Virus record (IMG/VR): IMGVR_UViG_3300008117_000043
Location: 1-64,000 of that record
Origin: a virus
Strand: one strand, 5' to 3'
Length of the DNA stretch: 64,000 nucleotides
Both the position numbers and the translations under genes were made by a program. Numbering within the stretch: the stretch's first letter is position 1; every line of letters begins with the position of its first letter. A model generated the notes under the pieces. The model worked only from the letters and a program-made list of their open reading frames with translations. It made no database searches and was not told the origin of the DNA. Positions 1 to 64,000 of this stretch are shown here, in pieces.

Positions 1-575
1 GAAGCTAGTTGTAGCGCACGTTTAACAGTTTTAACCGGAGCACTAACTCCGTCATTTAAATCGTTACCTTTAGCATCTGACACATAAATTCTATTACCGC
101 CAAATGTATCTACATCTCTAAAACTAAGATTACCTGATCCATCAGTTCCTAATACTTGTCCAATAGATCCTGTTGCTGTAGGTAATGTTAAGGTGTAATC
201 TGCAACAAGAGTGTCAGGTGCTTTGATGCCTATATAATTGGAGCCATTGGCAGTAAGTTCACTTAATTTTATACTGTTGGCATTTTCGACTACAATGTCG
301 CCGTGCGATTGGACTTCTGTTGGGGTTATGATAAGTTGATCAGCGCCGTCAATTGTAGCCTTAATATTGCTTGTTGTAACACCATCATCGTAAGCTTCTA
401 TTTTTGTGTCGCCTTGGAATGATCGTTTTGTAATATCACTAACAGTTGTATCTTCTTTTTTAATGAAAACTTTACCGTCAGCCGTATTAATTACAAATTC
501 TCCAGTGTCAAGTTGCACGCCTGTGGGAGCTACACCAGATGTTGTTGACCGTTTGTGTCTAATACGAGTTGACAT
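1..575 (-). CDS. Fibre-like virion protein, N-terminal part (runs off left edge)
   Basis: The reading frame is open from ATG at 575 to the window edge (about 191 codons seen). It begins MSTRIRHKRSTTSGVAPTG and continues with short beta-strand-like repeats such as LDTGEFVINTADGKVFIKK and TLTLPTATGSIGQVLGTDG. Such repeats are typical of phage fibre and tail-spike shafts. Around residue 160 it has RIYVSDAKGNDLNDG, a motif often seen at the start of right-handed beta-helix domains. The start overlaps the stop of the upstream gene as TAATG, implying translational coupling. The role as a fibre or surface structural protein is inferred from composition and position; the C-terminus is missing. Confidence 0.7.
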   Translation of the reverse strand, partial: MSTRIRHKRSTTSGVAPTGVQLDTGEFVINTADGKVFIKKEDTTVSDITKRSFQGDTKIEAYDDGVTTSNIKATIDGADQLIITPTEVQSHGDIVVENANSIKLSELTANGSNYIGIKAPDTLVADYTLTLPTATGSIGQVLGTDGSGNLSFRDVDTFGGNRIYVSDAKGNDLNDGVSAPVKTVKRALQLA

Positions 576-1069
576 TAAATTGTTCCTCCGTCAATGACGT
601 CTGTCCATGTTGGTATGTTTGAACCGTCAGTGGTTAAAATTCCATAACTTGTTGTGGCATTTGATCCTGGATTACTAGCGGCAGTAACTTGTAATGCGCC
701 AGTAGTGTTTCCAAATATTATACCGTTCGCTGTAAATGTTCCAGCGCCAGTGCCTCCATATTGCACTGCTAAATCTGTTCCTAAACTTAATTCGGTTGCA
801 TATACATTACCGGTCAGTCCGTCAATAATTGTAGTTGAATCGTCAGCAAATACTGAACCTATTAAGTCTCCAATCAGTCCGCCAGTTGCAGATATTGTCC
901 CAGATAAAGTTAATGATGATGCTTGAATAGTGTTTGCAACTAGTAAACCGCCATTTACTGTTACTGTTGAAGTTGGATTTAGCTCAATATTGCCGTCAGA
1001 CGTAACTACTAGTCTGTTAGCAGTTATTAAATTACCACTTAAACTTTGTCTTAATAGTGTACCTGCCAT
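575..1069 (-). CDS. Fibre/virion structural protein, small
   Basis: This 164-residue protein is rich in Thr, Ser, Gly and Asn. It has alternating hydrophobic short strands (NGGLLVANTIQASSLTLSGT) and a later segment LAVQYGGTGAGTFTANGIIFG, a glycine-rich pattern common in phage fibre shafts. No enzymatic motif is visible. It lies in a minus-strand chain of fibre-like genes; its stop overlaps the next start (TAATG) and its start follows the preceding gene by two bases. A structural role is inferred; I do not recognise a named T4 orthologue. Confidence 0.65.
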   Translation of the reverse strand: MAGTLLRQSLSGNLITANRLVVTSDGNIELNPTSTVTVNGGLLVANTIQASSLTLSGTISATGGLIGDLIGSVFADDSTTIIDGLTGNVYATELSLGTDLAVQYGGTGAGTFTANGIIFGNTTGALQVTAASNPGSNATTSYGILTTDGSNIPTWTDVIDGGTI

Positions 1070-1071
1070 AA

Positions 1072-1389
1072 TTAAATATCCACATAACTCACTGTCGCTG
1101 CTACTACGCTAGGTGTTGAACAACTAGCTTGAATAGAACTGTTGGTTGATAAAATCATTCTTTCTGCTGAAAACACAAATGTATCGTTTGGATCAATTGG
1201 TACAGCACTCAATACTATATTAGTTGCACTAGGTGATGCTGATGGCTCGCAAACATATAAGTCTACGGTTACACCTGCACCACTATTATTACATAAAAAT
1301 ACTGTAGTCACTGCAATACTAGTACCTGCTGCAATTGTAGGAATTATGTTTTGATTACTTCCAGTTAAAAGTGTGTTTTTAATTGCCAT
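1072..1389 (-). CDS. Small virion-associated protein
   Basis: This 105-residue protein is predicted to be all-beta: MAIKNTLLTGSNQNIIPTIA, then TVFLCNNSGAGVTVDLYVCE, then a C-terminal ATVSYVDI strand. The arrangement suggests a small beta-sandwich like those decorating phage tails or fibres. It sits tightly between two fibre-like genes on the same strand, so it is probably co-transcribed and part of the virion. No family is recognised with certainty. Confidence 0.6.
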   Translation of the reverse strand: MAIKNTLLTGSNQNIIPTIAAGTSIAVTTVFLCNNSGAGVTVDLYVCEPSASPSATNIVLSAVPIDPNDTFVFSAERMILSTNSSIQASCSTPSVVAATVSYVDI

Positions 1390-1398
1390 TTGAATTCC

Positions 1399-2391
1399 TT
1401 ATAAAATTAATGAGTACAACAAAGATTTTGTTTTACTGATTAATTCATCTGTTGTTCCGCCTTCGTTAATAAAATATAATCCTGTGCCGCCGTTGCCTTC
1501 TCCTGCTTTTGCGTAAATCTTTTTGTAGCCAGCTCTTAGTGCAGGGTCAGATGCTTGATTTTCTAAATTCATATAAGCATCAAAATCAATATTATTTGTA
1601 GTTGCTGTAATAATTAAATTACCTGTAGTAGTTGTAACAGTACTGCTAGATAAATTTAAATTGTTTACATTAAGACCAGTTGAGTTAATAAAGGCTTTCT
1701 GTACTCCGTGTACTAGAAAATCAACTTTATTTGCTAAAGATACTGCGCCAGTATCTGTTACTTGAACTGATGTAATTAACGGATTGCTTCCTGATTTTAT
1801 TCTATCACTAGTAGTATTAGTTACATAAGATTGTACATAATCTACTAATGCTTTCATGTTTGGAACTATATCATCGCCTTTACTTGTATACGGAATTGCA
1901 CTATAGTTAATAACTTGTTGTTCGTAGTTAACTGTATTTTTAACTGTTATAACTCCAGTACCGTTACCTATAAGATTTAGATCTTGATTGGTTCCTGTTT
2001 TAATGCTGTTAGTTTTAATACCTAATAAAGATCCGTCAGCTTCCTCAAAAACCCATGTACCAAAAGTAGTTAGAGCAGTTGAAGGATCGTAATGAGATTC
2101 TGTTTCTTTAAACAATAATCTTGCATCGCTGTACGCACCACGTTGAATATTAACACCGGCAGAGTTCCCGTTTTGAGAAACTCCGTTACCTTGTTCGCCG
2201 GCATTAATTTCAATAACATTGTCAGTGACAGTTAGATTAGTTGACTGAACTGTAGTCGTTGATCCGGTAACTAATAGATCGCCGTTTACGGTAATAAGCC
2301 CATTTCCGTCCGACGTATCTAAAAATATACTACTACCATTATCAACGACTATTTTGTAGTCGCCGCCAGTTACTCTAACTATCTTTGACAT
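1399..2391 (-). CDS. Fibre-like virion structural protein
   Basis: This 330-residue protein has an N-terminal beta-rich region (VTGGDYKIVVDNGSSIFLD) and repeated segments of the type GDLLVTGSTTTVQSTNLTVT, which resemble shaft repeats of phage fibres. The middle reads DNVIEINAGEQGNGV, a motif recurring in marine myophage fibre-like proteins. The C-terminus (GGTGLYFINEGGTTDELISK) is hydrophilic. It is co-directional with its neighbours and about 10 bases from the next start. The structural assignment is by composition and context; the exact place in the virion is unknown. Confidence 0.65.
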   Translation of the reverse strand: MSKIVRVTGGDYKIVVDNGSSIFLDTSDGNGLITVNGDLLVTGSTTTVQSTNLTVTDNVIEINAGEQGNGVSQNGNSAGVNIQRGAYSDARLLFKETESHYDPSTALTTFGTWVFEEADGSLLGIKTNSIKTGTNQDLNLIGNGTGVITVKNTVNYEQQVINYSAIPYTSKGDDIVPNMKALVDYVQSYVTNTTSDRIKSGSNPLITSVQVTDTGAVSLANKVDFLVHGVQKAFINSTGLNVNNLNLSSSTVTTTTGNLIITATTNNIDFDAYMNLENQASDPALRAGYKKIYAKAGEGNGGTGLYFINEGGTTDELISKTKSLLYSLIL

Positions 2392-2404
2392 GTTTATTTC
2401 CTAA

Positions 2405-2821
2405 TTATACTGCGGTTAATGTTAACTGTGTCGATGTTGAATCGTCGTCAACAGTCCATGTATAACGATTGTCACTCCAGTCGTATGCATAGTGCGCTGT
2501 TAGTCTTTTAACTCTAACAGATCCTGCGCCAACTACGGCACCAATAATATTCATTTGTCCAGCAGTTAATGAACCAGTTGCTACGTCAACATTAGTACAG
2601 ACAAATGCTGTACCAGCAGTTATTTCTGCTTCAATTGTAGTAACGGCTGAGTTAGAACCTGTGGTATTGTTTTTACAAGCAAATTTATTACGACTTGTCT
2701 GCTTTAGAATATTTCTATCCTGTCTAATAGCAGTTCCATCGTGGAAGTTACATTTGATTGATTGATCTGGATTTTCGTTGCTTAAAGACCCGAAGTGTCT
2801 TTTGTTAAGAGGGCGTCCCAT
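2405..2821 (-). CDS. Small virion protein (MGRPLNKR-type)
   Basis: This 138-residue protein starts MGRPLNKRHFGSLSNENPDQ. That basic N-terminus is one I associate with small structural proteins of marine T4-like phages. The C-terminal part is beta-rich and ends in HYAYDWSDNRYTWTVDDDS. A good Shine-Dalgarno (AAAGGAGAAAAC) precedes ATG at 2821, and a late-promoter-like GATAAATA lies about 90 bases upstream. Likely a capsid- or tail-associated protein; the precise role is unknown. Confidence 0.6.
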   Translation of the reverse strand: MGRPLNKRHFGSLSNENPDQSIKCNFHDGTAIRQDRNILKQTSRNKFACKNNTTGSNSAVTTIEAEITAGTAFVCTNVDVATGSLTAGQMNIIGAVVGAGSVRVKRLTAHYAYDWSDNRYTWTVDDDSTSTQLTLTAV

Positions 2822-2906
2822 TTGTTTTCTCCTTTATGTTGACGTTCTAAGTCTACGCGGCGGGCTACCGCATAAGTCTCATTGCTGAGTTCTATAATAG
2901 ACATAG

Positions 2907-2914
2907 TATTTATC
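2907..2914 (-). promoter_or_regulatory. T4-type late promoter box GATAAATA
   Basis: On the minus strand the sequence GATAAATA lies in the 106-base gap between two co-directional structural genes. It differs by one base from the T4 late consensus TATAAATA. It would serve the 138-residue virion gene and the fibre-like genes after it. The assignment is by sequence match and position only. Confidence 0.5.
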
Positions 2915-2927
2915 CGTGCGGAGATTT

Positions 2928-3440
2928 CTACGAATCGTGGTATATTTTAATAGCTATAAAATCTATTAGACCTAGCTCACTGTGGGGGTAAAATAAATGA
3001 GGTTGTAGTTCTATTACTACACCAAACGATGGATCTTGGATTTCTTCGGCTGTCCAAACTCTGCCCCATAGATCGTTATTTGATCCGTAAGTTTGATCAT
3101 TTTCAGCTTTAAGATTAAACTTGTTTTCCTCTATGATTTGATCTTGATAACATAAAGATATAAGTTTATCTTGTATTCTTGAAAGACGTTGTGTAACTAG
3201 TTGAACTTCTATTCCTAAAATAGTACCTAAATTTTCAAAATTAAATTCTGTTGCCCAGACTTGTGCTGCAGAATTTCTAAAACTTACATTAGTGACTCCA
3301 GAAATATAGTATAATTCTTTATCAGTAAGTGCAAACCCATCAGGTCTTTTTATTGCATCTAAGTTTGTCCAATTTACATTGTCGTCGCCGGTTGGCATTT
3401 GAAAAATAGTTTGTGGGGTTTTTCTAATTTCAGTAAGCAT
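2928..3440 (-). CDS. Virion-associated protein, unknown
   Basis: This 170-residue protein begins MLTEIRKTPQTIFQMPTGDD. It has a mixed alpha/beta composition with a charged middle (QRLSRIQDKLISLCYQDQII) and a C-terminus ending LIDFIAIKIYHDS. No enzymatic motif is seen. It is the first gene after the gp23 terminator. A GGTAAATA box lies just 6 bases before the ATG, which would give an almost leaderless late mRNA; a second ATG at codon 15 is an alternative start. A structural role is inferred from position. Confidence 0.55.
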   Translation of the reverse strand: MLTEIRKTPQTIFQMPTGDDNVNWTNLDAIKRPDGFALTDKELYYISGVTNVSFRNSAAQVWATEFNFENLGTILGIEVQLVTQRLSRIQDKLISLCYQDQIIEENKFNLKAENDQTYGSNNDLWGRVWTAEEIQDPSFGVVIELQPHLFYPHSELGLIDFIAIKIYHDS

Positions 3441-3454
3441 AAAAATATTTACCT

Positions 3455-3483
3455 AAAAAAAAGGACTCCGAAGAGCCCTTTTT
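3455..3483 (-). terminator. Rho-independent terminator after gp23
   Basis: On the minus strand the sequence AAAGGGCTC-TTCG-GAGTCCTTT forms a stem with one G-T pair closed by a stable UUCG tetraloop, followed directly by a run of T. It lies about 30 bases past the gp23 stop. It separates the highly expressed capsid gene from downstream fibre genes. The stem also faces a T-run in the plus direction, so it may work both ways. Confidence 0.85.
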
Positions 3484-3513
3484 AAAATTAAAAACTTTTG
3501 TAAAGTTTTTAGA

Positions 3514-4680
3514 TTAGCTAAACTTAACGTTAGCTGTAGTGATGTTAACAAGACCTAGGTAGTCAGCTGCGTTACCTAAAGAACTTGCTGTGTTGCTTAA
3601 TTCAACATATCCATAACGAGTCATAAAGCTTACGACTGGTTCGAATGTTGCTGGATCTAGAACAACACCACTGCTCATTAATGGAATATATGGGCAGTAG
3701 AATGCAGCAGCATCACTTTCGCTTGTACCTTTGTAACCAACTAGAACGTTATCAGTAGTTGCATAGCTGTTTACATAGATCTTCATTGCACTGTTCAATG
3801 TACCAACAAACTTAGTGTTTGTAGGTGCTTCGAATGTACCTTCTGTTGTTCTTGCGAACGCAGAAGTTGTAGCACTTTGAAGGATTGTTAATGCTGTTGG
3901 GCTAACAACTGCCCAGTTACCAGCACCGCGACGTGTACGCTGAGCGATCAAGTTAGCAACACGATTGATTTGAACAGCTAATGCAGCGTGTTCGTCACCA
4001 ACGAATGTAGCTGTACCTGATACAGCAGCTTGGTTGTATGTTTCAACAGCTGAACCAGCAAGAGTTGTTAGACTAGCTAGAACTTCTTGATCGATTTCAG
4101 CGGTAATTTCTTGTGCTAAAGCAGCCATGATTTCTGCTTCGATGTCAATGCCTTGTTGAGCTTGTGCATCTTGAGCAGCTTCAAAAGTCCAACGAGCACT
4201 TAACTTACGAGTTTTTGCCTCGACAGTTTGCTTTAGGATTTGGATGCTTAGTTTGTTTCCAGCAGCACCTTCTAGAGTTGCTGTTGATGCACCTTTACCG
4301 GTACTTTCGTTACCGGAATATGCTTCAGCAATCTTGAATGGGCTTAATGCTTCTTCACCAGCAACAACACCAGCACCTGCTGAAGTTGTAGCATAGCGAA
4401 CACGTAAAGTGTGAATTTGACCAACAGGTCCAGTCATTGGTTGTACACCAACTAGTTCGTTAGCAATAACTGTTGGCATTACTCGGCGGATAACCGGTAG
4501 AATAACGCGATTCAGTGTTGCAACGTTTCCAGCAGAAGTAGCACCAGCAGAAGGACTCTCCATCAAATACTTACGAGTATTCTCAAGAGTGATTGACATT
4601 GTTGATCTACGAGTGCCGGAAAGACCTTCTAAAAGGGCCTCTCTTGTTTCATTCCAACGGCCGTGTAGTAGTTCTGACAT
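3514..4680 (-). CDS. 23: Major capsid protein gp23
   Basis: This 388-residue protein is the T4-type major head protein. The region VILPVIRRVMPTVIANELVG followed by VQPMTGPVGQIHTLRVRY matches the conserved entry to the mature capsid fold in T4 gp23 (MVRRAIPN...GVQPM...PTGQ). The N-terminal 40 or so residues look like a removable propeptide; YLMES near residues 38-42 fits the gp21 cleavage rule (L/I-x-E). It is shorter than T4 gp23. A strong Shine-Dalgarno AAGGAG precedes ATG at 4680, it lies 11 bases after gp22, and a UUCG terminator follows, all fitting high expression. Codon 1 starts MSELLHGRWNETREALLEG. Confidence 0.95.
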   Translation of the reverse strand: MSELLHGRWNETREALLEGLSGTRRSTMSITLENTRKYLMESPSAGATSAGNVATLNRVILPVIRRVMPTVIANELVGVQPMTGPVGQIHTLRVRYATTSAGAGVVAGEEALSPFKIAEAYSGNESTGKGASTATLEGAAGNKLSIQILKQTVEAKTRKLSARWTFEAAQDAQAQQGIDIEAEIMAALAQEITAEIDQEVLASLTTLAGSAVETYNQAAVSGTATFVGDEHAALAVQINRVANLIAQRTRRGAGNWAVVSPTALTILQSATTSAFARTTEGTFEAPTNTKFVGTLNSAMKIYVNSYATTDNVLVGYKGTSESDAAAFYCPYIPLMSSGVVLDPATFEPVVSFMTRYGYVELSNTASSLGNAADYLGLVNITTANVKFS

Positions 4681-4691
4681 TTAATTTCTCC

Positions 4692-5786
4692 TTAAATTTT
4701 TAATCCAGCGAGACGTCGTATATCTACAATATTTGAGTCGTTCTCGCTACTACCGAATTGATTTTCGTTTTTGTTACCTGTAACTTCTTTTGCCTCGACA
4801 AGTGCCTGTTTCTTCTGTGGAGCATTGCCAGCTATTACGGCTGGTAGGTACTTATTAAAACTATCATGTAGTTTTGATGTCTGTACGCTTTCTAACAATT
4901 CAACCATGATTTCTTTATGGTCTGCACTTAGCGGACTTAATAATTCGTTCATTGCTGATTGACGTTCTTTGCTCTCCATAAGAGCTTTAATTTCTGCATT
5001 TTTACCTTCGACAATTTTTTGTGCTTCTGCTGCTCTTGCTTTAGCTTCAGCAACTTCTAAATCTTTTTTGTCTACGATTTTTAGCAGTTTTGATGTTTCT
5101 GATTTTTCGCTTAGGTAACTTGTTTGGTATTCGCTAGCGAATGCTTCAAACACTTTACGTCCAAAATCATTTTTACGAGCAACATCGATATCTTCTTTCA
5201 GTTGTTTTAGTTCTTGAGTTAGACCTTTTTCAACTGTAGCTTCAACTAATTTTGCTGCTCTCTTAATAAATGCCTCTTTAATCTTTTCAAATTGCTCACG
5301 ACCTTCGCGTACTACTCGTACTTTAGTCTCTGCTAGGTCTTGTTTGTCTGCGTAAAATTCTGCAATTTCTTGAGCCAAAGCTTCGACAACAAAGCTTTCA
5401 AGTTTCATAAACTTGTCAGCCATTTGAACTTGATCTTCATGCAATTCACGAACTTCAGCTGCTAGTTGACGAGCAATAAACTCTTTCACTTTTTCAGCAT
5501 CTTTTTTCATTTTAACTGCATACTTGGCTTTTGCTTCTGCTAAGCCTCTGCGATCATCTTCAAACTCTGCGATTTCTTCTGCTAGTCTATCAGTTAACAT
5601 ACGGTCAATGGCTTCCACCATAACTTCTTTGTCATGCTCATAGCGTTGTGCAAATTCTTCGCGTAGTTGTTGGGTTACTTGTTCGCGATTCTCTGTAAGT
5701 CTCGCATCCCAAGCAGCCTCAATCTCTGCTTTGATCTCTTCCGAAATCACATTGTTTTCCATCAGGGTTTTTAGTGCTTCCAACAT
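4692..5786 (-). CDS. 22: Prohead core scaffolding protein gp22
   Basis: This 364-residue, strongly charged protein is almost wholly alpha-helical, with long runs of Glu, Lys and Ala (for example DRLAEEIAEFEDDRRGLAEA) typical of an extended coiled-coil scaffold. Three similar AEEIAEF/AQEIAEF segments suggest internal repetition. It lies between the gp21 protease and gp23 genes, exactly as in T4, where gp22 forms the prohead core and is degraded by gp21. The segment near residues 280-310 (MNELLSPLSADHKEIMVELL) is the most conserved-looking part. T4 gp22 is shorter (269 residues). A good ribosome site (AAGGAG) precedes the start. Confidence 0.85.
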   Translation of the reverse strand: MLEALKTLMENNVISEEIKAEIEAAWDARLTENREQVTQQLREEFAQRYEHDKEVMVEAIDRMLTDRLAEEIAEFEDDRRGLAEAKAKYAVKMKKDAEKVKEFIARQLAAEVRELHEDQVQMADKFMKLESFVVEALAQEIAEFYADKQDLAETKVRVVREGREQFEKIKEAFIKRAAKLVEATVEKGLTQELKQLKEDIDVARKNDFGRKVFEAFASEYQTSYLSEKSETSKLLKIVDKKDLEVAEAKARAAEAQKIVEGKNAEIKALMESKERQSAMNELLSPLSADHKEIMVELLESVQTSKLHDSFNKYLPAVIAGNAPQKKQALVEAKEVTGNKNENQFGSSENDSNIVDIRRLAGLKI

Positions 5787-5798
5787 GTGATTCTCCTT

Positions 5799-6434
5799 TT
5801 ATTGGAGTTTGCTTATTATACCTAATAAGCTCTCTTTGAGATACTGCTGCGCTCTAGGGTCACCTTGCACCTCTTTAGCAACACGTATGCTGCGATACCC
5901 TCCTCGGGTATTCATCAAATGTTCATAAATTGGTGTAGGGTAAGCGCCTGGAGCACTTGGTTGAGCCACCACATCAACTGTGATGATCTCAAAATCTGAC
6001 ACTTCACCGGAACCGTCTTCTTTGACGTTTCCGGATCCGCGACTCGATACTCCTAATTTGACTCCACTCTCCAACATGGTCTTAACTAATTGGCCCATTG
6101 GGGTAGGTAGAATCTTTAATTTTCCATAACCATTTGGACCGTCCATCCACATCTCAGTAATCATGTGGCTAACTCTGTCCAAATTTACTTTCAAATCGTC
6201 AGGATGATCAACTTCACCTAAAACCGAATATCCACCGCCGATTTGATCATTGAGGGTCTTGACAGCCTTGCCGATCTCGTTTACAGGATAAACTCGTTGA
6301 TTTTGATTTCTAATTCCGCCCTGAATGCAAATACCTTTCATGTAAAGATTTTTGCCATCGTGCGGATCAGACTCAACGATAATCTTCGCCTGATCAAACG
6401 ATAAATTTTCTCTTAGGTATGATGTTATTGTCAT
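5799..6434 (-). CDS. 21: Prohead core protease gp21
   Basis: This 211-residue protein matches the T4 gp21 head maturation protease family (herpesvirus-assemblin-like fold). Visible motifs are GEVDHPDD with His77, a second His at residue 90 (DRVSH), and GVSSRGSG with Ser130/131 as the likely nucleophile. The N-terminal IRNQNQRVYP is typical of the family. It would cleave gp22, gp23 and internal head proteins after L/I-x-E sites once the prohead is built. It sits directly upstream of gp22 with a 12-base gap. The assignment is firm from motifs and order. Confidence 0.92.
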   Translation of the reverse strand: MTITSYLRENLSFDQAKIIVESDPHDGKNLYMKGICIQGGIRNQNQRVYPVNEIGKAVKTLNDQIGGGYSVLGEVDHPDDLKVNLDRVSHMITEMWMDGPNGYGKLKILPTPMGQLVKTMLESGVKLGVSSRGSGNVKEDGSGEVSDFEIITVDVVAQPSAPGAYPTPIYEHLMNTRGGYRSIRVAKEVQGDPRAQQYLKESLLGIISKLQ

Positions 6435-6446
6435 CTAACGATCCTA

Positions 6447-7313
6447 TTAACGGCGGCCAATAATACTTTTTGTATTTGTTCCGCCTACTTCACCTGCGCC
6501 CTTTTTTTCTGCGCCGTGACCTTTGGTATTGTTCCACTTGGTAGCACTTTTGCTGCCTGGAGTGTTAACATTACCTGCATTGTTTTCTTTGGTTGAAGGA
6601 TTTAATAGTCCACCTTTGGTGCTTGCACTTTCAGGTTCTACTCCGCCTTTTGTAATATTAGCAGTTGTTCCGCCCATATTATTTTTACCAGCTACAATGC
6701 TTTTTGTGTTGTCAGCTTTTTCGCCTGCGCCTTTCTTTTCAGCGCCATGTCCTGCTGGTACTTTTTCTACGTACTCACGCATAAACATATCATCTTCCAT
6801 TTTTGAATCTTCTTCGTCGTCCATGCCCATATCCATGTCGTCGTCGCCCATGTCGTCACCGCCCATGTCGTCACCCATGTCGTCATCGGACATTAGTTTT
6901 TCAAATTCTGCTTTTAGATCTTCTAGAGCATCTTCTAAATCTTGTACGCGATCTTCTACATCGCCTTCGCCGTCCATGTCGTCGCCTGCTTCAATATCGC
7001 CCATGAAATCATCTGTAGCATCCATTGAATCATCATCTTCGTCGTCCATGCTCATTTCCATGTCGTCGCCTGCTTCGTCAAACGCAAAATTTTCTTCCAT
7101 TTCTTCGTCGTCTTCGTCGCCAGTAGACTCGTCTACTTCTTCGTCGTCTTCATCTTTAGCTTCTTCAATATCGTCAAAGTCTTCTGCTAAAAGATTTTCA
7201 TAGATTTCGCGAGATTTTTCTACTACAATAGTGTGAAAAATTTCTTTGGCTTTTTCTTGGTCTTCGTTAATTAGGTATTCAAGCATCTGCTCGAATTTAG
7301 CGCGATCAGTCAT
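6447..7313 (-). CDS. Acidic prohead/core protein (gp67/gp68-like position)
   Basis: This 288-residue protein is extremely acidic. The N-terminal 45 residues are helical (MTDRAKFEQMLEYLINEDQE), residues 50-175 are dominated by Asp, Glu and Met with repeats such as DDMGDDMGGDDMGDDD, and the C-terminal third carries two copies of GHGAEKKGAGE followed by TKSI. LLAED near residue 40 fits a gp21 cleavage site. In T4 the small core proteins gp67 and gp68 occupy this place before gp21, so a prohead core role is inferred. The low-complexity tract may expand or contract between relatives. A good Shine-Dalgarno AGGAG precedes ATG at 7313. Confidence 0.65.
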   Translation of the reverse strand: MTDRAKFEQMLEYLINEDQEKAKEIFHTIVVEKSREIYENLLAEDFDDIEEAKDEDDEEVDESTGDEDDEEMEENFAFDEAGDDMEMSMDDEDDDSMDATDDFMGDIEAGDDMDGEGDVEDRVQDLEDALEDLKAEFEKLMSDDDMGDDMGGDDMGDDDMDMGMDDEEDSKMEDDMFMREYVEKVPAGHGAEKKGAGEKADNTKSIVAGKNNMGGTTANITKGGVEPESASTKGGLLNPSTKENNAGNVNTPGSKSATKWNNTKGHGAEKKGAGEVGGTNTKSIIGRR

Positions 7314-7347
7314 ATTAGGTCTCCTGTAAGTTAAAAGGCTGTCGATT

Positions 7348-7355
7348 TATTTACG
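7348..7355 (-). promoter_or_regulatory. Late promoter-like box CGTAAATA
   Basis: The minus strand carries CGTAAATA in the 88-base gap before the acidic head protein gene, about 35 bases from its ATG, with AGGAG between. It departs from TATAAATA at the first two positions but keeps the core TAAATA. It could start a late transcript for the acidic protein, gp21, gp22 and gp23. The rest of this gap is AT-rich with a small palindrome ATAGTACTAT and holds no gene. Confidence 0.4.
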
Positions 7356-7401
7356 TGATATTTCAAAAAATAGTACTATAATGGTGTAAAAATTAAGTTT
7401 T

Positions 7402-7977
7402 TTAATTCCATACTTGCATTAGTCTTCGAAATTCAGAATACTGCATGTGTTTAAAATTTTTAAACTTCCACAATGGATCGTGATATTTTTCTAAAACTAG
7501 TCTATAAAACTTTGTATGTGGATGTTTTTTTATAACATTTTCTGTTTGTCTAAGCCAATTTCCATAGTATGTAGCATGATCTGTAGAGCGTTTATAATTT
7601 TCTGTATCTGCATATACATTATTAAAATGAGTTTCGGTTCCTGTAAAATCAAACCCTAAAATAAACACTTCATCTGCTCCGTGAGTACAGGCCAATTGCA
7701 GTGCAGTTGGTCCAGAACTCCATCCTAGACTAGGTTTAAAAAAGTTCAATCCTTGAATATCTTTAAATCGAGCACTGTTATTTGTCCAAACTTGATTGTT
7801 TAGTTGGTACCCTGTTTTAGAAATTTCTAATATCATTTTAACATCTACAGCTATTAGATAATCCGGGTTAAAGGTTCTATATAGGGCGTTGCACCCGTAA
7901 ATTGTCCCGTGGGGTCTAAGTTCTTCTGGTTGAATGCAGAGGCGGCTGCGCCCGTTTCCAAGTACAAAACTTCTCAT
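7402..7977 (-). CDS. Rossmann-like protein, DUF115/glycosyltransferase-like
   Basis: This 191-residue protein begins MRSFVLGNGRSRLCIQPEEL; the GNGxSR element and the later ADEVFILGFDFTG segment resemble the nucleotide-binding core of DUF115/MptE-like and some glycosyltransferase proteins. It also has a conserved-looking SLGWSSGPTALQLA stretch. No signal peptide or membrane segment is present. It is oddly placed inside the head gene block, between the acidic core protein and the portal. A similarly placed gene may occur in related marine phages, but the substrate is unknown. The family call is from motif memory, so moderate. Confidence 0.5.
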   Translation of the reverse strand: MRSFVLGNGRSRLCIQPEELRPHGTIYGCNALYRTFNPDYLIAVDVKMILEISKTGYQLNNQVWTNNSARFKDIQGLNFFKPSLGWSSGPTALQLACTHGADEVFILGFDFTGTETHFNNVYADTENYKRSTDHATYYGNWLRQTENVIKKHPHTKFYRLVLEKYHDPLWKFKNFKHMQYSEFRRLMQVWN

Positions 7978-7984
7978 TTATTTG

Positions 7985-8224
7985 TTATGCAGGTGGTGCT
8001 TCAGGAACTTTGTACATGTCAGTAATGAATTCAAGCTCTTCTTCCTGTTCTAATATATGCTGTTCAGAGCTTTTTCTTAATTCATTAATTTGTTTTAGTG
8101 TTAATCTTGTTTTTCTTGTGTCTTGTCGCGAGAGTACGCTTTCATCCTTAGAAGGATCATATCTCATGTCATTACCAAGACCTTTGATGTCTGGATCAAT
8201 ATAAAATAATTCTCGCAATATCAT
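7985..8224 (-). CDS. Small conserved head-module protein after portal
   Basis: This 79-residue protein starts MILRELFYIDPDIKGLGNDM, then has SRQDTRKTRLTLKQINELRK, a basic helix, and a helical acidic segment EQEEELEFITDMYKVP. The RELFYID and DTRKTRLTL signatures recur in small proteins just after gp20 in marine T4-like phages. It probably acts in prohead assembly, but no function is shown. It sits 8 bases after the portal gene and 7 before the next. Confidence 0.65.
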   Translation of the reverse strand: MILRELFYIDPDIKGLGNDMRYDPSKDESVLSRQDTRKTRLTLKQINELRKSSEQHILEQEEELEFITDMYKVPEAPPA

Positions 8225-8232
8225 AATAATAT

Positions 8233-9963
8233 TTATGCTGCCGGTGGAGCTGCTGGTGCTGCTGGTGCTGCACCAGCGCCCGGAACTGCTGCTGCTGGTG
8301 TTGCTTCTGCAGGTGCCATTTCAGGTGGAACCGGTTGATCTGCTAGTGCGCCCATGTCTGCGCTTAGGCCGGCTTGACTTACTCCTGCGCCCCGCATTTC
8401 TGCCGAACTGTCAGTAGGTATAGGATTAGCTTTACCGTTTTCTTCAGCCCATAAACGTTCGTTTTCTGCAATTTCTTCTTCGTTCATTCCTAAGAATCGT
8501 TTTAATGCAAAACGTTTTGACATAAACGGTACTTGCGATAACTGAGCAAATGTACTAATTCGTTGTGTATCCAATTCTGCTTGTCGATAGCTGGCAAAAT
8601 TTTGTGGAGGCTGAAACTTTAATTCAAATAATGCAGAATCAATATTAACACCTCTCTTATGTAGGTATCGTTTAAATTCTTGATCAAACATATCTTGAAC
8701 TAGACTCTGTAGTCGTTCGCAATATCTATTAAATCTAAGTTCCTGTATGTAAGCAGTTCCCACACGACCATCATTATACTGTGCTTGACTGTCGTCTGCA
8801 CCAGTAGGTAGATAGCTACTTGGAATACGTAAGCCGCGGAATAGTTTATTAGTAAAATATTTTAAATCGTCAATTTCGCCCAAGTTAGTGCCGCCAGGCA
8901 GTGTTTCTACTTTTGAACCTCTACCTTCAGCAGTCTGAGGGAAAAAGAAGTCTTCATTGATGCTTAATGGATTATATGCCGAGTCTACAACATTTGTGCC
9001 GCCGCCAGTTTGACTAGGAATTCTTCGTTGATGGATTTCGTTCTTTACTCTTTCAACAAATCCCATGGCCAAGTGACTGGGCATGTTACCTACATCAATA
9101 TAAAAAACTCTACGCTCTGGAGCACGTTGCACTCGATAGATAATAATAGCGTCTTCAAGTAATTCTTTTTGTTTATAAACTTTAAAAATATTTTCTAATA
9201 AACTATTACCAAAAGGAAAGTTATTGTCTAAACCTTCACTAAGACTTAGATGCACTACATGTGTTGCATCAATTGCAAATTCGTTGTCGTTATTAAAAAA
9301 TCGTGTACCTGAGCTTTGTGGGTAAGATCCTACCATGCCTCGAACGGCTGCGCCACCTGCTACGTATGCTGTTCCTCTATTGTTAGTACTAGTTGTATTT
9401 GGACTTATTTGTGTTGTAACTAAGTTTTGAAAATTAATATTCAAATCTTTAACTACATACTGCTCGGGCTTTTTGCCTTCGCTTTCGTTGACTATAACTT
9501 TAACAACTTTCCCAGCATCTACATAGTGCCATTTGCCGTCTTCTGGATCTCTAACAAAGAATACATCTCCAAATTTAAAAAGATTTCGCATGATTCTAAA
9601 AATTCTAGTCTCAAATTTTTGCATTTTTGACCAGTGTTGCAGGTATTCTTTTAGAATCCTAACTTCAGTGTTAGTGGCTTTATTCTTATAATATATAAAA
9701 AACGGTGTATGATTAGACTTGTCTTTTTGGCTACAGAAATCTGCTAGAATATCTAAGGCTGCGTTGACCTCTGAATCCATATCCATAGTATCGTATTGAA
9801 GATAACGCTCAATACGATTAGGAGCGCCAACGTATACATCTGGAAGGTACGAACTGTAATTAGTTTTAGCTGGACCTGCACGATTAGACGACAGCGTCAA
9901 AGGGCTGTAGGTTCCTTGTTGAGATCCGGCCGGTACCGGTGTAAAGTATTTTTTCCAACTCAT
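8233..9963 (-). CDS. 20: Portal vertex protein gp20
   Basis: This 576-residue protein is the T4-type portal that nucleates the head and forms the DNA channel. Recognisable pieces are IERYLQYDTMDMDSEVNAAL near residue 55, FGDVFFVRDPEDGKWHYVDA near 130, RRVFYIDVGNMP near 290 and RIPSSYLPTG near 390, all in the order seen in gp20. The C-terminus ends in an Ala/Pro-rich tail of about 50 residues (APAEATPAAAVPGAGAAPAA), a low-complexity extension. It follows the probable tape measure gene by three bases. Confidence 0.93.
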   Translation of the reverse strand: MSWKKYFTPVPAGSQQGTYSPLTLSSNRAGPAKTNYSSYLPDVYVGAPNRIERYLQYDTMDMDSEVNAALDILADFCSQKDKSNHTPFFIYYKNKATNTEVRILKEYLQHWSKMQKFETRIFRIMRNLFKFGDVFFVRDPEDGKWHYVDAGKVVKVIVNESEGKKPEQYVVKDLNINFQNLVTTQISPNTTSTNNRGTAYVAGGAAVRGMVGSYPQSSGTRFFNNDNEFAIDATHVVHLSLSEGLDNNFPFGNSLLENIFKVYKQKELLEDAIIIYRVQRAPERRVFYIDVGNMPSHLAMGFVERVKNEIHQRRIPSQTGGGTNVVDSAYNPLSINEDFFFPQTAEGRGSKVETLPGGTNLGEIDDLKYFTNKLFRGLRIPSSYLPTGADDSQAQYNDGRVGTAYIQELRFNRYCERLQSLVQDMFDQEFKRYLHKRGVNIDSALFELKFQPPQNFASYRQAELDTQRISTFAQLSQVPFMSKRFALKRFLGMNEEEIAENERLWAEENGKANPIPTDSSAEMRGAGVSQAGLSADMGALADQPVPPEMAPAEATPAAAVPGAGAAPAAPAAPPAA

Positions 9964-9966
9964 ATA

Positions 9967-12315
9967 TTATCTAGCGTAAATGTTGCCATTTAGTCCTTTG
10001 GTTGCTTTAATCTGTCGCTTAGTATTGTCGACCATGTTATTAGTACTTGAAAGCATCTGTGCCATTAGCATATTTAAGCTTTGTAGTGATGTATTGAGGT
10101 CGTTAAGAGTAGCAGTTCCAGAATTTATTGCAGTTGTTTCTGATGGCGTATCTGCCTTTTTGGTAGGCTGAGGCACTTCGGCCATATTCATTTTACTAAT
10201 ACCCTTGGCAAGATTAGCCAATTGATTTTCAGTCATAACAGTTTCTTTACCGTGCAGCATTGCCATAGTACCTGAGCCAAAATCTTCTATAAGTTTACCT
10301 ACACTGCCTACAGATCCGTTTTGTCTTGAGATTGTTGGCATACTTAATACTCGAACGTTTAATCCTTGATTGCCAGTTGCTAGTCTCATAAGTGACGACA
10401 CTGTATCTCCGCCACCTTCTGCTTCCTCAGCAGCCGCTTCTTCTTTCTTTCTTCGTCTATTTTGAACGTCTTCTAATCTACTTTCTCCAGGAGTCTGTCG
10501 AGCTTTTCTTTGCTCTTCGGCAGTCCGTCTGTTACTTTCAGATAGAGCAGCGTCAACAAGTTGTTTAGTTGCACCAGGACCTTGTGCTAATATATTTTGA
10601 AGATACTTATTAGTATCCATATTTTGAGCCTTGGCTTGTTTTTCCATTGTAGCCATTAATGCATCTTTACTTTTATCATTTTTCAAGAACGCCAGTAAGC
10701 CTCTCATCTCTGCAGAGTCAGCAGTTAGTCCTGTACCTCGTTCTTTTGACTCAGCTAGCCCCTTTTGTATTGCGTCTATCATTGATTTACTGTCTGGTCT
10801 TTGATCAGAAATCATACCTAACAAGTTTGTAAGTGCTTTATCAGTTTTTTGTTCGGCTTCTGCTCGTATTTTATTATCTTTACCTTTTGCAGCATCTAGA
10901 GTCTTGTAATAATCGTCAAATGCTTTGCCAATAACTTTGTTATTCTGTAATTGTCCGTAAGTTGCTTTTTGTACGCCTGCAGAAAGATCGTTTAGATTGT
11001 TGGTTACAGCTTTTGTTGTCCTAGTTACACCGTCGCCGTTTGACTTTTGCTCTTTAGCAGTATCTGCATTAATCTTTTCTAAAACTTTTCTTTGACCTTC
11101 TCGAGTGTTAAGATCAACTTTAAGTTCTTTAGCAGTAGCTGCCATCCGATCAGAAAACGCTGCTACATTCTGATTAGATTCTATAGCAGACTGATTTCCT
11201 TGCGATGCTAGAGTCATCATAGCTTCTGATCTTTGATTTGCAGCGTAGGCTATAGCAGCTTCTTGTGTCAGACGTTTAGCAGTAGCTTCGTCGCCGCGTT
11301 TAGCTGCATCAGCTGATGCTTTCATTAATCTTTGAGCTTCACCTCCGGCCATAGCGAACTTTTCTGCCATGTCTTTAGAAGGACGACCCATAGCAAACAT
11401 CTGTTCTTGTAGTTTAGCAAAGTCTGGTCCTGCTATTTTACTGGCTGCGGTCATAGAATCAAATGCTGTTTTTACACCTTCGCCACCTTTTCTTAAGGCA
11501 AGGTCAACTGCTGCTCTTACTTGTCCGTTTTCTTTTTGTTTTCTTAACTCGTCTTCTTGTTCTTTACGACTTTTGCCTGTTATCTTGGCAATAGCATCCA
11601 TCTCAAACGCTAATGATTCTGCTTGTTTTATAGCATTAGCTGTTGCTTCAGCGTCATTTAAATTTAAGCGTTTTTGTTGACTAATTGTGTAGCTTAGGAT
11701 ACTGTTCAAATCTGTAGAGGTATATCCCATTTTGGTCAAATTATCAATTAGACCGCTTTTGTCAAACATCTCCTCACTAGCTTTAGCAAATAACTTTGCT
11801 CCTTCATTAACACCACCTGGTAGTTTTGCAAATGCTGTACTGTTCTTAGCAATTACCTCACTAAACTCTCTAAGAGGTAATCTTGTACCTGCACTGGCCA
11901 TTCTTAATTCTACTAGACTATTTCCAAAAGAAGCACCGGTGTTACTGAGTCCGTCTAATGTGGTTATAGTGTCTTCAAGCGAAGTAACAATGTTACCGCC
12001 CACTTTTGCTATACCGCCAAGTGCTTTACCTATGTGGCTGTCTGATGCTATAAGATTTTGACTGACAATGTTAAATCCATCAGATACTTTAACGCCGCCC
12101 TGCAGCATTTTGCCAAATCCTTCAGACGCAATACCAGTAGCTGCTTTACCTAATCCTAGTAATTCACCGCCTACTGCATCTATTGTTTTGGTCCACTGCG
12201 AAGGAGGTTTTCCGCCTGGAACAGACGGAGCTGAAGGCATTGACGGCCCGCCATCTTTCATAGCACGTTTAAATGCTTCGCTTATAATGTCTATGTCGCC
12301 GCGGTCTAAAGGCAT
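9967..12315 (-). CDS. Probable tail tape measure protein
   Basis: This 782-residue protein is largely helical with long Ala/Lys/Glu/Gln-rich stretches from about residue 150 to 650. The C-terminal part has FGSGTMAMLHGKETVMTENQ, a signature often found near the end of tape measure proteins, followed by a helix that ends the protein. The N-terminus includes alternating Gly/Ala helices (GKAATGIASEGFGKMLQGG) that could be membrane-active. It adjoins the portal gene and is divergent from gp26, the hub chaperone whose T4 partner set includes the tape measure gp29. Homology to gp29 cannot be shown by eye; a structural internal protein is the alternative. Confidence 0.6.
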   Translation of the reverse strand: MPLDRGDIDIISEAFKRAMKDGGPSMPSAPSVPGGKPPSQWTKTIDAVGGELLGLGKAATGIASEGFGKMLQGGVKVSDGFNIVSQNLIASDSHIGKALGGIAKVGGNIVTSLEDTITTLDGLSNTGASFGNSLVELRMASAGTRLPLREFSEVIAKNSTAFAKLPGGVNEGAKLFAKASEEMFDKSGLIDNLTKMGYTSTDLNSILSYTISQQKRLNLNDAEATANAIKQAESLAFEMDAIAKITGKSRKEQEDELRKQKENGQVRAAVDLALRKGGEGVKTAFDSMTAASKIAGPDFAKLQEQMFAMGRPSKDMAEKFAMAGGEAQRLMKASADAAKRGDEATAKRLTQEAAIAYAANQRSEAMMTLASQGNQSAIESNQNVAAFSDRMAATAKELKVDLNTREGQRKVLEKINADTAKEQKSNGDGVTRTTKAVTNNLNDLSAGVQKATYGQLQNNKVIGKAFDDYYKTLDAAKGKDNKIRAEAEQKTDKALTNLLGMISDQRPDSKSMIDAIQKGLAESKERGTGLTADSAEMRGLLAFLKNDKSKDALMATMEKQAKAQNMDTNKYLQNILAQGPGATKQLVDAALSESNRRTAEEQRKARQTPGESRLEDVQNRRRKKEEAAAEEAEGGGDTVSSLMRLATGNQGLNVRVLSMPTISRQNGSVGSVGKLIEDFGSGTMAMLHGKETVMTENQLANLAKGISKMNMAEVPQPTKKADTPSETTAINSGTATLNDLNTSLQSLNMLMAQMLSSTNNMVDNTKRQIKATKGLNGNIYAR

Positions 12316-12339
12316 TTATTTTTTCCTAAAATATGAGTA

Positions 12340-12347
12340 TATAAATA
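12340..12347 (+). promoter_or_regulatory. T4 late promoter, exact TATAAATA (gp26 operon)
   Basis: TATAAATA matches the T4 late -10 consensus exactly and lies 29 bases before the gp26 ATG, with a Shine-Dalgarno GGAG between. It is embedded in the inverted repeat GAGTAT-ATAA-ATACTC. Expected initiation is about six bases downstream, giving a leader of roughly 20 bases. Confidence 0.75.
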
Positions 12348-12356
12348 CTCGTATTA

Positions 12357-12364
12357 TATTTATC
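12357..12364 (-). promoter_or_regulatory. Late promoter GATAAATA (tape measure/portal operon)
   Basis: On the minus strand GATAAATA lies 42 bases before the tape measure ATG at 12315. It is one base from the late consensus. Its predicted start falls inside the opposing plus-strand late promoter region, so the two promoters face each other in a 60-base gap. Confidence 0.6.
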
Positions 12365-12375
12365 TGGAGTAAAAA

Positions 12376-13200
12376 ATGAGTAATCCGCTACAAAAATACT
12401 TTAGACAACCTAAAGTATTTGTGTCACTGCCCAGCAGAGGCATGTATTATCCTAATGGTTCGTTTATCGGCGATTCTAATAATGTACCAATTATGGGCAT
12501 GACAGGCATGGATGAAGTATTAGCCAAAACCCCTGATGCGCTGTTGAACGGTGAGGCTACTGTAAAAATTATAGAAAGCTGTTGTCCTTATATTAAAAGT
12601 GCTTGGAATGTTCCTAGTCTTGATCTAGAATTATTATTAGTGGCCATTAGAATTGCAACCTATGGGGACAAAATGACTATAGATCATACCTGTAGTGAAT
12701 GCCAGCATGAAAATAGTTACGAAGCTGATTTGAAAACAATAATTGATCATTTAGGCGCCATTAAAGCAGAAAATACTCTAATAATTGACCCTATAAAAAT
12801 TAATATTAGACCTTTAAATTACAAACAAATCACCGAAATTAATCTAAGAAATTTTGCAATTCGTAGGCAATTATATCAAGCACTAGAACTTCAAGATCAA
12901 GAAGAACAGCAAAAAATTGTTGATACAGTCTACGAAGAAATGGCTGCAATCAAAGCTGAATCTATAATTGCTCGTATAGAAAGTGTAGAAACATTAGAAA
13001 ATGTTGTTGATAATGTTGAACACATTACTGAATGGATTAGAAATTCAGATAGAGAACTGTTTGCCAAGGTCACTGAATTCTTTGATCGAGCACAGGCAGC
13101 ATTAGAGATTCCTAAATTTCCTGCTAAGTGTTCTAATTGCGGACATCAAGTAGATCTTGAAATCACATTGGATCAAGCAAATTTTTTCGATCAAGCTTGA
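12376..13200 (+). CDS. 26: Baseplate hub/tail assembly chaperone gp26
   Basis: This 274-residue protein matches the T4 gp26 family: VFVSLPSRGMYYPNG near residues 15-28, GMTGMDEVLAKTPDALLNGE near 41-60 and ESCCPYIKSAWNVPSLDLEL near 67-86. Two CxxC pairs (Cys106/109 in TCSECQ and Cys252/255 in KCSNCG) form a likely zinc site. In T4 gp26 acts with gp51 in building the hub around the tape measure protein. The last codons contain A-AAT-TTT-TTC, a slippery sequence that could extend the protein by -1 frameshifting into the next ORF, giving about 348 residues. GGAG precedes the start. Confidence 0.88.
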   Translation: MSNPLQKYFRQPKVFVSLPSRGMYYPNGSFIGDSNNVPIMGMTGMDEVLAKTPDALLNGEATVKIIESCCPYIKSAWNVPSLDLELLLVAIRIATYGDKMTIDHTCSECQHENSYEADLKTIIDHLGAIKAENTLIIDPIKINIRPLNYKQITEINLRNFAIRRQLYQALELQDQEEQQKIVDTVYEEMAAIKAESIIARIESVETLENVVDNVEHITEWIRNSDRELFAKVTEFFDRAQAALEIPKFPAKCSNCGHQVDLEITLDQANFFDQA

Positions 13201-13202
13201 TC
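13179..13202 (+). promoter_or_regulatory. Candidate -1 programmed frameshift signal in gp26
   Basis: The gp26 frame reads GCA AAT TTT TTC GAT, so A-AAT-TTT (13179-13185) is a canonical X-XXY-YYZ heptamer and overlaps T-TTT-TTC, a second canonical site. Three bases after the first heptamer comes GATCAAGCTTGATC (13189-13202), a perfect palindrome able to fold as a hairpin. A -1 slip bypasses the gp26 stop at 13198-13200 and enters the downstream ORF frame with no intervening stop. Confidence 0.6.
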
Positions 13203-13421
13203 ACTAAATCAAACTCTGACATTGAAAAACTGATCAGCCGCTTTGAAAATCAAATCAAGCAGATAAAACACGAAATTTTTAGAATAAGTTGGTATATGCG
13301 GGGAGGTGTCAGCAGCACTGACCTGTTCTATCTCTACAGTTATGAAGATAGAGAAATACTGGCCAACATCATTGATGAAAATCTCAAAGCCAGCCAAGAA
13401 GCTGGTCTTCCTTTAATTTAA
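13197..13421 (+). CDS. Small tail assembly chaperone ORF (gp51-like position or gp26 frameshift extension)
   Basis: This 74-codon frame has no ATG near its front; the only initiator-like codon is TTG at 13197, overlapping the gp26 stop as TTGA, with no clear ribosome site. Its frame is -1 to gp26 and open back to the slippery site, so it is more likely read as a fusion with gp26. The peptide is helical with the motif FRISWYMRGGVSSTDLFYLY, a pattern I associate with small proteins at this place in T4-like phages. It would be a tape-measure chaperone extension, like lambda G/GT. The T4 counterpart by role could be gp51; homology is not proven. Confidence 0.65.
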   Translation: MITKSNSDIEKLISRFENQIKQIKHEIFRISWYMRGGVSSTDLFYLYSYEDREILANIIDENLKASQEAGLPLI

Positions 13422-13429
13422 AGACCAGC
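13401..13429. terminator. Hairpin over two convergent stop codons
   Basis: GCTGGTCTT (13401-13409) and AAGACCAGC (13421-13429) are perfect 9-base inverted repeats with a loop containing both stop codons of the convergent genes. Because of the symmetry both proteins end in Ala-Gly-Leu-like codons. There is no T-run on either side, so it is at best a weak or factor-assisted bidirectional terminator. Confidence 0.45.
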
Positions 13430-13870
13430 AGCCTGTAGAGCTTTTTTCAGTTCTGGATCTGTTGCAAACTGACTGTAGGAACCTGGTTCTCCGGGTTTAG
13501 CAGGATCTGGTTTAGGACCATTAGGTTTCCATTTACCATCAGCTGGCTGTGTTCCCTGTCCTTGATCTGGTTTTGCAGGATCTCCAGGCTTGTTAGGCTT
13601 TGCATCACTCTTAGTCCATGTACTGAATAGTGATTTGACTTTGTCAATTGGTGCAGTTGCTAGGAAGCCAATTGCATCGCTGGCTTTAATATCTCCAATG
13701 ATTGGATAGGTGATAATCTCTGCTATAGTTTTCTTGCCTTCATCACTGGTGGCCCAAGTCATAAAATAAGTCATAGCAATTTCAGAAGCAATTAATAATC
13801 CAATTCCGAGACCGCCAGTGGCAGCAGTTTCTACTAGACCAAACGCACGAACTAGCCATCTTAAACCCAT
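13418..13870 (-). CDS. C-terminal part of probable internal head/membrane protein
   Basis: This 150-residue frame starts MGLRWLVRAFGLVETAATGG. A Gly/Ala-rich hydrophobic stretch follows (residues 15-40, GIGLLIASEIAMTYFMTW), which could cross a membrane. A Pro/Lys/Gly-rich flexible region (residues 100-135, repeats of KPGDPAKP type) precedes a short terminal helix. The frame is open upstream for another 120 codons without a start, so this is best read as the 3' part of a longer gene whose N-terminus is at 14280. The intact product would be about 287 residues. Confidence 0.5.
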   Translation of the reverse strand: MGLRWLVRAFGLVETAATGGLGIGLLIASEIAMTYFMTWATSDEGKKTIAEIITYPIIGDIKASDAIGFLATAPIDKVKSLFSTWTKSDAKPNKPGDPAKPDQGQGTQPADGKWKPNGPKPDPAKPGEPGSYSQFATDPELKKALQAAGL

Positions 13871-14280
13871 GGCTGTGCGTAGAGCATACTTGATAAAGGA
13901 ACTGGCAGCAATGATAGTTACGATTGTGGCTAATAGCTGTTTACGAGTTTCGTTGTAGTCTTCATTGGCCTGCTCTTTGGTAATTTCACCAGCAGCAACT
14001 TGTCGAGCTAGTTCCTTTTCTACAATAGCAATGTCTGTCCAATAACCAGTAGCAAGATCTGCGTAGCCTATCAGTCTTAGAATACGTGTCGTAGCACCGC
14101 CAAGTTTTAGAAAACTAGCTCTGCCCAGCTTATTGTATGCAGGCTCGTTCCTACGTTCTTGAATTAGATCAATTAGATAATTTTTACCTGACTGTATTTT
14201 TCTCTGTATTTTTCTACCTCGCTCTACCTGGGTACATAACTAGTAGGACCAGCTTCAGCGATAAGATCAGAAATTCTCAT
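13418..14280 (-). pseudogene. Frameshifted gene for a capsid-targeted internal protein
   Basis: ATG at 14280 starts MRISDLIAEAGPTSYVPR and hits TAG at 14224-14226. The -1 frame continues at that point as VERGRKIQRKIQSGKNYLID and runs open into the MGLRW frame to the stop at 13418. Adding one C to CCC (about 14228-14232) would restore a single frame. The N-terminus closely resembles the capsid-targeting leader of T4 internal proteins (MKTYQEFIAEA); LIAE is a fitting gp21 cleavage site. A hydrophobic segment LLATIVTIIAASSFIKYAL lies upstream of MGLRW. It may be a real mutation, an assembly error or a programmed shift; I favour a single-base deletion. Confidence 0.55.
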
Positions 14281-14287
14281 GATATTT

Positions 14288-14295
14288 TATTTATT
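14288..14295 (-). promoter_or_regulatory. Possible late box AATAAATA before internal head protein
   Basis: The minus strand has CTAAATAAATAAAATATC just before ATG at 14280, containing AATAAATA. It would give a nearly leaderless mRNA and no Shine-Dalgarno is visible, so the assignment is tentative. An alternative is that the gene is reached from the upstream structured region. Confidence 0.3.
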
Positions 14296-14307
14296 TAGAA
14301 TGATTTA

Positions 14308-14760
14308 AGATGAACTGCGTTCATCTGCTCTTCGCTAACGCTCGAGCTTTTCTTTATTTAATGATATAATTAGAAGTTATCACGTATGTGATAACTGTTT
14401 AAAATTCATGTAGATTGTTTAGGTCAAACGGAACCTCCTACAGGTTCCAATTTTCATGTGAGTTGCCCCAGCCATACGTGGAAGTAGGTGTTTTTACCGT
14501 GTACTAATGGGCTCTGACCTTTCCCAACCTACGTCGATACGCTTAAAAAGCGCCTTAGACCTCGTTCCTAGTGTCTAAGTTTTTATAGCACGGTTTTTCG
14601 TATGCTAACATTCATACTATATCAATGCGTTGGGCATATGGTTCGAACCCTCTGACTCGCTTCCAATTTTTCAGGATAGTGGATTAACTCCACGGGAGTG
14701 CATCAATATGTTACGTGTCCGATTTCTTACGTCGGTTTTTCCACAGCGGTATTACAAACT
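14308..14760 (-). ncRNA. Candidate structured RNA, unidentified
   Basis: No gene fits in this stretch of about 450 bases, the largest gene-free interval in the window, and it is visibly richer in G and C than its surroundings. It holds many stems: AGATGAA/TTCATCT (14308-14326), AGTTATCAC/GTGATAACT (14375-14396, 9 bp), GGAACCT/AGGTTCC (14430-14448), GTAGGT/ACCTAC (14484-14532), CGCTT/AAGCG (14540-14552), CTTAGAC/GTCTAAG (14554-14579), GTATG/CATAC (14600-14617) and GTGGA/TCCAC (14679-14693). Flanking genes on both sides are minus strand, so that direction is preferred. It does not match tRNA, tmRNA, RNase P or a group I core by eye. A remnant intron linked to the adjacent GIY-YIG gene is one alternative. 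Confidence 0.5.
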
Positions 14761-14772
14761 GGCCCGCTAACC

Positions 14773-15234
14773 TTAAGTGTTAGATGATTTTAAATTGTGT
14801 TCTAGAAGAGCCTGTCTAAGCGATGGTGAACTGCCTACACGTACATTGATTATGCCATTATAGTAGTCGTCAGTTTCGAGAACTCTACGATCAAATTGTT
14901 CTCTTGCTTCAATATAACTACATTCTGACTTGCTTTTACAGTAAAAGAGAATTTCTCTGAGAAAGCGATCAGGACCTAATGTTGTAACATCTTGATTGAG
15001 CCTGTCGTTTGAGCCATAGTATTTTTGCCAATCGGAGTCTATTTTTGACTTAATGCGTTTCTTTTTTTTAGTACCGTTTTTAAGTGTTACTGTTTTATAG
15101 CTAGTTTTACTGAATTTTGCCAGTTTTTTGCCTATATATTTTCTGCCTGTAGCTGTATTAGTGATAAGATACACGAATCCCACACAGTCTTCAGGCAATT
15201 CTGTAACAAGTTGATTTTGATAATACCATGACAT
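14773..15234 (-). CDS. GIY-YIG-like endonuclease
   Basis: This protein of about 153 residues opens MSWYYQNQLVTELPEDCVGF. It shows the GIY-YIG pattern as VYL (residues 21-23) and YIG (33-35), with a following KYYGSNDRL element typical of these nucleases and an acidic/aromatic C-terminal part (EAREQFDRRVLETDDYYNG). It probably cuts DNA, and may be a free-standing homing-type or repair nuclease. ATG at 15234 is preferred over TTG at 15237. It follows an 81-residue ORF by a few bases and lies just upstream of the hairpin-rich region. Related short proteins occur near gp46/47 in T4-like phages. Confidence 0.65.
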   Translation of the reverse strand: MSWYYQNQLVTELPEDCVGFVYLITNTATGRKYIGKKLAKFSKTSYKTVTLKNGTKKKKRIKSKIDSDWQKYYGSNDRLNQDVTTLGPDRFLREILFYCKSKSECSYIEAREQFDRRVLETDDYYNGIINVRVGSSPSLRQALLEHNLKSSNT

Positions 15235-15242
15235 CAACTTGT

Positions 15243-15488
15243 TTATGCCTCGTCGTCTTGTTTGTCCTGTAAAAGTGATTGTTTGTATTTTGGTGATTTA
15301 ATTTTTGGTTTGTTTTTTCTTACTTCGCCTATTTCTACTCGTCTAATTGTAGCTAATCTTCTAATTTCAGATAGCAGTGCCCTAGCTTCAATGCCTGAAG
15401 TATGCGTCTGTTTAGTTTCCCAACGCTGATTCGCCTCAAAATATTTTATAAAGGTTCTAATTATTTGTTCGTGAATATCACTAGTCAT
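15243..15488 (-). CDS. Small conserved basic protein downstream of gp46
   Basis: This 81-residue protein has a helical N-terminal part (MTSDIHEQIIRTFIKYFEAN) containing conserved-looking HTSGIEARALLSEIRRLATI, and a Lys-rich C-terminus (KNKPKIKSPKYKQS). The pattern is reminiscent of small histone-like phage proteins. It overlaps the gp46 end by eight bases and is thus in the same early operon. A DNA-binding role is only a suggestion from charge. Confidence 0.6.
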   Translation of the reverse strand: MTSDIHEQIIRTFIKYFEANQRWETKQTHTSGIEARALLSEIRRLATIRRVEIGEVRKNKPKIKSPKYKQSLLQDKQDDEA

Positions 15489-17262
15489 TTAAAATCTCTA
15501 AATCTGAAGAATAAGATGTGAACCCGTTTTCTTTAATAACTTTTAAAACATTGTTTACACGCCCTACTAACTCATCCTTATGACTGATTAGATAGATGTT
15601 TTTATTACGTTCCCTAGCCATCTTCTTTAAGACGCCAAGAGCATTTTCAACACCTATTGCATCTAGACCGTTGTCAATAAGTTCATCAACAAATAACAGA
15701 TTAATATTCTGATATAAGCTTTCCCATACATCTCGGAAGCTCCAACTTAGGCCTAGTATAAGTCTATTTCGTTCGCCTCTACTTAAATTATCAAAATCTA
15801 AATCTTGACCTAGTTGTGTAATTTCTACATTTAAGTCATTTAAGAATGTTACTTGATGCGGTAAGCCCATTTTGTCTAAGTAGAACGACAACCTGTTGTT
15901 TAGATAAGCTAAATTCTGATCTATAATTTTTTTACGAATAAAAGAATCTTTGTTAGTCAGTAATTTTAACAGAAACTCTTGGTGCTCTTTAAGATTATTC
16001 AAGACGTTTATTTGATCCCAAGTAATTTCTTGTAAGGCAGTATTTTTTAAATCTTCAATTTGTTCAGTATAGGGATCAGTCTCCTGTTGTCTTTTACCTA
16101 AAGATTCTATTAAACTTTCAAGATTGTTTTGATGTTTAAGTGCTTCTTCAATAGTATCGTAAAAAGTTGAAGGTCTGCCGTTAATATCACCTATCTCTTC
16201 AAGTTCTTTTACAGTCTGTGCATAATTGTTAGATACACTTTCTAAGTAAGTACACGCATCTTCTAGATTTTTTTCTGCTAAAATTTTCATTTCGTCATGC
16301 TTGTGATCTTGCAGCATTTGTTCGCATGATGGACATTTATGATCTTTAAGTTTTTCTACTTCTTTTTCATATTTTTTAACAGTCTTATCTGCCTGTATAA
16401 TTGCAGTTTCTAGCGTAGCCTTTTCTTTGTTTAAACTTTTTATTTTTGCTGCCAGTTCGTCATAACTTTTTAATTTTGCATGTTGCTCTAGTTCTTTTTC
16501 TATATCAACTGACTGTAGTTCAACAATTTTTTCAGCTAGTTTAAGACAATCAATCTCTCTTTGATTATGCCAAGCTGACTTTCTAGTCTCTAACCCAGCA
16601 ATGCTTTGTTCAATTTTTTCGTTTGACTTTTTTGCAGCTTCAATGTTTGCGTTTTCTTGCTGCACTTGTTCTTTAGTTTCTCGTATCTGTTCTTTTAGCG
16701 ACTCTGCTTTTTCACTTAGAAGAGTTATACCTAATAGTTGCTCAATAATTGATCTCTGATCATTAGCTCGCATACTTAAAAACGGCTCAGTGTAGGTATT
16801 AAGAGCTACAATATGTTTAAACATATCGTGACTCATACCTAAAAGATCGTCTAAATCTTTTTGCGTTTCGCGCATATCTCCTTGAGCGTCGTCGGTTTCA
16901 TCGCCTTCTTGTTCTACATCGTTGATATAAAACTTTAAGATATTAGGTTTACGTCCTCGTTCAATCCTATAATCTATTCCATCTTTTTCAAAAGACAGGG
17001 TAACTAACATATTCTTATTGTTAATTTTATTAATTAGATTGTCTTTTTTAATATTTGTCAATGCTTGACCAAATAATGCATAGCTTAAGGCGTTGACAAT
17101 AGTAGTTTTACCAGTTCCGTTGCGACTGCCACCATCGTCGCCGCCCATGTCTAGATTTTCGCCTAGTACAAGTGTTAATTGCTCTCGTTCAAAATCTACA
17201 GCTTGGGTTTGATTACCCACACTCATAAAATTTTTAACAGTTAGATTTTTTATTTTAATCAT
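15481..17262 (-). CDS. 46: Recombination endonuclease subunit gp46 (Rad50/SbcC-like)
   Basis: This 593-residue ABC-type ATPase has a Walker A segment GSRNGTGKTTIVNAL at residues 45-59, a long coiled coil, and a zinc-hook CPSC near residue 309. The signature motif LSRGERNRLILGL lies near 490 and Walker B INLLFVDELID near 520. With gp47 it makes the Mre11-Rad50-type complex that resects DNA ends for recombination-dependent replication and helps degrade host DNA. Its start overlaps the gp47 stop by four bases. All expected catalytic motifs are present. Confidence 0.95.
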   Translation of the reverse strand: MIKIKNLTVKNFMSVGNQTQAVDFEREQLTLVLGENLDMGGDDGGSRNGTGKTTIVNALSYALFGQALTNIKKDNLINKINNKNMLVTLSFEKDGIDYRIERGRKPNILKFYINDVEQEGDETDDAQGDMRETQKDLDDLLGMSHDMFKHIVALNTYTEPFLSMRANDQRSIIEQLLGITLLSEKAESLKEQIRETKEQVQQENANIEAAKKSNEKIEQSIAGLETRKSAWHNQREIDCLKLAEKIVELQSVDIEKELEQHAKLKSYDELAAKIKSLNKEKATLETAIIQADKTVKKYEKEVEKLKDHKCPSCEQMLQDHKHDEMKILAEKNLEDACTYLESVSNNYAQTVKELEEIGDINGRPSTFYDTIEEALKHQNNLESLIESLGKRQQETDPYTEQIEDLKNTALQEITWDQINVLNNLKEHQEFLLKLLTNKDSFIRKKIIDQNLAYLNNRLSFYLDKMGLPHQVTFLNDLNVEITQLGQDLDFDNLSRGERNRLILGLSWSFRDVWESLYQNINLLFVDELIDNGLDAIGVENALGVLKKMARERNKNIYLISHKDELVGRVNNVLKVIKENGFTSYSSDLEILND

Positions 17263-18272
17263 AGATTATTGTAGATTGATAGTAAAACTTTTGAATCATA
17301 TGTCTCGCTTTCTATGTTTACTAGTTGACTGGACACTATTTGATCTACTGATTCAAATGCTCGAATATCAATATTGGTATTGATTTCAATTTCTTTCTTT
17401 TCGGGAATTAGAGTAAGTTCTCTAATGTCATAATCGCCCATAAATTTTTCTTTAATAAAACTAGCTTCTTCGTAGCTGATGTCAATGTCTAAGCTAACAC
17501 GAAGATGTGCTTTAGGTAGTATAATATCTTCTGCACGATCAATCAAGTCACTAAGCTTAGTAGTTCTAAATGTAGGTTGCCCTGGCCATGTATGGTATTC
17601 AGGTTGCTTACCCCATTCAAGTACCATCATTCCACGATCGTCGTCCCAGTTATCTGCGTAATTGTGCGGGAATGCATTGCCAATATAAATCATATTCTTT
17701 TGTTGCTGACGTTTATGAAAATGTCCGCTGAATCCTAATTCATAGTTTTGAAAATCGCTTAATTTAATGTCTCCGTGGTCCGGCATCTGCACCATGGCAT
17801 TCATAAAAAACGTCGGCAATTCAAAGTGGCCAAAGATGTATTTGCCCCCTGACTTGCCAATAGTTTTCCATTCATCGCCTACTAACCACGGACACATTGT
17901 TACATCACCTATGGTTACTGGTTTGTGTACAACTGTAATACCAGGAATGTACTTTCCAAATTCTACACTATGTATATCCCGTTTATCTTTGTAATAAAGA
18001 TCGTGATTACCAGGAAAAAAATAAAATTGATCAAAAGCTTGGCCCAGTTTTTCAAGGGCTCTAAGGCTATAATCCATCGTAGTGATATTAAGACTGTTGC
18101 GATTATGATGCCAATCGCCGAGAAAAATTCCAGTATCACAGCCTTCCTCCTTTGCTTTAGTAATATACCAGTCTACAAAATCTTCGCAGTCTTGATTGTG
18201 TATGCTGCTATTTGATTTTAACCCAAAATGTATGTCAGTGAAACACGCTGCTTTCTTAAACAGGTTAGTCAT
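17259..18272 (-). CDS. 47: Recombination nuclease subunit gp47 (Mre11/SbcD-like)
   Basis: This protein of about 337 residues is a calcineurin-type metallophosphoesterase. The metal-binding motifs are in order: DIH (residues 13-15), GDWHHN (about 50), GNHD (about 88), GHF and GHFH (about 150-180). It provides the nuclease of the gp46/gp47 complex. I place the start at ATG 18272 (MTNLFKKAACFTDIHFG) because GAGGGG stands four bases upstream and it overlaps the gp55 stop by eight bases; the longer frame up to 18305 lacks these. It is translationally coupled to gp55 and gp46. Confidence 0.94.
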   Translation of the reverse strand: MTNLFKKAACFTDIHFGLKSNSSIHNQDCEDFVDWYITKAKEEGCDTGIFLGDWHHNRNSLNITTMDYSLRALEKLGQAFDQFYFFPGNHDLYYKDKRDIHSVEFGKYIPGITVVHKPVTIGDVTMCPWLVGDEWKTIGKSGGKYIFGHFELPTFFMNAMVQMPDHGDIKLSDFQNYELGFSGHFHKRQQQKNMIYIGNAFPHNYADNWDDDRGMMVLEWGKQPEYHTWPGQPTFRTTKLSDLIDRAEDIILPKAHLRVSLDIDISYEEASFIKEKFMGDYDIRELTLIPEKKEIEINTNIDIRAFESVDQIVSSQLVNIESETYDSKVLLSIYNNL

Positions 18273-19092
18273 CGTACCCCTCGTTTCGCTTTGAAGCAGC
18301 AGCATACTCTGCCTGCCCCGTTCTAGTATAACTAGGATTCATTCCGTTTATTTCCAGTATGTCGTCTCTAATACTTTGATTTCTTTTTTCAATATTGATT
18401 ATTCGAACGAAGCTATTAGTAACAGCAGCAGTGAAATAAGCAAAAGGATTATCTGACTTTGACTCATCGAATTGTAGTCCTATCTGTGTTAGTTGTAAAA
18501 TAGCCTGTCCGCGCATTTCATCGTTGTATGTATAACCTCTAACATTACCTCGTGTGGCGTAACGTTCGCAAAGTTTAATATACATTCGGGCTAGGGTATT
18601 TGTTATTTGTCCATGATCCTTACTGAACTTTCCTTTTTCTAGATCGCCCTTCCAGTGGCTTTTTCCTACACACACTAGTATGTCGTTTTCGTCAAATTTC
18701 CAGTGTTGGAATGGAGGAAAGTTTACTTTGTCCCTGCCATCAGCAGTTGTTTTAGGATTCTTTTTTCTAGTGGCGTTTAATGGAATATGATCGTAAGTCA
18801 TGATTCTAAAAACCAAATCAGTTTTCAGAATTTTTTTGTAATCAACTTCGCAGTCGGCTTGTTTTACTTTTTCCTTGGCAGCTTTACGTCGTTCATATTC
18901 TATTTGACCAAGTCTTTTCGCTTGGTTACGTTTAGCTTCTGCGATTGTTCGAATATTAATTTTGTCAACATGCGGTAAAATTATATCATATCTGTGATAT
19001 TCTGGTTTAGAATAGCTGGAATATGTATTTTTTGATTTGTGTATTTCGTCTAATAAGTCTTTATTGTTAAGATAATTGATTTTTACGGTCAT
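18265..19092 (-). CDS. 55: Late transcription sigma factor gp55
   Basis: This 275-residue protein carries the gp55 core near residues 215-250: SDNPFAYFTAAVTNSFVRII and EKRNQSIRDDILEING, the sigma region-2-like part that binds polymerase and melts late promoters. GYTYNDEMRGQAILQLTQIG precedes it. T4 gp55 is 185 residues; the extra N-terminal half here (VNFPPFQHWKFDENDILVCV and surrounding basic helices) is unusually large. It is the first gene of an early operon with gp47 and gp46, behind a consensus sigma-70 promoter. Matching late boxes are present through the window. Confidence 0.88.
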   Translation of the reverse strand: MTVKINYLNNKDLLDEIHKSKNTYSSYSKPEYHRYDIILPHVDKINIRTIAEAKRNQAKRLGQIEYERRKAAKEKVKQADCEVDYKKILKTDLVFRIMTYDHIPLNATRKKNPKTTADGRDKVNFPPFQHWKFDENDILVCVGKSHWKGDLEKGKFSKDHGQITNTLARMYIKLCERYATRGNVRGYTYNDEMRGQAILQLTQIGLQFDESKSDNPFAYFTAAVTNSFVRIINIEKRNQSIRDDILEINGMNPSYTRTGQAEYAAASKRNEGYDD

Positions 19093-19112
19093 TATGAATC
19101 CTTTGTTGTAAA

Positions 19113-19141
19113 ATTATAAACTATGCACTTAATTTTGTCAA
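19113..19141 (-). promoter_or_regulatory. Consensus sigma-70 early promoter for gp55-gp47-gp46
   Basis: On the minus strand TTGACA (19141-19136) and TATAAT (19118-19113) are both perfect and separated by exactly 17 bases. The predicted start is near 19106, just before an AAAGGA ribosome site and the gp55 ATG at 19092. Such a promoter should be used by the unmodified host polymerase early in infection. Its -35 box overlaps the late box of the divergent gp48 operon. Confidence 0.85.
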
Positions 19142-19147
19142 TAAATA
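19140..19147 (+). promoter_or_regulatory. Late promoter AATAAATA (gp48 baseplate operon)
   Basis: AATAAATA differs from TATAAATA by one base and lies about 20 bases before the gp48 ATG, immediately upstream of the AAGGAG ribosome site. Initiation would leave a leader of about 15 bases. The box overlaps the -35 hexamer of the opposing early promoter. Confidence 0.6.
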
Positions 19148-19167
19148 ATGGACAAGGAGAACGTCGA

Positions 19168-20118
19168 ATGCCAACAAATTTTGATCCGGCATCAATTGCA
19201 AGAACTGCCGGTACAACTGCAAGAACTATTGGGTCCGGTATTTCTGCTGGACTCGGACTAGCTGCTAACTTAGGCGCAGCACTTAACAACATATCCGATC
19301 CACAAAAGCTACTATCAAGTCTTCGAAGTATAGGATTACCACCAGGTGGAAATATCCTAGGATCGTTTGGCGGAGCAAGTGCTAGCTTTAGTGATGGACA
19401 AGACTGGCGTGTTCGTCTTAGCCTACCGCCAGGTACATTTTTTGATAAAAGTCCGGTACTGAAACCGTTAATTGATGCTGGCGGGCTAATTTTTCCTTAT
19501 ACTCCTAGTATAACAATGTCCGGTGCTGCCAGTTACGGCGATCAATCTCCAGTGCATCAAAACTTTGGATTTTTTGCATATGAAAATTCAAAGGTTGATC
19601 AGATATCTATTCAAGGTACATTCTATTCCGAAGATGGCGTACAGGCAGCGTATTGGCTTGCTGTGGTACATTTTTTACGGAGTGCTACAAAAATGTTTTC
19701 AGGACAGAGTGAAAATGCTGGTAATCCTCCTGTAATTTTAAAGCTTAATGGCTATGGAGATTACGTATTTAAGAATATTCCTGTGGTGGTAAAAAGTTTT
19801 CAAATAGGATTACCTGCCGATGTTAACTACATTACTACAAAAGTAGGAGCCCCGGGCTCCCAAACAAGCTCAAGACCTTCGTTGTCAATTCCTGGACTAC
19901 AAAATAATATAGTTGGCGGAGCCTTTGGAGCACCACCTCTTCCTTCTAGTTCTTCTTTAACTAATCAAGGTCCTCCGATGGGAACAACACATGTTCCTAC
20001 TAAGAGTGAGATAACAATAACTCTACAACCTGTTTACAGTAGAGAAACTGTTAGACAATTTAGTTTACAAAAATTTGTTAACGGTGAATATGTTAATAAC
20101 CCTGTAGGATTCGTATAA
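19168..20118 (+). CDS. 48: Baseplate tail-tube cap protein gp48-like
   Basis: This 316-residue protein has a Gly/Ala-rich N-terminus (ARTIGSGISAGLGLAANLGA) and a conserved core: WRVRLSLPPGTFF near 90, GGLIFPYTPSITMSGAASYG near 115, and NSKVDQISIQGTFYSEDG near 150. These resemble the gp48/gp54 tube-cap family that joins the baseplate to the tail tube. The gene stands immediately before gp53, supporting gp48. ATG at 19168 is chosen because AAGGAG lies eight bases upstream; an in-frame ATG at 19123 has no ribosome site and would precede the late promoter. gp54 is the alternative. Confidence 0.72.
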   Translation: MPTNFDPASIARTAGTTARTIGSGISAGLGLAANLGAALNNISDPQKLLSSLRSIGLPPGGNILGSFGGASASFSDGQDWRVRLSLPPGTFFDKSPVLKPLIDAGGLIFPYTPSITMSGAASYGDQSPVHQNFGFFAYENSKVDQISIQGTFYSEDGVQAAYWLAVVHFLRSATKMFSGQSENAGNPPVILKLNGYGDYVFKNIPVVVKSFQIGLPADVNYITTKVGAPGSQTSSRPSLSIPGLQNNIVGGAFGAPPLPSSSSLTNQGPPMGTTHVPTKSEITITLQPVYSRETVRQFSLQKFVNGEYVNNPVGFV

Positions 20119-20417
20119 TGGCCAAATATTCTACTACCAGTCCTTGGTTTACTACATCGTTTACTAATGGTTATTTAGATTTACTAGCAATACGTCCAGT
20201 AAGTGCCGAACCCGATGACTTTCTTTATACCATTGAAAGTCAATATACACACCGACCAGATTTATTAGCTTATGACCTATACGGCACTCCAAGATTGTGG
20301 TGGGTCTTTATACAAAGAAATTTAGATATTTTACAAGACCCTATATTTGATTTTACTCCAGGAAAACAAATTTATATACCTAAAGGGTCAAGTTTAAAAG
20401 CAGTGTTAGGAGTATAA
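20118..20417 (+). CDS. 53: Baseplate wedge protein gp53
   Basis: This 99-residue protein matches gp53: it has QYTHRPDLLAYDLYGTPRLW followed by WVFIQRNLDILQDPIFDFTP and a LysM-like end (GKQIYIPKGSSLKAVL). gp53 links wedge to hub in the T4 baseplate. T4 gp53 is longer; this is a compact version. The start shares a base with the gp48 stop (TAATG), indicating coupled translation. Confidence 0.88.
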   Translation: MAKYSTTSPWFTTSFTNGYLDLLAIRPVSAEPDDFLYTIESQYTHRPDLLAYDLYGTPRLWWVFIQRNLDILQDPIFDFTPGKQIYIPKGSSLKAVLGV

Positions 20418-20418
20418 T

Positions 20419-22893
20419 ATGCCACCAGGTTTTTTCCCTCCAGGCTATACAAGCCCTAATTACCCAGGTGCAACTACAGCATCAACTGGCAGTAATACTA
20501 CAGTAGGCAATACAGGACTAGCAAAGAATCTGTCAGTTTCTGGAAATGTTAAAGATCTAGTATCAGCCGGCGGCAATGCATTAAAGCAGATAGCAGCTAA
20601 TAATTTACCAGGGATTCCTTCCTTACCTAATGTTAAAATTTCAGAGTTAGCAGATGTTGGAAAGTTATCAGAATACAGCGCAGCAGAAAAAACTATAGTC
20701 CCTATAAATGAAACGCCACCGTTTCCTAACATTTTAGGTGTTTACTCTACAGTAAACTACATTTTTACCCTGTCGGTATTGACTGATGAAGAAATTAATT
20801 TTCCTGATGAAACATATCGAAAAGGAATATTTCGTCCAAACACTATCGTCCTTAGAAGCGGTAGCGGACTTCCGGATAACAGAATCCCTACAGCTATAAC
20901 AACACAGAATAACCCTTCGGGAAAATTTGATTTCTTTATGGATAATTTGCGTATCGAAGGCGCAATGGGGTTTGATAAAACTACAGGAAATACAAATGCT
21001 ACTGGATTAAGTTTTCAAATTACAGAAACTTATAGCATGGGATTGTTTATGCAGGCTATCCAAATTGCAGCTAAAAATGCCGGACATCAAAATTATCTTA
21101 CAGCACCTTTTTTACTTAAAATTGAATTTGCAGGGCATGTAGACAGCGATAATACATCAGTTAATATACCAGGAACTACTCGATATATTCCTTTAAAATT
21201 AAGAGAAGTTGAGATGGCAGTTGATGCTAAAGGTGCAACATATGCAGTTGAAGCATACCCATGGAACGAACAAGGGTTCGCAGATTCTTACTCAATGCTA
21301 CTGACAGAAGTTAACATTGCTGGAGCAACAGTACAAGAAATGTTGCAATCAGGACCAAAGAGTCTTCAAAAACAAATAAATGATAGAATTAGAGAAACTG
21401 CAAATAAAGACACACAAGCTCAGGTTTCTGTTCCTGATGAAGTTGTAATTTTATTTCCTACAGATTTAAAAACAACAGGCAACGTATCAACAACATCAAC
21501 AACCTCTGCTACAACGAATCCTAATCAAGTAGGTGCTGCAACTACTATTGAAAACAAATTAGGAATTAGCAAGGGAGGGGATTCTGCATATTACACTCAA
21601 TCCTCAGTAAACAAAATTGGATCAGCTCAGATGGCATTTGATAGTTCTCGAGCAGCTGATAAAGAATTTGCCAAAGATAATGCTGCATACAATGAATCAA
21701 GCGGATATTATAATCGAGCAGGAGTTGTAAGTCCAGTAAACACTTCTGATTTTAGATTTAAACAGGGTAGCAATATAACCAATGTAATCAATCAAGTTAT
21801 TTTACAAAGCGATTATGCTAGACAAGCAACTAGTAATAATCAAATTACTAATGAAGGAATGATTCCTTGGTGGAGAATTGAAACACAAGTTTACAATAAA
21901 TCAACTGATGCTAACTTAGGACAAACTGGAGAGAAACCTAAAATAATAGTATATAGGATAGTGCCGTATCTAGTACACTCGAGTAGATTTATGCCACCTA
22001 ATACACCTCCTCCAGGGATTGATAAACTTAAAAAACAAGCAATTAAAGAATACAACTATGTGTTTACCGGTAAAAATCTAGATGTTTTAAGTTTTAACAT
22101 GCACTTTAACGCAGGCTTTTATCAAAGTTATACTGCTGATTCTGGTATTCTTAATCAAGATGTTAAAAAACAAACACAAGAAAGCGGCGCAGTTGACGAA
22201 ACAGTAGAAAGAGCACAAAATTCTACTGGGAATACAGTGATACCAGATAACTCAATGGGCACTCAACGAAGATACGATGCAATTAGTACTCGTACTGATA
22301 ACGCCGGCGGTGGCGGAATTGAAACTGTAGAAACACGAATCGCCAGACAGTTCCATGATATTTTAACTGAAGGCGCAGACATGCTTGCTGTTGATATGGA
22401 AATTATCGGAGATCCGTACTATCTTGGTGATAGTGGAATGGGTAATTATACTGCACCAGAAACAAGCTTAATTAATATTAATGCAGACGGTACTATAGAT
22501 TATCAAAGTGGCGAAGTAGATTTAGTTTTAAATTTTAGAACACCAGTTGATTTGAATGAAAATACCGGATTTTACGAATTTGGTCCGGATAAATTAGTAG
22601 CAGAGTACAGCGGACTTTATAAAGTTCAAACTATTGTTAGTAATTTTTCTAGGGGTAAATTTGTACAGCAATTAAGTATGACACGAAGAATGATACAAGA
22701 ACTTAAAGATGAAGCTCCTGCTACACCTTCTCTTGCAGTTGCTTCGGATAATCCTCCCACATGGGAACAGACACAAGCTAATGTTCTTGCTGCTATTACT
22801 AAAACTAACCAAACTGGTGAGAAAAATGTAGTAGATAATAAAGGAACTGTAGTACCTGTAACACCACCAGTTAGACAACCATTTACAATTTAA
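20419..22893 (+). CDS. Baseplate hub/tail structural protein, large
   Basis: This 824-residue protein begins with a Pro/Gly/Thr-rich segment (MPPGFFPPGYTSPNYPGATT) and then a beta-rich core (VNYIFTLSVLTDEEINFPDE near 110, FSQITETYSMGLFMQAIQIA-like region near 200). The C-terminal half has IIVYRIVPYLVHSSRFMPPN near 515 and YVFTGKNLDVLSFNMHFNAG near 555. It lies between gp53 and gp5, where a hub subunit would be expected in this phage type; gp27-like function is a possibility but no direct motif supports it. The gene is spaced one base from gp53 and three from gp5. Confidence 0.65.
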   Translation: MPPGFFPPGYTSPNYPGATTASTGSNTTVGNTGLAKNLSVSGNVKDLVSAGGNALKQIAANNLPGIPSLPNVKISELADVGKLSEYSAAEKTIVPINETPPFPNILGVYSTVNYIFTLSVLTDEEINFPDETYRKGIFRPNTIVLRSGSGLPDNRIPTAITTQNNPSGKFDFFMDNLRIEGAMGFDKTTGNTNATGLSFQITETYSMGLFMQAIQIAAKNAGHQNYLTAPFLLKIEFAGHVDSDNTSVNIPGTTRYIPLKLREVEMAVDAKGATYAVEAYPWNEQGFADSYSMLLTEVNIAGATVQEMLQSGPKSLQKQINDRIRETANKDTQAQVSVPDEVVILFPTDLKTTGNVSTTSTTSATTNPNQVGAATTIENKLGISKGGDSAYYTQSSVNKIGSAQMAFDSSRAADKEFAKDNAAYNESSGYYNRAGVVSPVNTSDFRFKQGSNITNVINQVILQSDYARQATSNNQITNEGMIPWWRIETQVYNKSTDANLGQTGEKPKIIVYRIVPYLVHSSRFMPPNTPPPGIDKLKKQAIKEYNYVFTGKNLDVLSFNMHFNAGFYQSYTADSGILNQDVKKQTQESGAVDETVERAQNSTGNTVIPDNSMGTQRRYDAISTRTDNAGGGGIETVETRIARQFHDILTEGADMLAVDMEIIGDPYYLGDSGMGNYTAPETSLININADGTIDYQSGEVDLVLNFRTPVDLNENTGFYEFGPDKLVAEYSGLYKVQTIVSNFSRGKFVQQLSMTRRMIQELKDEAPATPSLAVASDNPPTWEQTQANVLAAITKTNQTGEKNVVDNKGTVVPVTPPVRQPFTI

Positions 22894-22896
22894 AAT

Positions 22897-24474
22897 ATGC
22901 CAGAGTTAACTAGATCATCGCAAGAATCATTACCAAATCCAGGACCGTTTCTGGCAAAAATTGTCAGCCACCTCGATACAGAGTACATGGGGACATTAGA
23001 AGTAGAACTATTACATCCTGTGGGAAACAGTGATTCAAGGGAAGGACAGGTATTCCAAGTCAAATATCTAAGTCCTTTTTATGGAGTCACTAGTGCAGAT
23101 TTTTTAGGAAAAGATTCTGACAACGATACTTACGATGAAACTCAAAAAAGTTATGGCTGGTGGATGATTCCACCGGACATAGGAACTACAGTAATGGTTA
23201 TATTTGCTAACGGTGATCCTAAAAAAGGATTTTGGATAGGCTGTGTTCAAGACAGATATATGAATTTTATGGTGCCAGGAATGGCATCAACAAGCTATAG
23301 TAAAGATGGCAAGAAACCTACAGTGCCGGTTGCAGAATATAACAAAGATATAAACGAAGCAGTTCAAGATCCAACTAAAATTAAAAAACCAGTACACACT
23401 TATCTGCAAGATGTTTTAGAAACTCAAGGGTTATTAGAAGATGATATTAGAGGTCTTACAACATCTAGTGCCCGCCGAGAAGTTCCTAGTGCAGTATTTG
23501 GAGTGTCAACCCCTGGACCAGTAGATAAGTCCGGAAAAAGAGGCAAAGTTGGAAAATTTGAACATAAGATTGCAGGAGCATTTGTCAGTAGATTAGGCGG
23601 GTCAACTTTAGTCATGGATGATGGCGACGATAAGTTTTTAAGAAAAAAAACTGCTAGTGAAGGCCCTCCTGAATATGCAAATGTAGAAGCAGATGAAACA
23701 GACGGCGACAAAAAAATTCCACATAATGAATTGATTAGAATTCGCACTCGAACTGGGCATCAAATACTATTACATAATAGTGAAGATTTAATCTACATTG
23801 GTAATGCTAGAGGAACCAGCTGGATTGAGTTATCAAGTGATGGAAAAATTGATATCTATGCTGAAGATAGTATAAGTGTACATACTGCACAGGATTTAAA
23901 TTTCTTTGCAGAGCGTGATATTAATATGCAGGCCGGACGCAATTTTAATACTAAGGTTGCAGGTGAAATGCACACACATGTCAATAAAGATAGTGTATTA
24001 ATTGTAGATGAGAATCAACGAATTTTAGTTAAAAAGAACGTTGAGTCTACAGTTAATGAAAATTTTAAACACACTACAAAAGGCAATGTTGATTGGAAAA
24101 CTACAAAAAATAATGCATTTACTGCCGGAGCTTACACTTATATTAAGAGTGGAAGCCAACATATTGAAACAGCAAGCAAAATTCATATGAACGGACCATC
24201 TGCAACAGCCGCCGTTGAAGCTCAAGTTCCTAAAGAATTAAAAACACATCTGTTGCCTACTGATACTGGTAGTAAAGGAAACATGATTATGCGAAGAATG
24301 CCAACGCATGAACCATATCCTCAACACGAAAATTTAAATCCTACTGAAGTTAAACCTACAAAAACTGATAGAGATGTTGACGGTAGATACGAAGGACAAT
24401 CAACATCTCTATCATCAGCAGCACCACAGTGGAAAAAACTAAGCATTGTTGATACATTTAGAAAAGGGAGTTAA
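22897..24474 (+). CDS. 5: Baseplate hub spike protein gp5-like
   Basis: This 525-residue protein has a gp5/VgrG-type OB-fold near residues 20-125: TEYMGTLEVELLHPVGN, then GWWMIPPDIGTTVMVIFANG and DPKKGFWIGCVQDRYMNFMV. The C-terminal part has repeated short strands (IDIYAEDSISVHTAQDLNFF, NMQAGRNFNTKVAGEMHTHV) that fit the triple beta-helix needle. I see no T4-lysozyme motif between them, unlike T4 gp5. Its neighbours gp25 and gp6 support the assignment. The lysozyme absence would mean the needle pierces without cutting wall, or another protein does so. Confidence 0.83.
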   Translation: MPELTRSSQESLPNPGPFLAKIVSHLDTEYMGTLEVELLHPVGNSDSREGQVFQVKYLSPFYGVTSADFLGKDSDNDTYDETQKSYGWWMIPPDIGTTVMVIFANGDPKKGFWIGCVQDRYMNFMVPGMASTSYSKDGKKPTVPVAEYNKDINEAVQDPTKIKKPVHTYLQDVLETQGLLEDDIRGLTTSSARREVPSAVFGVSTPGPVDKSGKRGKVGKFEHKIAGAFVSRLGGSTLVMDDGDDKFLRKKTASEGPPEYANVEADETDGDKKIPHNELIRIRTRTGHQILLHNSEDLIYIGNARGTSWIELSSDGKIDIYAEDSISVHTAQDLNFFAERDINMQAGRNFNTKVAGEMHTHVNKDSVLIVDENQRILVKKNVESTVNENFKHTTKGNVDWKTTKNNAFTAGAYTYIKSGSQHIETASKIHMNGPSATAAVEAQVPKELKTHLLPTDTGSKGNMIMRRMPTHEPYPQHENLNPTEVKPTKTDRDVDGRYEGQSTSLSSAAPQWKKLSIVDTFRKGS

Positions 24475-24481
24475 ATAGTTT

Positions 24482-24925
24482 ATGGTTACTGGAAACAGAT
24501 TATATGAAAATATAACTTTACCTGCTCCTAAGCAGGCTAACTTTATCCCTGGCGCACGGACATATCGTGGGTTCAGTACACTTTCTAGTGATACTAACTC
24601 ATATACTCTCTATGATCTTAACTTGATTAAACAGGATATCATTAATCATTTCCATATCAGACAAGGTGAACGATTAGAGCAGCCCGAATTTGGTACTGTA
24701 ATTTGGGATTTATTGTTTGAACCATTAACTGATCAAGTGAAAAACTTGATAACAAAAAATGTTGAAACTATCATTAACTATGATCCGCGTGTTAGAGCAG
24801 ATCAAATAATTGTAACACAGTACGAAACAGGTATTCAAATTGAGTGTTCACTGACTTACTTGCCTTATAACATTTCCGAAGCCCTAAGATTTAAATTTGA
24901 CCAGGATAACGGGCTTATCAATTAA
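24482..24925 (+). CDS. 25: Baseplate wedge protein gp25
   Basis: This 147-residue protein is a GPW/gp25-family wedge subunit. The conserved core is YDLNLIKQDIINHFHIRQGE, then RLEQPEFGTVIWDLLFEPLT, and later NYDPRVRADQIIVTQYETGI. gp25 is a sheath-like initiator joining the wedge to the contractile sheath. It is between gp5 and gp6. Length is close to T4 gp25 (132 residues). Confidence 0.93.
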   Translation: MVTGNRLYENITLPAPKQANFIPGARTYRGFSTLSSDTNSYTLYDLNLIKQDIINHFHIRQGERLEQPEFGTVIWDLLFEPLTDQVKNLITKNVETIINYDPRVRADQIIVTQYETGIQIECSLTYLPYNISEALRFKFDQDNGLIN

Positions 24926-24945
24926 ACACCCAGATAATAAATTCC

Positions 24946-24953
24946 AATAAATA
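24946..24953 (+). promoter_or_regulatory. Late promoter AATAAATA (gp6)
   Basis: AATAAATA lies 23 bases before the gp6 ATG, followed by an AGGAAA ribosome site. It sits in the 50-base gap after gp25. It likely boosts wedge protein transcription within the long late operon. Confidence 0.5.
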
Positions 24954-24975
24954 TATCTGTTAATAGGAAACAGAT

Positions 24976-27900
24976 ATGTCAGCAACTGATAGACAAAATA
25001 GACTTTTAGTCGCAGAAGACTGGAAAAGAATATACCAAAGTTATAGAAACGCAGACTTTCAAAGTTACGATTTTGAAAATCTTCGTAGAACTATGATTAG
25101 CTATCTTCGAGAAAATTATCCAGAAGATTTCAATGATTATATTGAATCTAGCGAGTACCTTGCATTAATTGATCTAATAGCATTTTTGGGACAAAATGTT
25201 GCATTTAGGGTTGATTTAAATGCTAGAGAAAACTTTTTAGAACTTGCAGAACGCAGAGATAGTGTCCTACGTCTAGCTAGATTACTAAGCTACACGCCAA
25301 AAAGGAATATTCCTGCTAGCGGATTACTAAAGTTCACTAGCGTAAGCACTACACAAACAGTTGTTGATAGTAACGGACGAAATTTATCCGGACAAACTGT
25401 ATTGTGGAATGATCCTGCTAATACTAATTGGTACGATCAATTTATTAAAATAATAAATGCAGCTATACCTGCAAGCAAACAGTTTGGAAATCCGGACGAT
25501 AAAAAGACAGTATACGGAGTCCCAACTGAACAATATAGATTTCAGAGCGTAAATGCAGATGTTCCGGTTTACTCGTTTACAAAAACAGTAGACGGCCGTA
25601 ACATGGATTTTGAAATAGTTAGCACTGTGTTTACTGGAGCTGACGAAATATACGAAGAGTCCCCTAGCGTCGCAAACAATCTTGCTTTCCTTTATAGAGA
25701 AGACGGAAAAGGCCCAGCAAGTAATTCAACTGGATTCTTTTTACATTTTAGACAAGGTACATTAAATCAAGGAACGTTTACAATTACTCAACCTTCAACT
25801 AACGAAGTAGTTGACCTTGACGCTGTTAATGTTAACAACAGCGACATGTGGCTTTATAAAATTGATAACAATGGATTTGAAACAGAGCAGTGGGCTAAAG
25901 TTCCTTCATTAGAGGGTAACAATATCATTTATAACAGTCTGCAAAAAAATATTAAAAATATTTTTACTGTTATTACACGATCAAGTGATCGCGTAAGTTT
26001 ATCGTTTAGTGACGGTACATTTGGAAACTTACCGCTTGGCACATTTAGAGTATACTATAGAATTAGTAACGGATTAAATTATACAATTAATCCAAAAGAT
26101 GTTAGAGGAATCACTATTGATATTCCTTACGTTTCTAATATTGGTCAAGTTGAAACACTGACAATTACAATGTCATTACAAACAAGTGTGGCGAATTCCG
26201 CAGCATCGGAAACAAATGCAGAAATTAAAAATAATGCACCGGCTACATATTACACACAAAATAGAATGATTACAGCTGAGGATTATAATATTAGTCCTTT
26301 ATCAGTAAGTCAAAGTGTAGCAAAAATAAAATCAATCAATAGATCTAGCAGTGGCATAAGTCGATATTTTGATCTAGTTGATCCAACCGGGAAGTATAGT
26401 AAGACTAATTTATTTGCCGACGATGGGGCTGTGTATATTGAAAAATTTATTGACAATTTTAAATTCAGTTATTTGACTAGAACAGATATTGAGAGTGTCA
26501 TTTATAATGAAATTTCATCTATCTTAGAAAAAAATACATTAAGAGATTTTTACTATTCAGAATTTCCAAATGTAGATACCGCACCGGTTGATGTTAAGTG
26601 GATAAACGTAACTTCTGATACTAATCAGTCTACCGGATATTTTACCGACCTATCTGAAATTATTCCTTTTAAAACAGGAGCATTTACAACTACTGAGTTA
26701 AAACATATAGAATTTGGAGCCTTATTAAAATTTGTAGTACCTAATTCTGCAACACAATATTTTGACACATCCGATAGCAATAAAATTGTTACTACTACTG
26801 AAAACACCAGCCTAATTCCTAATGCATCATCGGTGCTATGGACTAAGGTTGTTAGCGTATACGGTGACGGCACAAATAATAATACTGGTATTAAGCCAGA
26901 TGGTGCTGGAACAGTACTATTGAACGATGTAATACCGTCAAACGCAGTGTTACAACAAATTATCCCTAGATGGCGCACTTCTCTTGAGACTACTGTAGTC
27001 AGTACAATGGTTGATTTAATTTATTCTAATAAACCATTTGGACTTCGATACGATGTTAATACAAAGACCTGGAAAATTATTTTTGAAGCCAATCTTAACC
27101 AAAGCACAACATTTAGTTTAGGCAAGGCTGGAGATATTGGAAATTCAAAATTAGATAACAGTTGGATATTTTTATTCACAACTGACACCGAGTACTATAC
27201 TGTCCAATATAGACAACTAAGATACATCTTCGAAAGTGATAAACAGATACGTTTTTATTTTGATGCTTCGGATAAAGTATATGATGTGAAATCAAATACT
27301 ACAATCAAGGATAAAATAAAAATTTTACGAATTAACACACGACCGTCGTTAACTATTCCCTATACATTAGATTTAGATTGGGAAATTTCTGAAGAGTTTA
27401 AAGGATTAGATGGTTACGTAGATACTAAAAAGATTCAAATTACATTTACTGACACTGATGAAGATAGTGTAGTAGATAACCCAGAATTATTTGAACAACT
27501 TATTAACAAAAGCAGTTCAAAGTACTATGTAGTACTTGAAAAATATTCAATCGCACAAGGGCAAGAAGATTATAGATATCTTTCAAATACGGGAGAAGTA
27601 ATAATTCTACCCTCAGAAAGTTCTGTGATTAATTTTAATGACTACAACGACAGTCAGCATTTTTATTTTGTTGATACGGATGTAGTTAAAAAATTAAATC
27701 TATCCCAAGGAAAATTAAGTTTTAGTGATTCATATCGAGTATTTCAAGGAAGAGATAATTTAAATTTTCAGTATATTCATAATGCTGATTACGAATCTAG
27801 AATTGATCCAGGCCTTACTAATATTGTAGACATTTTTGTTTTAACTAAAAACTACGATAAAGAATATCGAAGATACCTACAAGGAAGTTTAACGACCGAA

Positions 27901-28440
27901 CCACTACCACCAAGCAGCGATGAGTTGTTTAATTTATTATCTACAGATCTTAATAAAATAAAATCTATTAGCGATGAAATTATCTACCATCCTGTCAAAT
28001 ATAAAATTTTATTTGGAAATAAGGCATCTCCGGACCTTCAAGCAACCTTTAAAATTGTTAAAAATTCTGAAAAGGTAGTAAGTGATAATGATATTAAATC
28101 AAGAGCGTTATCTGCAATAAATCAATTTTTCTCTTTGGAAAATTGGGACTTCGGAGATAGTTTTTACTTTACAGAACTAGCAACATATGTGATGAATCAA
28201 TTAGCACCAGATATTGTAAATTTTATTATTGTACCTAATAAATCAAATTTATTTTTTGGTAGCTTATATGAAATTCAAGCAGAAAGAGATCAAATATTTG
28301 TAAGCGGAGCATCTGTGGATAATATTGAAATTATTTCCGCAATTACTGCAACAAAAATTAAGAGCTCTGGTGAAATCTTTATACAATCAACAACACTAAA
28401 TGAACAAAATATTCTTAGCAGCACGATTGGGAGTGTTTAA
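24976..28440 (+). CDS. 6: Baseplate wedge protein gp6
   Basis: This 1154-residue protein is the T4-type gp6 wedge subunit. The N-terminus is diagnostic: LLVAEDWKRIYQSYRNADFQ, SYLRENYPEDFNDYIESSEY, LALIDLIAFLGQNVAFRVDL, and NARENFLELAERRDSVLRLA. A middle region (PATYYTQNRMITAEDYNISP near 420) is the gpJ-like wedge motif. It is much longer than T4 gp6 (660 residues), with extra beta-rich inserts from about residue 550 to 950. Its stop shares a base with the next start (TAATGG). Confidence 0.93.
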   Translation: MSATDRQNRLLVAEDWKRIYQSYRNADFQSYDFENLRRTMISYLRENYPEDFNDYIESSEYLALIDLIAFLGQNVAFRVDLNARENFLELAERRDSVLRLARLLSYTPKRNIPASGLLKFTSVSTTQTVVDSNGRNLSGQTVLWNDPANTNWYDQFIKIINAAIPASKQFGNPDDKKTVYGVPTEQYRFQSVNADVPVYSFTKTVDGRNMDFEIVSTVFTGADEIYEESPSVANNLAFLYREDGKGPASNSTGFFLHFRQGTLNQGTFTITQPSTNEVVDLDAVNVNNSDMWLYKIDNNGFETEQWAKVPSLEGNNIIYNSLQKNIKNIFTVITRSSDRVSLSFSDGTFGNLPLGTFRVYYRISNGLNYTINPKDVRGITIDIPYVSNIGQVETLTITMSLQTSVANSAASETNAEIKNNAPATYYTQNRMITAEDYNISPLSVSQSVAKIKSINRSSSGISRYFDLVDPTGKYSKTNLFADDGAVYIEKFIDNFKFSYLTRTDIESVIYNEISSILEKNTLRDFYYSEFPNVDTAPVDVKWINVTSDTNQSTGYFTDLSEIIPFKTGAFTTTELKHIEFGALLKFVVPNSATQYFDTSDSNKIVTTTENTSLIPNASSVLWTKVVSVYGDGTNNNTGIKPDGAGTVLLNDVIPSNAVLQQIIPRWRTSLETTVVSTMVDLIYSNKPFGLRYDVNTKTWKIIFEANLNQSTTFSLGKAGDIGNSKLDNSWIFLFTTDTEYYTVQYRQLRYIFESDKQIRFYFDASDKVYDVKSNTTIKDKIKILRINTRPSLTIPYTLDLDWEISEEFKGLDGYVDTKKIQITFTDTDEDSVVDNPELFEQLINKSSSKYYVVLEKYSIAQGQEDYRYLSNTGEVIILPSESSVINFNDYNDSQHFYFVDTDVVKKLNLSQGKLSFSDSYRVFQGRDNLNFQYIHNADYESRIDPGLTNIVDIFVLTKNYDKEYRRYLQGSLTTEPLPPSSDELFNLLSTDLNKIKSISDEIIYHPVKYKILFGNKASPDLQATFKIVKNSEKVVSDNDIKSRALSAINQFFSLENWDFGDSFYFTELATYVMNQLAPDIVNFIIVPNKSNLFFGSLYEIQAERDQIFVSGASVDNIEIISAITATKIKSSGEIFIQSTTLNEQNILSSTIGSV

Positions 28441-31400
28441 TGGCATACGATAAAAATCAAAATGAGAACGGTGTCCCTATAAATTCAAACGAAAAAAGAA
28501 GATCGTCAAGTCTTCTTCCTAGATTTTATAGAACAGATGCTAACAAAAAATTTACCGAAGCCACTATAGATCAACTAACACAGCCTGGAAAAGTTAAAAA
28601 AGTAAATGGCTACATTGGAAGAAAAAACGCCAAAGCAGTCACGGCTAGCGATATTTTTATTGAAGCATCGGATATTGATAGATCTAATTATCAACTTGAA
28701 CCTGCAGCAATTATTCAAGACTACTTAGGCAATGTATCATTTTTAAAAGATTATATAGATCACATTAATCATGTTAAGATCAATAACGGAATCGTTGATA
28801 ACCATGAGAGATTAAACAAGCAAGAATTTTATTCTTGGGAACCTCATATCTGCTGGGACAAATTTGCTAATTTTCAACAGTATTTTTGGTTACCCTATGG
28901 CCCTCCTGTTATTTCTGTAGCAGGACAACAACTAGCAATAGAAAGCACTTATACTGTTGTTACTGTTGACGAGGGAGATAACCGGTCTTTTGTTTTCACA
29001 CCAGACGGATTAAGTAAAAATCCTTCTTTAACATTATACAGAGGACAAACTTATAATTTTATAATTAATTCTCCAGGAGAACCATTCAGTATTAAAACTG
29101 AACGAACTATTGGCTCAACAGATCGTTACTTGCAGGGTGTAAGTCAAAATGCTGTAGAAGTAGGAGAAATTAAATTTTCAATTCCTGAGGACGCACCGGA
29201 CTTTTTATTTTACACAAGTGAAAATAATATTGATACTTCGGGCATATTTAAAATACAAGACATTACAGAAAACACATTTTTAGATGTTGAAAAAGACATC
29301 CTAGGCAAAAAGACTTATACTATGTCTAATGGTGTTTCTTTTAGTAACGGAATGAAAATTAAATTTACTGGAACTGTATCTCCTGAAAAGTATTCTAATT
29401 CTATTTGGTATGTTGAGGGTGTAGGAAATAAAATTACATTAGTAAGCGAAAAAGATTTAGAAATCATCAGCACATATACTTCTGATAGTCAGGTGTTGTT
29501 CGATGACACTCCTTTTGATTTTTTACCTTTTAGTGATGCAAATAGTTTAGCTGCATCAAAAGATTATATTACTATCAATAGATCAAGTCCAGATAGAAAT
29601 CCGTGGGCTAGATATAATCGATGGTTCCACGAAGATGTGATTAAAACTAGTTATGAATTAAATTCTTTAGCGCCAGATATTGATCAGAGCGGAAGAGCAA
29701 AAAGACCAATTATTGAATTTGATGCAGGTGTAAAATTATATAATTTTGGATCAGTTGCAAAGAAAAATGTAGATTTAGTAGATACATTTACTACTGACGT
29801 TTTTAGTACTATTGAAGGAAGTTTAGGTTATAATATTGATAATGTAGATCTAGTAAACGGCCAGAGAATTCTGTTCACAGCTGATACAGATATACGAGTT
29901 CAAGGGAAAATTTTTGAAGTTAAGTTTATCAACGTAAAGCCAGCCAATCGACAAGTTGAATTTAACGGAATTACAAATGTAGAAATTCCGACTAACCACC
30001 TTAATCTTGATATTGATCACGGATTAGTTAACGGAAGACGAGTAGAATATTTGTCAAATGGTAACACTGCAATTGGTGGACTAGTTAATCGCCAAGTTTA
30101 TTATGTTTACGTAGTTGATAATAAAAGAATTAGACTATATTCAGATAAAAATCTAACACAAGTTGTTACCTTAACCTCGCAAAGTGAAGGAAATCACTTG
30201 CTTGATATAGTAACGGTAGCACAAGATCAAATTACTCTAATTGAAACTGACGATACTGTTCCTATTAACGGAGAAACAGTTCTTGTAAAGTTCGGCCAAG
30301 AAAATCAAGGATCAATGTATTATTATAATGGATCCATTTGGAACAAAGGCCAGCAAAAAATAACAGTAAATCAGTCTCCTTTATTTGATTTATTTGACGA
30401 GGATGGAAATAGCTTTGCAGACATTTCTGTTTACGACGGATCAAGTTTTGCAGGAAATAAGATTTTTTCATATAAAACTTCTTCACTTAGTGCCGACTCT
30501 GAATTAGGGTTCGGGTTATCTTATCAAAATATAGCAAATGTAGGAGACATATTATTTGAATTTAATCTATTAACAGATTATTTTCAATATAAAGAAAACT
30601 TTGTTACACTATCAAAAAATACAGATACTGGATTTTTAAAAATTATTCACGGATATAATCTTGAAGAATATTCTAATGGATGGTGTAAGAATTTAATTAC
30701 TAATGCTCAACCTATTATTAGAATTTACGAAGGTACAGAATATAAGAATAACTTTCCTATTGACGTATACGATAATGCAAACGATTTATTAGATCTTGAA
30801 GTTAGAGTTTTAATTAACGGTAAAAGAATTCCAAAGACTGCGTTTACTGTAGAAACAGGAATAAACTACAAATACGTATCGCTTAATCAAAACAGTAGAA
30901 TAACAATTACAGATTCAGATGTAATAACCTTAAAATGCTTTGCAAAACAAGCTAAGAATAAAAAAGGATATTACGAAATACCTTTAAGTTTACAAAATAA
31001 TCCTTTAAACAATAATTTACAATACTTTACTTTAGGCGAAGTTATTGATCATGTATCTTCAATCTCTGAAAATATTCCAGGATTTGTAGGAAATTATATT
31101 GGACAAGGTAATCTTAGAGACTTAGGAGACACATCCTCGTACGGTACACGGTTCGTTCAGCACACATGTCCGTTAAATTTTAGTCTTTATCATCTTGGTT
31201 CAAAAACTGCTAATGTTCTAAAATCTGTTGAAGACGCTAAAGAAACGTATGCAACATTCAAAAGATTATTTTTAAGACTAGCCGAAGAATCAGGTTCTGG
31301 CAGCAATATTAGGGACCATGTTGATGAGATTTTATATCAAATAAATCAACAGACTCCTAAAACAAATCCTTATTATCTAAGCGATATGTTTGCCTATGGA

Positions 31401-34400
31401 CCAAGTAAAAAAACTGAATATCCTGTGTTGGATTCTCGTGTAAAGATGTACCCAATTTCTGATGTATTTGATATGTCAGCATTATCAAATAAGTCAGTTT
31501 TAGTTTATCTAAATGGTGAACAACTACTTTACGGATTGAATTATACCTTTACTTCTTCAGGATATTTAGAAATCATCTTAGACATCAACGAGGATGACTT
31601 GATTGAAGTATATGAGTACGAGTCAACTGACGGAACTTTCGTACCTCCTACACCAACAAAATTAGGCATCTGGCCAAAGTTTGTTCCTGAAATTTTTCAA
31701 GATACAACTTATATTGAACCTACAGATGTTATACAAGGACACGACGGAAGTATTACTATTGCATTTGGTGATTATAGAGATGAATTGCTTCTAGAGTTAG
31801 AAAAAAGAATTTATAATAATATAAAAATCTCTTACAATCCAGAAATTTTTAACATTGAAGATACTATCCCAGGTTACTTTAGAAATACAGACTATGATTT
31901 AGATGAATACAATCAAGTCCTATCAAAATATTTTTATTACTGGTCAAGCCAAATAGATCAAGATTACACTAGATTACCAACGTATGACAGAACTAACGGC
32001 TTTACTTTCAATTATAGAGGAAACATTGCACCTGACGGAAGACCCGTGCCAGCACACTGGAGAGCAATTTATAAATGGCTCCTTGATACAGACAGACCGC
32101 ATTCACATCCTTGGGAGGTTTTAGGATTTACTATTAAACCTGTATGGTGGGAATCAGTATATGGACCAGCGCCATACACTGCTAATAATAGAATTCTTTG
32201 GCAAGATTTAAATGACGGTGCAGTTCGAGAGCCAGGAAAACCAGTAACTAGAAAGTTGCACTACAAGCGGCCAGGACTGATAGATATGATTCCTGTTGAC
32301 CATCAAGGAAGATTAATAAGTCCGTACGAAACCGGAATGGTCACTGGCGTAATAAATCCAAGCCCAGCCGGATATTTAGAATTTGGAGATCAAGGTCCAG
32401 TTGAGACAGCATGGAGAAGATCAAGTCTTTATCCGTTTGCTGCGCTTCTAGCCTTCTTAACCTTATCTCCTAACAAAACATTAGGAACTTGCTTTGATAG
32501 AAGTAGAATTGTAAAAAATAAAGCCAATCAGTTAGTATACAAAGACACCAATCTTCGTATAAGACTTCAGGATATAATTTTACCTTCGAATGTTAATGAT
32601 GCTACTCGAGAATATTCCAGCGGATTAATAAATTATATCTCTGATCATATTTTTACTATCAACAATTATAATATTTCTAGTTATAAGAGTGACTTGTCGT
32701 CTTTAACAAATAGAATAGTCAGCAAACTTGGCGGATTTACCAGTAAGGAAAAATTTAGATTAATTCTTGATTCTAAATCTCCAACTTCTAAAAATAATGT
32801 ATTTGTTCCGCAGGAGAATTATAACATTGTTCTTAACACTAGCTCTCCAATTAGAAAAATTTCTTATAGTGGAGTTATTATTGTTAAAGTGTCTGACGGA
32901 TTTAATATTGCAGGGTATAATCAAGACGAACCGTATTTTAGTTACTATTCTAAATTACAAGACGGTCCTACTATTAGAATTGGCGGAATAAGCGAATCAT
33001 TTACAGATTTTGATACTAACCAAACTTATGTAGCTGGAAAAGTAATTAGATACAACGGAAGATATTATAGAGTAAAAACTAATCACATAAGCGGAGATAC
33101 TTTTGATAAAGATCTTTATGTCTTATTACCAAGTCTCCCAGAAACAGGCGGAGTAGTTGCCACTCTTGGTAAAGTTTGGGAAAAACGTAAAGTATTAAAA
33201 TTAAGTTACGGAACTACACTTAGTACAATACAAGAAGTGGTAAGTTTTTTAGAAGGATACGGTATCTATTTAGAAGACCAAGGATTTGTATTTGACGACT
33301 TTAATACTAACACTGAAAGTATTTCTAATTGGAACACCAGCTTAAAAGAATTTATGTTCTGGGCTACTCAGAAATGGAAAACTGGAGCAGTTATCTCTCT
33401 AAGTCCTGCAGCAGAAAAAATTACTCTTAATACTGAGTTTTCAGTAGTTAATGATATTAAAGATAGTTTTTACGGATATAACATTTTAAGAGTTGACGGG
33501 CAAAAATTAGATCCTGATCTAACAAGCATTTATAGAACAGATAACAATTATTCAGTAAGTCCTGCAAACACTAGCCACGGAATTTATTCAGCTACTTTTT
33601 ATCTAATACAAAAAGAACATGTAGTTGTTATAGATAATAGAACAATGTTTAATGATGTTATCTATGATTTAGAACCAGGGTATCGTCAAGAAAGAATTAA
33701 AATAAACGGCTACCTTACTCAAAGCTGGACAGGCGGATTTAGTATTCCAGGATTTATCTATGATGAAGCAGTAATTAAAGATTGGGAGCCTTGGACAGAT
33801 TACTCGTTAGGAACAATTGTAAAGTTTAAAGAATTTTATTATAGTGCAAACAAATTTATTCCCGGAGTAGAACTGTTTAATAGTAATGAGTGGAAGCTAC
33901 TATTAGAAAAACCTACACCTAGGTTAATTCCTAACTGGGATTATAAAGCAGAACAGTTTACTGATTTCTATGATTTAGACACAGATAATTTTGATGCAGG
34001 CCAACAAAAAGTAGCGCAACATTTAATTGGATATCAAAATAGACAGTACCTTGAAAATATTATTCGAGACGACGTAAGTCAGTATAAGTTTTATCAAGGT
34101 ATGATTATTGAGAAGGGCACAAAGAATGTTTTAAACAAACTGTTTGACGTTTTAAGTGCAAACGACCAAGATAGTCTTGTGTTTGATGAAGAATGGGCTG
34201 TTAGAGTAGGAGAATACGGTGCAAGTGCAGCGTTTGATGAAATTGAAATTAAACTAAAAGAAGATAATTTTAAAATTAATCCACAGCCAATTGAATTTGT
34301 TAATTCTATTGATTCTAATATTGTTGACTCTGTTTACAGACAAGTGCCAACAGACCTTGTTGTTAGAACAGTTAATTATTCTAGTAATCCTTGGCCAATA

Positions 34401-37400
34401 AGATCTCATAAAACAAGATTTTTAAGAACTCCAGGGTATGTAAGATACGACGACGTAACACTTAGTGTTGATTCTTTACTTGACCTTTTAGATCAAAATC
34501 CAAATGAATTTTCAATAGGAGATTACATTTGGTGCGCCTTTGAAACATTAAATGCAGGCGGCGATTATTGGAATGTTTATAGAATTACTCGAGCACCATT
34601 TACTATTATAGGTGCAACATATGACAACGGAATCTTAACATTTGAATGTGATATAACTCCTAATTTATCTATTGGGGATGTATTTGGATTACAATCGTCA
34701 GGCGACGCTGACGGATTTTATACAGTGTCTGATCTAATAGACGATACTATAGTTGTAGAAAAAGAAATTCCAAACTTTCAAGGATTATCAGGCGCAACTA
34801 GAGAATTGATTTTTGTTAGTCAGAGACTTGAAAGTATTGATTTAGCTAATGAAATTTTATCTACAAATATTAAAGCCGGAGAACTGATATGGGCAGATTC
34901 AAATGAACAGTCTAACAACTGGGCAGTTTGGAAAAATTCTCCAGTATATGCTAAAGTAGAATTAAAAAATGATGAGCCAAGAACCGAAGAAAAATTTGGT
35001 ATTGCCCTAGCTACAAACAAGCTTGGAACTACTTTGGCTGTAGGAACAGAACAAAATAAAGTATTAATATACAATGTATTCAATGGAACTTGGGGAAGAC
35101 TACAAGAACTTACTGTGTCAGCCTTAGGTCCTATAGCAGATTTTACAAATAGCGGCTTTGGAACTAAATTGGCAATGTCAGAAGATGCAGAGTGGTTAGC
35201 TATTGCTGCTCCTCGTGCTTCTAACATTAAAACAACTTACCGCGGCAATTATAATTCAACAGCAAATTATAATGAAAACGACATTGTTCGAGTTGGAAAT
35301 GTTCATTGGCAAGCTGCAACTAACTTATTAGATGCTGAAACATCAACTATTGATCAATTTGCTCAAGACTGGACTCCCGCAAGATTAATCGAAGCAACTA
35401 AATCAGGAACACCTTCTGGCTATGTTGGTCAAGGATTGGTTGTTTTATACAAAAGAATTGCTGATGGAACATACAGAGTAGTAACATCATTTACTAGCCC
35501 TCATCCTGTATTAAACAACGAAGAATTTGGTACAAAGATGAAGTTCTCTCAGTCTAATGGAGAGTATATTCTTGGTATAACAAGTCCTCTATCTGGAAAA
35601 TTATATCTGTATAGATACTCTAACGTAAGTGACGATAGCGGCATTGAGTGGCACATGGATTATGATAGAAGGTATCGTGGCGCCTTTAGCAGTTTAATTG
35701 AGTATTACCAGGGAGATTTAGTATTTTATAATCAAAGTATATATGAAGCAATTGAGGATTTATCTGCCGGTGCATTTGATATTGATCAATGGACAGTAGT
35801 AACTGATAAAAATATATTAGGATATTTCCCCAACGATGTATTAAACATTGAGGACACTAGCCCTGCTTCTGATAAGTTTGCTTATGATTTTGATTTTTCT
35901 TCCTCAGGGGATCGTTTAGCGATATCAGCCCCTAATGCAGACAAGGTATTTGTATATCAGTATAATGGCAATAGCTACGATCTTATTTTACCAGTATTAG
36001 AACCGGCAACAGGCGATCTTGAAGCAAACACAAGATTTGGTGCCAGTGTAGCATTAAGCAGTACTGGAGATTCTCTAGCCATTGGAATTACAGACATAGT
36101 AGGCGCTTCCAACAACGGAAAAATATTTGTCTATGATTTAACTAGCGAAACCTATGAAAAAGCTCAAACTATTCGTAGTATCAGTGATGAGATTGACGAA
36201 AGATTTGGGTCAACTATTGAATTCATGAATGATGATAAAACACTATTAGTGTTTAGTAAGAAAGGCGACACCTTCCAAGACGGCAGCACTGTTATTCTAG
36301 ATAACGGAAGAATAGATATATTTGACAAGTATTATACTAACTTCATATATGGAGAAAGTTTAACGTTTAATGATTCTTCCTTACTAAAATACGGAGAAAG
36401 TATTGCGGTAGCCGATAGTACTATACTAGTTTCGGCACCAGAGTATGACGATAGCTACGTTGAAAATACAGGAATTGTATATTCATTTAAAAAACTAAAA
36501 ACTCAATACAGTTGGAAAAAACTTTATCAAGAGTCTGCAGTAGTAGACGTTGAAAAAATTAAAAAATTATTCGTTTATAATTCAAGAACAAATACATTAT
36601 TAAATTACCTAGACGTAATAGATCCTGTGCAAGGAAAGATTGCCGGACCTGCTGATCAAGAAATTAAATTTAAAACCTATTTTGATCCTGCGATCTATTC
36701 TTATAGTAATAACGACTTAAACGTAGATGAAGGTTTAGACTGGACGTCGGAACAGGTTGGCGTATTATGGTGGGACTTAACCAACGCAAAATTTTTAGAC
36801 AGCTATGTTGAAGACCTAATATACAGATCAAGCACATGGAATACCTTGCATAAAAATGCAAGTATTGATATCTACGAATGGGTAGAATCAAAGATTTTAC
36901 CATCTGCATGGGACGATATTGCAGATACTGAATCCGGTTTAAGTCAAGGAATAAGCGGTCAAAGTTTATACGGCGATAATGCCTACAGTATTAAGAAACG
37001 ATACGATAGTATTTCAAAAACATTTAAGAACACTTACTATTTTTGGGTTAAAAACAAAGTTACAGTGCCATCAGTAGCAGGAAGAAATATCAGTGCTACT
37101 GATGTTGCAAATTTAATTTCAGATCCAAAAGCTCAGGGATATCAGTTTGTTTCTTTCTTATCAAAGAACAGTATAAATCTTTATAATTTTAAATCATTAC
37201 TTGAGAATAATGATGTAAATCTAAATTTCCAGTATTGGATAATTGATAAGACAGATAACAATTCACATTATCAGTGGAAAATTATTTCTGAAAACGAGAA
37301 TACATCTATTCCTAAAGAGATTGAAGAAAAATGGTTTTACAGTTTAGTAGGCAAGGATGCTAATGATAGACCTCTACCGGATTTAAATTTACCTATTAAA

Positions 37401-40400
37401 TTACGATATGGTATTGAATCTAGGCCAAGACAGAGTATGTTTGTTAATAGATTAGAAGCATTAAAACAACTATTTGAACGTGCAAATTCTGTACTAGCTA
37501 AAAATCTAATAGCAGATGATTATGACTTGAGCGATTTGTTAATGACTGAACCAAAGCCCTCGTCTGTTTCTAGACTTTACGATAGAGTTATCGATACAGA
37601 ATTAGAATTAAGATTTATTAATACTGATAGTCTCCGCCAGGCAATATTAACTCCTGTTATTACTGATGGACGAATTACTGAAGTAGTTATTAGTAATTCT
37701 GGATATGGATATACAACTGCACCGTCTATTAAAATATACGGATCAGGAAAAAATGCAGATATACTACCAGTAATAAACTCAAAAGGCCAAATTACTGAAG
37801 TTTTAATTAATAATCCTGGACAAGGATATTCAGATGGTACACGATTAACAGTAAGATATTATAGCGTACTTGTTAATAGTGATTCTGCTGCTCTTAATCG
37901 ATGGAGCATTTATCAGTGGGATAATGTTTCCTGGTTTAGAGCAAAAACTCAAACATACGATGTAACTCAATATTGGGATTATATTGATTATTATGCTACA
38001 GGTTACAACCAATTTACTAAAGTAGATTATGCAGTAGACGGTACTTATCAGCTACCATTACTTAAAACCAAAATTGGAGACACAGTTAAAGTTAACAATA
38101 TAGGATCAGGCGGCTGGATAATCCTTGAAAAATATGCAGATAGTACAAGTGTTGATTATACTCAAAGTTATAGTGTCGTTGGTCGTTATCAAGGAACTAT
38201 ACAATTTAAAGATAATCTTTACAAATATAAAGAAGGTGGTGTTGGCTACGATGGAAGTTTATTTGATTCTGACGGGTACGATGAATTTGCCTCAGTCGAA
38301 TTAAGAGTAATTTTAAATTCTTTTAAAGATAAAATTTTTGTCGATACATTAAGAGTTGAATATTTAAAACTGTTCTTCTCAAGTATTAGATATGTACTAT
38401 CGGAGCAAACATTAGTTGATTGGGTATTTAAAACTAGTTTTGTAAAGGCAAAACATAATGTAGGTAGTTTAAAACAAAAAGTTACCTACAATAATGATAA
38501 CTTAGATAATTTTGAAGATTATATTAATGAAGTTAAACCTTATAGAACTAAAATTAGAGAATTTATCAGTACGTATAATACAGTTCAAAATACTCCGTTA
38601 AGTCTAACAGACTTTGATTTACAATCTACTATTAGTAATCAGGATACAATTATTCCAGTAAATGTTAGGGTTTCTGAGACCGTAAATGCGGTTCCTCCTG
38701 TAACAGAGATTAGTGGTACTAGTGTATTATCGGAATATCCGTGGAAACATTGGTATGATAATGTTGGATTTACACTAAGTTCGATTGAAATCGTAGATGG
38801 AGGTTCTGGATATATAACAGCCCCAACCGTTATTATAGAAGATAGTTATGGAGTAAAAGCATCGGCAAAAGCATTTATTTCAAACGGACAGGTGTCTAAA
38901 ATTCGAATAATAAATTCCGGAACTAGATTCCTTAAAGCACCAATTGTAACTCTTTCTGGAGGAACAGCCTTATCAGACAATTATGCTAGAGCTGTAGCAA
39001 TTATTGAAAATGGTGTCGTTAGAAGTTCTATGATTAAAATGAGATTTGATAGAACAACTAGAACATATGCAGTAACTAGTATTCTTGAAACAGAAACATT
39101 CTCTGGCGACATTCAAGTAACAGGAAAGAGGTTACAATTTGATCTAAAATGGGCACCAAATACTGAGGTTGGGAAAACTTTAATTACAATTAATAATGTT
39201 GAAATATTAAGAGATGATTATAGATTAGTTGTTAAGAATACACAAATAAATGGATTTACACAGTACTACGGATCTGTAATTTTTGAAACTCCGCCGACAA
39301 AAGGTGCAACTGTAGTTATTAGATATAATAAATCATCTATACATCTTAATGCTGCGGATAGAATTAATTTTTATTACGATCCTCAGACTGCTCAATTAGG
39401 TAAGCAACTAAGTCAATTAATGACAGGCGTTGACTACGGTGGCGTAAACATAGTTGGTCTTGATTTCAATATACAATACGGCTGGGATAACTTACCTTGG
39501 ATGACAATTCCGTGGGACACATTTGATGATTCTTTTGATGATTATGTCTATACCGGTGCGAATTATGAAGTAGTTTTAGATTATGTTCCTGCATTAAATG
39601 AAGAAATTAACGTTTATATTAGTAGGTACGATCCTGAGGACCTAAGGTCTGTGAACGGTTATTTGCCGCCTGTTAGAATCGACAACTATGATTATGAAGG
39701 TGTTCCTATTCCTGGATACCCTGATGCAGTAATGGCTACATTTGTAGGAGACGGAGTAAACCAAACAGTGGTGATCCCCGAAGATAAAATTACAATTAAC
39801 AGCAATGATATTGTTATTGTAAGACGATCAACAAGCGATGGCAGCTATAAACCTTTAGAAACTAACTATGACATACGTCTTGACGGAGGACCAATTGATT
39901 ATTCATCTGCTACAGGGTTAAATGCAGATGATATTATTATTGACGGTGACGGATTCGTTACACCAACGTCAAGTTCGGCACCCGAAGAAGTTGTACCAGG
40001 ACATATTTCTGACACTGTAGCAATTAAAGTTTATAATAGACCAACAAGCGGGTCTGCAAAAATTATCTCTAAAAATTACAAAGGAGACAATTCAACATCT
40101 AGTTTTACCCTTGATCAGATTCCAAATGGAAATGCTGTATTAATTGTAAAATTGGACGATCAAATTTTAACCAGAGGTGTTGATTATCAGTACGATTGGA
40201 AACTAAATGAAGTTAAGTTAACAGCAGCAGCGTCTAATACACAGATAGTTAACATTACATCTTTTGGATTAAATTCATCTAATGTAGTTGATTTAGATTA
40301 TTTTATAGCTGACGGTGTTTCAACAGAATTCATAACTAGAGCATCTTGGTCAAGTAATTTTGAAGGATTCGTTCTAGTTAACGGCGAAGCAATAGACTAT

Positions 40401-42239
40401 GTTTTATTTGAAACTGATGAATCATATGGAGAATCTAGTATAGGTAAATTAGGAATAAAATTTGCAGCACCGCCTGAATTAGATTCTGTGATTACCTATG
40501 CAATTACTCCTATTATTGAAGGAACACCAGTACTTGATAAGATGTCAATTATTCGATCTGAATCTTTTGAAGCAGAGGAAGAAGTGTTTAGTTATACTCT
40601 TACTATTCCTATAGGTAAAAAATTACCGTTTGGAAGAAATTCAATTGTAAGAGTAGGACAAGAAGTTTTAAGATCTCCTAGAACATTTTATTTTACATTA
40701 AGTGGAGGTCAGTTAACTTACAATATTCCTCAATATCAGTTAACTCCAAGTACATTAACTGTCTCTAATTTATCAGTGTATGTTGATGGTAAGCTGCTAT
40801 CTCCTGTGATTGATTATACTTTTAATGGTGCAGGAATATCGGTTACATTGTTAAGTTCTTCGTATGTCGAAGGAACAGTGCTATCTATTGCAATTTTAAC
40901 TGATGCTGATTACAGAATTGAAATTGACAGTGGTGGCGTAACTAACTTAATACTTACAGAGTCATATCCAACAGGTACTGAGGTTGAAGTTATTACATAC
41001 TACAATCATGATATCCTTAATGTAGAAAGAACAAATAACAAATTAGAATCCCAAGGTACAATAGTTCCAATGTCTGCAGACTATTATGAATTTAAGAAAA
41101 ATACTGCCGGTATGTTTTCTTTAAAGGCACCAGTGTCTTCAGACGATTATGTATGGGTAACTAAGAATAGAAAATTATTAACTCATAGTGTAGATTATTC
41201 TTTACATCCTTTAAAACAATCAATAATGCTGTCTGAAGATCTAATATCTAGCGATATAGTTGAGATTATAGTATTCAATGATCAAGTAACTGAGCAAGCA
41301 ATTAGTTACATGCAATTTAAAGATATTTTAAATAGGGTGCATTATAAGAGATTACGCTCTGACAAGCAAACTTCCTTAGCAAGAGAATTAAATTATTATG
41401 ATTCAGAAATTGAAGTTACTAATGGAAGTGTGTTAGCAGATCCATTAAGTTTAAAAAATATTCCAGGAATTATTGAAATTAACGGAGAACGTATAGAATA
41501 TCTTTATAAAAATGGAAATATTCTAGGTCAGTTAAGAAGAGGAACTTTAGGTACAGGTGTACCTACATTACATAGTTTTGGTATGCTTGTACAAGATATT
41601 AGTTTTTCAGAAACTATTCCTTATAATGATGAGTTAATTATAGAAAATCATTATAGCGACGGTAGCACTAAATTAGTACCGTTAGAGTTTACTCCAGCAT
41701 TAACATCAGGAACCGTAGCCGACGGAAGTACTTTATATACTGGATGGCGCCGATCATCAACCCCAACACAGTTTGGACAGTGCGATGATGTTGAAGTGTT
41801 TGTCGGGGGTTGGCTAGTAATGGGAGATTGGACATCAGATACAAGTTACAATTTAGGAGATATTGTAATTTATGGTAGCTATAACTATAGATGTACAAGC
41901 GATCATATAAGCTCTGATAGCTTTTTTAATGATTCAGATAAGTGGAAATTCTTTACTGGAAACAGAAGATTAAAGAAACATCCTTATGAAGTACACTGCT
42001 TAGATAACGGACCCGAAAGTCCTGGAGCAGATGTTGAATTTGATGCAGATTTTGCAGTCGATGGCACTACAAAGGGTGTATTGTTAAGCGAAATTCCAAG
42101 TATTGGAACTAAGATTAGTATAGTTAAACGACAAGGGAAGATTTGGAATGAGCCAGGGAAATCCTTATCGTTCTCTAATACTCCAATAGCAAAATTTTTA
42201 AAAAGATACGAAGGAGCATGGCCTAATAAAACACCATAA
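28440..42239 (+). CDS. Giant virion structural protein, gp7 position (4599 residues)
   Basis: This single uninterrupted frame occupies over a fifth of the window. It follows gp6, where gp7 stands in T4, and is four times larger than T4 gp7. Visible regions: a cupredoxin-like segment near residue 205 (LYRGQTYNFIINSPGE); an FG-GAP-like beta-propeller at about 2180-2680 (FGIALATNKLGTTLAVGTEQ and FGASVALSSTGDSLAIGITD); repeated GYxxAP strands near 3090 and 3450 (NSGYGYTTAPSIKIYG, GGSGYITAPTVIIED). At least five chitin-binding-like modules of W/Y-x-GD-V-Y-Y type lie near 1525, 1785, 2270, 2410 and 4465 (YNLGDIVIYGSYNYRCTSDH). It is likely a baseplate-peripheral protein combining wedge and glycan-binding parts. 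Function of most of it is unknown. Confidence 0.75.
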   Translation: MAYDKNQNENGVPINSNEKRRSSSLLPRFYRTDANKKFTEATIDQLTQPGKVKKVNGYIGRKNAKAVTASDIFIEASDIDRSNYQLEPAAIIQDYLGNVSFLKDYIDHINHVKINNGIVDNHERLNKQEFYSWEPHICWDKFANFQQYFWLPYGPPVISVAGQQLAIESTYTVVTVDEGDNRSFVFTPDGLSKNPSLTLYRGQTYNFIINSPGEPFSIKTERTIGSTDRYLQGVSQNAVEVGEIKFSIPEDAPDFLFYTSENNIDTSGIFKIQDITENTFLDVEKDILGKKTYTMSNGVSFSNGMKIKFTGTVSPEKYSNSIWYVEGVGNKITLVSEKDLEIISTYTSDSQVLFDDTPFDFLPFSDANSLAASKDYITINRSSPDRNPWARYNRWFHEDVIKTSYELNSLAPDIDQSGRAKRPIIEFDAGVKLYNFGSVAKKNVDLVDTFTTDVFSTIEGSLGYNIDNVDLVNGQRILFTADTDIRVQGKIFEVKFINVKPANRQVEFNGITNVEIPTNHLNLDIDHGLVNGRRVEYLSNGNTAIGGLVNRQVYYVYVVDNKRIRLYSDKNLTQVVTLTSQSEGNHLLDIVTVAQDQITLIETDDTVPINGETVLVKFGQENQGSMYYYNGSIWNKGQQKITVNQSPLFDLFDEDGNSFADISVYDGSSFAGNKIFSYKTSSLSADSELGFGLSYQNIANVGDILFEFNLLTDYFQYKENFVTLSKNTDTGFLKIIHGYNLEEYSNGWCKNLITNAQPIIRIYEGTEYKNNFPIDVYDNANDLLDLEVRVLINGKRIPKTAFTVETGINYKYVSLNQNSRITITDSDVITLKCFAKQAKNKKGYYEIPLSLQNNPLNNNLQYFTLGEVIDHVSSISENIPGFVGNYIGQGNLRDLGDTSSYGTRFVQHTCPLNFSLYHLGSKTANVLKSVEDAKETYATFKRLFLRLAEESGSGSNIRDHVDEILYQINQQTPKTNPYYLSDMFAYGPSKKTEYPVLDSRVKMYPISDVFDMSALSNKSVLVYLNGEQLLYGLNYTFTSSGYLEIILDINEDDLIEVYEYESTDGTFVPPTPTKLGIWPKFVPEIFQDTTYIEPTDVIQGHDGSITIAFGDYRDELLLELEKRIYNNIKISYNPEIFNIEDTIPGYFRNTDYDLDEYNQVLSKYFYYWSSQIDQDYTRLPTYDRTNGFTFNYRGNIAPDGRPVPAHWRAIYKWLLDTDRPHSHPWEVLGFTIKPVWWESVYGPAPYTANNRILWQDLNDGAVREPGKPVTRKLHYKRPGLIDMIPVDHQGRLISPYETGMVTGVINPSPAGYLEFGDQGPVETAWRRSSLYPFAALLAFLTLSPNKTLGTCFDRSRIVKNKANQLVYKDTNLRIRLQDIILPSNVNDATREYSSGLINYISDHIFTINNYNISSYKSDLSSLTNRIVSKLGGFTSKEKFRLILDSKSPTSKNNVFVPQENYNIVLNTSSPIRKISYSGVIIVKVSDGFNIAGYNQDEPYFSYYSKLQDGPTIRIGGISESFTDFDTNQTYVAGKVIRYNGRYYRVKTNHISGDTFDKDLYVLLPSLPETGGVVATLGKVWEKRKVLKLSYGTTLSTIQEVVSFLEGYGIYLEDQGFVFDDFNTNTESISNWNTSLKEFMFWATQKWKTGAVISLSPAAEKITLNTEFSVVNDIKDSFYGYNILRVDGQKLDPDLTSIYRTDNNYSVSPANTSHGIYSATFYLIQKEHVVVIDNRTMFNDVIYDLEPGYRQERIKINGYLTQSWTGGFSIPGFIYDEAVIKDWEPWTDYSLGTIVKFKEFYYSANKFIPGVELFNSNEWKLLLEKPTPRLIPNWDYKAEQFTDFYDLDTDNFDAGQQKVAQHLIGYQNRQYLENIIRDDVSQYKFYQGMIIEKGTKNVLNKLFDVLSANDQDSLVFDEEWAVRVGEYGASAAFDEIEIKLKEDNFKINPQPIEFVNSIDSNIVDSVYRQVPTDLVVRTVNYSSNPWPIRSHKTRFLRTPGYVRYDDVTLSVDSLLDLLDQNPNEFSIGDYIWCAFETLNAGGDYWNVYRITRAPFTIIGATYDNGILTFECDITPNLSIGDVFGLQSSGDADGFYTVSDLIDDTIVVEKEIPNFQGLSGATRELIFVSQRLESIDLANEILSTNIKAGELIWADSNEQSNNWAVWKNSPVYAKVELKNDEPRTEEKFGIALATNKLGTTLAVGTEQNKVLIYNVFNGTWGRLQELTVSALGPIADFTNSGFGTKLAMSEDAEWLAIAAPRASNIKTTYRGNYNSTANYNENDIVRVGNVHWQAATNLLDAETSTIDQFAQDWTPARLIEATKSGTPSGYVGQGLVVLYKRIADGTYRVVTSFTSPHPVLNNEEFGTKMKFSQSNGEYILGITSPLSGKLYLYRYSNVSDDSGIEWHMDYDRRYRGAFSSLIEYYQGDLVFYNQSIYEAIEDLSAGAFDIDQWTVVTDKNILGYFPNDVLNIEDTSPASDKFAYDFDFSSSGDRLAISAPNADKVFVYQYNGNSYDLILPVLEPATGDLEANTRFGASVALSSTGDSLAIGITDIVGASNNGKIFVYDLTSETYEKAQTIRSISDEIDERFGSTIEFMNDDKTLLVFSKKGDTFQDGSTVILDNGRIDIFDKYYTNFIYGESLTFNDSSLLKYGESIAVADSTILVSAPEYDDSYVENTGIVYSFKKLKTQYSWKKLYQESAVVDVEKIKKLFVYNSRTNTLLNYLDVIDPVQGKIAGPADQEIKFKTYFDPAIYSYSNNDLNVDEGLDWTSEQVGVLWWDLTNAKFLDSYVEDLIYRSSTWNTLHKNASIDIYEWVESKILPSAWDDIADTESGLSQGISGQSLYGDNAYSIKKRYDSISKTFKNTYYFWVKNKVTVPSVAGRNISATDVANLISDPKAQGYQFVSFLSKNSINLYNFKSLLENNDVNLNFQYWIIDKTDNNSHYQWKIISENENTSIPKEIEEKWFYSLVGKDANDRPLPDLNLPIKLRYGIESRPRQSMFVNRLEALKQLFERANSVLAKNLIADDYDLSDLLMTEPKPSSVSRLYDRVIDTELELRFINTDSLRQAILTPVITDGRITEVVISNSGYGYTTAPSIKIYGSGKNADILPVINSKGQITEVLINNPGQGYSDGTRLTVRYYSVLVNSDSAALNRWSIYQWDNVSWFRAKTQTYDVTQYWDYIDYYATGYNQFTKVDYAVDGTYQLPLLKTKIGDTVKVNNIGSGGWIILEKYADSTSVDYTQSYSVVGRYQGTIQFKDNLYKYKEGGVGYDGSLFDSDGYDEFASVELRVILNSFKDKIFVDTLRVEYLKLFFSSIRYVLSEQTLVDWVFKTSFVKAKHNVGSLKQKVTYNNDNLDNFEDYINEVKPYRTKIREFISTYNTVQNTPLSLTDFDLQSTISNQDTIIPVNVRVSETVNAVPPVTEISGTSVLSEYPWKHWYDNVGFTLSSIEIVDGGSGYITAPTVIIEDSYGVKASAKAFISNGQVSKIRIINSGTRFLKAPIVTLSGGTALSDNYARAVAIIENGVVRSSMIKMRFDRTTRTYAVTSILETETFSGDIQVTGKRLQFDLKWAPNTEVGKTLITINNVEILRDDYRLVVKNTQINGFTQYYGSVIFETPPTKGATVVIRYNKSSIHLNAADRINFYYDPQTAQLGKQLSQLMTGVDYGGVNIVGLDFNIQYGWDNLPWMTIPWDTFDDSFDDYVYTGANYEVVLDYVPALNEEINVYISRYDPEDLRSVNGYLPPVRIDNYDYEGVPIPGYPDAVMATFVGDGVNQTVVIPEDKITINSNDIVIVRRSTSDGSYKPLETNYDIRLDGGPIDYSSATGLNADDIIIDGDGFVTPTSSSAPEEVVPGHISDTVAIKVYNRPTSGSAKIISKNYKGDNSTSSFTLDQIPNGNAVLIVKLDDQILTRGVDYQYDWKLNEVKLTAAASNTQIVNITSFGLNSSNVVDLDYFIADGVSTEFITRASWSSNFEGFVLVNGEAIDYVLFETDESYGESSIGKLGIKFAAPPELDSVITYAITPIIEGTPVLDKMSIIRSESFEAEEEVFSYTLTIPIGKKLPFGRNSIVRVGQEVLRSPRTFYFTLSGGQLTYNIPQYQLTPSTLTVSNLSVYVDGKLLSPVIDYTFNGAGISVTLLSSSYVEGTVLSIAILTDADYRIEIDSGGVTNLILTESYPTGTEVEVITYYNHDILNVERTNNKLESQGTIVPMSADYYEFKKNTAGMFSLKAPVSSDDYVWVTKNRKLLTHSVDYSLHPLKQSIMLSEDLISSDIVEIIVFNDQVTEQAISYMQFKDILNRVHYKRLRSDKQTSLARELNYYDSEIEVTNGSVLADPLSLKNIPGIIEINGERIEYLYKNGNILGQLRRGTLGTGVPTLHSFGMLVQDISFSETIPYNDELIIENHYSDGSTKLVPLEFTPALTSGTVADGSTLYTGWRRSSTPTQFGQCDDVEVFVGGWLVMGDWTSDTSYNLGDIVIYGSYNYRCTSDHISSDSFFNDSDKWKFFTGNRRLKKHPYEVHCLDNGPESPGADVEFDADFAVDGTTKGVLLSEIPSIGTKISIVKRQGKIWNEPGKSLSFSNTPIAKFLKRYEGAWPNKTP

Positions 42240-42287
42240 TCTTAAAAAATAACAGATATGTTATTAAAATAGTGTATTATGCGTGTT

Positions 42288-42295
42288 GATAAATA
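42288..42295 (+). promoter_or_regulatory. Late promoter GATAAATA (fibre operon)
   Basis: GATAAATA lies 27 bases before the ATG at 42315, in the 75-base gap after the giant gene. Upstream in the same gap AATAAC/GTTATT forms a short AT-only stem, too weak to call a terminator. This promoter would start the tail fibre set. Confidence 0.6.
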
Positions 42296-42314
42296 ATTTA
42301 TTAGCGAGATTATT

Positions 42315-42923
42315 ATGCAAGGTAAAGATCATTCAGGATTACATATAGAAGGCCATATAAAAATATGGCACCCAGACACGGGCGAAATCGTTGTGAATAA
42401 AAGAAATGCTATTCATTATGAAAACATTAGCATTGCCCTTGCTGAAAGTATTGCGAACGAAGGGCAAGGATTTATACAAGAAATGGTATTTGGTAACGGG
42501 GGAACTACAATTGATCCTACCGGAATTATTACATATTTGACACCAAATTCAACAGGCACTAATGCAACTTTGTATAATGAAAAATTCTCTAAAGTCGTTA
42601 ACGATAGACAAAGAACAAATATAGACCCTACGAGAAATAGGGTCGAGACTAGACATGTTACAGGAACTAATTATACAGATGTTTTTGTAACTTGTTTTTT
42701 AGATTACGGTGAGCCAGCCGGACAAGAAGCATTTGATAATACGTCGAATAATAACGGAGATTTCGTTTTTGATGAACTTGGTCTTAGAGCGTACAGTGCA
42801 ACAGGTACTGGAAGATTGTTAACTCACGTAATATTCCATCCCGTACAGAAATCACTGAATAGGGTAATTCAAGTAGACTACACCGTTAGAATTCAAAGTC
42901 TAACTGGTTTAAGTGAGGTGTAA
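42315..42923 (+). CDS. Baseplate/fibre-associated virion protein
   Basis: This 202-residue protein begins with a His-rich polar N-terminus (MQGKDHSGLHIEGHIKIWHP) and continues with NAIHYENISIALAESIANEG and QGFIQEMVFGNGGTTIDPTG. The second half is beta-rich (FVTCFLDYGEPAGQEAFDNT). It is placed between the giant wedge-like protein and fibre genes, and overlaps the next gene by 11 bases. Similar proteins are encoded here in marine myophages, but I do not recognise a T4 number. Confidence 0.62.
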   Translation: MQGKDHSGLHIEGHIKIWHPDTGEIVVNKRNAIHYENISIALAESIANEGQGFIQEMVFGNGGTTIDPTGIITYLTPNSTGTNATLYNEKFSKVVNDRQRTNIDPTRNRVETRHVTGTNYTDVFVTCFLDYGEPAGQEAFDNTSNNNGDFVFDELGLRAYSATGTGRLLTHVIFHPVQKSLNRVIQVDYTVRIQSLTGLSEV

Positions 42924-45273
42924 TATGGGATACTACCTAGTTAATTACACTGATACTAACAAGGAACCAATACAGGTACAAGACCAGATTGGAGATAACT
43001 CCACTAGTATAAAATTTACCGGAAGGAATACTACCTCTTACGGTGTTGACATAGCTGAAAACTTCTTACACTTATTAGAAAATTTTGCCAGCAACGCCCA
43101 GCCAGAAAACCCAGTTACCGGACAACTTTGGTTTGATGCAAGTCCTAGCACCCAACAATTACAAGTTTTTGATGGAGAAAATTTTGTTCCTGCTGGAAAT
43201 ATTTTTAGAGCAAGCGCAACTCCGACCTCAGGACGTCCAGGCGATTTATGGGTTGATACTGAAAATCAACAGTTGTACCTATACAACGGTTCATCTTGGG
43301 CATTAATAGGACCAAACTTTAACGAAGTCAATAAGACTGGTGCTGAAGGCGAAACAATAACAGGTAAAGATGGCCAAGATTATAATGTTGTTACAATGTT
43401 TTCAAACGGTAATCGTGTAGCAATCATTAGTAAAGATAGATTTTCACCTAAGGCAGCAATTCTTGGGTTTACAGAAATAAAACAAGGTATTAATGTTTCT
43501 GCTTTAAACTTTAACGATAACACTGAAACTAATAAACTTTGGGGAACAGCGGAAGCAGCTGACGGGCTAGTAGTATCTAATAAGATTATACCAGCGGCGA
43601 ATTTTTTGCGGTCAGATGTAGCATCCTATACTAACTATTCTTTTTCTGTTAGAAATGATGGAGGCATTAGTGTAGGAGCAAATGCATCTACATCTATTAG
43701 TACAGATACTGCTGGATCAGCAAAGATATATCACAAAACATCTGGATCAAGTATTGACTTTGTAGTTAATAACGGCGGAACAGATTCAGTTGCATTAAGA
43801 ATTTTAGCAACAGGTCCTAGAGTTGGAATTAATAATTTATCTCCTGATACAGAATTAGATGTAACAGGATCAGCTAAGATTAGTAATAGCTTAACTGTAT
43901 CAGGAACGGGCGCATTATCTATTGCAACCGCTGGCGGCATAAGCGTAGAAAAATCAGTAACAGTAGGAGAAAATCTTAGTGTTGCTGGGCAAATTACCTC
44001 AAATAGTATTATACCAAACTTAGATAGTTCTTATGATTTAGGAACTAATCCGTCAGTATCTGGCGGAAAAGCATGGAGGAATGTCTATGCTGATAAAGTA
44101 TATTCAGGAGAATTTATAGGTCCCGTGACCGGTAGTTTAACTGGAACAGCAACTTCGGCTATTAGGTTAGTTGGTACTACTAACTTTAGTATCACAGGGG
44201 ATATTTCAGCTCCTGCTATTGCGTTTAATGGCGAGACTGTTGGAGGGAATGTACAATTCCAAGCAACATTAAGCCAAAACCTTGTAACAAATAAAACTGA
44301 AATTTTTAGTTCCGAGTTTACTGATGAACTATTAATACACAGACCTAATACGGGTTTAAGAAAAGTAACTAAAGCAAATCTTCTAAACAATGTTCCTATT
44401 ATACCAGCCGGAACTATTCTACCATATGCTGGAGAAACTCCTCCAAGCGGATATTTATTTTGCGACGGTAGCGAGATAACCATTGGTGCTTATCCTGATT
44501 TATTTGCAGTCATTGGATACAAATATAAAGAACAAACTCTTTTAATTGGTATCAATACATTTGCCTTACCGGATATGCGAGGAAGATTCGCACTAGGTAG
44601 AGATAGTATGGACAATCAGACCTTTATTACTAGATCTACTCAGTTTGATTTTGTGATAGACGATCCGGGCGATGGTTACGCAGCAGTATCAACAACTTAT
44701 ACTAATGTTCAAATTAGCGGCGGAGACGGCGTAGGATTAACTGTTGATGTGATAGTAAATTCTCTTGGACAGGTAACATCGGTAGTTCTTAATGCCAAAG
44801 GAACAGAGTTCACTGAAGGTACATTTACCGGGGCACTTGTTGTTGGATCAGGTATACCTTCATTACCAACTCCGGTGTCACCGGCAGTAATATTTGTAAC
44901 AGTAACGTTACCAATAACAGGATTTTCTGGAGCTAGACCTATCATTGATGGTAGTGTCGAAACTCCGTTTAGTACAACTATTGGAAAATCAAGTGGTAAT
45001 CCGGAGGTTTCGATAGCTGTAAGCCAACTTCCACAGCATAGCCACAATCTAAAAGGTGGTGCAGGAAATCAATATTATGCTGTAAGACAAGTTGCTGGAA
45101 CTCCACCGGATCTTGATGCGATATCGGGATTAGGAGGCACTGCACCTTTGCAAGCACAATACTTAACAAACAGTGGCGGAATTGACACAACAGGCTCGTT
45201 AGGACAACCAATTGATGTCACTAACCCATTTACAACAATTAACTACATAATCTTTACTGGGGTAATTGCATGA
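42913..45273 (+). CDS. Tail fibre protein with phage collar domain
   Basis: This 786-residue protein has an N-terminal anchor domain (residues 1-130) with FTGRNTTSYGVDIAENFLHL and NPVTGQLWFDASPSTQQLQV, shared with the next two genes. A shaft of short repeats follows. A Phage Tail Collar domain near residues 490-560 shows LPYAGETPPSGYLFCDGSEI, then TFALPDMRGRFALGRD. The C-terminal part contains VSIAVSQLPQHSHNLKGGAG and ends with PFTTINYIIFTGVIA, typical of collar-type fibres. The start at 42913 (TTG in MRCNMGYYLV) may instead be the ATG at 42925 (MGYYLVNYTDT). It likely contacts the host. Confidence 0.85.
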   Translation: MRCNMGYYLVNYTDTNKEPIQVQDQIGDNSTSIKFTGRNTTSYGVDIAENFLHLLENFASNAQPENPVTGQLWFDASPSTQQLQVFDGENFVPAGNIFRASATPTSGRPGDLWVDTENQQLYLYNGSSWALIGPNFNEVNKTGAEGETITGKDGQDYNVVTMFSNGNRVAIISKDRFSPKAAILGFTEIKQGINVSALNFNDNTETNKLWGTAEAADGLVVSNKIIPAANFLRSDVASYTNYSFSVRNDGGISVGANASTSISTDTAGSAKIYHKTSGSSIDFVVNNGGTDSVALRILATGPRVGINNLSPDTELDVTGSAKISNSLTVSGTGALSIATAGGISVEKSVTVGENLSVAGQITSNSIIPNLDSSYDLGTNPSVSGGKAWRNVYADKVYSGEFIGPVTGSLTGTATSAIRLVGTTNFSITGDISAPAIAFNGETVGGNVQFQATLSQNLVTNKTEIFSSEFTDELLIHRPNTGLRKVTKANLLNNVPIIPAGTILPYAGETPPSGYLFCDGSEITIGAYPDLFAVIGYKYKEQTLLIGINTFALPDMRGRFALGRDSMDNQTFITRSTQFDFVIDDPGDGYAAVSTTYTNVQISGGDGVGLTVDVIVNSLGQVTSVVLNAKGTEFTEGTFTGALVVGSGIPSLPTPVSPAVIFVTVTLPITGFSGARPIIDGSVETPFSTTIGKSSGNPEVSIAVSQLPQHSHNLKGGAGNQYYAVRQVAGTPPDLDAISGLGGTAPLQAQYLTNSGGIDTTGSLGQPIDVTNPFTTINYIIFTGVIA

Positions 45274-47189
45274 CCTATAAAATTAATAACACAGAAAATG
45301 TAGAGATTACTCAAATTATAGATGGAACCATTGATCAAACTACAGATCTTACCTTAATTGGTAAAAATGTTTCCGGCTACGGTGAATATATCAATGAGAA
45401 TTTTTTAAAACTATTAGAAAATTTTGCATCTACTACTGAACCATCGAACAAAATAACAGGACAGTTGTGGTTCGATACTAGCGTAAACAAATTAAAAGTA
45501 TATGATGGTTCTAGATTTAAAGCAGCTGGCGGTTCAACAGTCAGTTCTACACAACCTGCACTAGCTCAAGGCGACATTTGGATTAACCCAACTGATAATC
45601 AAATGTATTTTTATGATGGGTCAGATTTAGTATTAGCTGGACCAGTATATAAAAGTAGTCAAGGTCTTTCAGGATTTACAGTTGAAACAATTTTAGATAC
45701 AACTGAAACAAGTAGAACTTTAGTTTATCTCTGGTGCGCACAAATATTATTAGGAATTTTTAGTAAAGACACTTCAGAATTCACACCAAAGAAAATTATA
45801 CCTGGATATCCTTCCACTAACGGTATTTCAAATACAATTAGAAAAGGGTTCAATCCTGGAACTATTTCTCCTAAGTTTTATGTAACTGCTTCAGCAGCAG
45901 AAAATTTAGTTGATGAAAATGGTACAGTTAGATCCGTGTCTAATTTTATGACAACCTATCAAGACACTGGGACAATAGGTACAATAACTATTCAAAACTC
46001 TACTCCTTTAAAGTTAGGAGAAGCAGACGAAAGCCAAATATATGTAGATGATACAATATTTGAAATCTCTAGTAATGCGATCAATCAAGGGTTTAGTATT
46101 AAAGCATTACGGGGCGGTGGCCCGATATCTGCTTTAAAAATTGAAACATTAGAAGGTCGAGTTGGTATCTTTAACGAATACCCAGAATATAATCTTGATG
46201 TAACCGGTGATGCAAGAATTACAGGCGACTTAATTGTCGAAGGTGAAACTGTTACAATGAATACTACAGTTATCACTTCAGAAGATAAAAATATTGAATT
46301 GAATCGTCCTGCATTGGGCGATAGTACTGCTCAGACTGATTTAAGTGCCGACGGTGGCGGAATAATTTTAGTCGGAGCAACAGACAAAACTATATTATAC
46401 AACTTGTCAAATGATGCTTGGGAACTATCTCAAACTATTAATATTCCTACCGGAACAGAATACAGAATTGACAATTCTTTAATTTTAAGTTCTACCACAT
46501 TAGGCCCATCTGTAGTTAGTTCAAGTTTAACTTCTTTAGGAACTCTAGCACAACTTAACATTGATAATATAAACATTAACGGAAATACTGTAAGTTCTAC
46601 AGATACAAACGGCAATATTATTATTAGTCCAAATGGATCAGGATCAGTTGATGTTAATTCTAGTTTAATTAAGAATGTAACAGCTCCAGTAAGTCAAACT
46701 GATGCAGCAAACAGATCTTATGTTGATACTAGACCTGTAGGGTTTTCATTAGATATTACAGATTTACCGGCACCAACTGATGACAGTATTGCATTAGTCT
46801 GTCATGACATTTATCCCGAAGATGAATTTCGAGTCGGTGCTGTAGCTAGAGTACACTGCACTTTAGATGATAATATTAATCCTGTATCTAGATTTTTAAA
46901 GAAATTTCAAGTTACTGCTTCTGCAACAGTTGCATTATCGACTGCTGCTAGAGCGACAAATTTAGCAACAATTACAGTTGGTAGTCCTCATGGATACAGC
47001 ACTGGAAATGTAATTGATATTGTTTGTTCAACAGACACTACATTTAGTGCCTTAACAAGTATTACAGTAACTGGCCCAAGCTCATTTACCTACAGTAATC
47101 TGGGCACAGATCAAGGATCATTTTCAGTCGTAGGAACTGCCGAAAAACATGCTTGGTCCTTTGTAACTAACCTAACAAGTAGCGTTTGA
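45270..47189 (+). CDS. Tail fibre-like protein, second paralogue
   Basis: This 639-residue protein repeats the anchor domain of the preceding gene: LIGKNVSGYGEYINENFLKL, then KITGQLWFDTSVNKLKVYDG, and GDIWINPTDNQMYFYDGSDL. A beta-rich shaft follows with DLIVEGETVTMNTTVITSED near 330, and a C-terminal strand-rich part. There is no collar motif. It overlaps the upstream stop by four bases (ATGA). It probably attaches to the same baseplate site as its paralogues and differs in host contact; that is inferred. Confidence 0.75.
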   Translation: MTYKINNTENVEITQIIDGTIDQTTDLTLIGKNVSGYGEYINENFLKLLENFASTTEPSNKITGQLWFDTSVNKLKVYDGSRFKAAGGSTVSSTQPALAQGDIWINPTDNQMYFYDGSDLVLAGPVYKSSQGLSGFTVETILDTTETSRTLVYLWCAQILLGIFSKDTSEFTPKKIIPGYPSTNGISNTIRKGFNPGTISPKFYVTASAAENLVDENGTVRSVSNFMTTYQDTGTIGTITIQNSTPLKLGEADESQIYVDDTIFEISSNAINQGFSIKALRGGGPISALKIETLEGRVGIFNEYPEYNLDVTGDARITGDLIVEGETVTMNTTVITSEDKNIELNRPALGDSTAQTDLSADGGGIILVGATDKTILYNLSNDAWELSQTINIPTGTEYRIDNSLILSSTTLGPSVVSSSLTSLGTLAQLNIDNININGNTVSSTDTNGNIIISPNGSGSVDVNSSLIKNVTAPVSQTDAANRSYVDTRPVGFSLDITDLPAPTDDSIALVCHDIYPEDEFRVGAVARVHCTLDDNINPVSRFLKKFQVTASATVALSTAARATNLATITVGSPHGYSTGNVIDIVCSTDTTFSALTSITVTGPSSFTYSNLGTDQGSFSVVGTAEKHAWSFVTNLTSSV

Positions 47190-47190
47190 T

Positions 47191-47198
47191 GATAAATA
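47191..47198 (+). promoter_or_regulatory. Late promoter GATAAATA (third fibre gene)
   Basis: GATAAATA starts two bases after the upstream stop codon and ends 21 bases before the ATG at 47220, with AAAGGGG as the ribosome site. It gives the third fibre paralogue its own late transcript. Confidence 0.6.
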
Positions 47199-47219
47199 TT
47201 TTGAATAAAGGGGTAATTA

Positions 47220-48713
47220 ATGCCGTACACAATTGATAGATACAGTGGCGCTTTCGATCCAATAATCGTAGAAGATGGCACTGTTGATAGCACTTTAGAT
47301 ATCAAGTTAGTTGGAAAAAACTATGCCGGATACGGAGAAGTGCAGAATGAAAACTTTGTACATTTGCTAGAAAATTTTGCAGGCGGAACTGAGCCACCTC
47401 GAAAAATTGCCGGACAACTTTGGTATAATTCTAGCACTAAAAAACTTAATTACTTTGACGGTACACGATTTAAAGTCGCTGGCGGCTCTATTGCTAGTGG
47501 TCAAGAACCATCGGGATTAGTAGCAGGCGATTTTTGGTTTGATACAGACAACGACTTGTTATATGTTTGGAACGGAACAGAAAAAGTTCTAATTGGGCCA
47601 CAGGGTATTGCCGGACAAGGCACTATTCAAATGAAGGCACTTGAAGTTACAGCAGATGACAATACTCTAAGATATATTATTGCAGGTATCGTAGAAGATA
47701 TTGGAGTATTTACAGTAAGTTCTTCGGCCGATTTTGTATTATCGGAACCAGATAAACCTACTGAATTAGAATACTTTACTGAAATCAAAACAGGACTCAC
47801 GCTAAGTGCCGATGCAGGATATAAGTATCACGGAGTAGCATCTGATGCTGATCAGTTAGGTGGAATCCCATCTTCAGATTATGTTACTAAATCCGGTGTA
47901 AATGCAGCGTTTACTAGCGTAGCATCATTTTCTAATTCTGGTTTTACTGTAGGAACTTCGACTCCTAAACTTGAATGTTTAATGCAAGGGTCGGATCCTA
48001 CAGTAAGAGCTACTGGCTCAAGTTTAACATTAGGTGTAGGTAATGCAAAACTTATGCAGATATTTCCAACTAAAATTATGCCCGATGTTGGAAATACGTA
48101 CGATATTGGTGACCCTGGAGCAAAGTATGCTGTAGTATATGCTACACAATTTAATGGTACTGCTACACAATCTAATACTTTAAGAGAAGCCGGCGGCAGT
48201 TATGCAGCAGCTGATATTACCGGCACTTCCGGAACGATTGTTTGTAGAACCGATACTTCAGAAGTAATAGATGGTACTACTATACCTCCAGGCTCAATCA
48301 AAGGCGAATATTTTACAGGTATTGCTTTACAAGCACAATTTGCTGACTTAGCAGAAAAATATCTAGCTGACAGTGACTACATTGTAGGAACCGTAGTTAC
48401 TGTAGGCGGTGACGCTGAAGTGACTGCATCACAAAGTGGTGACAGAGCACTAGGTGTAGTAAGTGGAAACCCTGCTTATATGATGAACAGTACACTAGAA
48501 GGCGGCACATACATTGCTTTAAAAGGAAGAGTGCCAGTAAAAGTGGTTGGTCCAGTAAACAAAGGTGACCGATTAATTGCGGCCAACGATGGTTGTGCCG
48601 AAAGAGTTGCGGTAGGTAACACTATTAGCAAGGGAATTTTTAATATTTTCGCTATTGCCCTAGAATCAAACAATGATTCTGGTGTCAAATTAGTCGAAGC
48701 AGTTATTTTATAA
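47220..48713 (+). CDS. Tail fibre protein, third paralogue
   Basis: This 497-residue protein has the shared anchor domain (LVGKNYAGYGEVQNENFVHL; KIAGQLWYNSSTKKLNYFDG) and a different C-terminal region: FADLAEKYLADSDYIVGTVV, GDRALGVVSGNPAYMMNSTL and GRVPVKVVGPVNKGDRLIAA. This DLAEKY...GVVS.NPAYMMN pattern recurs at the ends of phage fibres. A YDIGDPGAKYAVVYATQFNG fibre repeat precedes it. The start has a strong ribosome site (AAAGGGG). Confidence 0.78.
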   Translation: MPYTIDRYSGAFDPIIVEDGTVDSTLDIKLVGKNYAGYGEVQNENFVHLLENFAGGTEPPRKIAGQLWYNSSTKKLNYFDGTRFKVAGGSIASGQEPSGLVAGDFWFDTDNDLLYVWNGTEKVLIGPQGIAGQGTIQMKALEVTADDNTLRYIIAGIVEDIGVFTVSSSADFVLSEPDKPTELEYFTEIKTGLTLSADAGYKYHGVASDADQLGGIPSSDYVTKSGVNAAFTSVASFSNSGFTVGTSTPKLECLMQGSDPTVRATGSSLTLGVGNAKLMQIFPTKIMPDVGNTYDIGDPGAKYAVVYATQFNGTATQSNTLREAGGSYAAADITGTSGTIVCRTDTSEVIDGTTIPPGSIKGEYFTGIALQAQFADLAEKYLADSDYIVGTVVTVGGDAEVTASQSGDRALGVVSGNPAYMMNSTLEGGTYIALKGRVPVKVVGPVNKGDRLIAANDGCAERVAVGNTISKGIFNIFAIALESNNDSGVKLVEAVIL

Positions 48714-48725
48714 GGAATTGAAAAA

Positions 48726-49781
48726 ATGGCAAAAATTACAGCAGCACAATATAATGCTATTCAATCTTCAGTTGCATCTATTTTAGGCACCGGTAGCGGG
48801 AATTCTGGTTATGGACAATCAGTAGCTTCTTCTCAAGTTGTGGCAGGATCAACTATTAGATTGAGTCAGTTTACAAATCTACGAAACGATTTGATAAGAA
48901 TCAGAAATCACCAGGGAGTGGGTATTACTAACGGCTCCGGAGCAACTGGTAGTCCAGCTGGTTCCTATAATCAACTTATTGTTCCAACAAGTACATCTGT
49001 TATTTCTGATGCGCTTAGAGTACAATATACCAACATGTCCGGACAAATTGCAACAGACAAACTAGTTAGACCAGCTGAGGCTAATTTAATAGTTTCAGTT
49101 ATCAACAACACAGTAACGATCCCAGCTCAGTTTTCGCTAACAACATTAGCAAATGCGGCTGGTTCAAATTCAACTACTGCTACTTTTAATGGTACTAGAG
49201 TTCATACTATTACTGTTACTGGCAGTACTGCTAATCCAGCAAGCGGTAATCAAGGGTCAACAACAGCTAACTCCGCTGCTAATCTAAGACATTTCTTTAA
49301 TGCAGGCGGAAGTTTTAGATTTAGCGCAAGTCGTACCGGTGGATCAGTTAACAATAAAAACACCTACTGGACAGCATTGCTTAATTTTGGAACAATTGAG
49401 TTTAGAGGAGATACTGTTACTGTTTCTACTGCTGGTTTGTATAGCGGTACAGTTACTACTAGTGTTAATTATAGAACATTAACAACTAGCCCACAGACAT
49501 TCTTTACTATTGCTGGTTCAGTTGTAACTGGTGCGACTAACACTCCGTACAATACTGCTTCTGTTACTATGACAGCTCAAAAAACAGCAGACAACTCGGG
49601 AATGACATTCATCATCACTTATAATGATGCTTCAGTTGGCGGCGGTGGCCCTAACGATGAACAAGTTGACGGAACATTTGCTAGTAACTGTGCTTTATTA
49701 AGACCGGTTGGAACTATTCAAACTTCCGGAACTAACAGTGTTACAATTGTCGCTCCAACAGTTACATCCACAATGACTTAA
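48726..49781 (+). CDS. Virion protein, fibre-associated, unknown
   Basis: This 351-residue protein begins MAKITAAQYNAIQSSVASIL and has VAGSTIRLSQFTNLRNDLIR near 45, an Asn/Thr/Ser-rich beta-sheet body and a C-terminal half rich in Gly/Thr. No enzymatic motif. AAGGAATTG precedes the start. It is the last gene before a terminator, so it closes the tail operon and is probably part of the virion. Confidence 0.6.
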   Translation: MAKITAAQYNAIQSSVASILGTGSGNSGYGQSVASSQVVAGSTIRLSQFTNLRNDLIRIRNHQGVGITNGSGATGSPAGSYNQLIVPTSTSVISDALRVQYTNMSGQIATDKLVRPAEANLIVSVINNTVTIPAQFSLTTLANAAGSNSTTATFNGTRVHTITVTGSTANPASGNQGSTTANSAANLRHFFNAGGSFRFSASRTGGSVNNKNTYWTALLNFGTIEFRGDTVTVSTAGLYSGTVTTSVNYRTLTTSPQTFFTIAGSVVTGATNTPYNTASVTMTAQKTADNSGMTFIITYNDASVGGGGPNDEQVDGTFASNCALLRPVGTIQTSGTNSVTIVAPTVTSTMT

Positions 49782-49814
49782 TCAAGACTTTAGATTAAGG
49801 CTTAAAAAAAAGAT

Positions 49815-49849
49815 AACTATACTTGCTTAGGCAGTATAGTTATTTTTTT
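49815..49849 (+). terminator. Rho-independent terminator ending the tail operon
   Basis: AACTATACTTGC and GCAGTATAGTT pair around a TTAG loop (stem 49815-49841 with one bulge), followed by ATTTTTTT. It is 34 bases past the last tail gene and a few bases before the next gene's ribosome site. It separates structural genes from the modification island. Confidence 0.85.
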
Positions 49850-49858
49850 GGAGTAAAA

Positions 49859-50209
49859 ATGGACGACAAAGTTCAAAAAGCGTATGAAGTTGCCAATTAT
49901 ATGACAACTTTAGCTAATCAAAAGTCAATTTTAAAGCAAGAATTCAAACAAAATCTAGTTTATTTTTTCCAAGGGCACACGTTCCAAGTATCAAAAGATC
50001 TAATAACTTTTGTAAAAACTCTTATAGACTTGAAACAAGATACAGATGTGGTGCTTATAGATGATAACGACCTTCCCATCAAGATCAAAAATCTTAATGT
50101 GTTTTTAGAAGATATTCTAAATCAGTACTTTATGGCAGTTAACAGTTATCAAACCAAATATCAACAATTAAAACTTTCTAGAAAGGTTGAGAGTTTAGTT
50201 CAATTATGA
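49859..50209 (+). CDS. Small helical protein, unknown
   Basis: This protein starts at ATG 49859 (MDDKVQKAYEVANYMTTLAN), preceded by TTGGAG. It runs about 116 residues and is mostly helical (LITFVKTLIDLKQDTDVVLI; FLEDILNQYFMAVNSYQTKY). Earlier ATG codons in frame lie in the terminator hairpin and are not used. Its stop overlaps the next start by four bases, so it belongs to the modification operon. No function recognised. Confidence 0.6.
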   Translation: MDDKVQKAYEVANYMTTLANQKSILKQEFKQNLVYFFQGHTFQVSKDLITFVKTLIDLKQDTDVVLIDDNDLPIKIKNLNVFLEDILNQYFMAVNSYQTKYQQLKLSRKVESLVQL

Positions 50210-51039
50210 CTAAGGGTGTCTTAATCTTTGCCTTCAATAACGAAACTATTGATTATGTTAAATTAGCCAAGCTGGCTGCTAGTAGAGTCGCACAATTTTT
50301 AAAGGTACCTGTTACATTAGTTACTGATGTACAAGTTGATAAAGAAAATTTATTTGACAATGTTATTCTTTTAGCGAAAGAATTGGGTCAAAAAAGATTA
50401 TTTCATGACGGGTCTTTAAAAAACTTTGTCGATGAGTGGAATAATCTTTCTAGACACACCTGTTATGACCTAAGTCCTTACGATGAAACTTTAGTAATTG
50501 ACTGCGATTATATAATTAACTCTGATTTTTTAAATTGTTGCTGGGGTAAGACTAGCGATTTTTTAATTTTTAAAGATAGTTTTGATCTAGCTAGTTGGAG
50601 AAATATCAAAGAATTTAATCACATTAGTGAATATAGCATTGATTTTTATTGGGCCACTGTTTTTTATTTTAGAAAAACTGAAAAGAATCAATTATTTTTT
50701 AATTTAGTTGAATATATTAAAGATAATTGGAGCTATTATGTGATGATGTATCAAACATTAAGTTCAAATTATCGAAATGACATCGCGTATAGTATTGCGA
50801 TACATATGTTTAATGGGTTTTCTAAAGAAAATTTTATAGAAATATTTCCAGCCAAAATAGCATATGTATTAGATAAAGATCATATCTTATCATTTGAAGA
50901 TAATAAAATGACATTTTTATTAGAACATCCCTCGTCTGCTAATGAATACATTGTGTCCAAGACTGAAGGTATGGATGTGCATGTTATGAATAAACTTAGT
51001 TTACTACGATTAATGGACAATAAGGAATTATATGTCTAA
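50206..51039 (+). CDS. Glycosyltransferase-like protein (GT-A type)
   Basis: This 277-residue protein has an N-terminal strand-helix pattern (KGVLIFAFNNETIDYVKLAK) and a candidate DxD metal site, DCD at residues 99-101, in LVIDCDYIINSDFLNCC. Such a layout is that of retaining GT8-like or similar nucleotide-sugar transferases. The fold call is by eye and the donor and acceptor are unknown. It overlaps the next gene by eight bases. Confidence 0.55.
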   Translation: MTKGVLIFAFNNETIDYVKLAKLAASRVAQFLKVPVTLVTDVQVDKENLFDNVILLAKELGQKRLFHDGSLKNFVDEWNNLSRHTCYDLSPYDETLVIDCDYIINSDFLNCCWGKTSDFLIFKDSFDLASWRNIKEFNHISEYSIDFYWATVFYFRKTEKNQLFFNLVEYIKDNWSYYVMMYQTLSSNYRNDIAYSIAIHMFNGFSKENFIEIFPAKIAYVLDKDHILSFEDNKMTFLLEHPSSANEYIVSKTEGMDVHVMNKLSLLRLMDNKELYV

Positions 51040-51886
51040 AGGTCATGTTATTTTTGCTCAAAATTCTGATGTAAACTATCTTAGACAGGCATACGCACTT
51101 GCATTAAGTATAAAATTACATAATAAAATAAATCAAGTTTGTGTTATTACTAATGACAAAGTACCCGAGCACTATAAAAAAGTATTTGATTATATAGTCG
51201 AAATTCCGTGGAATGATGAAGCTAAAGACAGTGTTTGGAAAATTGAAAATAGATGGAAAATAATTTATGTAACACCGTTTAAAGAAAATTTAGTTTATGA
51301 CAGCGATATGCTATTGTTGAATTCTAATGATCATTGGTGGAATGTTTTAAAAAATAAAGATGTAGTGTTATCTAGCAACGTGTTTAATTATCGAGGTAAT
51401 AAAATTACTTCTAATTATTATAGACAATCTTTTGAAGAAAATAAATTACCAAATACATATTTTGGATTACATTATTTCAAAAAAAATGAAAGTTCTTTTG
51501 AATTTTATAAATGGTTAGAAATTTTAACAAAAAATTATCAGACCTTTTATCAAAAATTTTGTCCTAGCACTCAACAAACTTGGGCTAGTATGGATGTTTC
51601 GTCGGCATTGATTTTAAAAATTTTAGATGTTGAGGAACAATGTACACTAAAAACTCTGTCAATCCCAACCTTTACACATATGAAACCAGCATTACAAGAT
51701 TGGTCATTGTTGCCCTTTTCTTGGTATGATACTGTAAGTAGTGTGTTTACTGATCAATGCGAATTAAAAATAGGAAATATTTTGCAAAACGGTGTATTCC
51801 ATTATGTAGAAGATGAGTTTTTAACACATGAGATTATTCAAAAACTTGAAAATAAATTAAAGAAAAATGCCGAAGAAAAAATATAA
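51032..51886 (+). CDS. Glycosyltransferase-like protein (GT8-like)
   Basis: This 284-residue protein begins SKGHVIFAQNSDVNYLRQAY, near-identical in arrangement to its upstream neighbour. It has DSD at residues 90-92 in ENLVYDSDMLLLNSNDHWWN, the usual place of the metal-binding DxD. Aromatic residues abound in the C-terminal half. It probably transfers a sugar; substrate unknown. It overlaps the next gene by 20 bases. Confidence 0.6.
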   Translation: MSKGHVIFAQNSDVNYLRQAYALALSIKLHNKINQVCVITNDKVPEHYKKVFDYIVEIPWNDEAKDSVWKIENRWKIIYVTPFKENLVYDSDMLLLNSNDHWWNVLKNKDVVLSSNVFNYRGNKITSNYYRQSFEENKLPNTYFGLHYFKKNESSFEFYKWLEILTKNYQTFYQKFCPSTQQTWASMDVSSALILKILDVEEQCTLKTLSIPTFTHMKPALQDWSLLPFSWYDTVSSVFTDQCELKIGNILQNGVFHYVEDEFLTHEIIQKLENKLKKNAEEKI

Positions 51887-52418
51887 TCCAACAGACATAT
51901 TTTTATATTTTAATGATAGCGGAGTTATAGAATCTATAAGTCCTGAATTAGAAGAATCTAAAAAATTTATAGCTTTAGACTTTGACGAACAGCAAAAATT
52001 TTCAAGTAGTGGATTTCAAATTGGTAATTGTATGATAACTTTTGCCGATGACGGTAGTTATGAAATTAAAGAAGTTGAAAAATCTATACCTCCTACAGTA
52101 CACAGTTATATTCACATTATTAGACCAATGATTGATTCACGTGAAGAGTGCTTGATTCAAAGAATGTCCAATTGTTGGAGATTTAGACTTTCGCCTACAG
52201 TTAAAAAAAGAATATTAAGAGATCAAAATAGGAATATAAATTTCTATATTTGTAAAAAACAAGACATACACTTTTTAATTAGAACAATAAGATTTCAATT
52301 ATATGATTTAGTTGAAAATGACTTTATCGAAGTTCCGTATGCTTACGAAAACGAAAACGATTTAACAAAGTTTTCAATGGTAACAGAACAGTATTTTAAA
52401 ACATATGGATTATTATGA
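51867..52418 (+). CDS. Unknown protein in modification operon
   Basis: This 183-residue protein begins with a basic stretch (MPKKKYNPTDIFLYFNDSGV), has a beta-rich middle (QIGNCMITFADDGSYEIKEV) and a basic helical end (LSPTVKKRILRDQNRNINFY). No known motif. It starts 20 bases inside the preceding gene's 3' end and its stop overlaps the next start, so translation is coupled to both. Confidence 0.55.
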   Translation: MPKKKYNPTDIFLYFNDSGVIESISPELEESKKFIALDFDEQQKFSSSGFQIGNCMITFADDGSYEIKEVEKSIPPTVHSYIHIIRPMIDSREECLIQRMSNCWRFRLSPTVKKRILRDQNRNINFYICKKQDIHFLIRTIRFQLYDLVENDFIEVPYAYENENDLTKFSMVTEQYFKTYGLL

Positions 52419-53344
52419 CTAAAACTTTTAACATTATTGATTGCGATGTGATATATTTGAGCTATGACGAGCCAAACGCTGAAAAAAATTATGCAGATTT
52501 GCTAACTAAATGCCCGTGGGCAAAGCGTGTACACGGTGTTGAAGGATCTGATTCAGCGCACAAGGCCTGTGCAAAATTAGCAGACACCGAAAGAATCGTT
52601 ATAATTGATGGAGATAACATAGTAAATCCTAAATTTTTTGAACAAACAATTGAAATTGATTCAGAAGAGTTATATAATCGAAGTGTAGTGTCTTGGTGTG
52701 CATTAAATGTAGTAAACGGATTAATGTATGGAAACGGTGGGATCAAAAGTTGGCCCAGAGAGTTCGTGTTGAACATGAAAACTCATGAAAACGCTGACGC
52801 TAATAATCCTCAAAGCCAAGTTGATTTTTGTTGGGATATTAATTACATAACATTAGACGAATGCATGAGTTGGGTGTATAATAATGCTACACCTTGGCAA
52901 GCATGGCGGGCCGGATTCCGTGAAGGTGTCAAAATGAGTTTGACACAAGGAGTTAAACTAGAAAATACTAAAAAATTTATTCACAGTGTACATAAAAAGA
53001 ATTATCATAGATTGTTAGCCTGGTTAAATGTTGGATCAGATGTAGAAAACGGTTACTGGGCAATGTTCGGGGCAAGACAAGGATGTTATATGACAAATTG
53101 TACTGATTGGGATTATGTAAATGTTAGAGATTTTAAATGGTTAAATCAATTTTGGGAAGATCAAAATGCAACACTGACTGAAGATCGTATGAAAGATGAA
53201 GTAGAAATTTTAGGAGAAAAACTTAAAAGCGAATTAGATATTCCTGTGAGTAGTCCGCTTGATCCAATACAGAGTAAATTTTTTAAAGAAGTGTTTACTA
53301 ACCCTTCTAGAGTAACTACTGGTGCTAGAGTTGTTAAACGATGA
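52415..53344 (+). CDS. Glycosyltransferase-like protein with YxEPNAE motif
   Basis: This 309-residue protein contains IIDCDVIYLSYDEPNAEKNY near residue 15, AKRVHGVEGSDSAHKACAKL near 37, and IDGD near 64-67 as a candidate metal site. The C-terminal part has HRLLAWLNVGSDVENGYWAM. A shorter copy follows it directly, showing a local duplication. I associate this type with marine T4-like phages but do not know a reaction. A GT-A-like fold is inferred. Confidence 0.5.
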   Translation: MTKTFNIIDCDVIYLSYDEPNAEKNYADLLTKCPWAKRVHGVEGSDSAHKACAKLADTERIVIIDGDNIVNPKFFEQTIEIDSEELYNRSVVSWCALNVVNGLMYGNGGIKSWPREFVLNMKTHENADANNPQSQVDFCWDINYITLDECMSWVYNNATPWQAWRAGFREGVKMSLTQGVKLENTKKFIHSVHKKNYHRLLAWLNVGSDVENGYWAMFGARQGCYMTNCTDWDYVNVRDFKWLNQFWEDQNATLTEDRMKDEVEILGEKLKSELDIPVSSPLDPIQSKFFKEVFTNPSRVTTGARVVKR

Positions 53345-54021
53345 TGTATGACATTGTGTTTATCAGCTACCAAGAACCTAATGCTGAGGAAAATTACAAA
53401 AATTTACTAAACAACTTTCCAATGACAAAACGTGTACACGGAGTTAAAGGAATACATCAAGCACACATTGCCGCAGCACAGAAATGTTTAACTAAGATGT
53501 TTTGGGTTGTTGATGGTGATGCAAAAGTGTTAGAAGATTTTAATTTTGATTATAATGTTTCTAATCAGTATCTAGAACATGTTCACGTCTGGAGAAGTCT
53601 AAATCCAGTTAACGGACTAGTGTACGGATACGGAGGAATCAAACTTCTCCCAAGAAAACTAACTTTAAATATGGATGTTTCTAAACCTGATATGACAACT
53701 AGTATTAGTAGACATTTTGTTCCAGTTTCCCAGGTTAGTAATATTACTGTTTTTAATACTGATCCGTTTAATACATGGAAAAGTGCATTTAGAGAGTGTG
53801 TAAAATTAAGTAGTAAAGTAATTGATAGGCAAAAATCTAATGAGACTGAGGAAAGATTAAATGTTTGGAGATCAGTAGGATCTGATAAGCCTTATGGAGA
53901 ATATGCAATTCGCGGTGCGCATGAGGGTACTAACTACGGAACTGAAAACAAAGGCAACGTTGATGCCTTAAAAAAAATAAACGACTTTATATGGTTAAAG
54001 GAAAAATTTGATGGAAATTAA
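53341..54021 (+). CDS. Paralogue of the YxEPNAE glycosyltransferase-like protein
   Basis: This 226-residue protein shares with the upstream gene IVFISYQEPNAEENYKNLLN, RVHGVKGIHQAHIAAAQKCL, DGDAKV at 58-63, and the closing pattern LNVWRSVGSDKPYGEYAIRG. It lacks the C-terminal 80 residues of its neighbour. It overlaps genes on both sides (4 and 11 bases). Duplication followed by shortening is the simplest reading. Confidence 0.5.
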   Translation: MMYDIVFISYQEPNAEENYKNLLNNFPMTKRVHGVKGIHQAHIAAAQKCLTKMFWVVDGDAKVLEDFNFDYNVSNQYLEHVHVWRSLNPVNGLVYGYGGIKLLPRKLTLNMDVSKPDMTTSISRHFVPVSQVSNITVFNTDPFNTWKSAFRECVKLSSKVIDRQKSNETEERLNVWRSVGSDKPYGEYAIRGAHEGTNYGTENKGNVDALKKINDFIWLKEKFDGN

Positions 54022-55120
54022 AGATTTGTTGGATAGATTTGAACTGTTATTCAATACTAATGAACGAATATCTGATTTACGCAGGTCTTATACTGATAAA
54101 GACTTTTCTAGTATTTTTAGATTATTAGATAATGAAGAATTAAGAAAAGCTGTAATGGAGAAAAATCTACACAGTATTTTTAGACTTTTTGATGAGAATG
54201 AATATACTGAGGATATAAGAAAAGCAGTCATTGAAGAAAATATGTATAGTATTTTTAGAGTTATTCCTAATTTAGAAAACGATGGAATTGAAGAATTAAG
54301 AAAAGCTGTAACTGAAAAAAATTTACACAGTATTTTTAGATTAGTAGAAAATGAAGAATTAAGAAAGGCAGTTGTTGAAGAAAATTTATATAGTATTTTT
54401 AGGATTTGTAATAATGAAGAATTAAGAAAATTAGTACTAGAAGACAACGTTTGGAGTCTTTGGAAGATTTTATCTAACGAATTAGAAACACAGTTTGTTT
54501 CAGCATTTAAAAGTTTTTATATTGAACAAGTAAATTATGATGACGATTGTTTTTCTCGAGGACAACTAGCTAGCAAAATGTGGTTAATACATGAGCTAAA
54601 GAAACTTGATTTAGATTTAGGAACGGTATTTTTATGTGCAGGCTGGTACGGTACTCTTGCTGTAATGATGTTCGAAAGCAATTTAAAAATTAACAAAGTT
54701 AGAAGTTTTGATATTGATCCTAGTTGTGTTAAAATAGCAGAAAGATTTAATAAACCGTGGGAAATGGATTCGTGGAAATTTAAAGCTGGAATTGCTGACA
54801 TTTTAAGCTTAAATTATAATAAGACAACTTACGATGTTTTTAAGCCAGACGGAACAACAGTAACTTTAGTAGATATTCCTAATACGATAATTAATACTAG
54901 TTGTGAACATATAGGAAATTTTAATCAATGGTACGAAAGTATACCAGATGGGACACTAGTGATTTTGCAAACTAACGATTATTTTGACATTGAAGATCAC
55001 GTAAACTGTTCTAGTTCTTTGATTGACTTTACAGACAAAACTCCGATGAGAGATTGTCTGTACGAAGGTGAATTAGAATTACCAAAATATAGGAGATTTT
55101 TGAGAATTGGATATAAATGA
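54011..55120 (+). CDS. Repeat-domain fused to methyltransferase-like domain
   Basis: The N-terminal 150 residues carry five copies of a repeat of about 20 residues, consensus NEELRKAVxEENLxSIFRL (for example NEELRKAVMEKNLHSIFRLF and NEELRKAVVEENLYSIFRIC). The C-terminal part has GTVFLCAGWYGTLAVMMFES near 205 and KVRSFDIDPSCVKIAERFNK near 230, resembling motif I and the acidic loop of class I SAM methyltransferases. Repeats probably form a helical scaffold. ATG at 54011 is preferred over TTG at 54008. The enzyme call is moderate; substrate unknown. Confidence 0.55.
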   Translation: MEIKDLLDRFELLFNTNERISDLRRSYTDKDFSSIFRLLDNEELRKAVMEKNLHSIFRLFDENEYTEDIRKAVIEENMYSIFRVIPNLENDGIEELRKAVTEKNLHSIFRLVENEELRKAVVEENLYSIFRICNNEELRKLVLEDNVWSLWKILSNELETQFVSAFKSFYIEQVNYDDDCFSRGQLASKMWLIHELKKLDLDLGTVFLCAGWYGTLAVMMFESNLKINKVRSFDIDPSCVKIAERFNKPWEMDSWKFKAGIADILSLNYNKTTYDVFKPDGTTVTLVDIPNTIINTSCEHIGNFNQWYESIPDGTLVILQTNDYFDIEDHVNCSSSLIDFTDKTPMRDCLYEGELELPKYRRFLRIGYK

Positions 55121-55331
55121 TTTTGATTTAAGAACTCTTCAAAAAGAATCTGCAAGAGCTCTAGTAGCTATAGAAGCTACCAACAATAATATTTTTAAAT
55201 TTAACCAGCAGGCTCATCACGATAGCCAAAATTGGTATAAGGCTGTAATTGAATGGTATATCAACGAGTATGGTGGATTACCAAGTCATGTTGGTCCAGG
55301 AAAAGATGTTAAATTAGTTTTGGATAATTAA
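55107..55331 (+). CDS. Small ORF with TTG start, unknown
   Basis: This 74-residue frame starts at TTG 55107, 11 bases after AGGAG at 55091-55095; no ATG is in frame nearby. It overlaps the end of the repeat/methyltransferase gene by 14 bases. It is polar, with KDVKLVLDN at the end and a central helix WYKAVIEWYINEYGGLPSHV. No family recognised; it is a possible small partner of the radical SAM enzymes downstream, which is only a guess. Confidence 0.45.
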   Translation: MDINDFDLRTLQKESARALVAIEATNNNIFKFNQQAHHDSQNWYKAVIEWYINEYGGLPSHVGPGKDVKLVLDN

Positions 55332-55702
55332 TGTTAGAATTTACCAAGCCATTAAAAATTTATTTGTTTAAAGAAACTAACGAAGTTAGTTTAAGTATTC
55401 TTGTCAGCTCTAACACAGTAAACACTTACATGTTAAAGGTGGAAGATTTTGAAAAAATATTAGGATTTTGGAATAAAAAAGGTGGATGTCAAATACAAAC
55501 TGATAATGCAGTTTGGCACATCCAATATAAAACTTCGGGACCTAGACCAGAGTCAAAACCTGTTGCATATGTTAGAATAGCAATATACTTAAAAAGTCAA
55601 GCATTTCATTATAGAGTAGATTACGATGATGTATATGAAATGCAAAAAGATTACTTTTATCAAAAAAATAATAAAATGTATTGGGATAAGGAAACACAAT
55701 GA
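55331..55702 (+). CDS. Small protein upstream of radical SAM genes
   Basis: This 123-residue protein shares one base with the preceding stop and has a basic, aromatic-rich body (VAYVRIAIYLKSQAFHYRVD). It overlaps the next gene by four bases. No enzymatic motif is visible and no orthologue is recognised. It sits between a methyltransferase-like gene and a radical SAM gene. Confidence 0.45.
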   Translation: MLEFTKPLKIYLFKETNEVSLSILVSSNTVNTYMLKVEDFEKILGFWNKKGGCQIQTDNAVWHIQYKTSGPRPESKPVAYVRIAIYLKSQAFHYRVDYDDVYEMQKDYFYQKNNKMYWDKETQ

Positions 55703-56973
55703 ATCGAGAAGAATTTTTAAATAGATTTTCTCCAGGTACACATCCAACAATGTGTCCTTTGTTATTCAATCATTTTAGTACAGAAACTAAAGGACAAATA
55801 AAATTTTGTTGCGAAGCAAAGTATAATCCTGACATAGAAAAAGTTGACGGTAAGTCTACAAAGATTATAGAAATTTTTAATAATTCATACTACAACGAAT
55901 CTAGAAAACGGATGATAAATGGAGAAAAACTTTCAGAATGTGAATCTTGTTGGATCAAAGAAAAACAAGGATTAGTTTCTAAACGATTAGAAGAGTGGAA
56001 TGTCTTTCAACAAAATTATGATACTTCATTACCTGAAGATTTTTCTAATTGGGAAAAGTTTGATACAAAGTTAGTACCCAGCTATTATAATTTGCAAGTA
56101 GCTAAAACTTGTAACTATGCTTGCATTATGTGTTCTACAGATTGGTCTTCTTTAATTACTTCTATAGGGCAAAAAATGGGAGAAGAAAAAAAGACAATGT
56201 TGTTAAATCAACGATGGTGGTCTAATAATCCAGGAGAAGAACAATTAGATAAAAGTGAAACTTTTTGGGAAGGGCTTAAAGACATTGCAAATAAGTTAGA
56301 GCATCTGTATGTTACAGGCGGCGAACCTTTTATTATTAAACCTCTTTGGAACTTTATAACCTTTCTTGTTGAGCAAGGTTACTCATCAAACATTGTATTC
56401 TGGTGTAATACAAATACGTCTCAGTTTAGCGAATACCAATTAAATCTTCTTAAAAGTTTTAAAAGTGTAGAATTAAATTTAAGTATTGATGCGTATGGCG
56501 AATTGAATGAATATTTAAGAACGAGTTCAGATTGGAATAATATTGAAAAAAATGTTAACTTAGCGGTCAAACATGTAGACGATAATTTCCAACTTACTTT
56601 AGTACCTGTAGTCAGCGGGTTAAATGTAAGATATTTAGATAATTTAATTTATTGGTGGAAAAAAACACTTGGAGATAAAAGATGTGTAATTAAACCAATT
56701 ATACTCACTTGGCCACGATCAATGTCTATTAATGTTCTTCCAAAAAAATATATTATGAAGTCAAAACAATCTTTAATTAATGTTATTAACGATTGTAATT
56801 TAGATTATAAATCAGACTTTCAAAATGTTTTTGATTTATTAGACAATCACGATTTTAGTACAAGAGCAAATAATAAGTTAAAAGAAGAATTTCTGTATTT
56901 TCAAGAAGCAGTAAATAAAGATTATTTAAAACAATTTAGTTATCTATTTGAACAAGATGATATACCACTATAA
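55699..56973 (+). CDS. Radical SAM protein, twitch type
   Basis: This 424-residue protein has the radical SAM motif CNYACIMC with Cys138, 142 and 145. A GGEP element (YVTGGEPFIIKP) near residue 212 binds the SAM amino group. Upstream cysteines Cys19, Cys37/38 and Cys81/84 are placed for an auxiliary cluster at the N-terminus, typical of N-terminal twitch-domain proteins. It likely starts a radical reaction on an unknown, possibly nucleotide-, sugar- or peptide-linked substrate. It is the first of three radical SAM genes in a row. Confidence 0.72.
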   Translation: MNREEFLNRFSPGTHPTMCPLLFNHFSTETKGQIKFCCEAKYNPDIEKVDGKSTKIIEIFNNSYYNESRKRMINGEKLSECESCWIKEKQGLVSKRLEEWNVFQQNYDTSLPEDFSNWEKFDTKLVPSYYNLQVAKTCNYACIMCSTDWSSLITSIGQKMGEEKKTMLLNQRWWSNNPGEEQLDKSETFWEGLKDIANKLEHLYVTGGEPFIIKPLWNFITFLVEQGYSSNIVFWCNTNTSQFSEYQLNLLKSFKSVELNLSIDAYGELNEYLRTSSDWNNIEKNVNLAVKHVDDNFQLTLVPVVSGLNVRYLDNLIYWWKKTLGDKRCVIKPIILTWPRSMSINVLPKKYIMKSKQSLINVINDCNLDYKSDFQNVFDLLDNHDFSTRANNKLKEEFLYFQEAVNKDYLKQFSYLFEQDDIPL

Positions 56974-58135
56974 CGACATTAGAACTGTACACTTAGAAGT
57001 TACAGATAGCTGTAACGCAGCCTGCCCAATGTGTGCTAGAAACATTAACGGTGGCGAAGACAATCCTCAGTTACCAAACACAGAATTACATCTTGATGAT
57101 GTTAAAAGAATATTTACAGTTGAGTTTATACAGCAATTAGACAGACTATATATGTGTGGCAATTATGGAGATCCTATTGCTGCTAGAGATACTTTAGAAA
57201 TATTTGAATATTTTAGACAATCTAATCCTAAAATGAATTTAAGTATGCACACCAACGGCAGTGCGAAGAAACCGGATTGGTGGGCACGTCTTGCTCAAGT
57301 TATGGGAAAAAATTCTAATGTAGTGTTTAGTTTAGACGGATTAGAAGATACTAATCATCTGTACAGACAAAATACTATATGGTCTAAAATTATGGAAAAT
57401 GCTCAGGCTTTTATAAATGCTGGCGGCAGGGCAAGATGGGATTATATTGTATTTGAACACAACGAACATCAGGTCGACGAGGCCAGAGCATTAAGTGGGA
57501 AAATGGGGTTTGAAAAGTTTCAATTTAAAAAATCAGCAAGATTTTTCAGCAATGCCTCGGGCGCAACAAAAGACACTCATCAAGCGGCCAATCGTAAAGG
57601 ACAAGCAACTACTCTTTTAAAACCTCCTACTGATGACAAGTATAAAAATACAGCATTAGCAGAATTAAGTAAAATTGATAAAAAACTAGAAGATACTATT
57701 TCTTTTGTTCCAAGTAAAGCAGAAGAAGCATTCATTGTGCAAAGTAAACAAAAATTTCATATTGATCCCTCTAAGAAAAAACCAATGGAGAAGTATTGGG
57801 ACGAAGTTCCAATAAAATGTAAAGTAGCAGAAGAAAAAAGTCTTTATGTTTCAGCTGAAGGTATTGTTCAACCTTGTTGTTGGACCGCCGGACAAATGTA
57901 TGTTTGGTATTGGTTACCAGAAGGCGGCCAAATTTGGCAAGCAATTAATAAAGTAGGAAAAGAAAATTTAAATGCCAAAAATCACAGTTTAGAATCAATC
58001 GTAAATGGATTATATTTTCAAGATATTGTTCCTAATAGTTGGACCAAATCTAGTTGTGCTGACGGGAAATTACAAATCTGTGCCAAAACATGTGGTGTAA
58101 AAAACGATATGTTCAGTAACCAATTTGCCAATTAA
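56957..58135 (+). CDS. Radical SAM protein with SPASM-like C-terminus
   Basis: This protein of about 392 residues has the motif CNAACPMC (Cys19, 23 and 26) in HLEVTDSCNAACPMCARNIN, followed by MCGNYGDPIAARDTLEIF, a variant of the SAM-binding part. C-terminal cysteines (CKVAEEKSLYVSAEGIVQPC and then C-W, plus a later CAKTC) form a SPASM-like auxiliary cluster domain. I choose ATG 56957 over TTG 56948. SPASM enzymes often modify peptides or sugars. It overlaps the preceding gene by 17 bases. Confidence 0.75.
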   Translation: MIYHYNDIRTVHLEVTDSCNAACPMCARNINGGEDNPQLPNTELHLDDVKRIFTVEFIQQLDRLYMCGNYGDPIAARDTLEIFEYFRQSNPKMNLSMHTNGSAKKPDWWARLAQVMGKNSNVVFSLDGLEDTNHLYRQNTIWSKIMENAQAFINAGGRARWDYIVFEHNEHQVDEARALSGKMGFEKFQFKKSARFFSNASGATKDTHQAANRKGQATTLLKPPTDDKYKNTALAELSKIDKKLEDTISFVPSKAEEAFIVQSKQKFHIDPSKKKPMEKYWDEVPIKCKVAEEKSLYVSAEGIVQPCCWTAGQMYVWYWLPEGGQIWQAINKVGKENLNAKNHSLESIVNGLYFQDIVPNSWTKSSCADGKLQICAKTCGVKNDMFSNQFAN

Positions 58136-58155
58136 CATAATAACTAAATATTTCC

Positions 58156-59562
58156 ATGACACAAAAATATCCATCAGACACATTTTGTATTCTTCCTTGG
58201 ATACATTTAAGTACAAGACCTGACGGTAGTATGAGAGTATGTTGCACTGCTAATGCTAGCGGTGTTGGATCTACAAATGCTGAAACCGGGGGTCATGTCG
58301 GAATGTTGAAGACAGAAGAAGGTAAACCAGCTAACTTAAATGTTAGCGATTTCCAATCAAGCTGGAACAGCACTTACATGAAAAATGTAAGAAAAATTAT
58401 GTTAGATAATGGACAGCCAGAAAGCTGTTCAAAATGTTATAAAGAAGAAGAATCTGGTCATGTAAGCAAAAGACAATGGGAAACTAACTATTGGGCTCAG
58501 CGTGTGGACATCGATCAGTTAATTGCACAGACAACAGATGATGGACAAGTCCCTCCTAATTTAAAATATATTGATCTTAGATTCGGATCTAAATGTCAAT
58601 TAGCCTGTGTAATGTGCAGTCCGCATGATAGTAGTAATTGGATTCCAGAATGGAATAAGATCCATCCTACTATACAGAATAGAGAATTAAGCAAGACCAT
58701 GGCATGGGAAAACAAGGGCAGTGTTAACGGCTCAAGTTTTAATTGGCATAAAAATAATCCTCTTTTTTGGCAGCAATTCTATGAACAAATCCCGAATATG
58801 CAACAGCTTTATTTTGCAGGTGGCGAGCCATTAATCATAGAAGAACATTACGAAATTTTAGAAGAATGTATAAAGCAAGGACATGCTAAGAATTTAGAAC
58901 TTCGTTATAACAGTAACGGAGTCGAATGGCGAGAAGATTTATTTGAGTTATGGAAAGAATTTAAACTTGTTCGATTCCATTATAGTGTTGATGCAATAGG
59001 TGAAAAGAATGCCTATATTAGATATCCTAGTAAATGGGAACGTACAGAAGAAGTATTTAAGATTCTAGATACACAAACATCTGACAACGTAGAAATTACA
59101 GTTGCATGTGCAGTACAGGCATTGAACATTTATTATATTCCAGAATTTATCAAATGGAAATTACAACAGAACTATAAAAAGATTAACATGTGGCCATTTG
59201 GTGCAGGTGGAATTAATCATCATTTTGTATATTGGCCACCACACCTAAATGTCAAGATCTTACCTCAATGGTTTAAAGACAAATGCGAACAACACTATGA
59301 GGAATTTATACCATGGTGGATAGAAAACTGGGAACTAGGTGTTCCTGAATGGCATAAAGGTAAGGTAACAAAAGAACAGTGGCTTAACGCCGAGTATGGT
59401 ATCAAAAGATTGCGCGGCATGATTAAATTTATGAAATCAGAAGATTGGACTAACCGATTACCTGAAACAACAGAATATTTAAAAGCACTTGATACACATA
59501 GAGGTTTAAATTTTGAAGAAATTTTTCCAGAAATGACAGGAGTATTTTATGGAGTACACTAA
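58156..59562 (+). CDS. Radical SAM protein, twitch type, second
   Basis: This 468-residue protein resembles the first radical SAM gene: N-terminal cysteines at 11, 29/30 and 91/94, then CQLACVMC with Cys147, 151 and 154, and FAGGEPLIIEEHYEI near 222. It starts CILPWIHLSTRPDGSMRVCC, a signature of twitch-domain radical SAM proteins. Its gene is 20 bases from the preceding one and overlaps the next by 14 bases. A CTAAATAT box just upstream is too close to the ATG to call a promoter. Confidence 0.78.
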   Translation: MTQKYPSDTFCILPWIHLSTRPDGSMRVCCTANASGVGSTNAETGGHVGMLKTEEGKPANLNVSDFQSSWNSTYMKNVRKIMLDNGQPESCSKCYKEEESGHVSKRQWETNYWAQRVDIDQLIAQTTDDGQVPPNLKYIDLRFGSKCQLACVMCSPHDSSNWIPEWNKIHPTIQNRELSKTMAWENKGSVNGSSFNWHKNNPLFWQQFYEQIPNMQQLYFAGGEPLIIEEHYEILEECIKQGHAKNLELRYNSNGVEWREDLFELWKEFKLVRFHYSVDAIGEKNAYIRYPSKWERTEEVFKILDTQTSDNVEITVACAVQALNIYYIPEFIKWKLQQNYKKINMWPFGAGGINHHFVYWPPHLNVKILPQWFKDKCEQHYEEFIPWWIENWELGVPEWHKGKVTKEQWLNAEYGIKRLRGMIKFMKSEDWTNRLPETTEYLKALDTHRGLNFEEIFPEMTGVFYGVH

Positions 59563-60451
59563 AGGTTTAAGAAGGGAGCATTATATGCTTCCAATGGATC
59601 ATCCTATAGCAGTTGAAAATATGCGTAGGCATATTAGCCGAGCATCAAAATCTGAAGATGCAATGTTTTCAAAAGAAGAATTAGATTGGATTTGGAAATT
59701 TGCATTTGCCGGAGGCAAAGAAGTTAGAATGAATAAAAACGGAACTGTGTTAGTAGCAGGACAGTTACATGAAGTTTATTTAAAATTTAAAGATAGAATC
59801 GATCAGTGTTTAGGTATACCTGCTGAAAAAAGTCCACAAGTGGGCGGTAATTATTTTATTACTCCCCAACAATATGGATTACATAATGATAGTATAAGGC
59901 CTGAAGATTTTACAACTACATTTGATAAAGTCCCGTTGAATCACGAACAACGAAAATACACTTGTTGGAAAAATTGGTTGTTACCTTTATGGATAGGAAC
60001 ACATCTTAATGAAGAAGATGGTGGACAAATTGTATTCTTCGATCAGCGACATATTGACTGGGCGCATGTTTATAATGGTGGCGGTCTAGTTCCTAATATT
60101 GCTAGTGTGTATAAAATTACCACTGATTACACTGAACTTCAATTCTATGACGGTCAAGGAACTGCTGTTCCTAAAGAAAACAATGCAACACCTTTTGATA
60201 AATCTGTTTTTGAGCAGGTAATGAATACTCCGTATGAAAGATTAAAAGGTTTAAGTGCTGAAACTATTTTAGATTGGGAACCAGGTAAACCTATGTGGTT
60301 CGATGCAGTACAGTTGCATAATACTAATGAAGGTACTAAGAGCAAAGGTAAAAAATTATGGAACGCTAAGATGGGTTTATTACTAACTTTCTTAGTTGAA
60401 CTCGATGATGATTTACTTATAGAGTGGCGAAAAGAACAAGCTAAGATGTAA
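59549..60451 (+). CDS. Putative 2-oxoglutarate/Fe(II) oxygenase
   Basis: This 300-residue protein has a candidate facial triad HND at residues 112-114 (HxD) and His257 in WFDAVQLHNTNEGTKSKGKK, followed by Lys-rich residues that could bind 2-oxoglutarate. A GGQIVFFDQRHIDW strand lies between. The fold is inferred by motif spacing, and the exact 2OG anchor is unclear. AGGAG stands six bases before ATG 59549; ATG 59585 with GGGAG is an alternative giving a 12-residue shorter protein. It closes the plus-strand operon and converges with a minus-strand gene. Confidence 0.55.
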   Translation: MEYTKGLRREHYMLPMDHPIAVENMRRHISRASKSEDAMFSKEELDWIWKFAFAGGKEVRMNKNGTVLVAGQLHEVYLKFKDRIDQCLGIPAEKSPQVGGNYFITPQQYGLHNDSIRPEDFTTTFDKVPLNHEQRKYTCWKNWLLPLWIGTHLNEEDGGQIVFFDQRHIDWAHVYNGGGLVPNIASVYKITTDYTELQFYDGQGTAVPKENNATPFDKSVFEQVMNTPYERLKGLSAETILDWEPGKPMWFDAVQLHNTNEGTKSKGKKLWNAKMGLLLTFLVELDDDLLIEWRKEQAKM

Positions 60452-61159
60452 TTATAGATAGGGTAGTAGTCTAGGAACAATTAATTCTTCGGCTACTATC
60501 CTATTTCCTTGACTACTTAAATGGTGTCCGTCGTCTACAATATAAGAATTAAAATTGTCACCTAATTGTGTTTCAACATCAAAATCAAGTAGATCAGTTG
60601 TGTGAGCCTGAAAGATATTATTATGTTTTTCCCACCAGATATTCCGATGACTATAGATTATGTAAGGAGTATTAGATTTTTCTAATATTTTTTTAATCGA
60701 ACATATTTGACCAAAGTATAAACTTTGATCATCCCAGTCGTAAGAGTAACTAAGTTTAGCAGCCATTCGATAATCTCTGTTATGTTTATGCCAGAATTGA
60801 TCTATAGCTTTTCCGTAATTTGGATTCCAGAACACAAAACTTTTTCTTAAAGAAACATCACACTTATAAATGTTTGGATGAGAAACAGTAGGAGTCCAGT
60901 CTAAATTATAATGACCAGTTCTTATATGATGTCTACTGTCAGAAGTAACTTGAAATATAATAAAATCGTAGCCTTTACCTATCTCTGATTTTAGTACTTC
61001 AAATTGTGTTCCAAGATCGCAACCACCATGGGATGCACTGTAATAGAGAACATCAACATTTTTCTCTTTTAATACTTCGACTGTATTTTCAGGTACTCCT
61101 TTTTGTCCTTCGTGATTAAATTGACTCCAACTGCACCCTAAATGTAATATTTTTTTCAT
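60452..61159 (-). CDS. SGNH-hydrolase-like protein, copy A
   Basis: This 235-residue protein starts KKILHLGCSWSQFNHEGQKG, a GxSxS-type SGNH block I with Ser10 as the likely nucleophile. Block II-like GGCDLGTQ is near residue 45. Its C-terminal VDDGHHLSSQGNRIVAEEL carries a D-x-G-x-H acid-base pair (Asp209, His213). It would remove or add acyl groups on a glycan or small molecule. The Asn block is not clear. It overlaps the second copy by four bases. Confidence 0.6.
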   Translation of the reverse strand: MKKILHLGCSWSQFNHEGQKGVPENTVEVLKEKNVDVLYYSASHGGCDLGTQFEVLKSEIGKGYDFIIFQVTSDSRHHIRTGHYNLDWTPTVSHPNIYKCDVSLRKSFVFWNPNYGKAIDQFWHKHNRDYRMAAKLSYSYDWDDQSLYFGQICSIKKILEKSNTPYIIYSHRNIWWEKHNNIFQAHTTDLLDFDVETQLGDNFNSYIVDDGHHLSSQGNRIVAEELIVPRLLPYL

Positions 61160-61890
61160 TTTAATTTTTCAATAATTTTTGGTATTAAAACATTTTCAGC
61201 TATATATCTGTCACCGTTGGGCGACATATGAAATCCTCTGTCGATGGCAAATTTCTTAAAAGTTTCAATACCAATGTACTCGTTAACACAAAAGTCTAGT
61301 TCGTCGTATATTTCTTTAAGTACTAATTGAGATATCCGAGTTTTATCTACCATTTGTTTCGAATCGTGTGCATATATTAAAAACGGAATATTTCTTTTTT
61401 TAAGTAAATTTTTAATTGTTACTATTCTACTTAAAAAAATACTTTCCCAATTAAAGTCGCCCGCATTTAAAAGTTTGGCCATTTTTAAATATGTTCCTTT
61501 ATTCGACAGATAAGGCCAATGTTGATTAATAATTTCTTTATGCAGCGGCATCCAAAAAATATAGTTTTTAATAAGCCAGTTTCGACATTGTACAATATTA
61601 GGATGACTATCTTCTTTTTCCCATACAATATCAGAGTCTAATAGTTGACAATGAAATCTGTCAAATGTAGTTACTTCAAATAAAACAAAATCAATTTTTT
61701 CTTTACCGTTTAAAATGTTTAATAAAATTTCAAATTGAACACCTAATCCACAACCGCCCATAGCTGTTGAATAATAGTTTACATCAATACCTCGATTAAT
61801 AAGGCCTTCTGTTACAAAAAATGGTAAGCTATGATTAGGTACACCATTTACTTCACTCCAACTACTTCCAAGATGCAATATATTCTTCAT
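61156..61890 (-). CDS. SGNH-hydrolase-like protein, copy B
   Basis: This 244-residue protein is paralogous to its neighbour: KNILHLGSSWSEVNGVPNHS with Ser9/10, GGCGLGVQFEILLNIL near 45, and FAIDRGFHMSPNGDRYIAEN with Asp217 and His221. Overall identity is limited outside these blocks, so it is an old duplication or separate acquisition. It overlaps the hydroxylase gene by 29 bases. Function is probably esterase or acyltransferase on a sugar, inferred. Confidence 0.6.
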   Translation of the reverse strand: MKNILHLGSSWSEVNGVPNHSLPFFVTEGLINRGIDVNYYSTAMGGCGLGVQFEILLNILNGKEKIDFVLFEVTTFDRFHCQLLDSDIVWEKEDSHPNIVQCRNWLIKNYIFWMPLHKEIINQHWPYLSNKGTYLKMAKLLNAGDFNWESIFLSRIVTIKNLLKKRNIPFLIYAHDSKQMVDKTRISQLVLKEIYDELDFCVNEYIGIETFKKFAIDRGFHMSPNGDRYIAENVLIPKIIEKLK

Positions 61891-62602
61891 ATGTTTTTTT
61901 ATAACTTTCTATAACTAAATTTCTGTACTCTTTATATTGTTGAACTGGCCATCCATGTACAATAATATGTATTCTGGGAGTTTTACTATTGTTCCAAACA
62001 GCATGATTCGTGCTTATATCTATTAATCTAACATCTCCAGATTTCCATGGTATAACTCCGTAGTTTTCCATACCAAATTCGCAACCAACTGGATTATTTA
62101 ACGCTATATTAATTGCTTGTAACTTTCTTTTATTGTTATCTCTATGAGGCATAATGTAGCCATCTGGTTCTAAAAGCATAAATCGTACCCTGAGAAATTT
62201 ATCTAAAGGCCAACAACTTTTTAACCACATAGTTGTTATAGGACATTTGTCGGCTATCTCAGTCCAATGATAGTCGGGAAGATCTTTTAAATTTTCGTAT
62301 TGTTCGTCACCTTGAGTAATATGTTTTCCTCGTCCGTGAATAACAAGACTTTTCCACCCTCTGTGATCTTCGCCTTCGTCTCGATGAGAATAAAATTCGT
62401 CAAGAAGAATTTCAGCTTCTTGATACATCTGTTCATGGGGAATCTCAACATTTAATCTAAGAGTTCTTAAGTTTGATTCTTCAATAATCCATTTTAACTG
62501 AGCATCTAAATTTAGATGTTTTGGTATCTCAGTTAAATTATGATAATGATTTTCTTCTTTCCTTTTCTCGAAGAATTCCGAGATATTCAGTGTAGTATTC
62601 AT
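61862..62602 (-). CDS. Aspartyl/asparaginyl beta-hydroxylase-like oxygenase
   Basis: This 246-residue protein fits the Asp/Asn beta-hydroxylase family (2-oxoglutarate/Fe(II)): HRD at residues 153-155 (YIMPHRDNNKRKLQAINIAL), His200 (STNHAVW) and Arg210 (TPRIHIIVHG). The conserved GDVRLID stretch precedes the distal His. It would hydroxylate a residue or a small substrate. It starts 65 bases inside the 3' end of the upstream gene; GGAG lies 11 bases before its ATG, supporting that start. Confidence 0.75.
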   Translation of the reverse strand: MNTTLNISEFFEKRKEENHYHNLTEIPKHLNLDAQLKWIIEESNLRTLRLNVEIPHEQMYQEAEILLDEFYSHRDEGEDHRGWKSLVIHGRGKHITQGDEQYENLKDLPDYHWTEIADKCPITTMWLKSCWPLDKFLRVRFMLLEPDGYIMPHRDNNKRKLQAINIALNNPVGCEFGMENYGVIPWKSGDVRLIDISTNHAVWNNSKTPRIHIIVHGWPVQQYKEYRNLVIESYKKTYEEYIASWK

Positions 62603-63890
62603 ATAATTTTTGTCTCCAAGGAAAGTTGAATTCTGTATCAGGATCTAAACTAACATCTTTAACATGCATTAACGCATATCCTCTTGTCGATGCTTCGCTA
62701 GTAGGTAACATTCCTAAAAAATAACTATCATTTTTTGCTAGTCTTTCTGCACTAGCTAATGTTTTTAACATTAAATTAAAATGAATTTGACTGTACAAGT
62801 ATGCTGTTTTCCTATAAGACAGAATATTGCTAAACGCATACAATGTATTACCATTCATCCTATTAATTAAATCTTCTATTTCAAAGAAGCTTTCTTTGAA
62901 ATAGTTACAATTCAGTTCTAGTAATCTAAACTGCATTTCGGAATAAGGTTCTACAAGCCCGTTTAAAAATTCTTGTTCTGATTTTCTAATAGACTCTTGA
63001 TTGCTAACTTGAAGATTGTACCCGCTAGAAAAACATAGTTGGTCATAATCTTTTCCGATATAATTGTCTAAAACATTTTTTGTAAAATTGATTGCAGATT
63101 GACTAATATCTCTAAAATCTACAGTAGTAGCATTAGGGCACTTGTCAATAATCTGTAAGGCTTGTAGTCCGTTTGCGGGAGTTACAATTCTTTTAATTTG
63201 CGGGAGTTCAAATTTTACAATTGGTTCATTTGTACAATTAAAGATAGTGTCGTCAAACGTACATTCTATACGTAGATAAGATCCGTACTTTAAAACTAGA
63301 TCATCGTATAGGTAAAACTTATGCTTTCTTTCTTCTGAAGTCCACGGCCTAATTTTAAATCCGTGTTCTAACAATTTACTAATAATTAATCCGCCTGGCT
63401 TTATCTTTTTATAGGTCTTTGTTCCATCACCTTTATCAACTGATAAAGGAGTGTGGTGATCATGAAAATTGTTCTCGCTCCTACTGATATTTGTACATGT
63501 TTGCTCTCCAGGAGAATTATACATAGGAGATCCGGATTGTTTCCAATCTTTAACATCTAATATAAAACATTGATTGTGTAGTTCGTAGTATTCTTCACCT
63601 TTGTCTAAAAGATGTCCAATTAGAGAATACTCTGGATTTTTAGAAACTAACTGTGCTAACCATATTGGATCAAATGTGTTTCCTGGTCTTGTAAAAATGA
63701 CTTTAGGAGCTGTTTCTGTTTGTAAACTTTTAAATGCATCGTCGTAAGATAAAAAGTATTTGTAAAGCATGTCGTGCCTTACAGATGCTTCTAGAAGATT
63801 ATAACCAATTTCCTGACCTAAGGTGTCTTTATAATCCTTGTTATCATCAACAATGTATATGATGTATGTATTTTTAACTAGTTTTCTCAT
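62538..63890 (-). CDS. Unknown 450-residue protein, possible methyltransferase-like core
   Basis: This protein begins with a Rossmann-like pattern (NTYIIYIVDDNKDYKDTLGQ) and has a Cys/His-bearing middle (GEQTCTNISRSENNFHDHHT). Near residues 245-285, IKRIVTPANGLQALQIIDKC and ATTVDFRDISQSAINFTKNV resemble a class I methyltransferase nucleotide-binding core, and the C-terminal half is helical. The match is weak, so no activity is claimed. It is first in a minus-strand operon behind an exact TATAAATA box. Confidence 0.5.
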   Translation of the reverse strand: MRKLVKNTYIIYIVDDNKDYKDTLGQEIGYNLLEASVRHDMLYKYFLSYDDAFKSLQTETAPKVIFTRPGNTFDPIWLAQLVSKNPEYSLIGHLLDKGEEYYELHNQCFILDVKDWKQSGSPMYNSPGEQTCTNISRSENNFHDHHTPLSVDKGDGTKTYKKIKPGGLIISKLLEHGFKIRPWTSEERKHKFYLYDDLVLKYGSYLRIECTFDDTIFNCTNEPIVKFELPQIKRIVTPANGLQALQIIDKCPNATTVDFRDISQSAINFTKNVLDNYIGKDYDQLCFSSGYNLQVSNQESIRKSEQEFLNGLVEPYSEMQFRLLELNCNYFKESFFEIEDLINRMNGNTLYAFSNILSYRKTAYLYSQIHFNLMLKTLASAERLAKNDSYFLGMLPTSEASTRGYALMHVKDVSLDPDTEFNFPWRQKLYEYYTEYLGILREKERRKSLS

Positions 63891-63930
63891 GGGTTCTTCA
63901 AATTATGTTGGCTAGTTTTTACTAGCTAAA

Positions 63931-63938
63931 TATTTATA
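63931..63938 (-). promoter_or_regulatory. T4 late promoter, exact TATAAATA
   Basis: On the minus strand TATAAATA matches the late consensus exactly and lies about 41 bases before the ATG at 63890. A small hairpin GCTAGT/ACTAGC (63911-63926) lies between. This should make the 450-residue protein, hydroxylase and SGNH pair late genes. A weaker CTAAATAT (63926-63933) reads the other way toward the epimerase-like gene. Confidence 0.65.
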
Positions 63939-63972
63939 TGCTACTATTTCAAAGTAAAAATAAGAGGAAGAT

Positions 63973-64000
63973 GTGAGCTCCAAAATACTAATAACCGGAA
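63973..64000 (+). CDS. Probable nucleotide-sugar epimerase/dehydratase, first codons only
   Basis: GTG at 63973 opens GTG AGC TCC AAA ATA CTA ATA ACC GGA, giving MSSKILITG, the usual N-terminal strand of NAD-dependent sugar epimerases and reductases (ILITGGxGFIG). AGAGGAAG just upstream is a good ribosome site, and the overlapping ATG at 63971 is followed at once by TGA. The frame leaves the window after nine codons, so the family is a guess from nine residues, strengthened by the sugar-related neighbours. Confidence 0.45.

Follow-up and report, generated by a model that had tools for sequence, protein, structure and literature searches.

The locus examined here raises the question of whether a gp26-like gene simply ends at its stop codon, or whether some ribosomes leave its frame a few codons earlier and go on to make a longer protein. 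The gene lies in a window of 64,000 nucleotides (the whole stretch of viral DNA that was analyzed, positions 1 to 64,000 of IMG/VR record IMGVR_UViG_3300008117_000043), and we conclude, with a probability of about 0.93, that one gene of this T4-like phage makes both tail assembly chaperones by a −1 frameshift on the heptamer T_TTT_TTC. It occupies positions 12376 to 13200 of the plus strand, has a GGAG upstream of its ATG that we read from the sequence as the ribosome-binding sequence (12366–12369, plus strand), and encodes 274 aa. Its assignment as the short form of the tail assembly chaperone (TAC-N) follows from matches to PF12322 (T4_baseplate; E = 4.4e-18, 66.2 bits against a cut-off of 24.5) and to phrog_150 (baseplate hub; E = 2.2e-20), and from a predicted fold that resembles A0A6J5KPC0, a T4-like protein of baseplate hub assembly (TM 0.88, relative to the query). 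When that fold was compared with the PDB by Foldseek, nothing was returned at E ≤ 0.001, and a sequence search against solved structures gave a single match, to tubulin-specific chaperone C at E = 4.7.

The 3′ end of the gene reads AAT TTT TTC GAT CAA GCT TGA and holds two overlapping heptamers, A_AAT_TTT (13179–13185, plus strand) and T_TTT_TTC (13182–13188, plus strand), both in frame with gp26, so that the double slippery site near the stop described in the original prediction is indeed present. The stop itself occupies 13198–13200, 9 nt beyond the end of T_TTT_TTC. The −1 frame is open across both heptamers and closes with a stop that finishes at 13421; the part read after the slip (TAC-C; 13188–13421, plus strand) comprises 77 codons and the stop, and the fusion would be 348 aa long, in agreement with the predicted pair of a 274-aa product and an extended form of about 348 aa. 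The window has 56 ORFs that reach 100 aa, and gp26 is the only one of them in which a heptamer of the type XXXYYYZ stands no more than 15 codons from the stop with more than 11 open −1 codons behind it: the two gp26 heptamers are followed by 78 and 77 such codons, and the next-best ORF by 11.

We searched IMG/VR with gp26 peptides that excluded both the heptamer and the extension, and obtained 69 loci, 3 of which run off their contig end. T_TTT_TTC was found in frame, 1, 3 or 4 codons upstream of the gp26 stop, in all 66 loci that contain this stop, and the extension was complete in 65 of them (the remaining one, L046, is cut by its contig end). After the complete loci and the window had been grouped at 95% nucleotide identity, 37 clusters resulted. 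Counted from the heptamer, the extension is exactly 77 codons long in every cluster, whereas the distance to the gp26 stop is 3, 9 or 12 nt; what fixes the frame is thus the heptamer rather than the stop. A_AAT_TTT occurs in 21 of the 37 clusters, and so only one of the two slippery sites put forward for the window is conserved. This comparison of the heptamer and the downstream ORF across phages had been suggested beforehand, together with the pattern that would speak against frameshifting, namely an unconserved heptamer beside a downstream ORF that starts from an ATG and ribosome site of its own, and that is not what the relatives show.

The extension itself has the properties of a coding sequence. 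Outside the short overlap with gp26, third codon positions in the −1 frame are the most variable (0.549, compared with 0.339 and 0.193 for the other two), and the mean numbers of stops in the two other frames of the same stretch are 6.9 and 9.6. Synonymous sites approach saturation (mean pS 0.75), and across the 59 non-saturated pairs the median dN/dS was 0.30 and the maximum 0.62; the extension is therefore under purifying selection. Ten of its residues are invariant in the 37 clusters, including the W, M, R, G and G of the motif WYMRGG. Modelled alone, the extension is predicted to be helical (mean pLDDT 86.7), and a Foldseek comparison of this model with the PDB gave nothing at E ≤ 0.001.

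These observations also bear on readings other than frameshifting. One could suppose that the heptamer is kept merely for the protein, as Asn/Ser-Phe-Phe, and that the downstream frame overlaps it by chance; the Phe-Phe pair is, after all, itself invariant in the 37 clusters. However, the two codons of this pair, TTT and TTC, are invariant as well, and they make up two of the only three codon-invariant columns (the third encodes Glu) among 100 conserved degenerate columns. TTC is the minor Phe codon, used for 22.5% of the Phe residues of gp26 genes, yet it encodes the second heptamer Phe in 37 of 37 clusters, for which the chance would be about 1e-24 if the clusters were independent, a figure that overstates the strength of the evidence since the clusters are related, although synonymous sites in the extension are close to saturated. 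The conservation of the heptamer among relatives is far beyond chance, and with a −1 frame that evolves like a coding frame, we regard conservation for the protein together with a chance overlap as extremely improbable. If the frame break were an error of sequencing or assembly, gp26 and the extension would be one ordinary ORF, and the run of six Ts in which the break lies is where such an error might be looked for; but 66 of 66 loci, drawn from many assemblies, share the break, as do 21 phage records, and the −1 register stays constant although the distance to the gp26 stop varies, leaving a negligible chance for this explanation.

Translation of the downstream frame as a separate small gene, by re-initiation at the gp26 stop or from another weak start, deserves somewhat more attention but is still improbable. 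The original prediction held that this frame has no ATG, and there is none before its conserved part, but in the window the gp26 stop shares bases with a TTG at 13197 (TTGA), so that re-initiation would be possible for the window phage taken alone. Moreover, databases annotate the frame as a CDS of its own in many relatives (e.g., gp51 of S-PM2 and P-SSM2, or gene 595 of 121Q), and in 7 of the 37 clusters a Shine-Dalgarno-like tetramer precedes a candidate start within the first 25 codons. No start codon is conserved, however: counting ATG, GTG and TTG, the first 25 extension codons are devoid of starts in 18 of the 37 clusters, and the first 34, up to the WYMRGGV motif, in 14. Separate initiation thus cannot be the general mechanism, and it was rejected as such on these missing starts and on the fixed length from the heptamer to the end, which is set from the heptamer rather than from the gp26 stop. 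The invariance of the synonymous positions of the heptamer also argues against a separate gene, as does T4 gp51, in which the C-terminal part is fused in a single frame.

If frameshifting takes place at T_TTT_TTC, an RNA structure downstream, expected about 5–9 nt past such a site, might stimulate it, and the palindrome GATCAAGCTTGATC (13189–13202, plus strand), capable of forming a 5-bp hairpin of −2.9 kcal/mol, had been singled out for its position three bases past A_AAT_TTT, which places it directly after T_TTT_TTC. It is present there, and taken alone it folds better than shuffled sequences (z = −4.5), but as a conserved stimulator it did not hold up: among 87 sequences it is confined to the window and L001, L002, L003 and L013, a near-identical group. 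Given this restriction and the lack of a spacer after T_TTT_TTC, we rejected the palindrome as a general stimulator, although it may have a local effect in the window phage. A longer-range stem in the minimum free energy fold is the better candidate, with a 5′ arm, GCTTGAT, beginning 6 nt past the heptamer (13195–13201, plus strand) and a 3′ arm, ATCAAGC, that pairs with it (13254–13260, plus strand). The evidence for this stem in the window is suggestive: against synonymous recodings, pairing gave p = 0.010 and total energy p = 0.070, and against shuffles the 76-nt region was moderately stable (z = −1.46) and the 66-nt stem region was more stable (z = −2.42). Comparison of positions 12900–13500 with Rfam, up to E = 1, returned no match.

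Across the group, the 70 bases that start three past the heptamer had a mean z of −1.98 relative to dinucleotide shuffles, with 18 of 37 clusters below −2, as compared to a mean of −0.01 and 5.4% below −2 for stretches internal to gp26. Against synonymous recodings, total folding energy reached p ≤ 0.05 in 19 of the 37 clusters and pairing (bases 5–18 with bases 45–86 after the site) in 16; 111 gp26-internal controls averaged z values of −0.31 and −0.03. For 20 other phages the mean z of post-heptamer folding was −1.61 and 8 were below −2 (HTVC008M, at +0.96, was not among these), and the recoding test gave 12 of 20 and 7 of 20, under a null that is less exact here as it uses the codon usage of the window's group. 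We looked for strong helices with a 5′ arm beginning between base 5 and base 10 after the heptamer, and 16 of the 37 clusters have one and 21 do not; in 11 of the 16 the arm begins at base 6 or 7, and the sequences of the arms differ between lineages. Folding of the alignment gave no pairs and hence no common consensus, the stems lying in different registers. In S-PM2 (z = −4.9), P-SSM2 (z = −3.5) and KVP40 (z = −3.9), local folding right after the slip site was strong relative to shuffles, in contrast to the longer-range stem of the window's group.

The arrangement extends well beyond the relatives of the window. By tblastn, 62 phage records contained a gp26 match, and the matches listed were mostly to genomes of about 290 to 600 kb. 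We examined 15 jumbo-type records, picked to differ in host or genus, and found a heptamer and a −1 frame in all 15: TTTTTTC with a continuing −1 frame in 12, TTTTTTT in RAS14 and XacN1, and, in the 595-kb uncultured phage LR756511, TTTTTTC at 63 nt before the stop, a less certain case in which only query residues 16–109 were matched. In the first 14 of these records the heptamer stands 3 to 33 nt from the stop, a wider range than in the window's group. The same arrangement was seen in all six records examined from cyano-, pelagi-, vibrio-, Sinorhizobium and Delftia phages, with TTTTTTC at the end of gp26 in S-PM2, P-SSM2, KVP40 and PhiW-14 and TTTTTTT in HTVC008M and phiM12; altogether, 83 of the 87 tabulated sequences have TTTTTTC and 4 have TTTTTTT. 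One of eight records searched, S-TIM5, had no match to phrog_150 or phrog_634. In the six records the frame after the heptamer bears the deposited name "baseplate hub assembly catalyst" (gp51), except in PhiW-14, where it is a hypothetical protein.

The deposited annotations of several phages would accordingly divide one gene product into gp26 and a small gp51 or hypothetical protein, or omit its second part. The −1 extension appears as a separate small gene in S-PM2 (L113), P-SSM2 (L114), HTVC008M (L115), KVP40 (L116) and phiM12 (L117), and it is missing from the annotation of PA5oct (L075) and RaK2 (L076). We also observed that phrog_634 and phrog_18291 look, wholly or partly, like fragments made up of such extensions.

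How the window gene relates to the two T4 chaperones can be judged from the profiles. Both gp26 and gp51 of T4 belong to PF12322, and on the 282 positions of phrog_150 gp51 matches 13–280 and the match of gp26 stops at 235, which identifies gp51 as the long form, encoded in one frame. In S-PM2, P-SSM2, HTVC008M and phiM12 the phrog_150 match splits into two pieces at the gp26/gp51 boundary. T4 thus has a short form, gp26, and a long form with the C-terminal part, gp51, much like the TAC-N and TAC-NC proposed for the window phage, but it has them as two paralogous and divergent genes rather than as one frameshifted gene, and T4 gp26, unlike that of the window, ends in GLKEFFELL with TTC TTT and is devoid of a slip site. 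In eight large records from relatives in the window's group, two of which carry the window's own gene, we found one PF12322 gene and one extension apiece, with the reservation that the records may be incomplete, so one frameshifted gene seems to replace the two of T4; the earlier suggestion that the frameshift product stands in place of a separate gp51 is strengthened by this count.

Whether the extension is homologous to the C-terminus of gp51 is less direct. By hhalign, the extensions of the window's group matched those of jumbo phages with a probability of 99.1%, and the jumbo-phage extensions matched those of cyanophages and T4 more weakly (85.3%, 35 columns, E = 5.9e-6). Direct comparison of the window's group with the cyanophages failed (1.1% with T4 gp51 included and 3.3% without it), as did that of two Rhizobiales-phage extensions alone (5.5%). 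A profile of six cyanophage-type fusions scored both T4 gp26 and gp51 significantly, and one built from whole fusions of the window's group gave no significant score for either. The extension and the gp51 C-terminus agree in position and mechanism, but their putative sequence homology rests on a chain of similarity with the jumbo phages as its middle link. T4 gp51 had no match among solved structures by sequence at E up to 1. In a T4 review (PMC3004832), gp26 and gp51 are described as hub assembly chaperones, gp51 being essential and of unknown function; if its C-terminal part is the counterpart of the conserved gp26 frameshift product, this points to a role as the long-form chaperone.

One could go further and envision the frameshift as ancestral in the whole PF12322 superfamily, in T4-like cyanophages as well as in jumbo phages of the Rak2 type and others, and perhaps in the 595-kb phage. 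T4 genes 26 and 51 would then be a later duplication, and a stem about 6 bases past the slip site would have been kept in part of the lineage despite changes in its sequence, adjusting how much of each form is made and with it tail assembly. This scenario is tentative, and we would place it slightly below even odds.

Frameshifting as such has precedents. In lambda, a −1 frameshift at GGGAAAG yields short and long forms of the tape measure chaperone, gpG and gpGT; the window phage differs in its slip site, TTTTTTC, and in that its candidate tape measure gene is divergent rather than downstream. Work by Vladimirov and colleagues in 2022 is said to have found frameshifting conserved in several T4-like groups, with T4 using genes 26 and 51 instead, and the genes in question reportedly belong to the same family as the window gene (PF12322, gp26/gp51). 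The mechanism in T4-like tail chaperones is thus already known, and what we add is its presence in many relatives; the window's group is only distantly similar to T4 gp26 and has an extension type of its own with the WYMRGGV motif. For T4-like phages with a short and a long fused chaperone gene instead of frameshifting, the PRFect papers (PMC10274946, PMC10885494) cite Vladimirov, Gautam and Davidson (2022, Virology 566:9–15), and the paper on phage Adele (PMC12846349) cites the same study for T-run frameshift signals in T4-like TAC-N genes. As represented in these citations, the T4-like TAC-N and TAC-NC, with a T-run signal and with short and long forms, resemble what we find in the window phage. 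The Adele paper also describes a −1 frameshift near the end of TAC-N at a T-run motif in Vandenendeviridae and Andersonviridae, although these are different phage families and their motif is GTTTTT as opposed to TTTTTTC (PMC12846349). Among the papers listed in text searches, no title or opening of an abstract described this frameshift in jumbo phages or in the window's group.

Taken as a −1 frameshift on T_TTT_TTC, the locus would work as follows. Most ribosomes would read gp26 to the stop at 13198–13200 and release the 274-aa TAC-N, and a fraction would slip one base back on the heptamer and continue in the −1 frame to 13421, producing the 348-aa TAC-NC, whose C-terminal domain would be the counterpart of the gp51 C-terminus. 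The expected target of both forms during hub and tail assembly would be the tape measure, as it is for gpG and gpGT. The joining of gp26 to the downstream frame and the role in tail assembly were the core of the original prediction, and both are supported. With its invariant slip site, the locus offers a clean and directly testable case.

The presumed client of these chaperones may be encoded next to them. On the minus strand, a divergent neighbor of 782 aa (9967–12315) is a candidate tape measure protein; it had no meaningful family match, and the gene in the same place in RaK2 was deposited as "similar to Enterococcus phage phiFL4A gp48 tail tape measure protein," so that a tape measure function, as originally suggested, is plausible. 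HTVC008M and phiM12 each have, two genes downstream of gp51, a gene whose annotation reads tape measure or tape-measure-like. Upstream of gp26, TATAAATA (12340–12347, plus strand), which we take to be a T4-type late promoter sequence, lies 28 bases 5′ of the start codon, and it occurs just twice in the window (here and at 63931–63938), as compared to 11.5 occurrences expected from shuffles. Elsewhere in the window, 28440–42239 of the plus strand is a single ORF of 4599 aa, whose sole Pfam match at E ≤ 0.01 is CBM_5_12, with the best stretch near the C-terminus, and a 154-aa ORF on the minus strand (14773–15237), near a gp46-like gene, has a start that by eye resembles a GIY-YIG nuclease.
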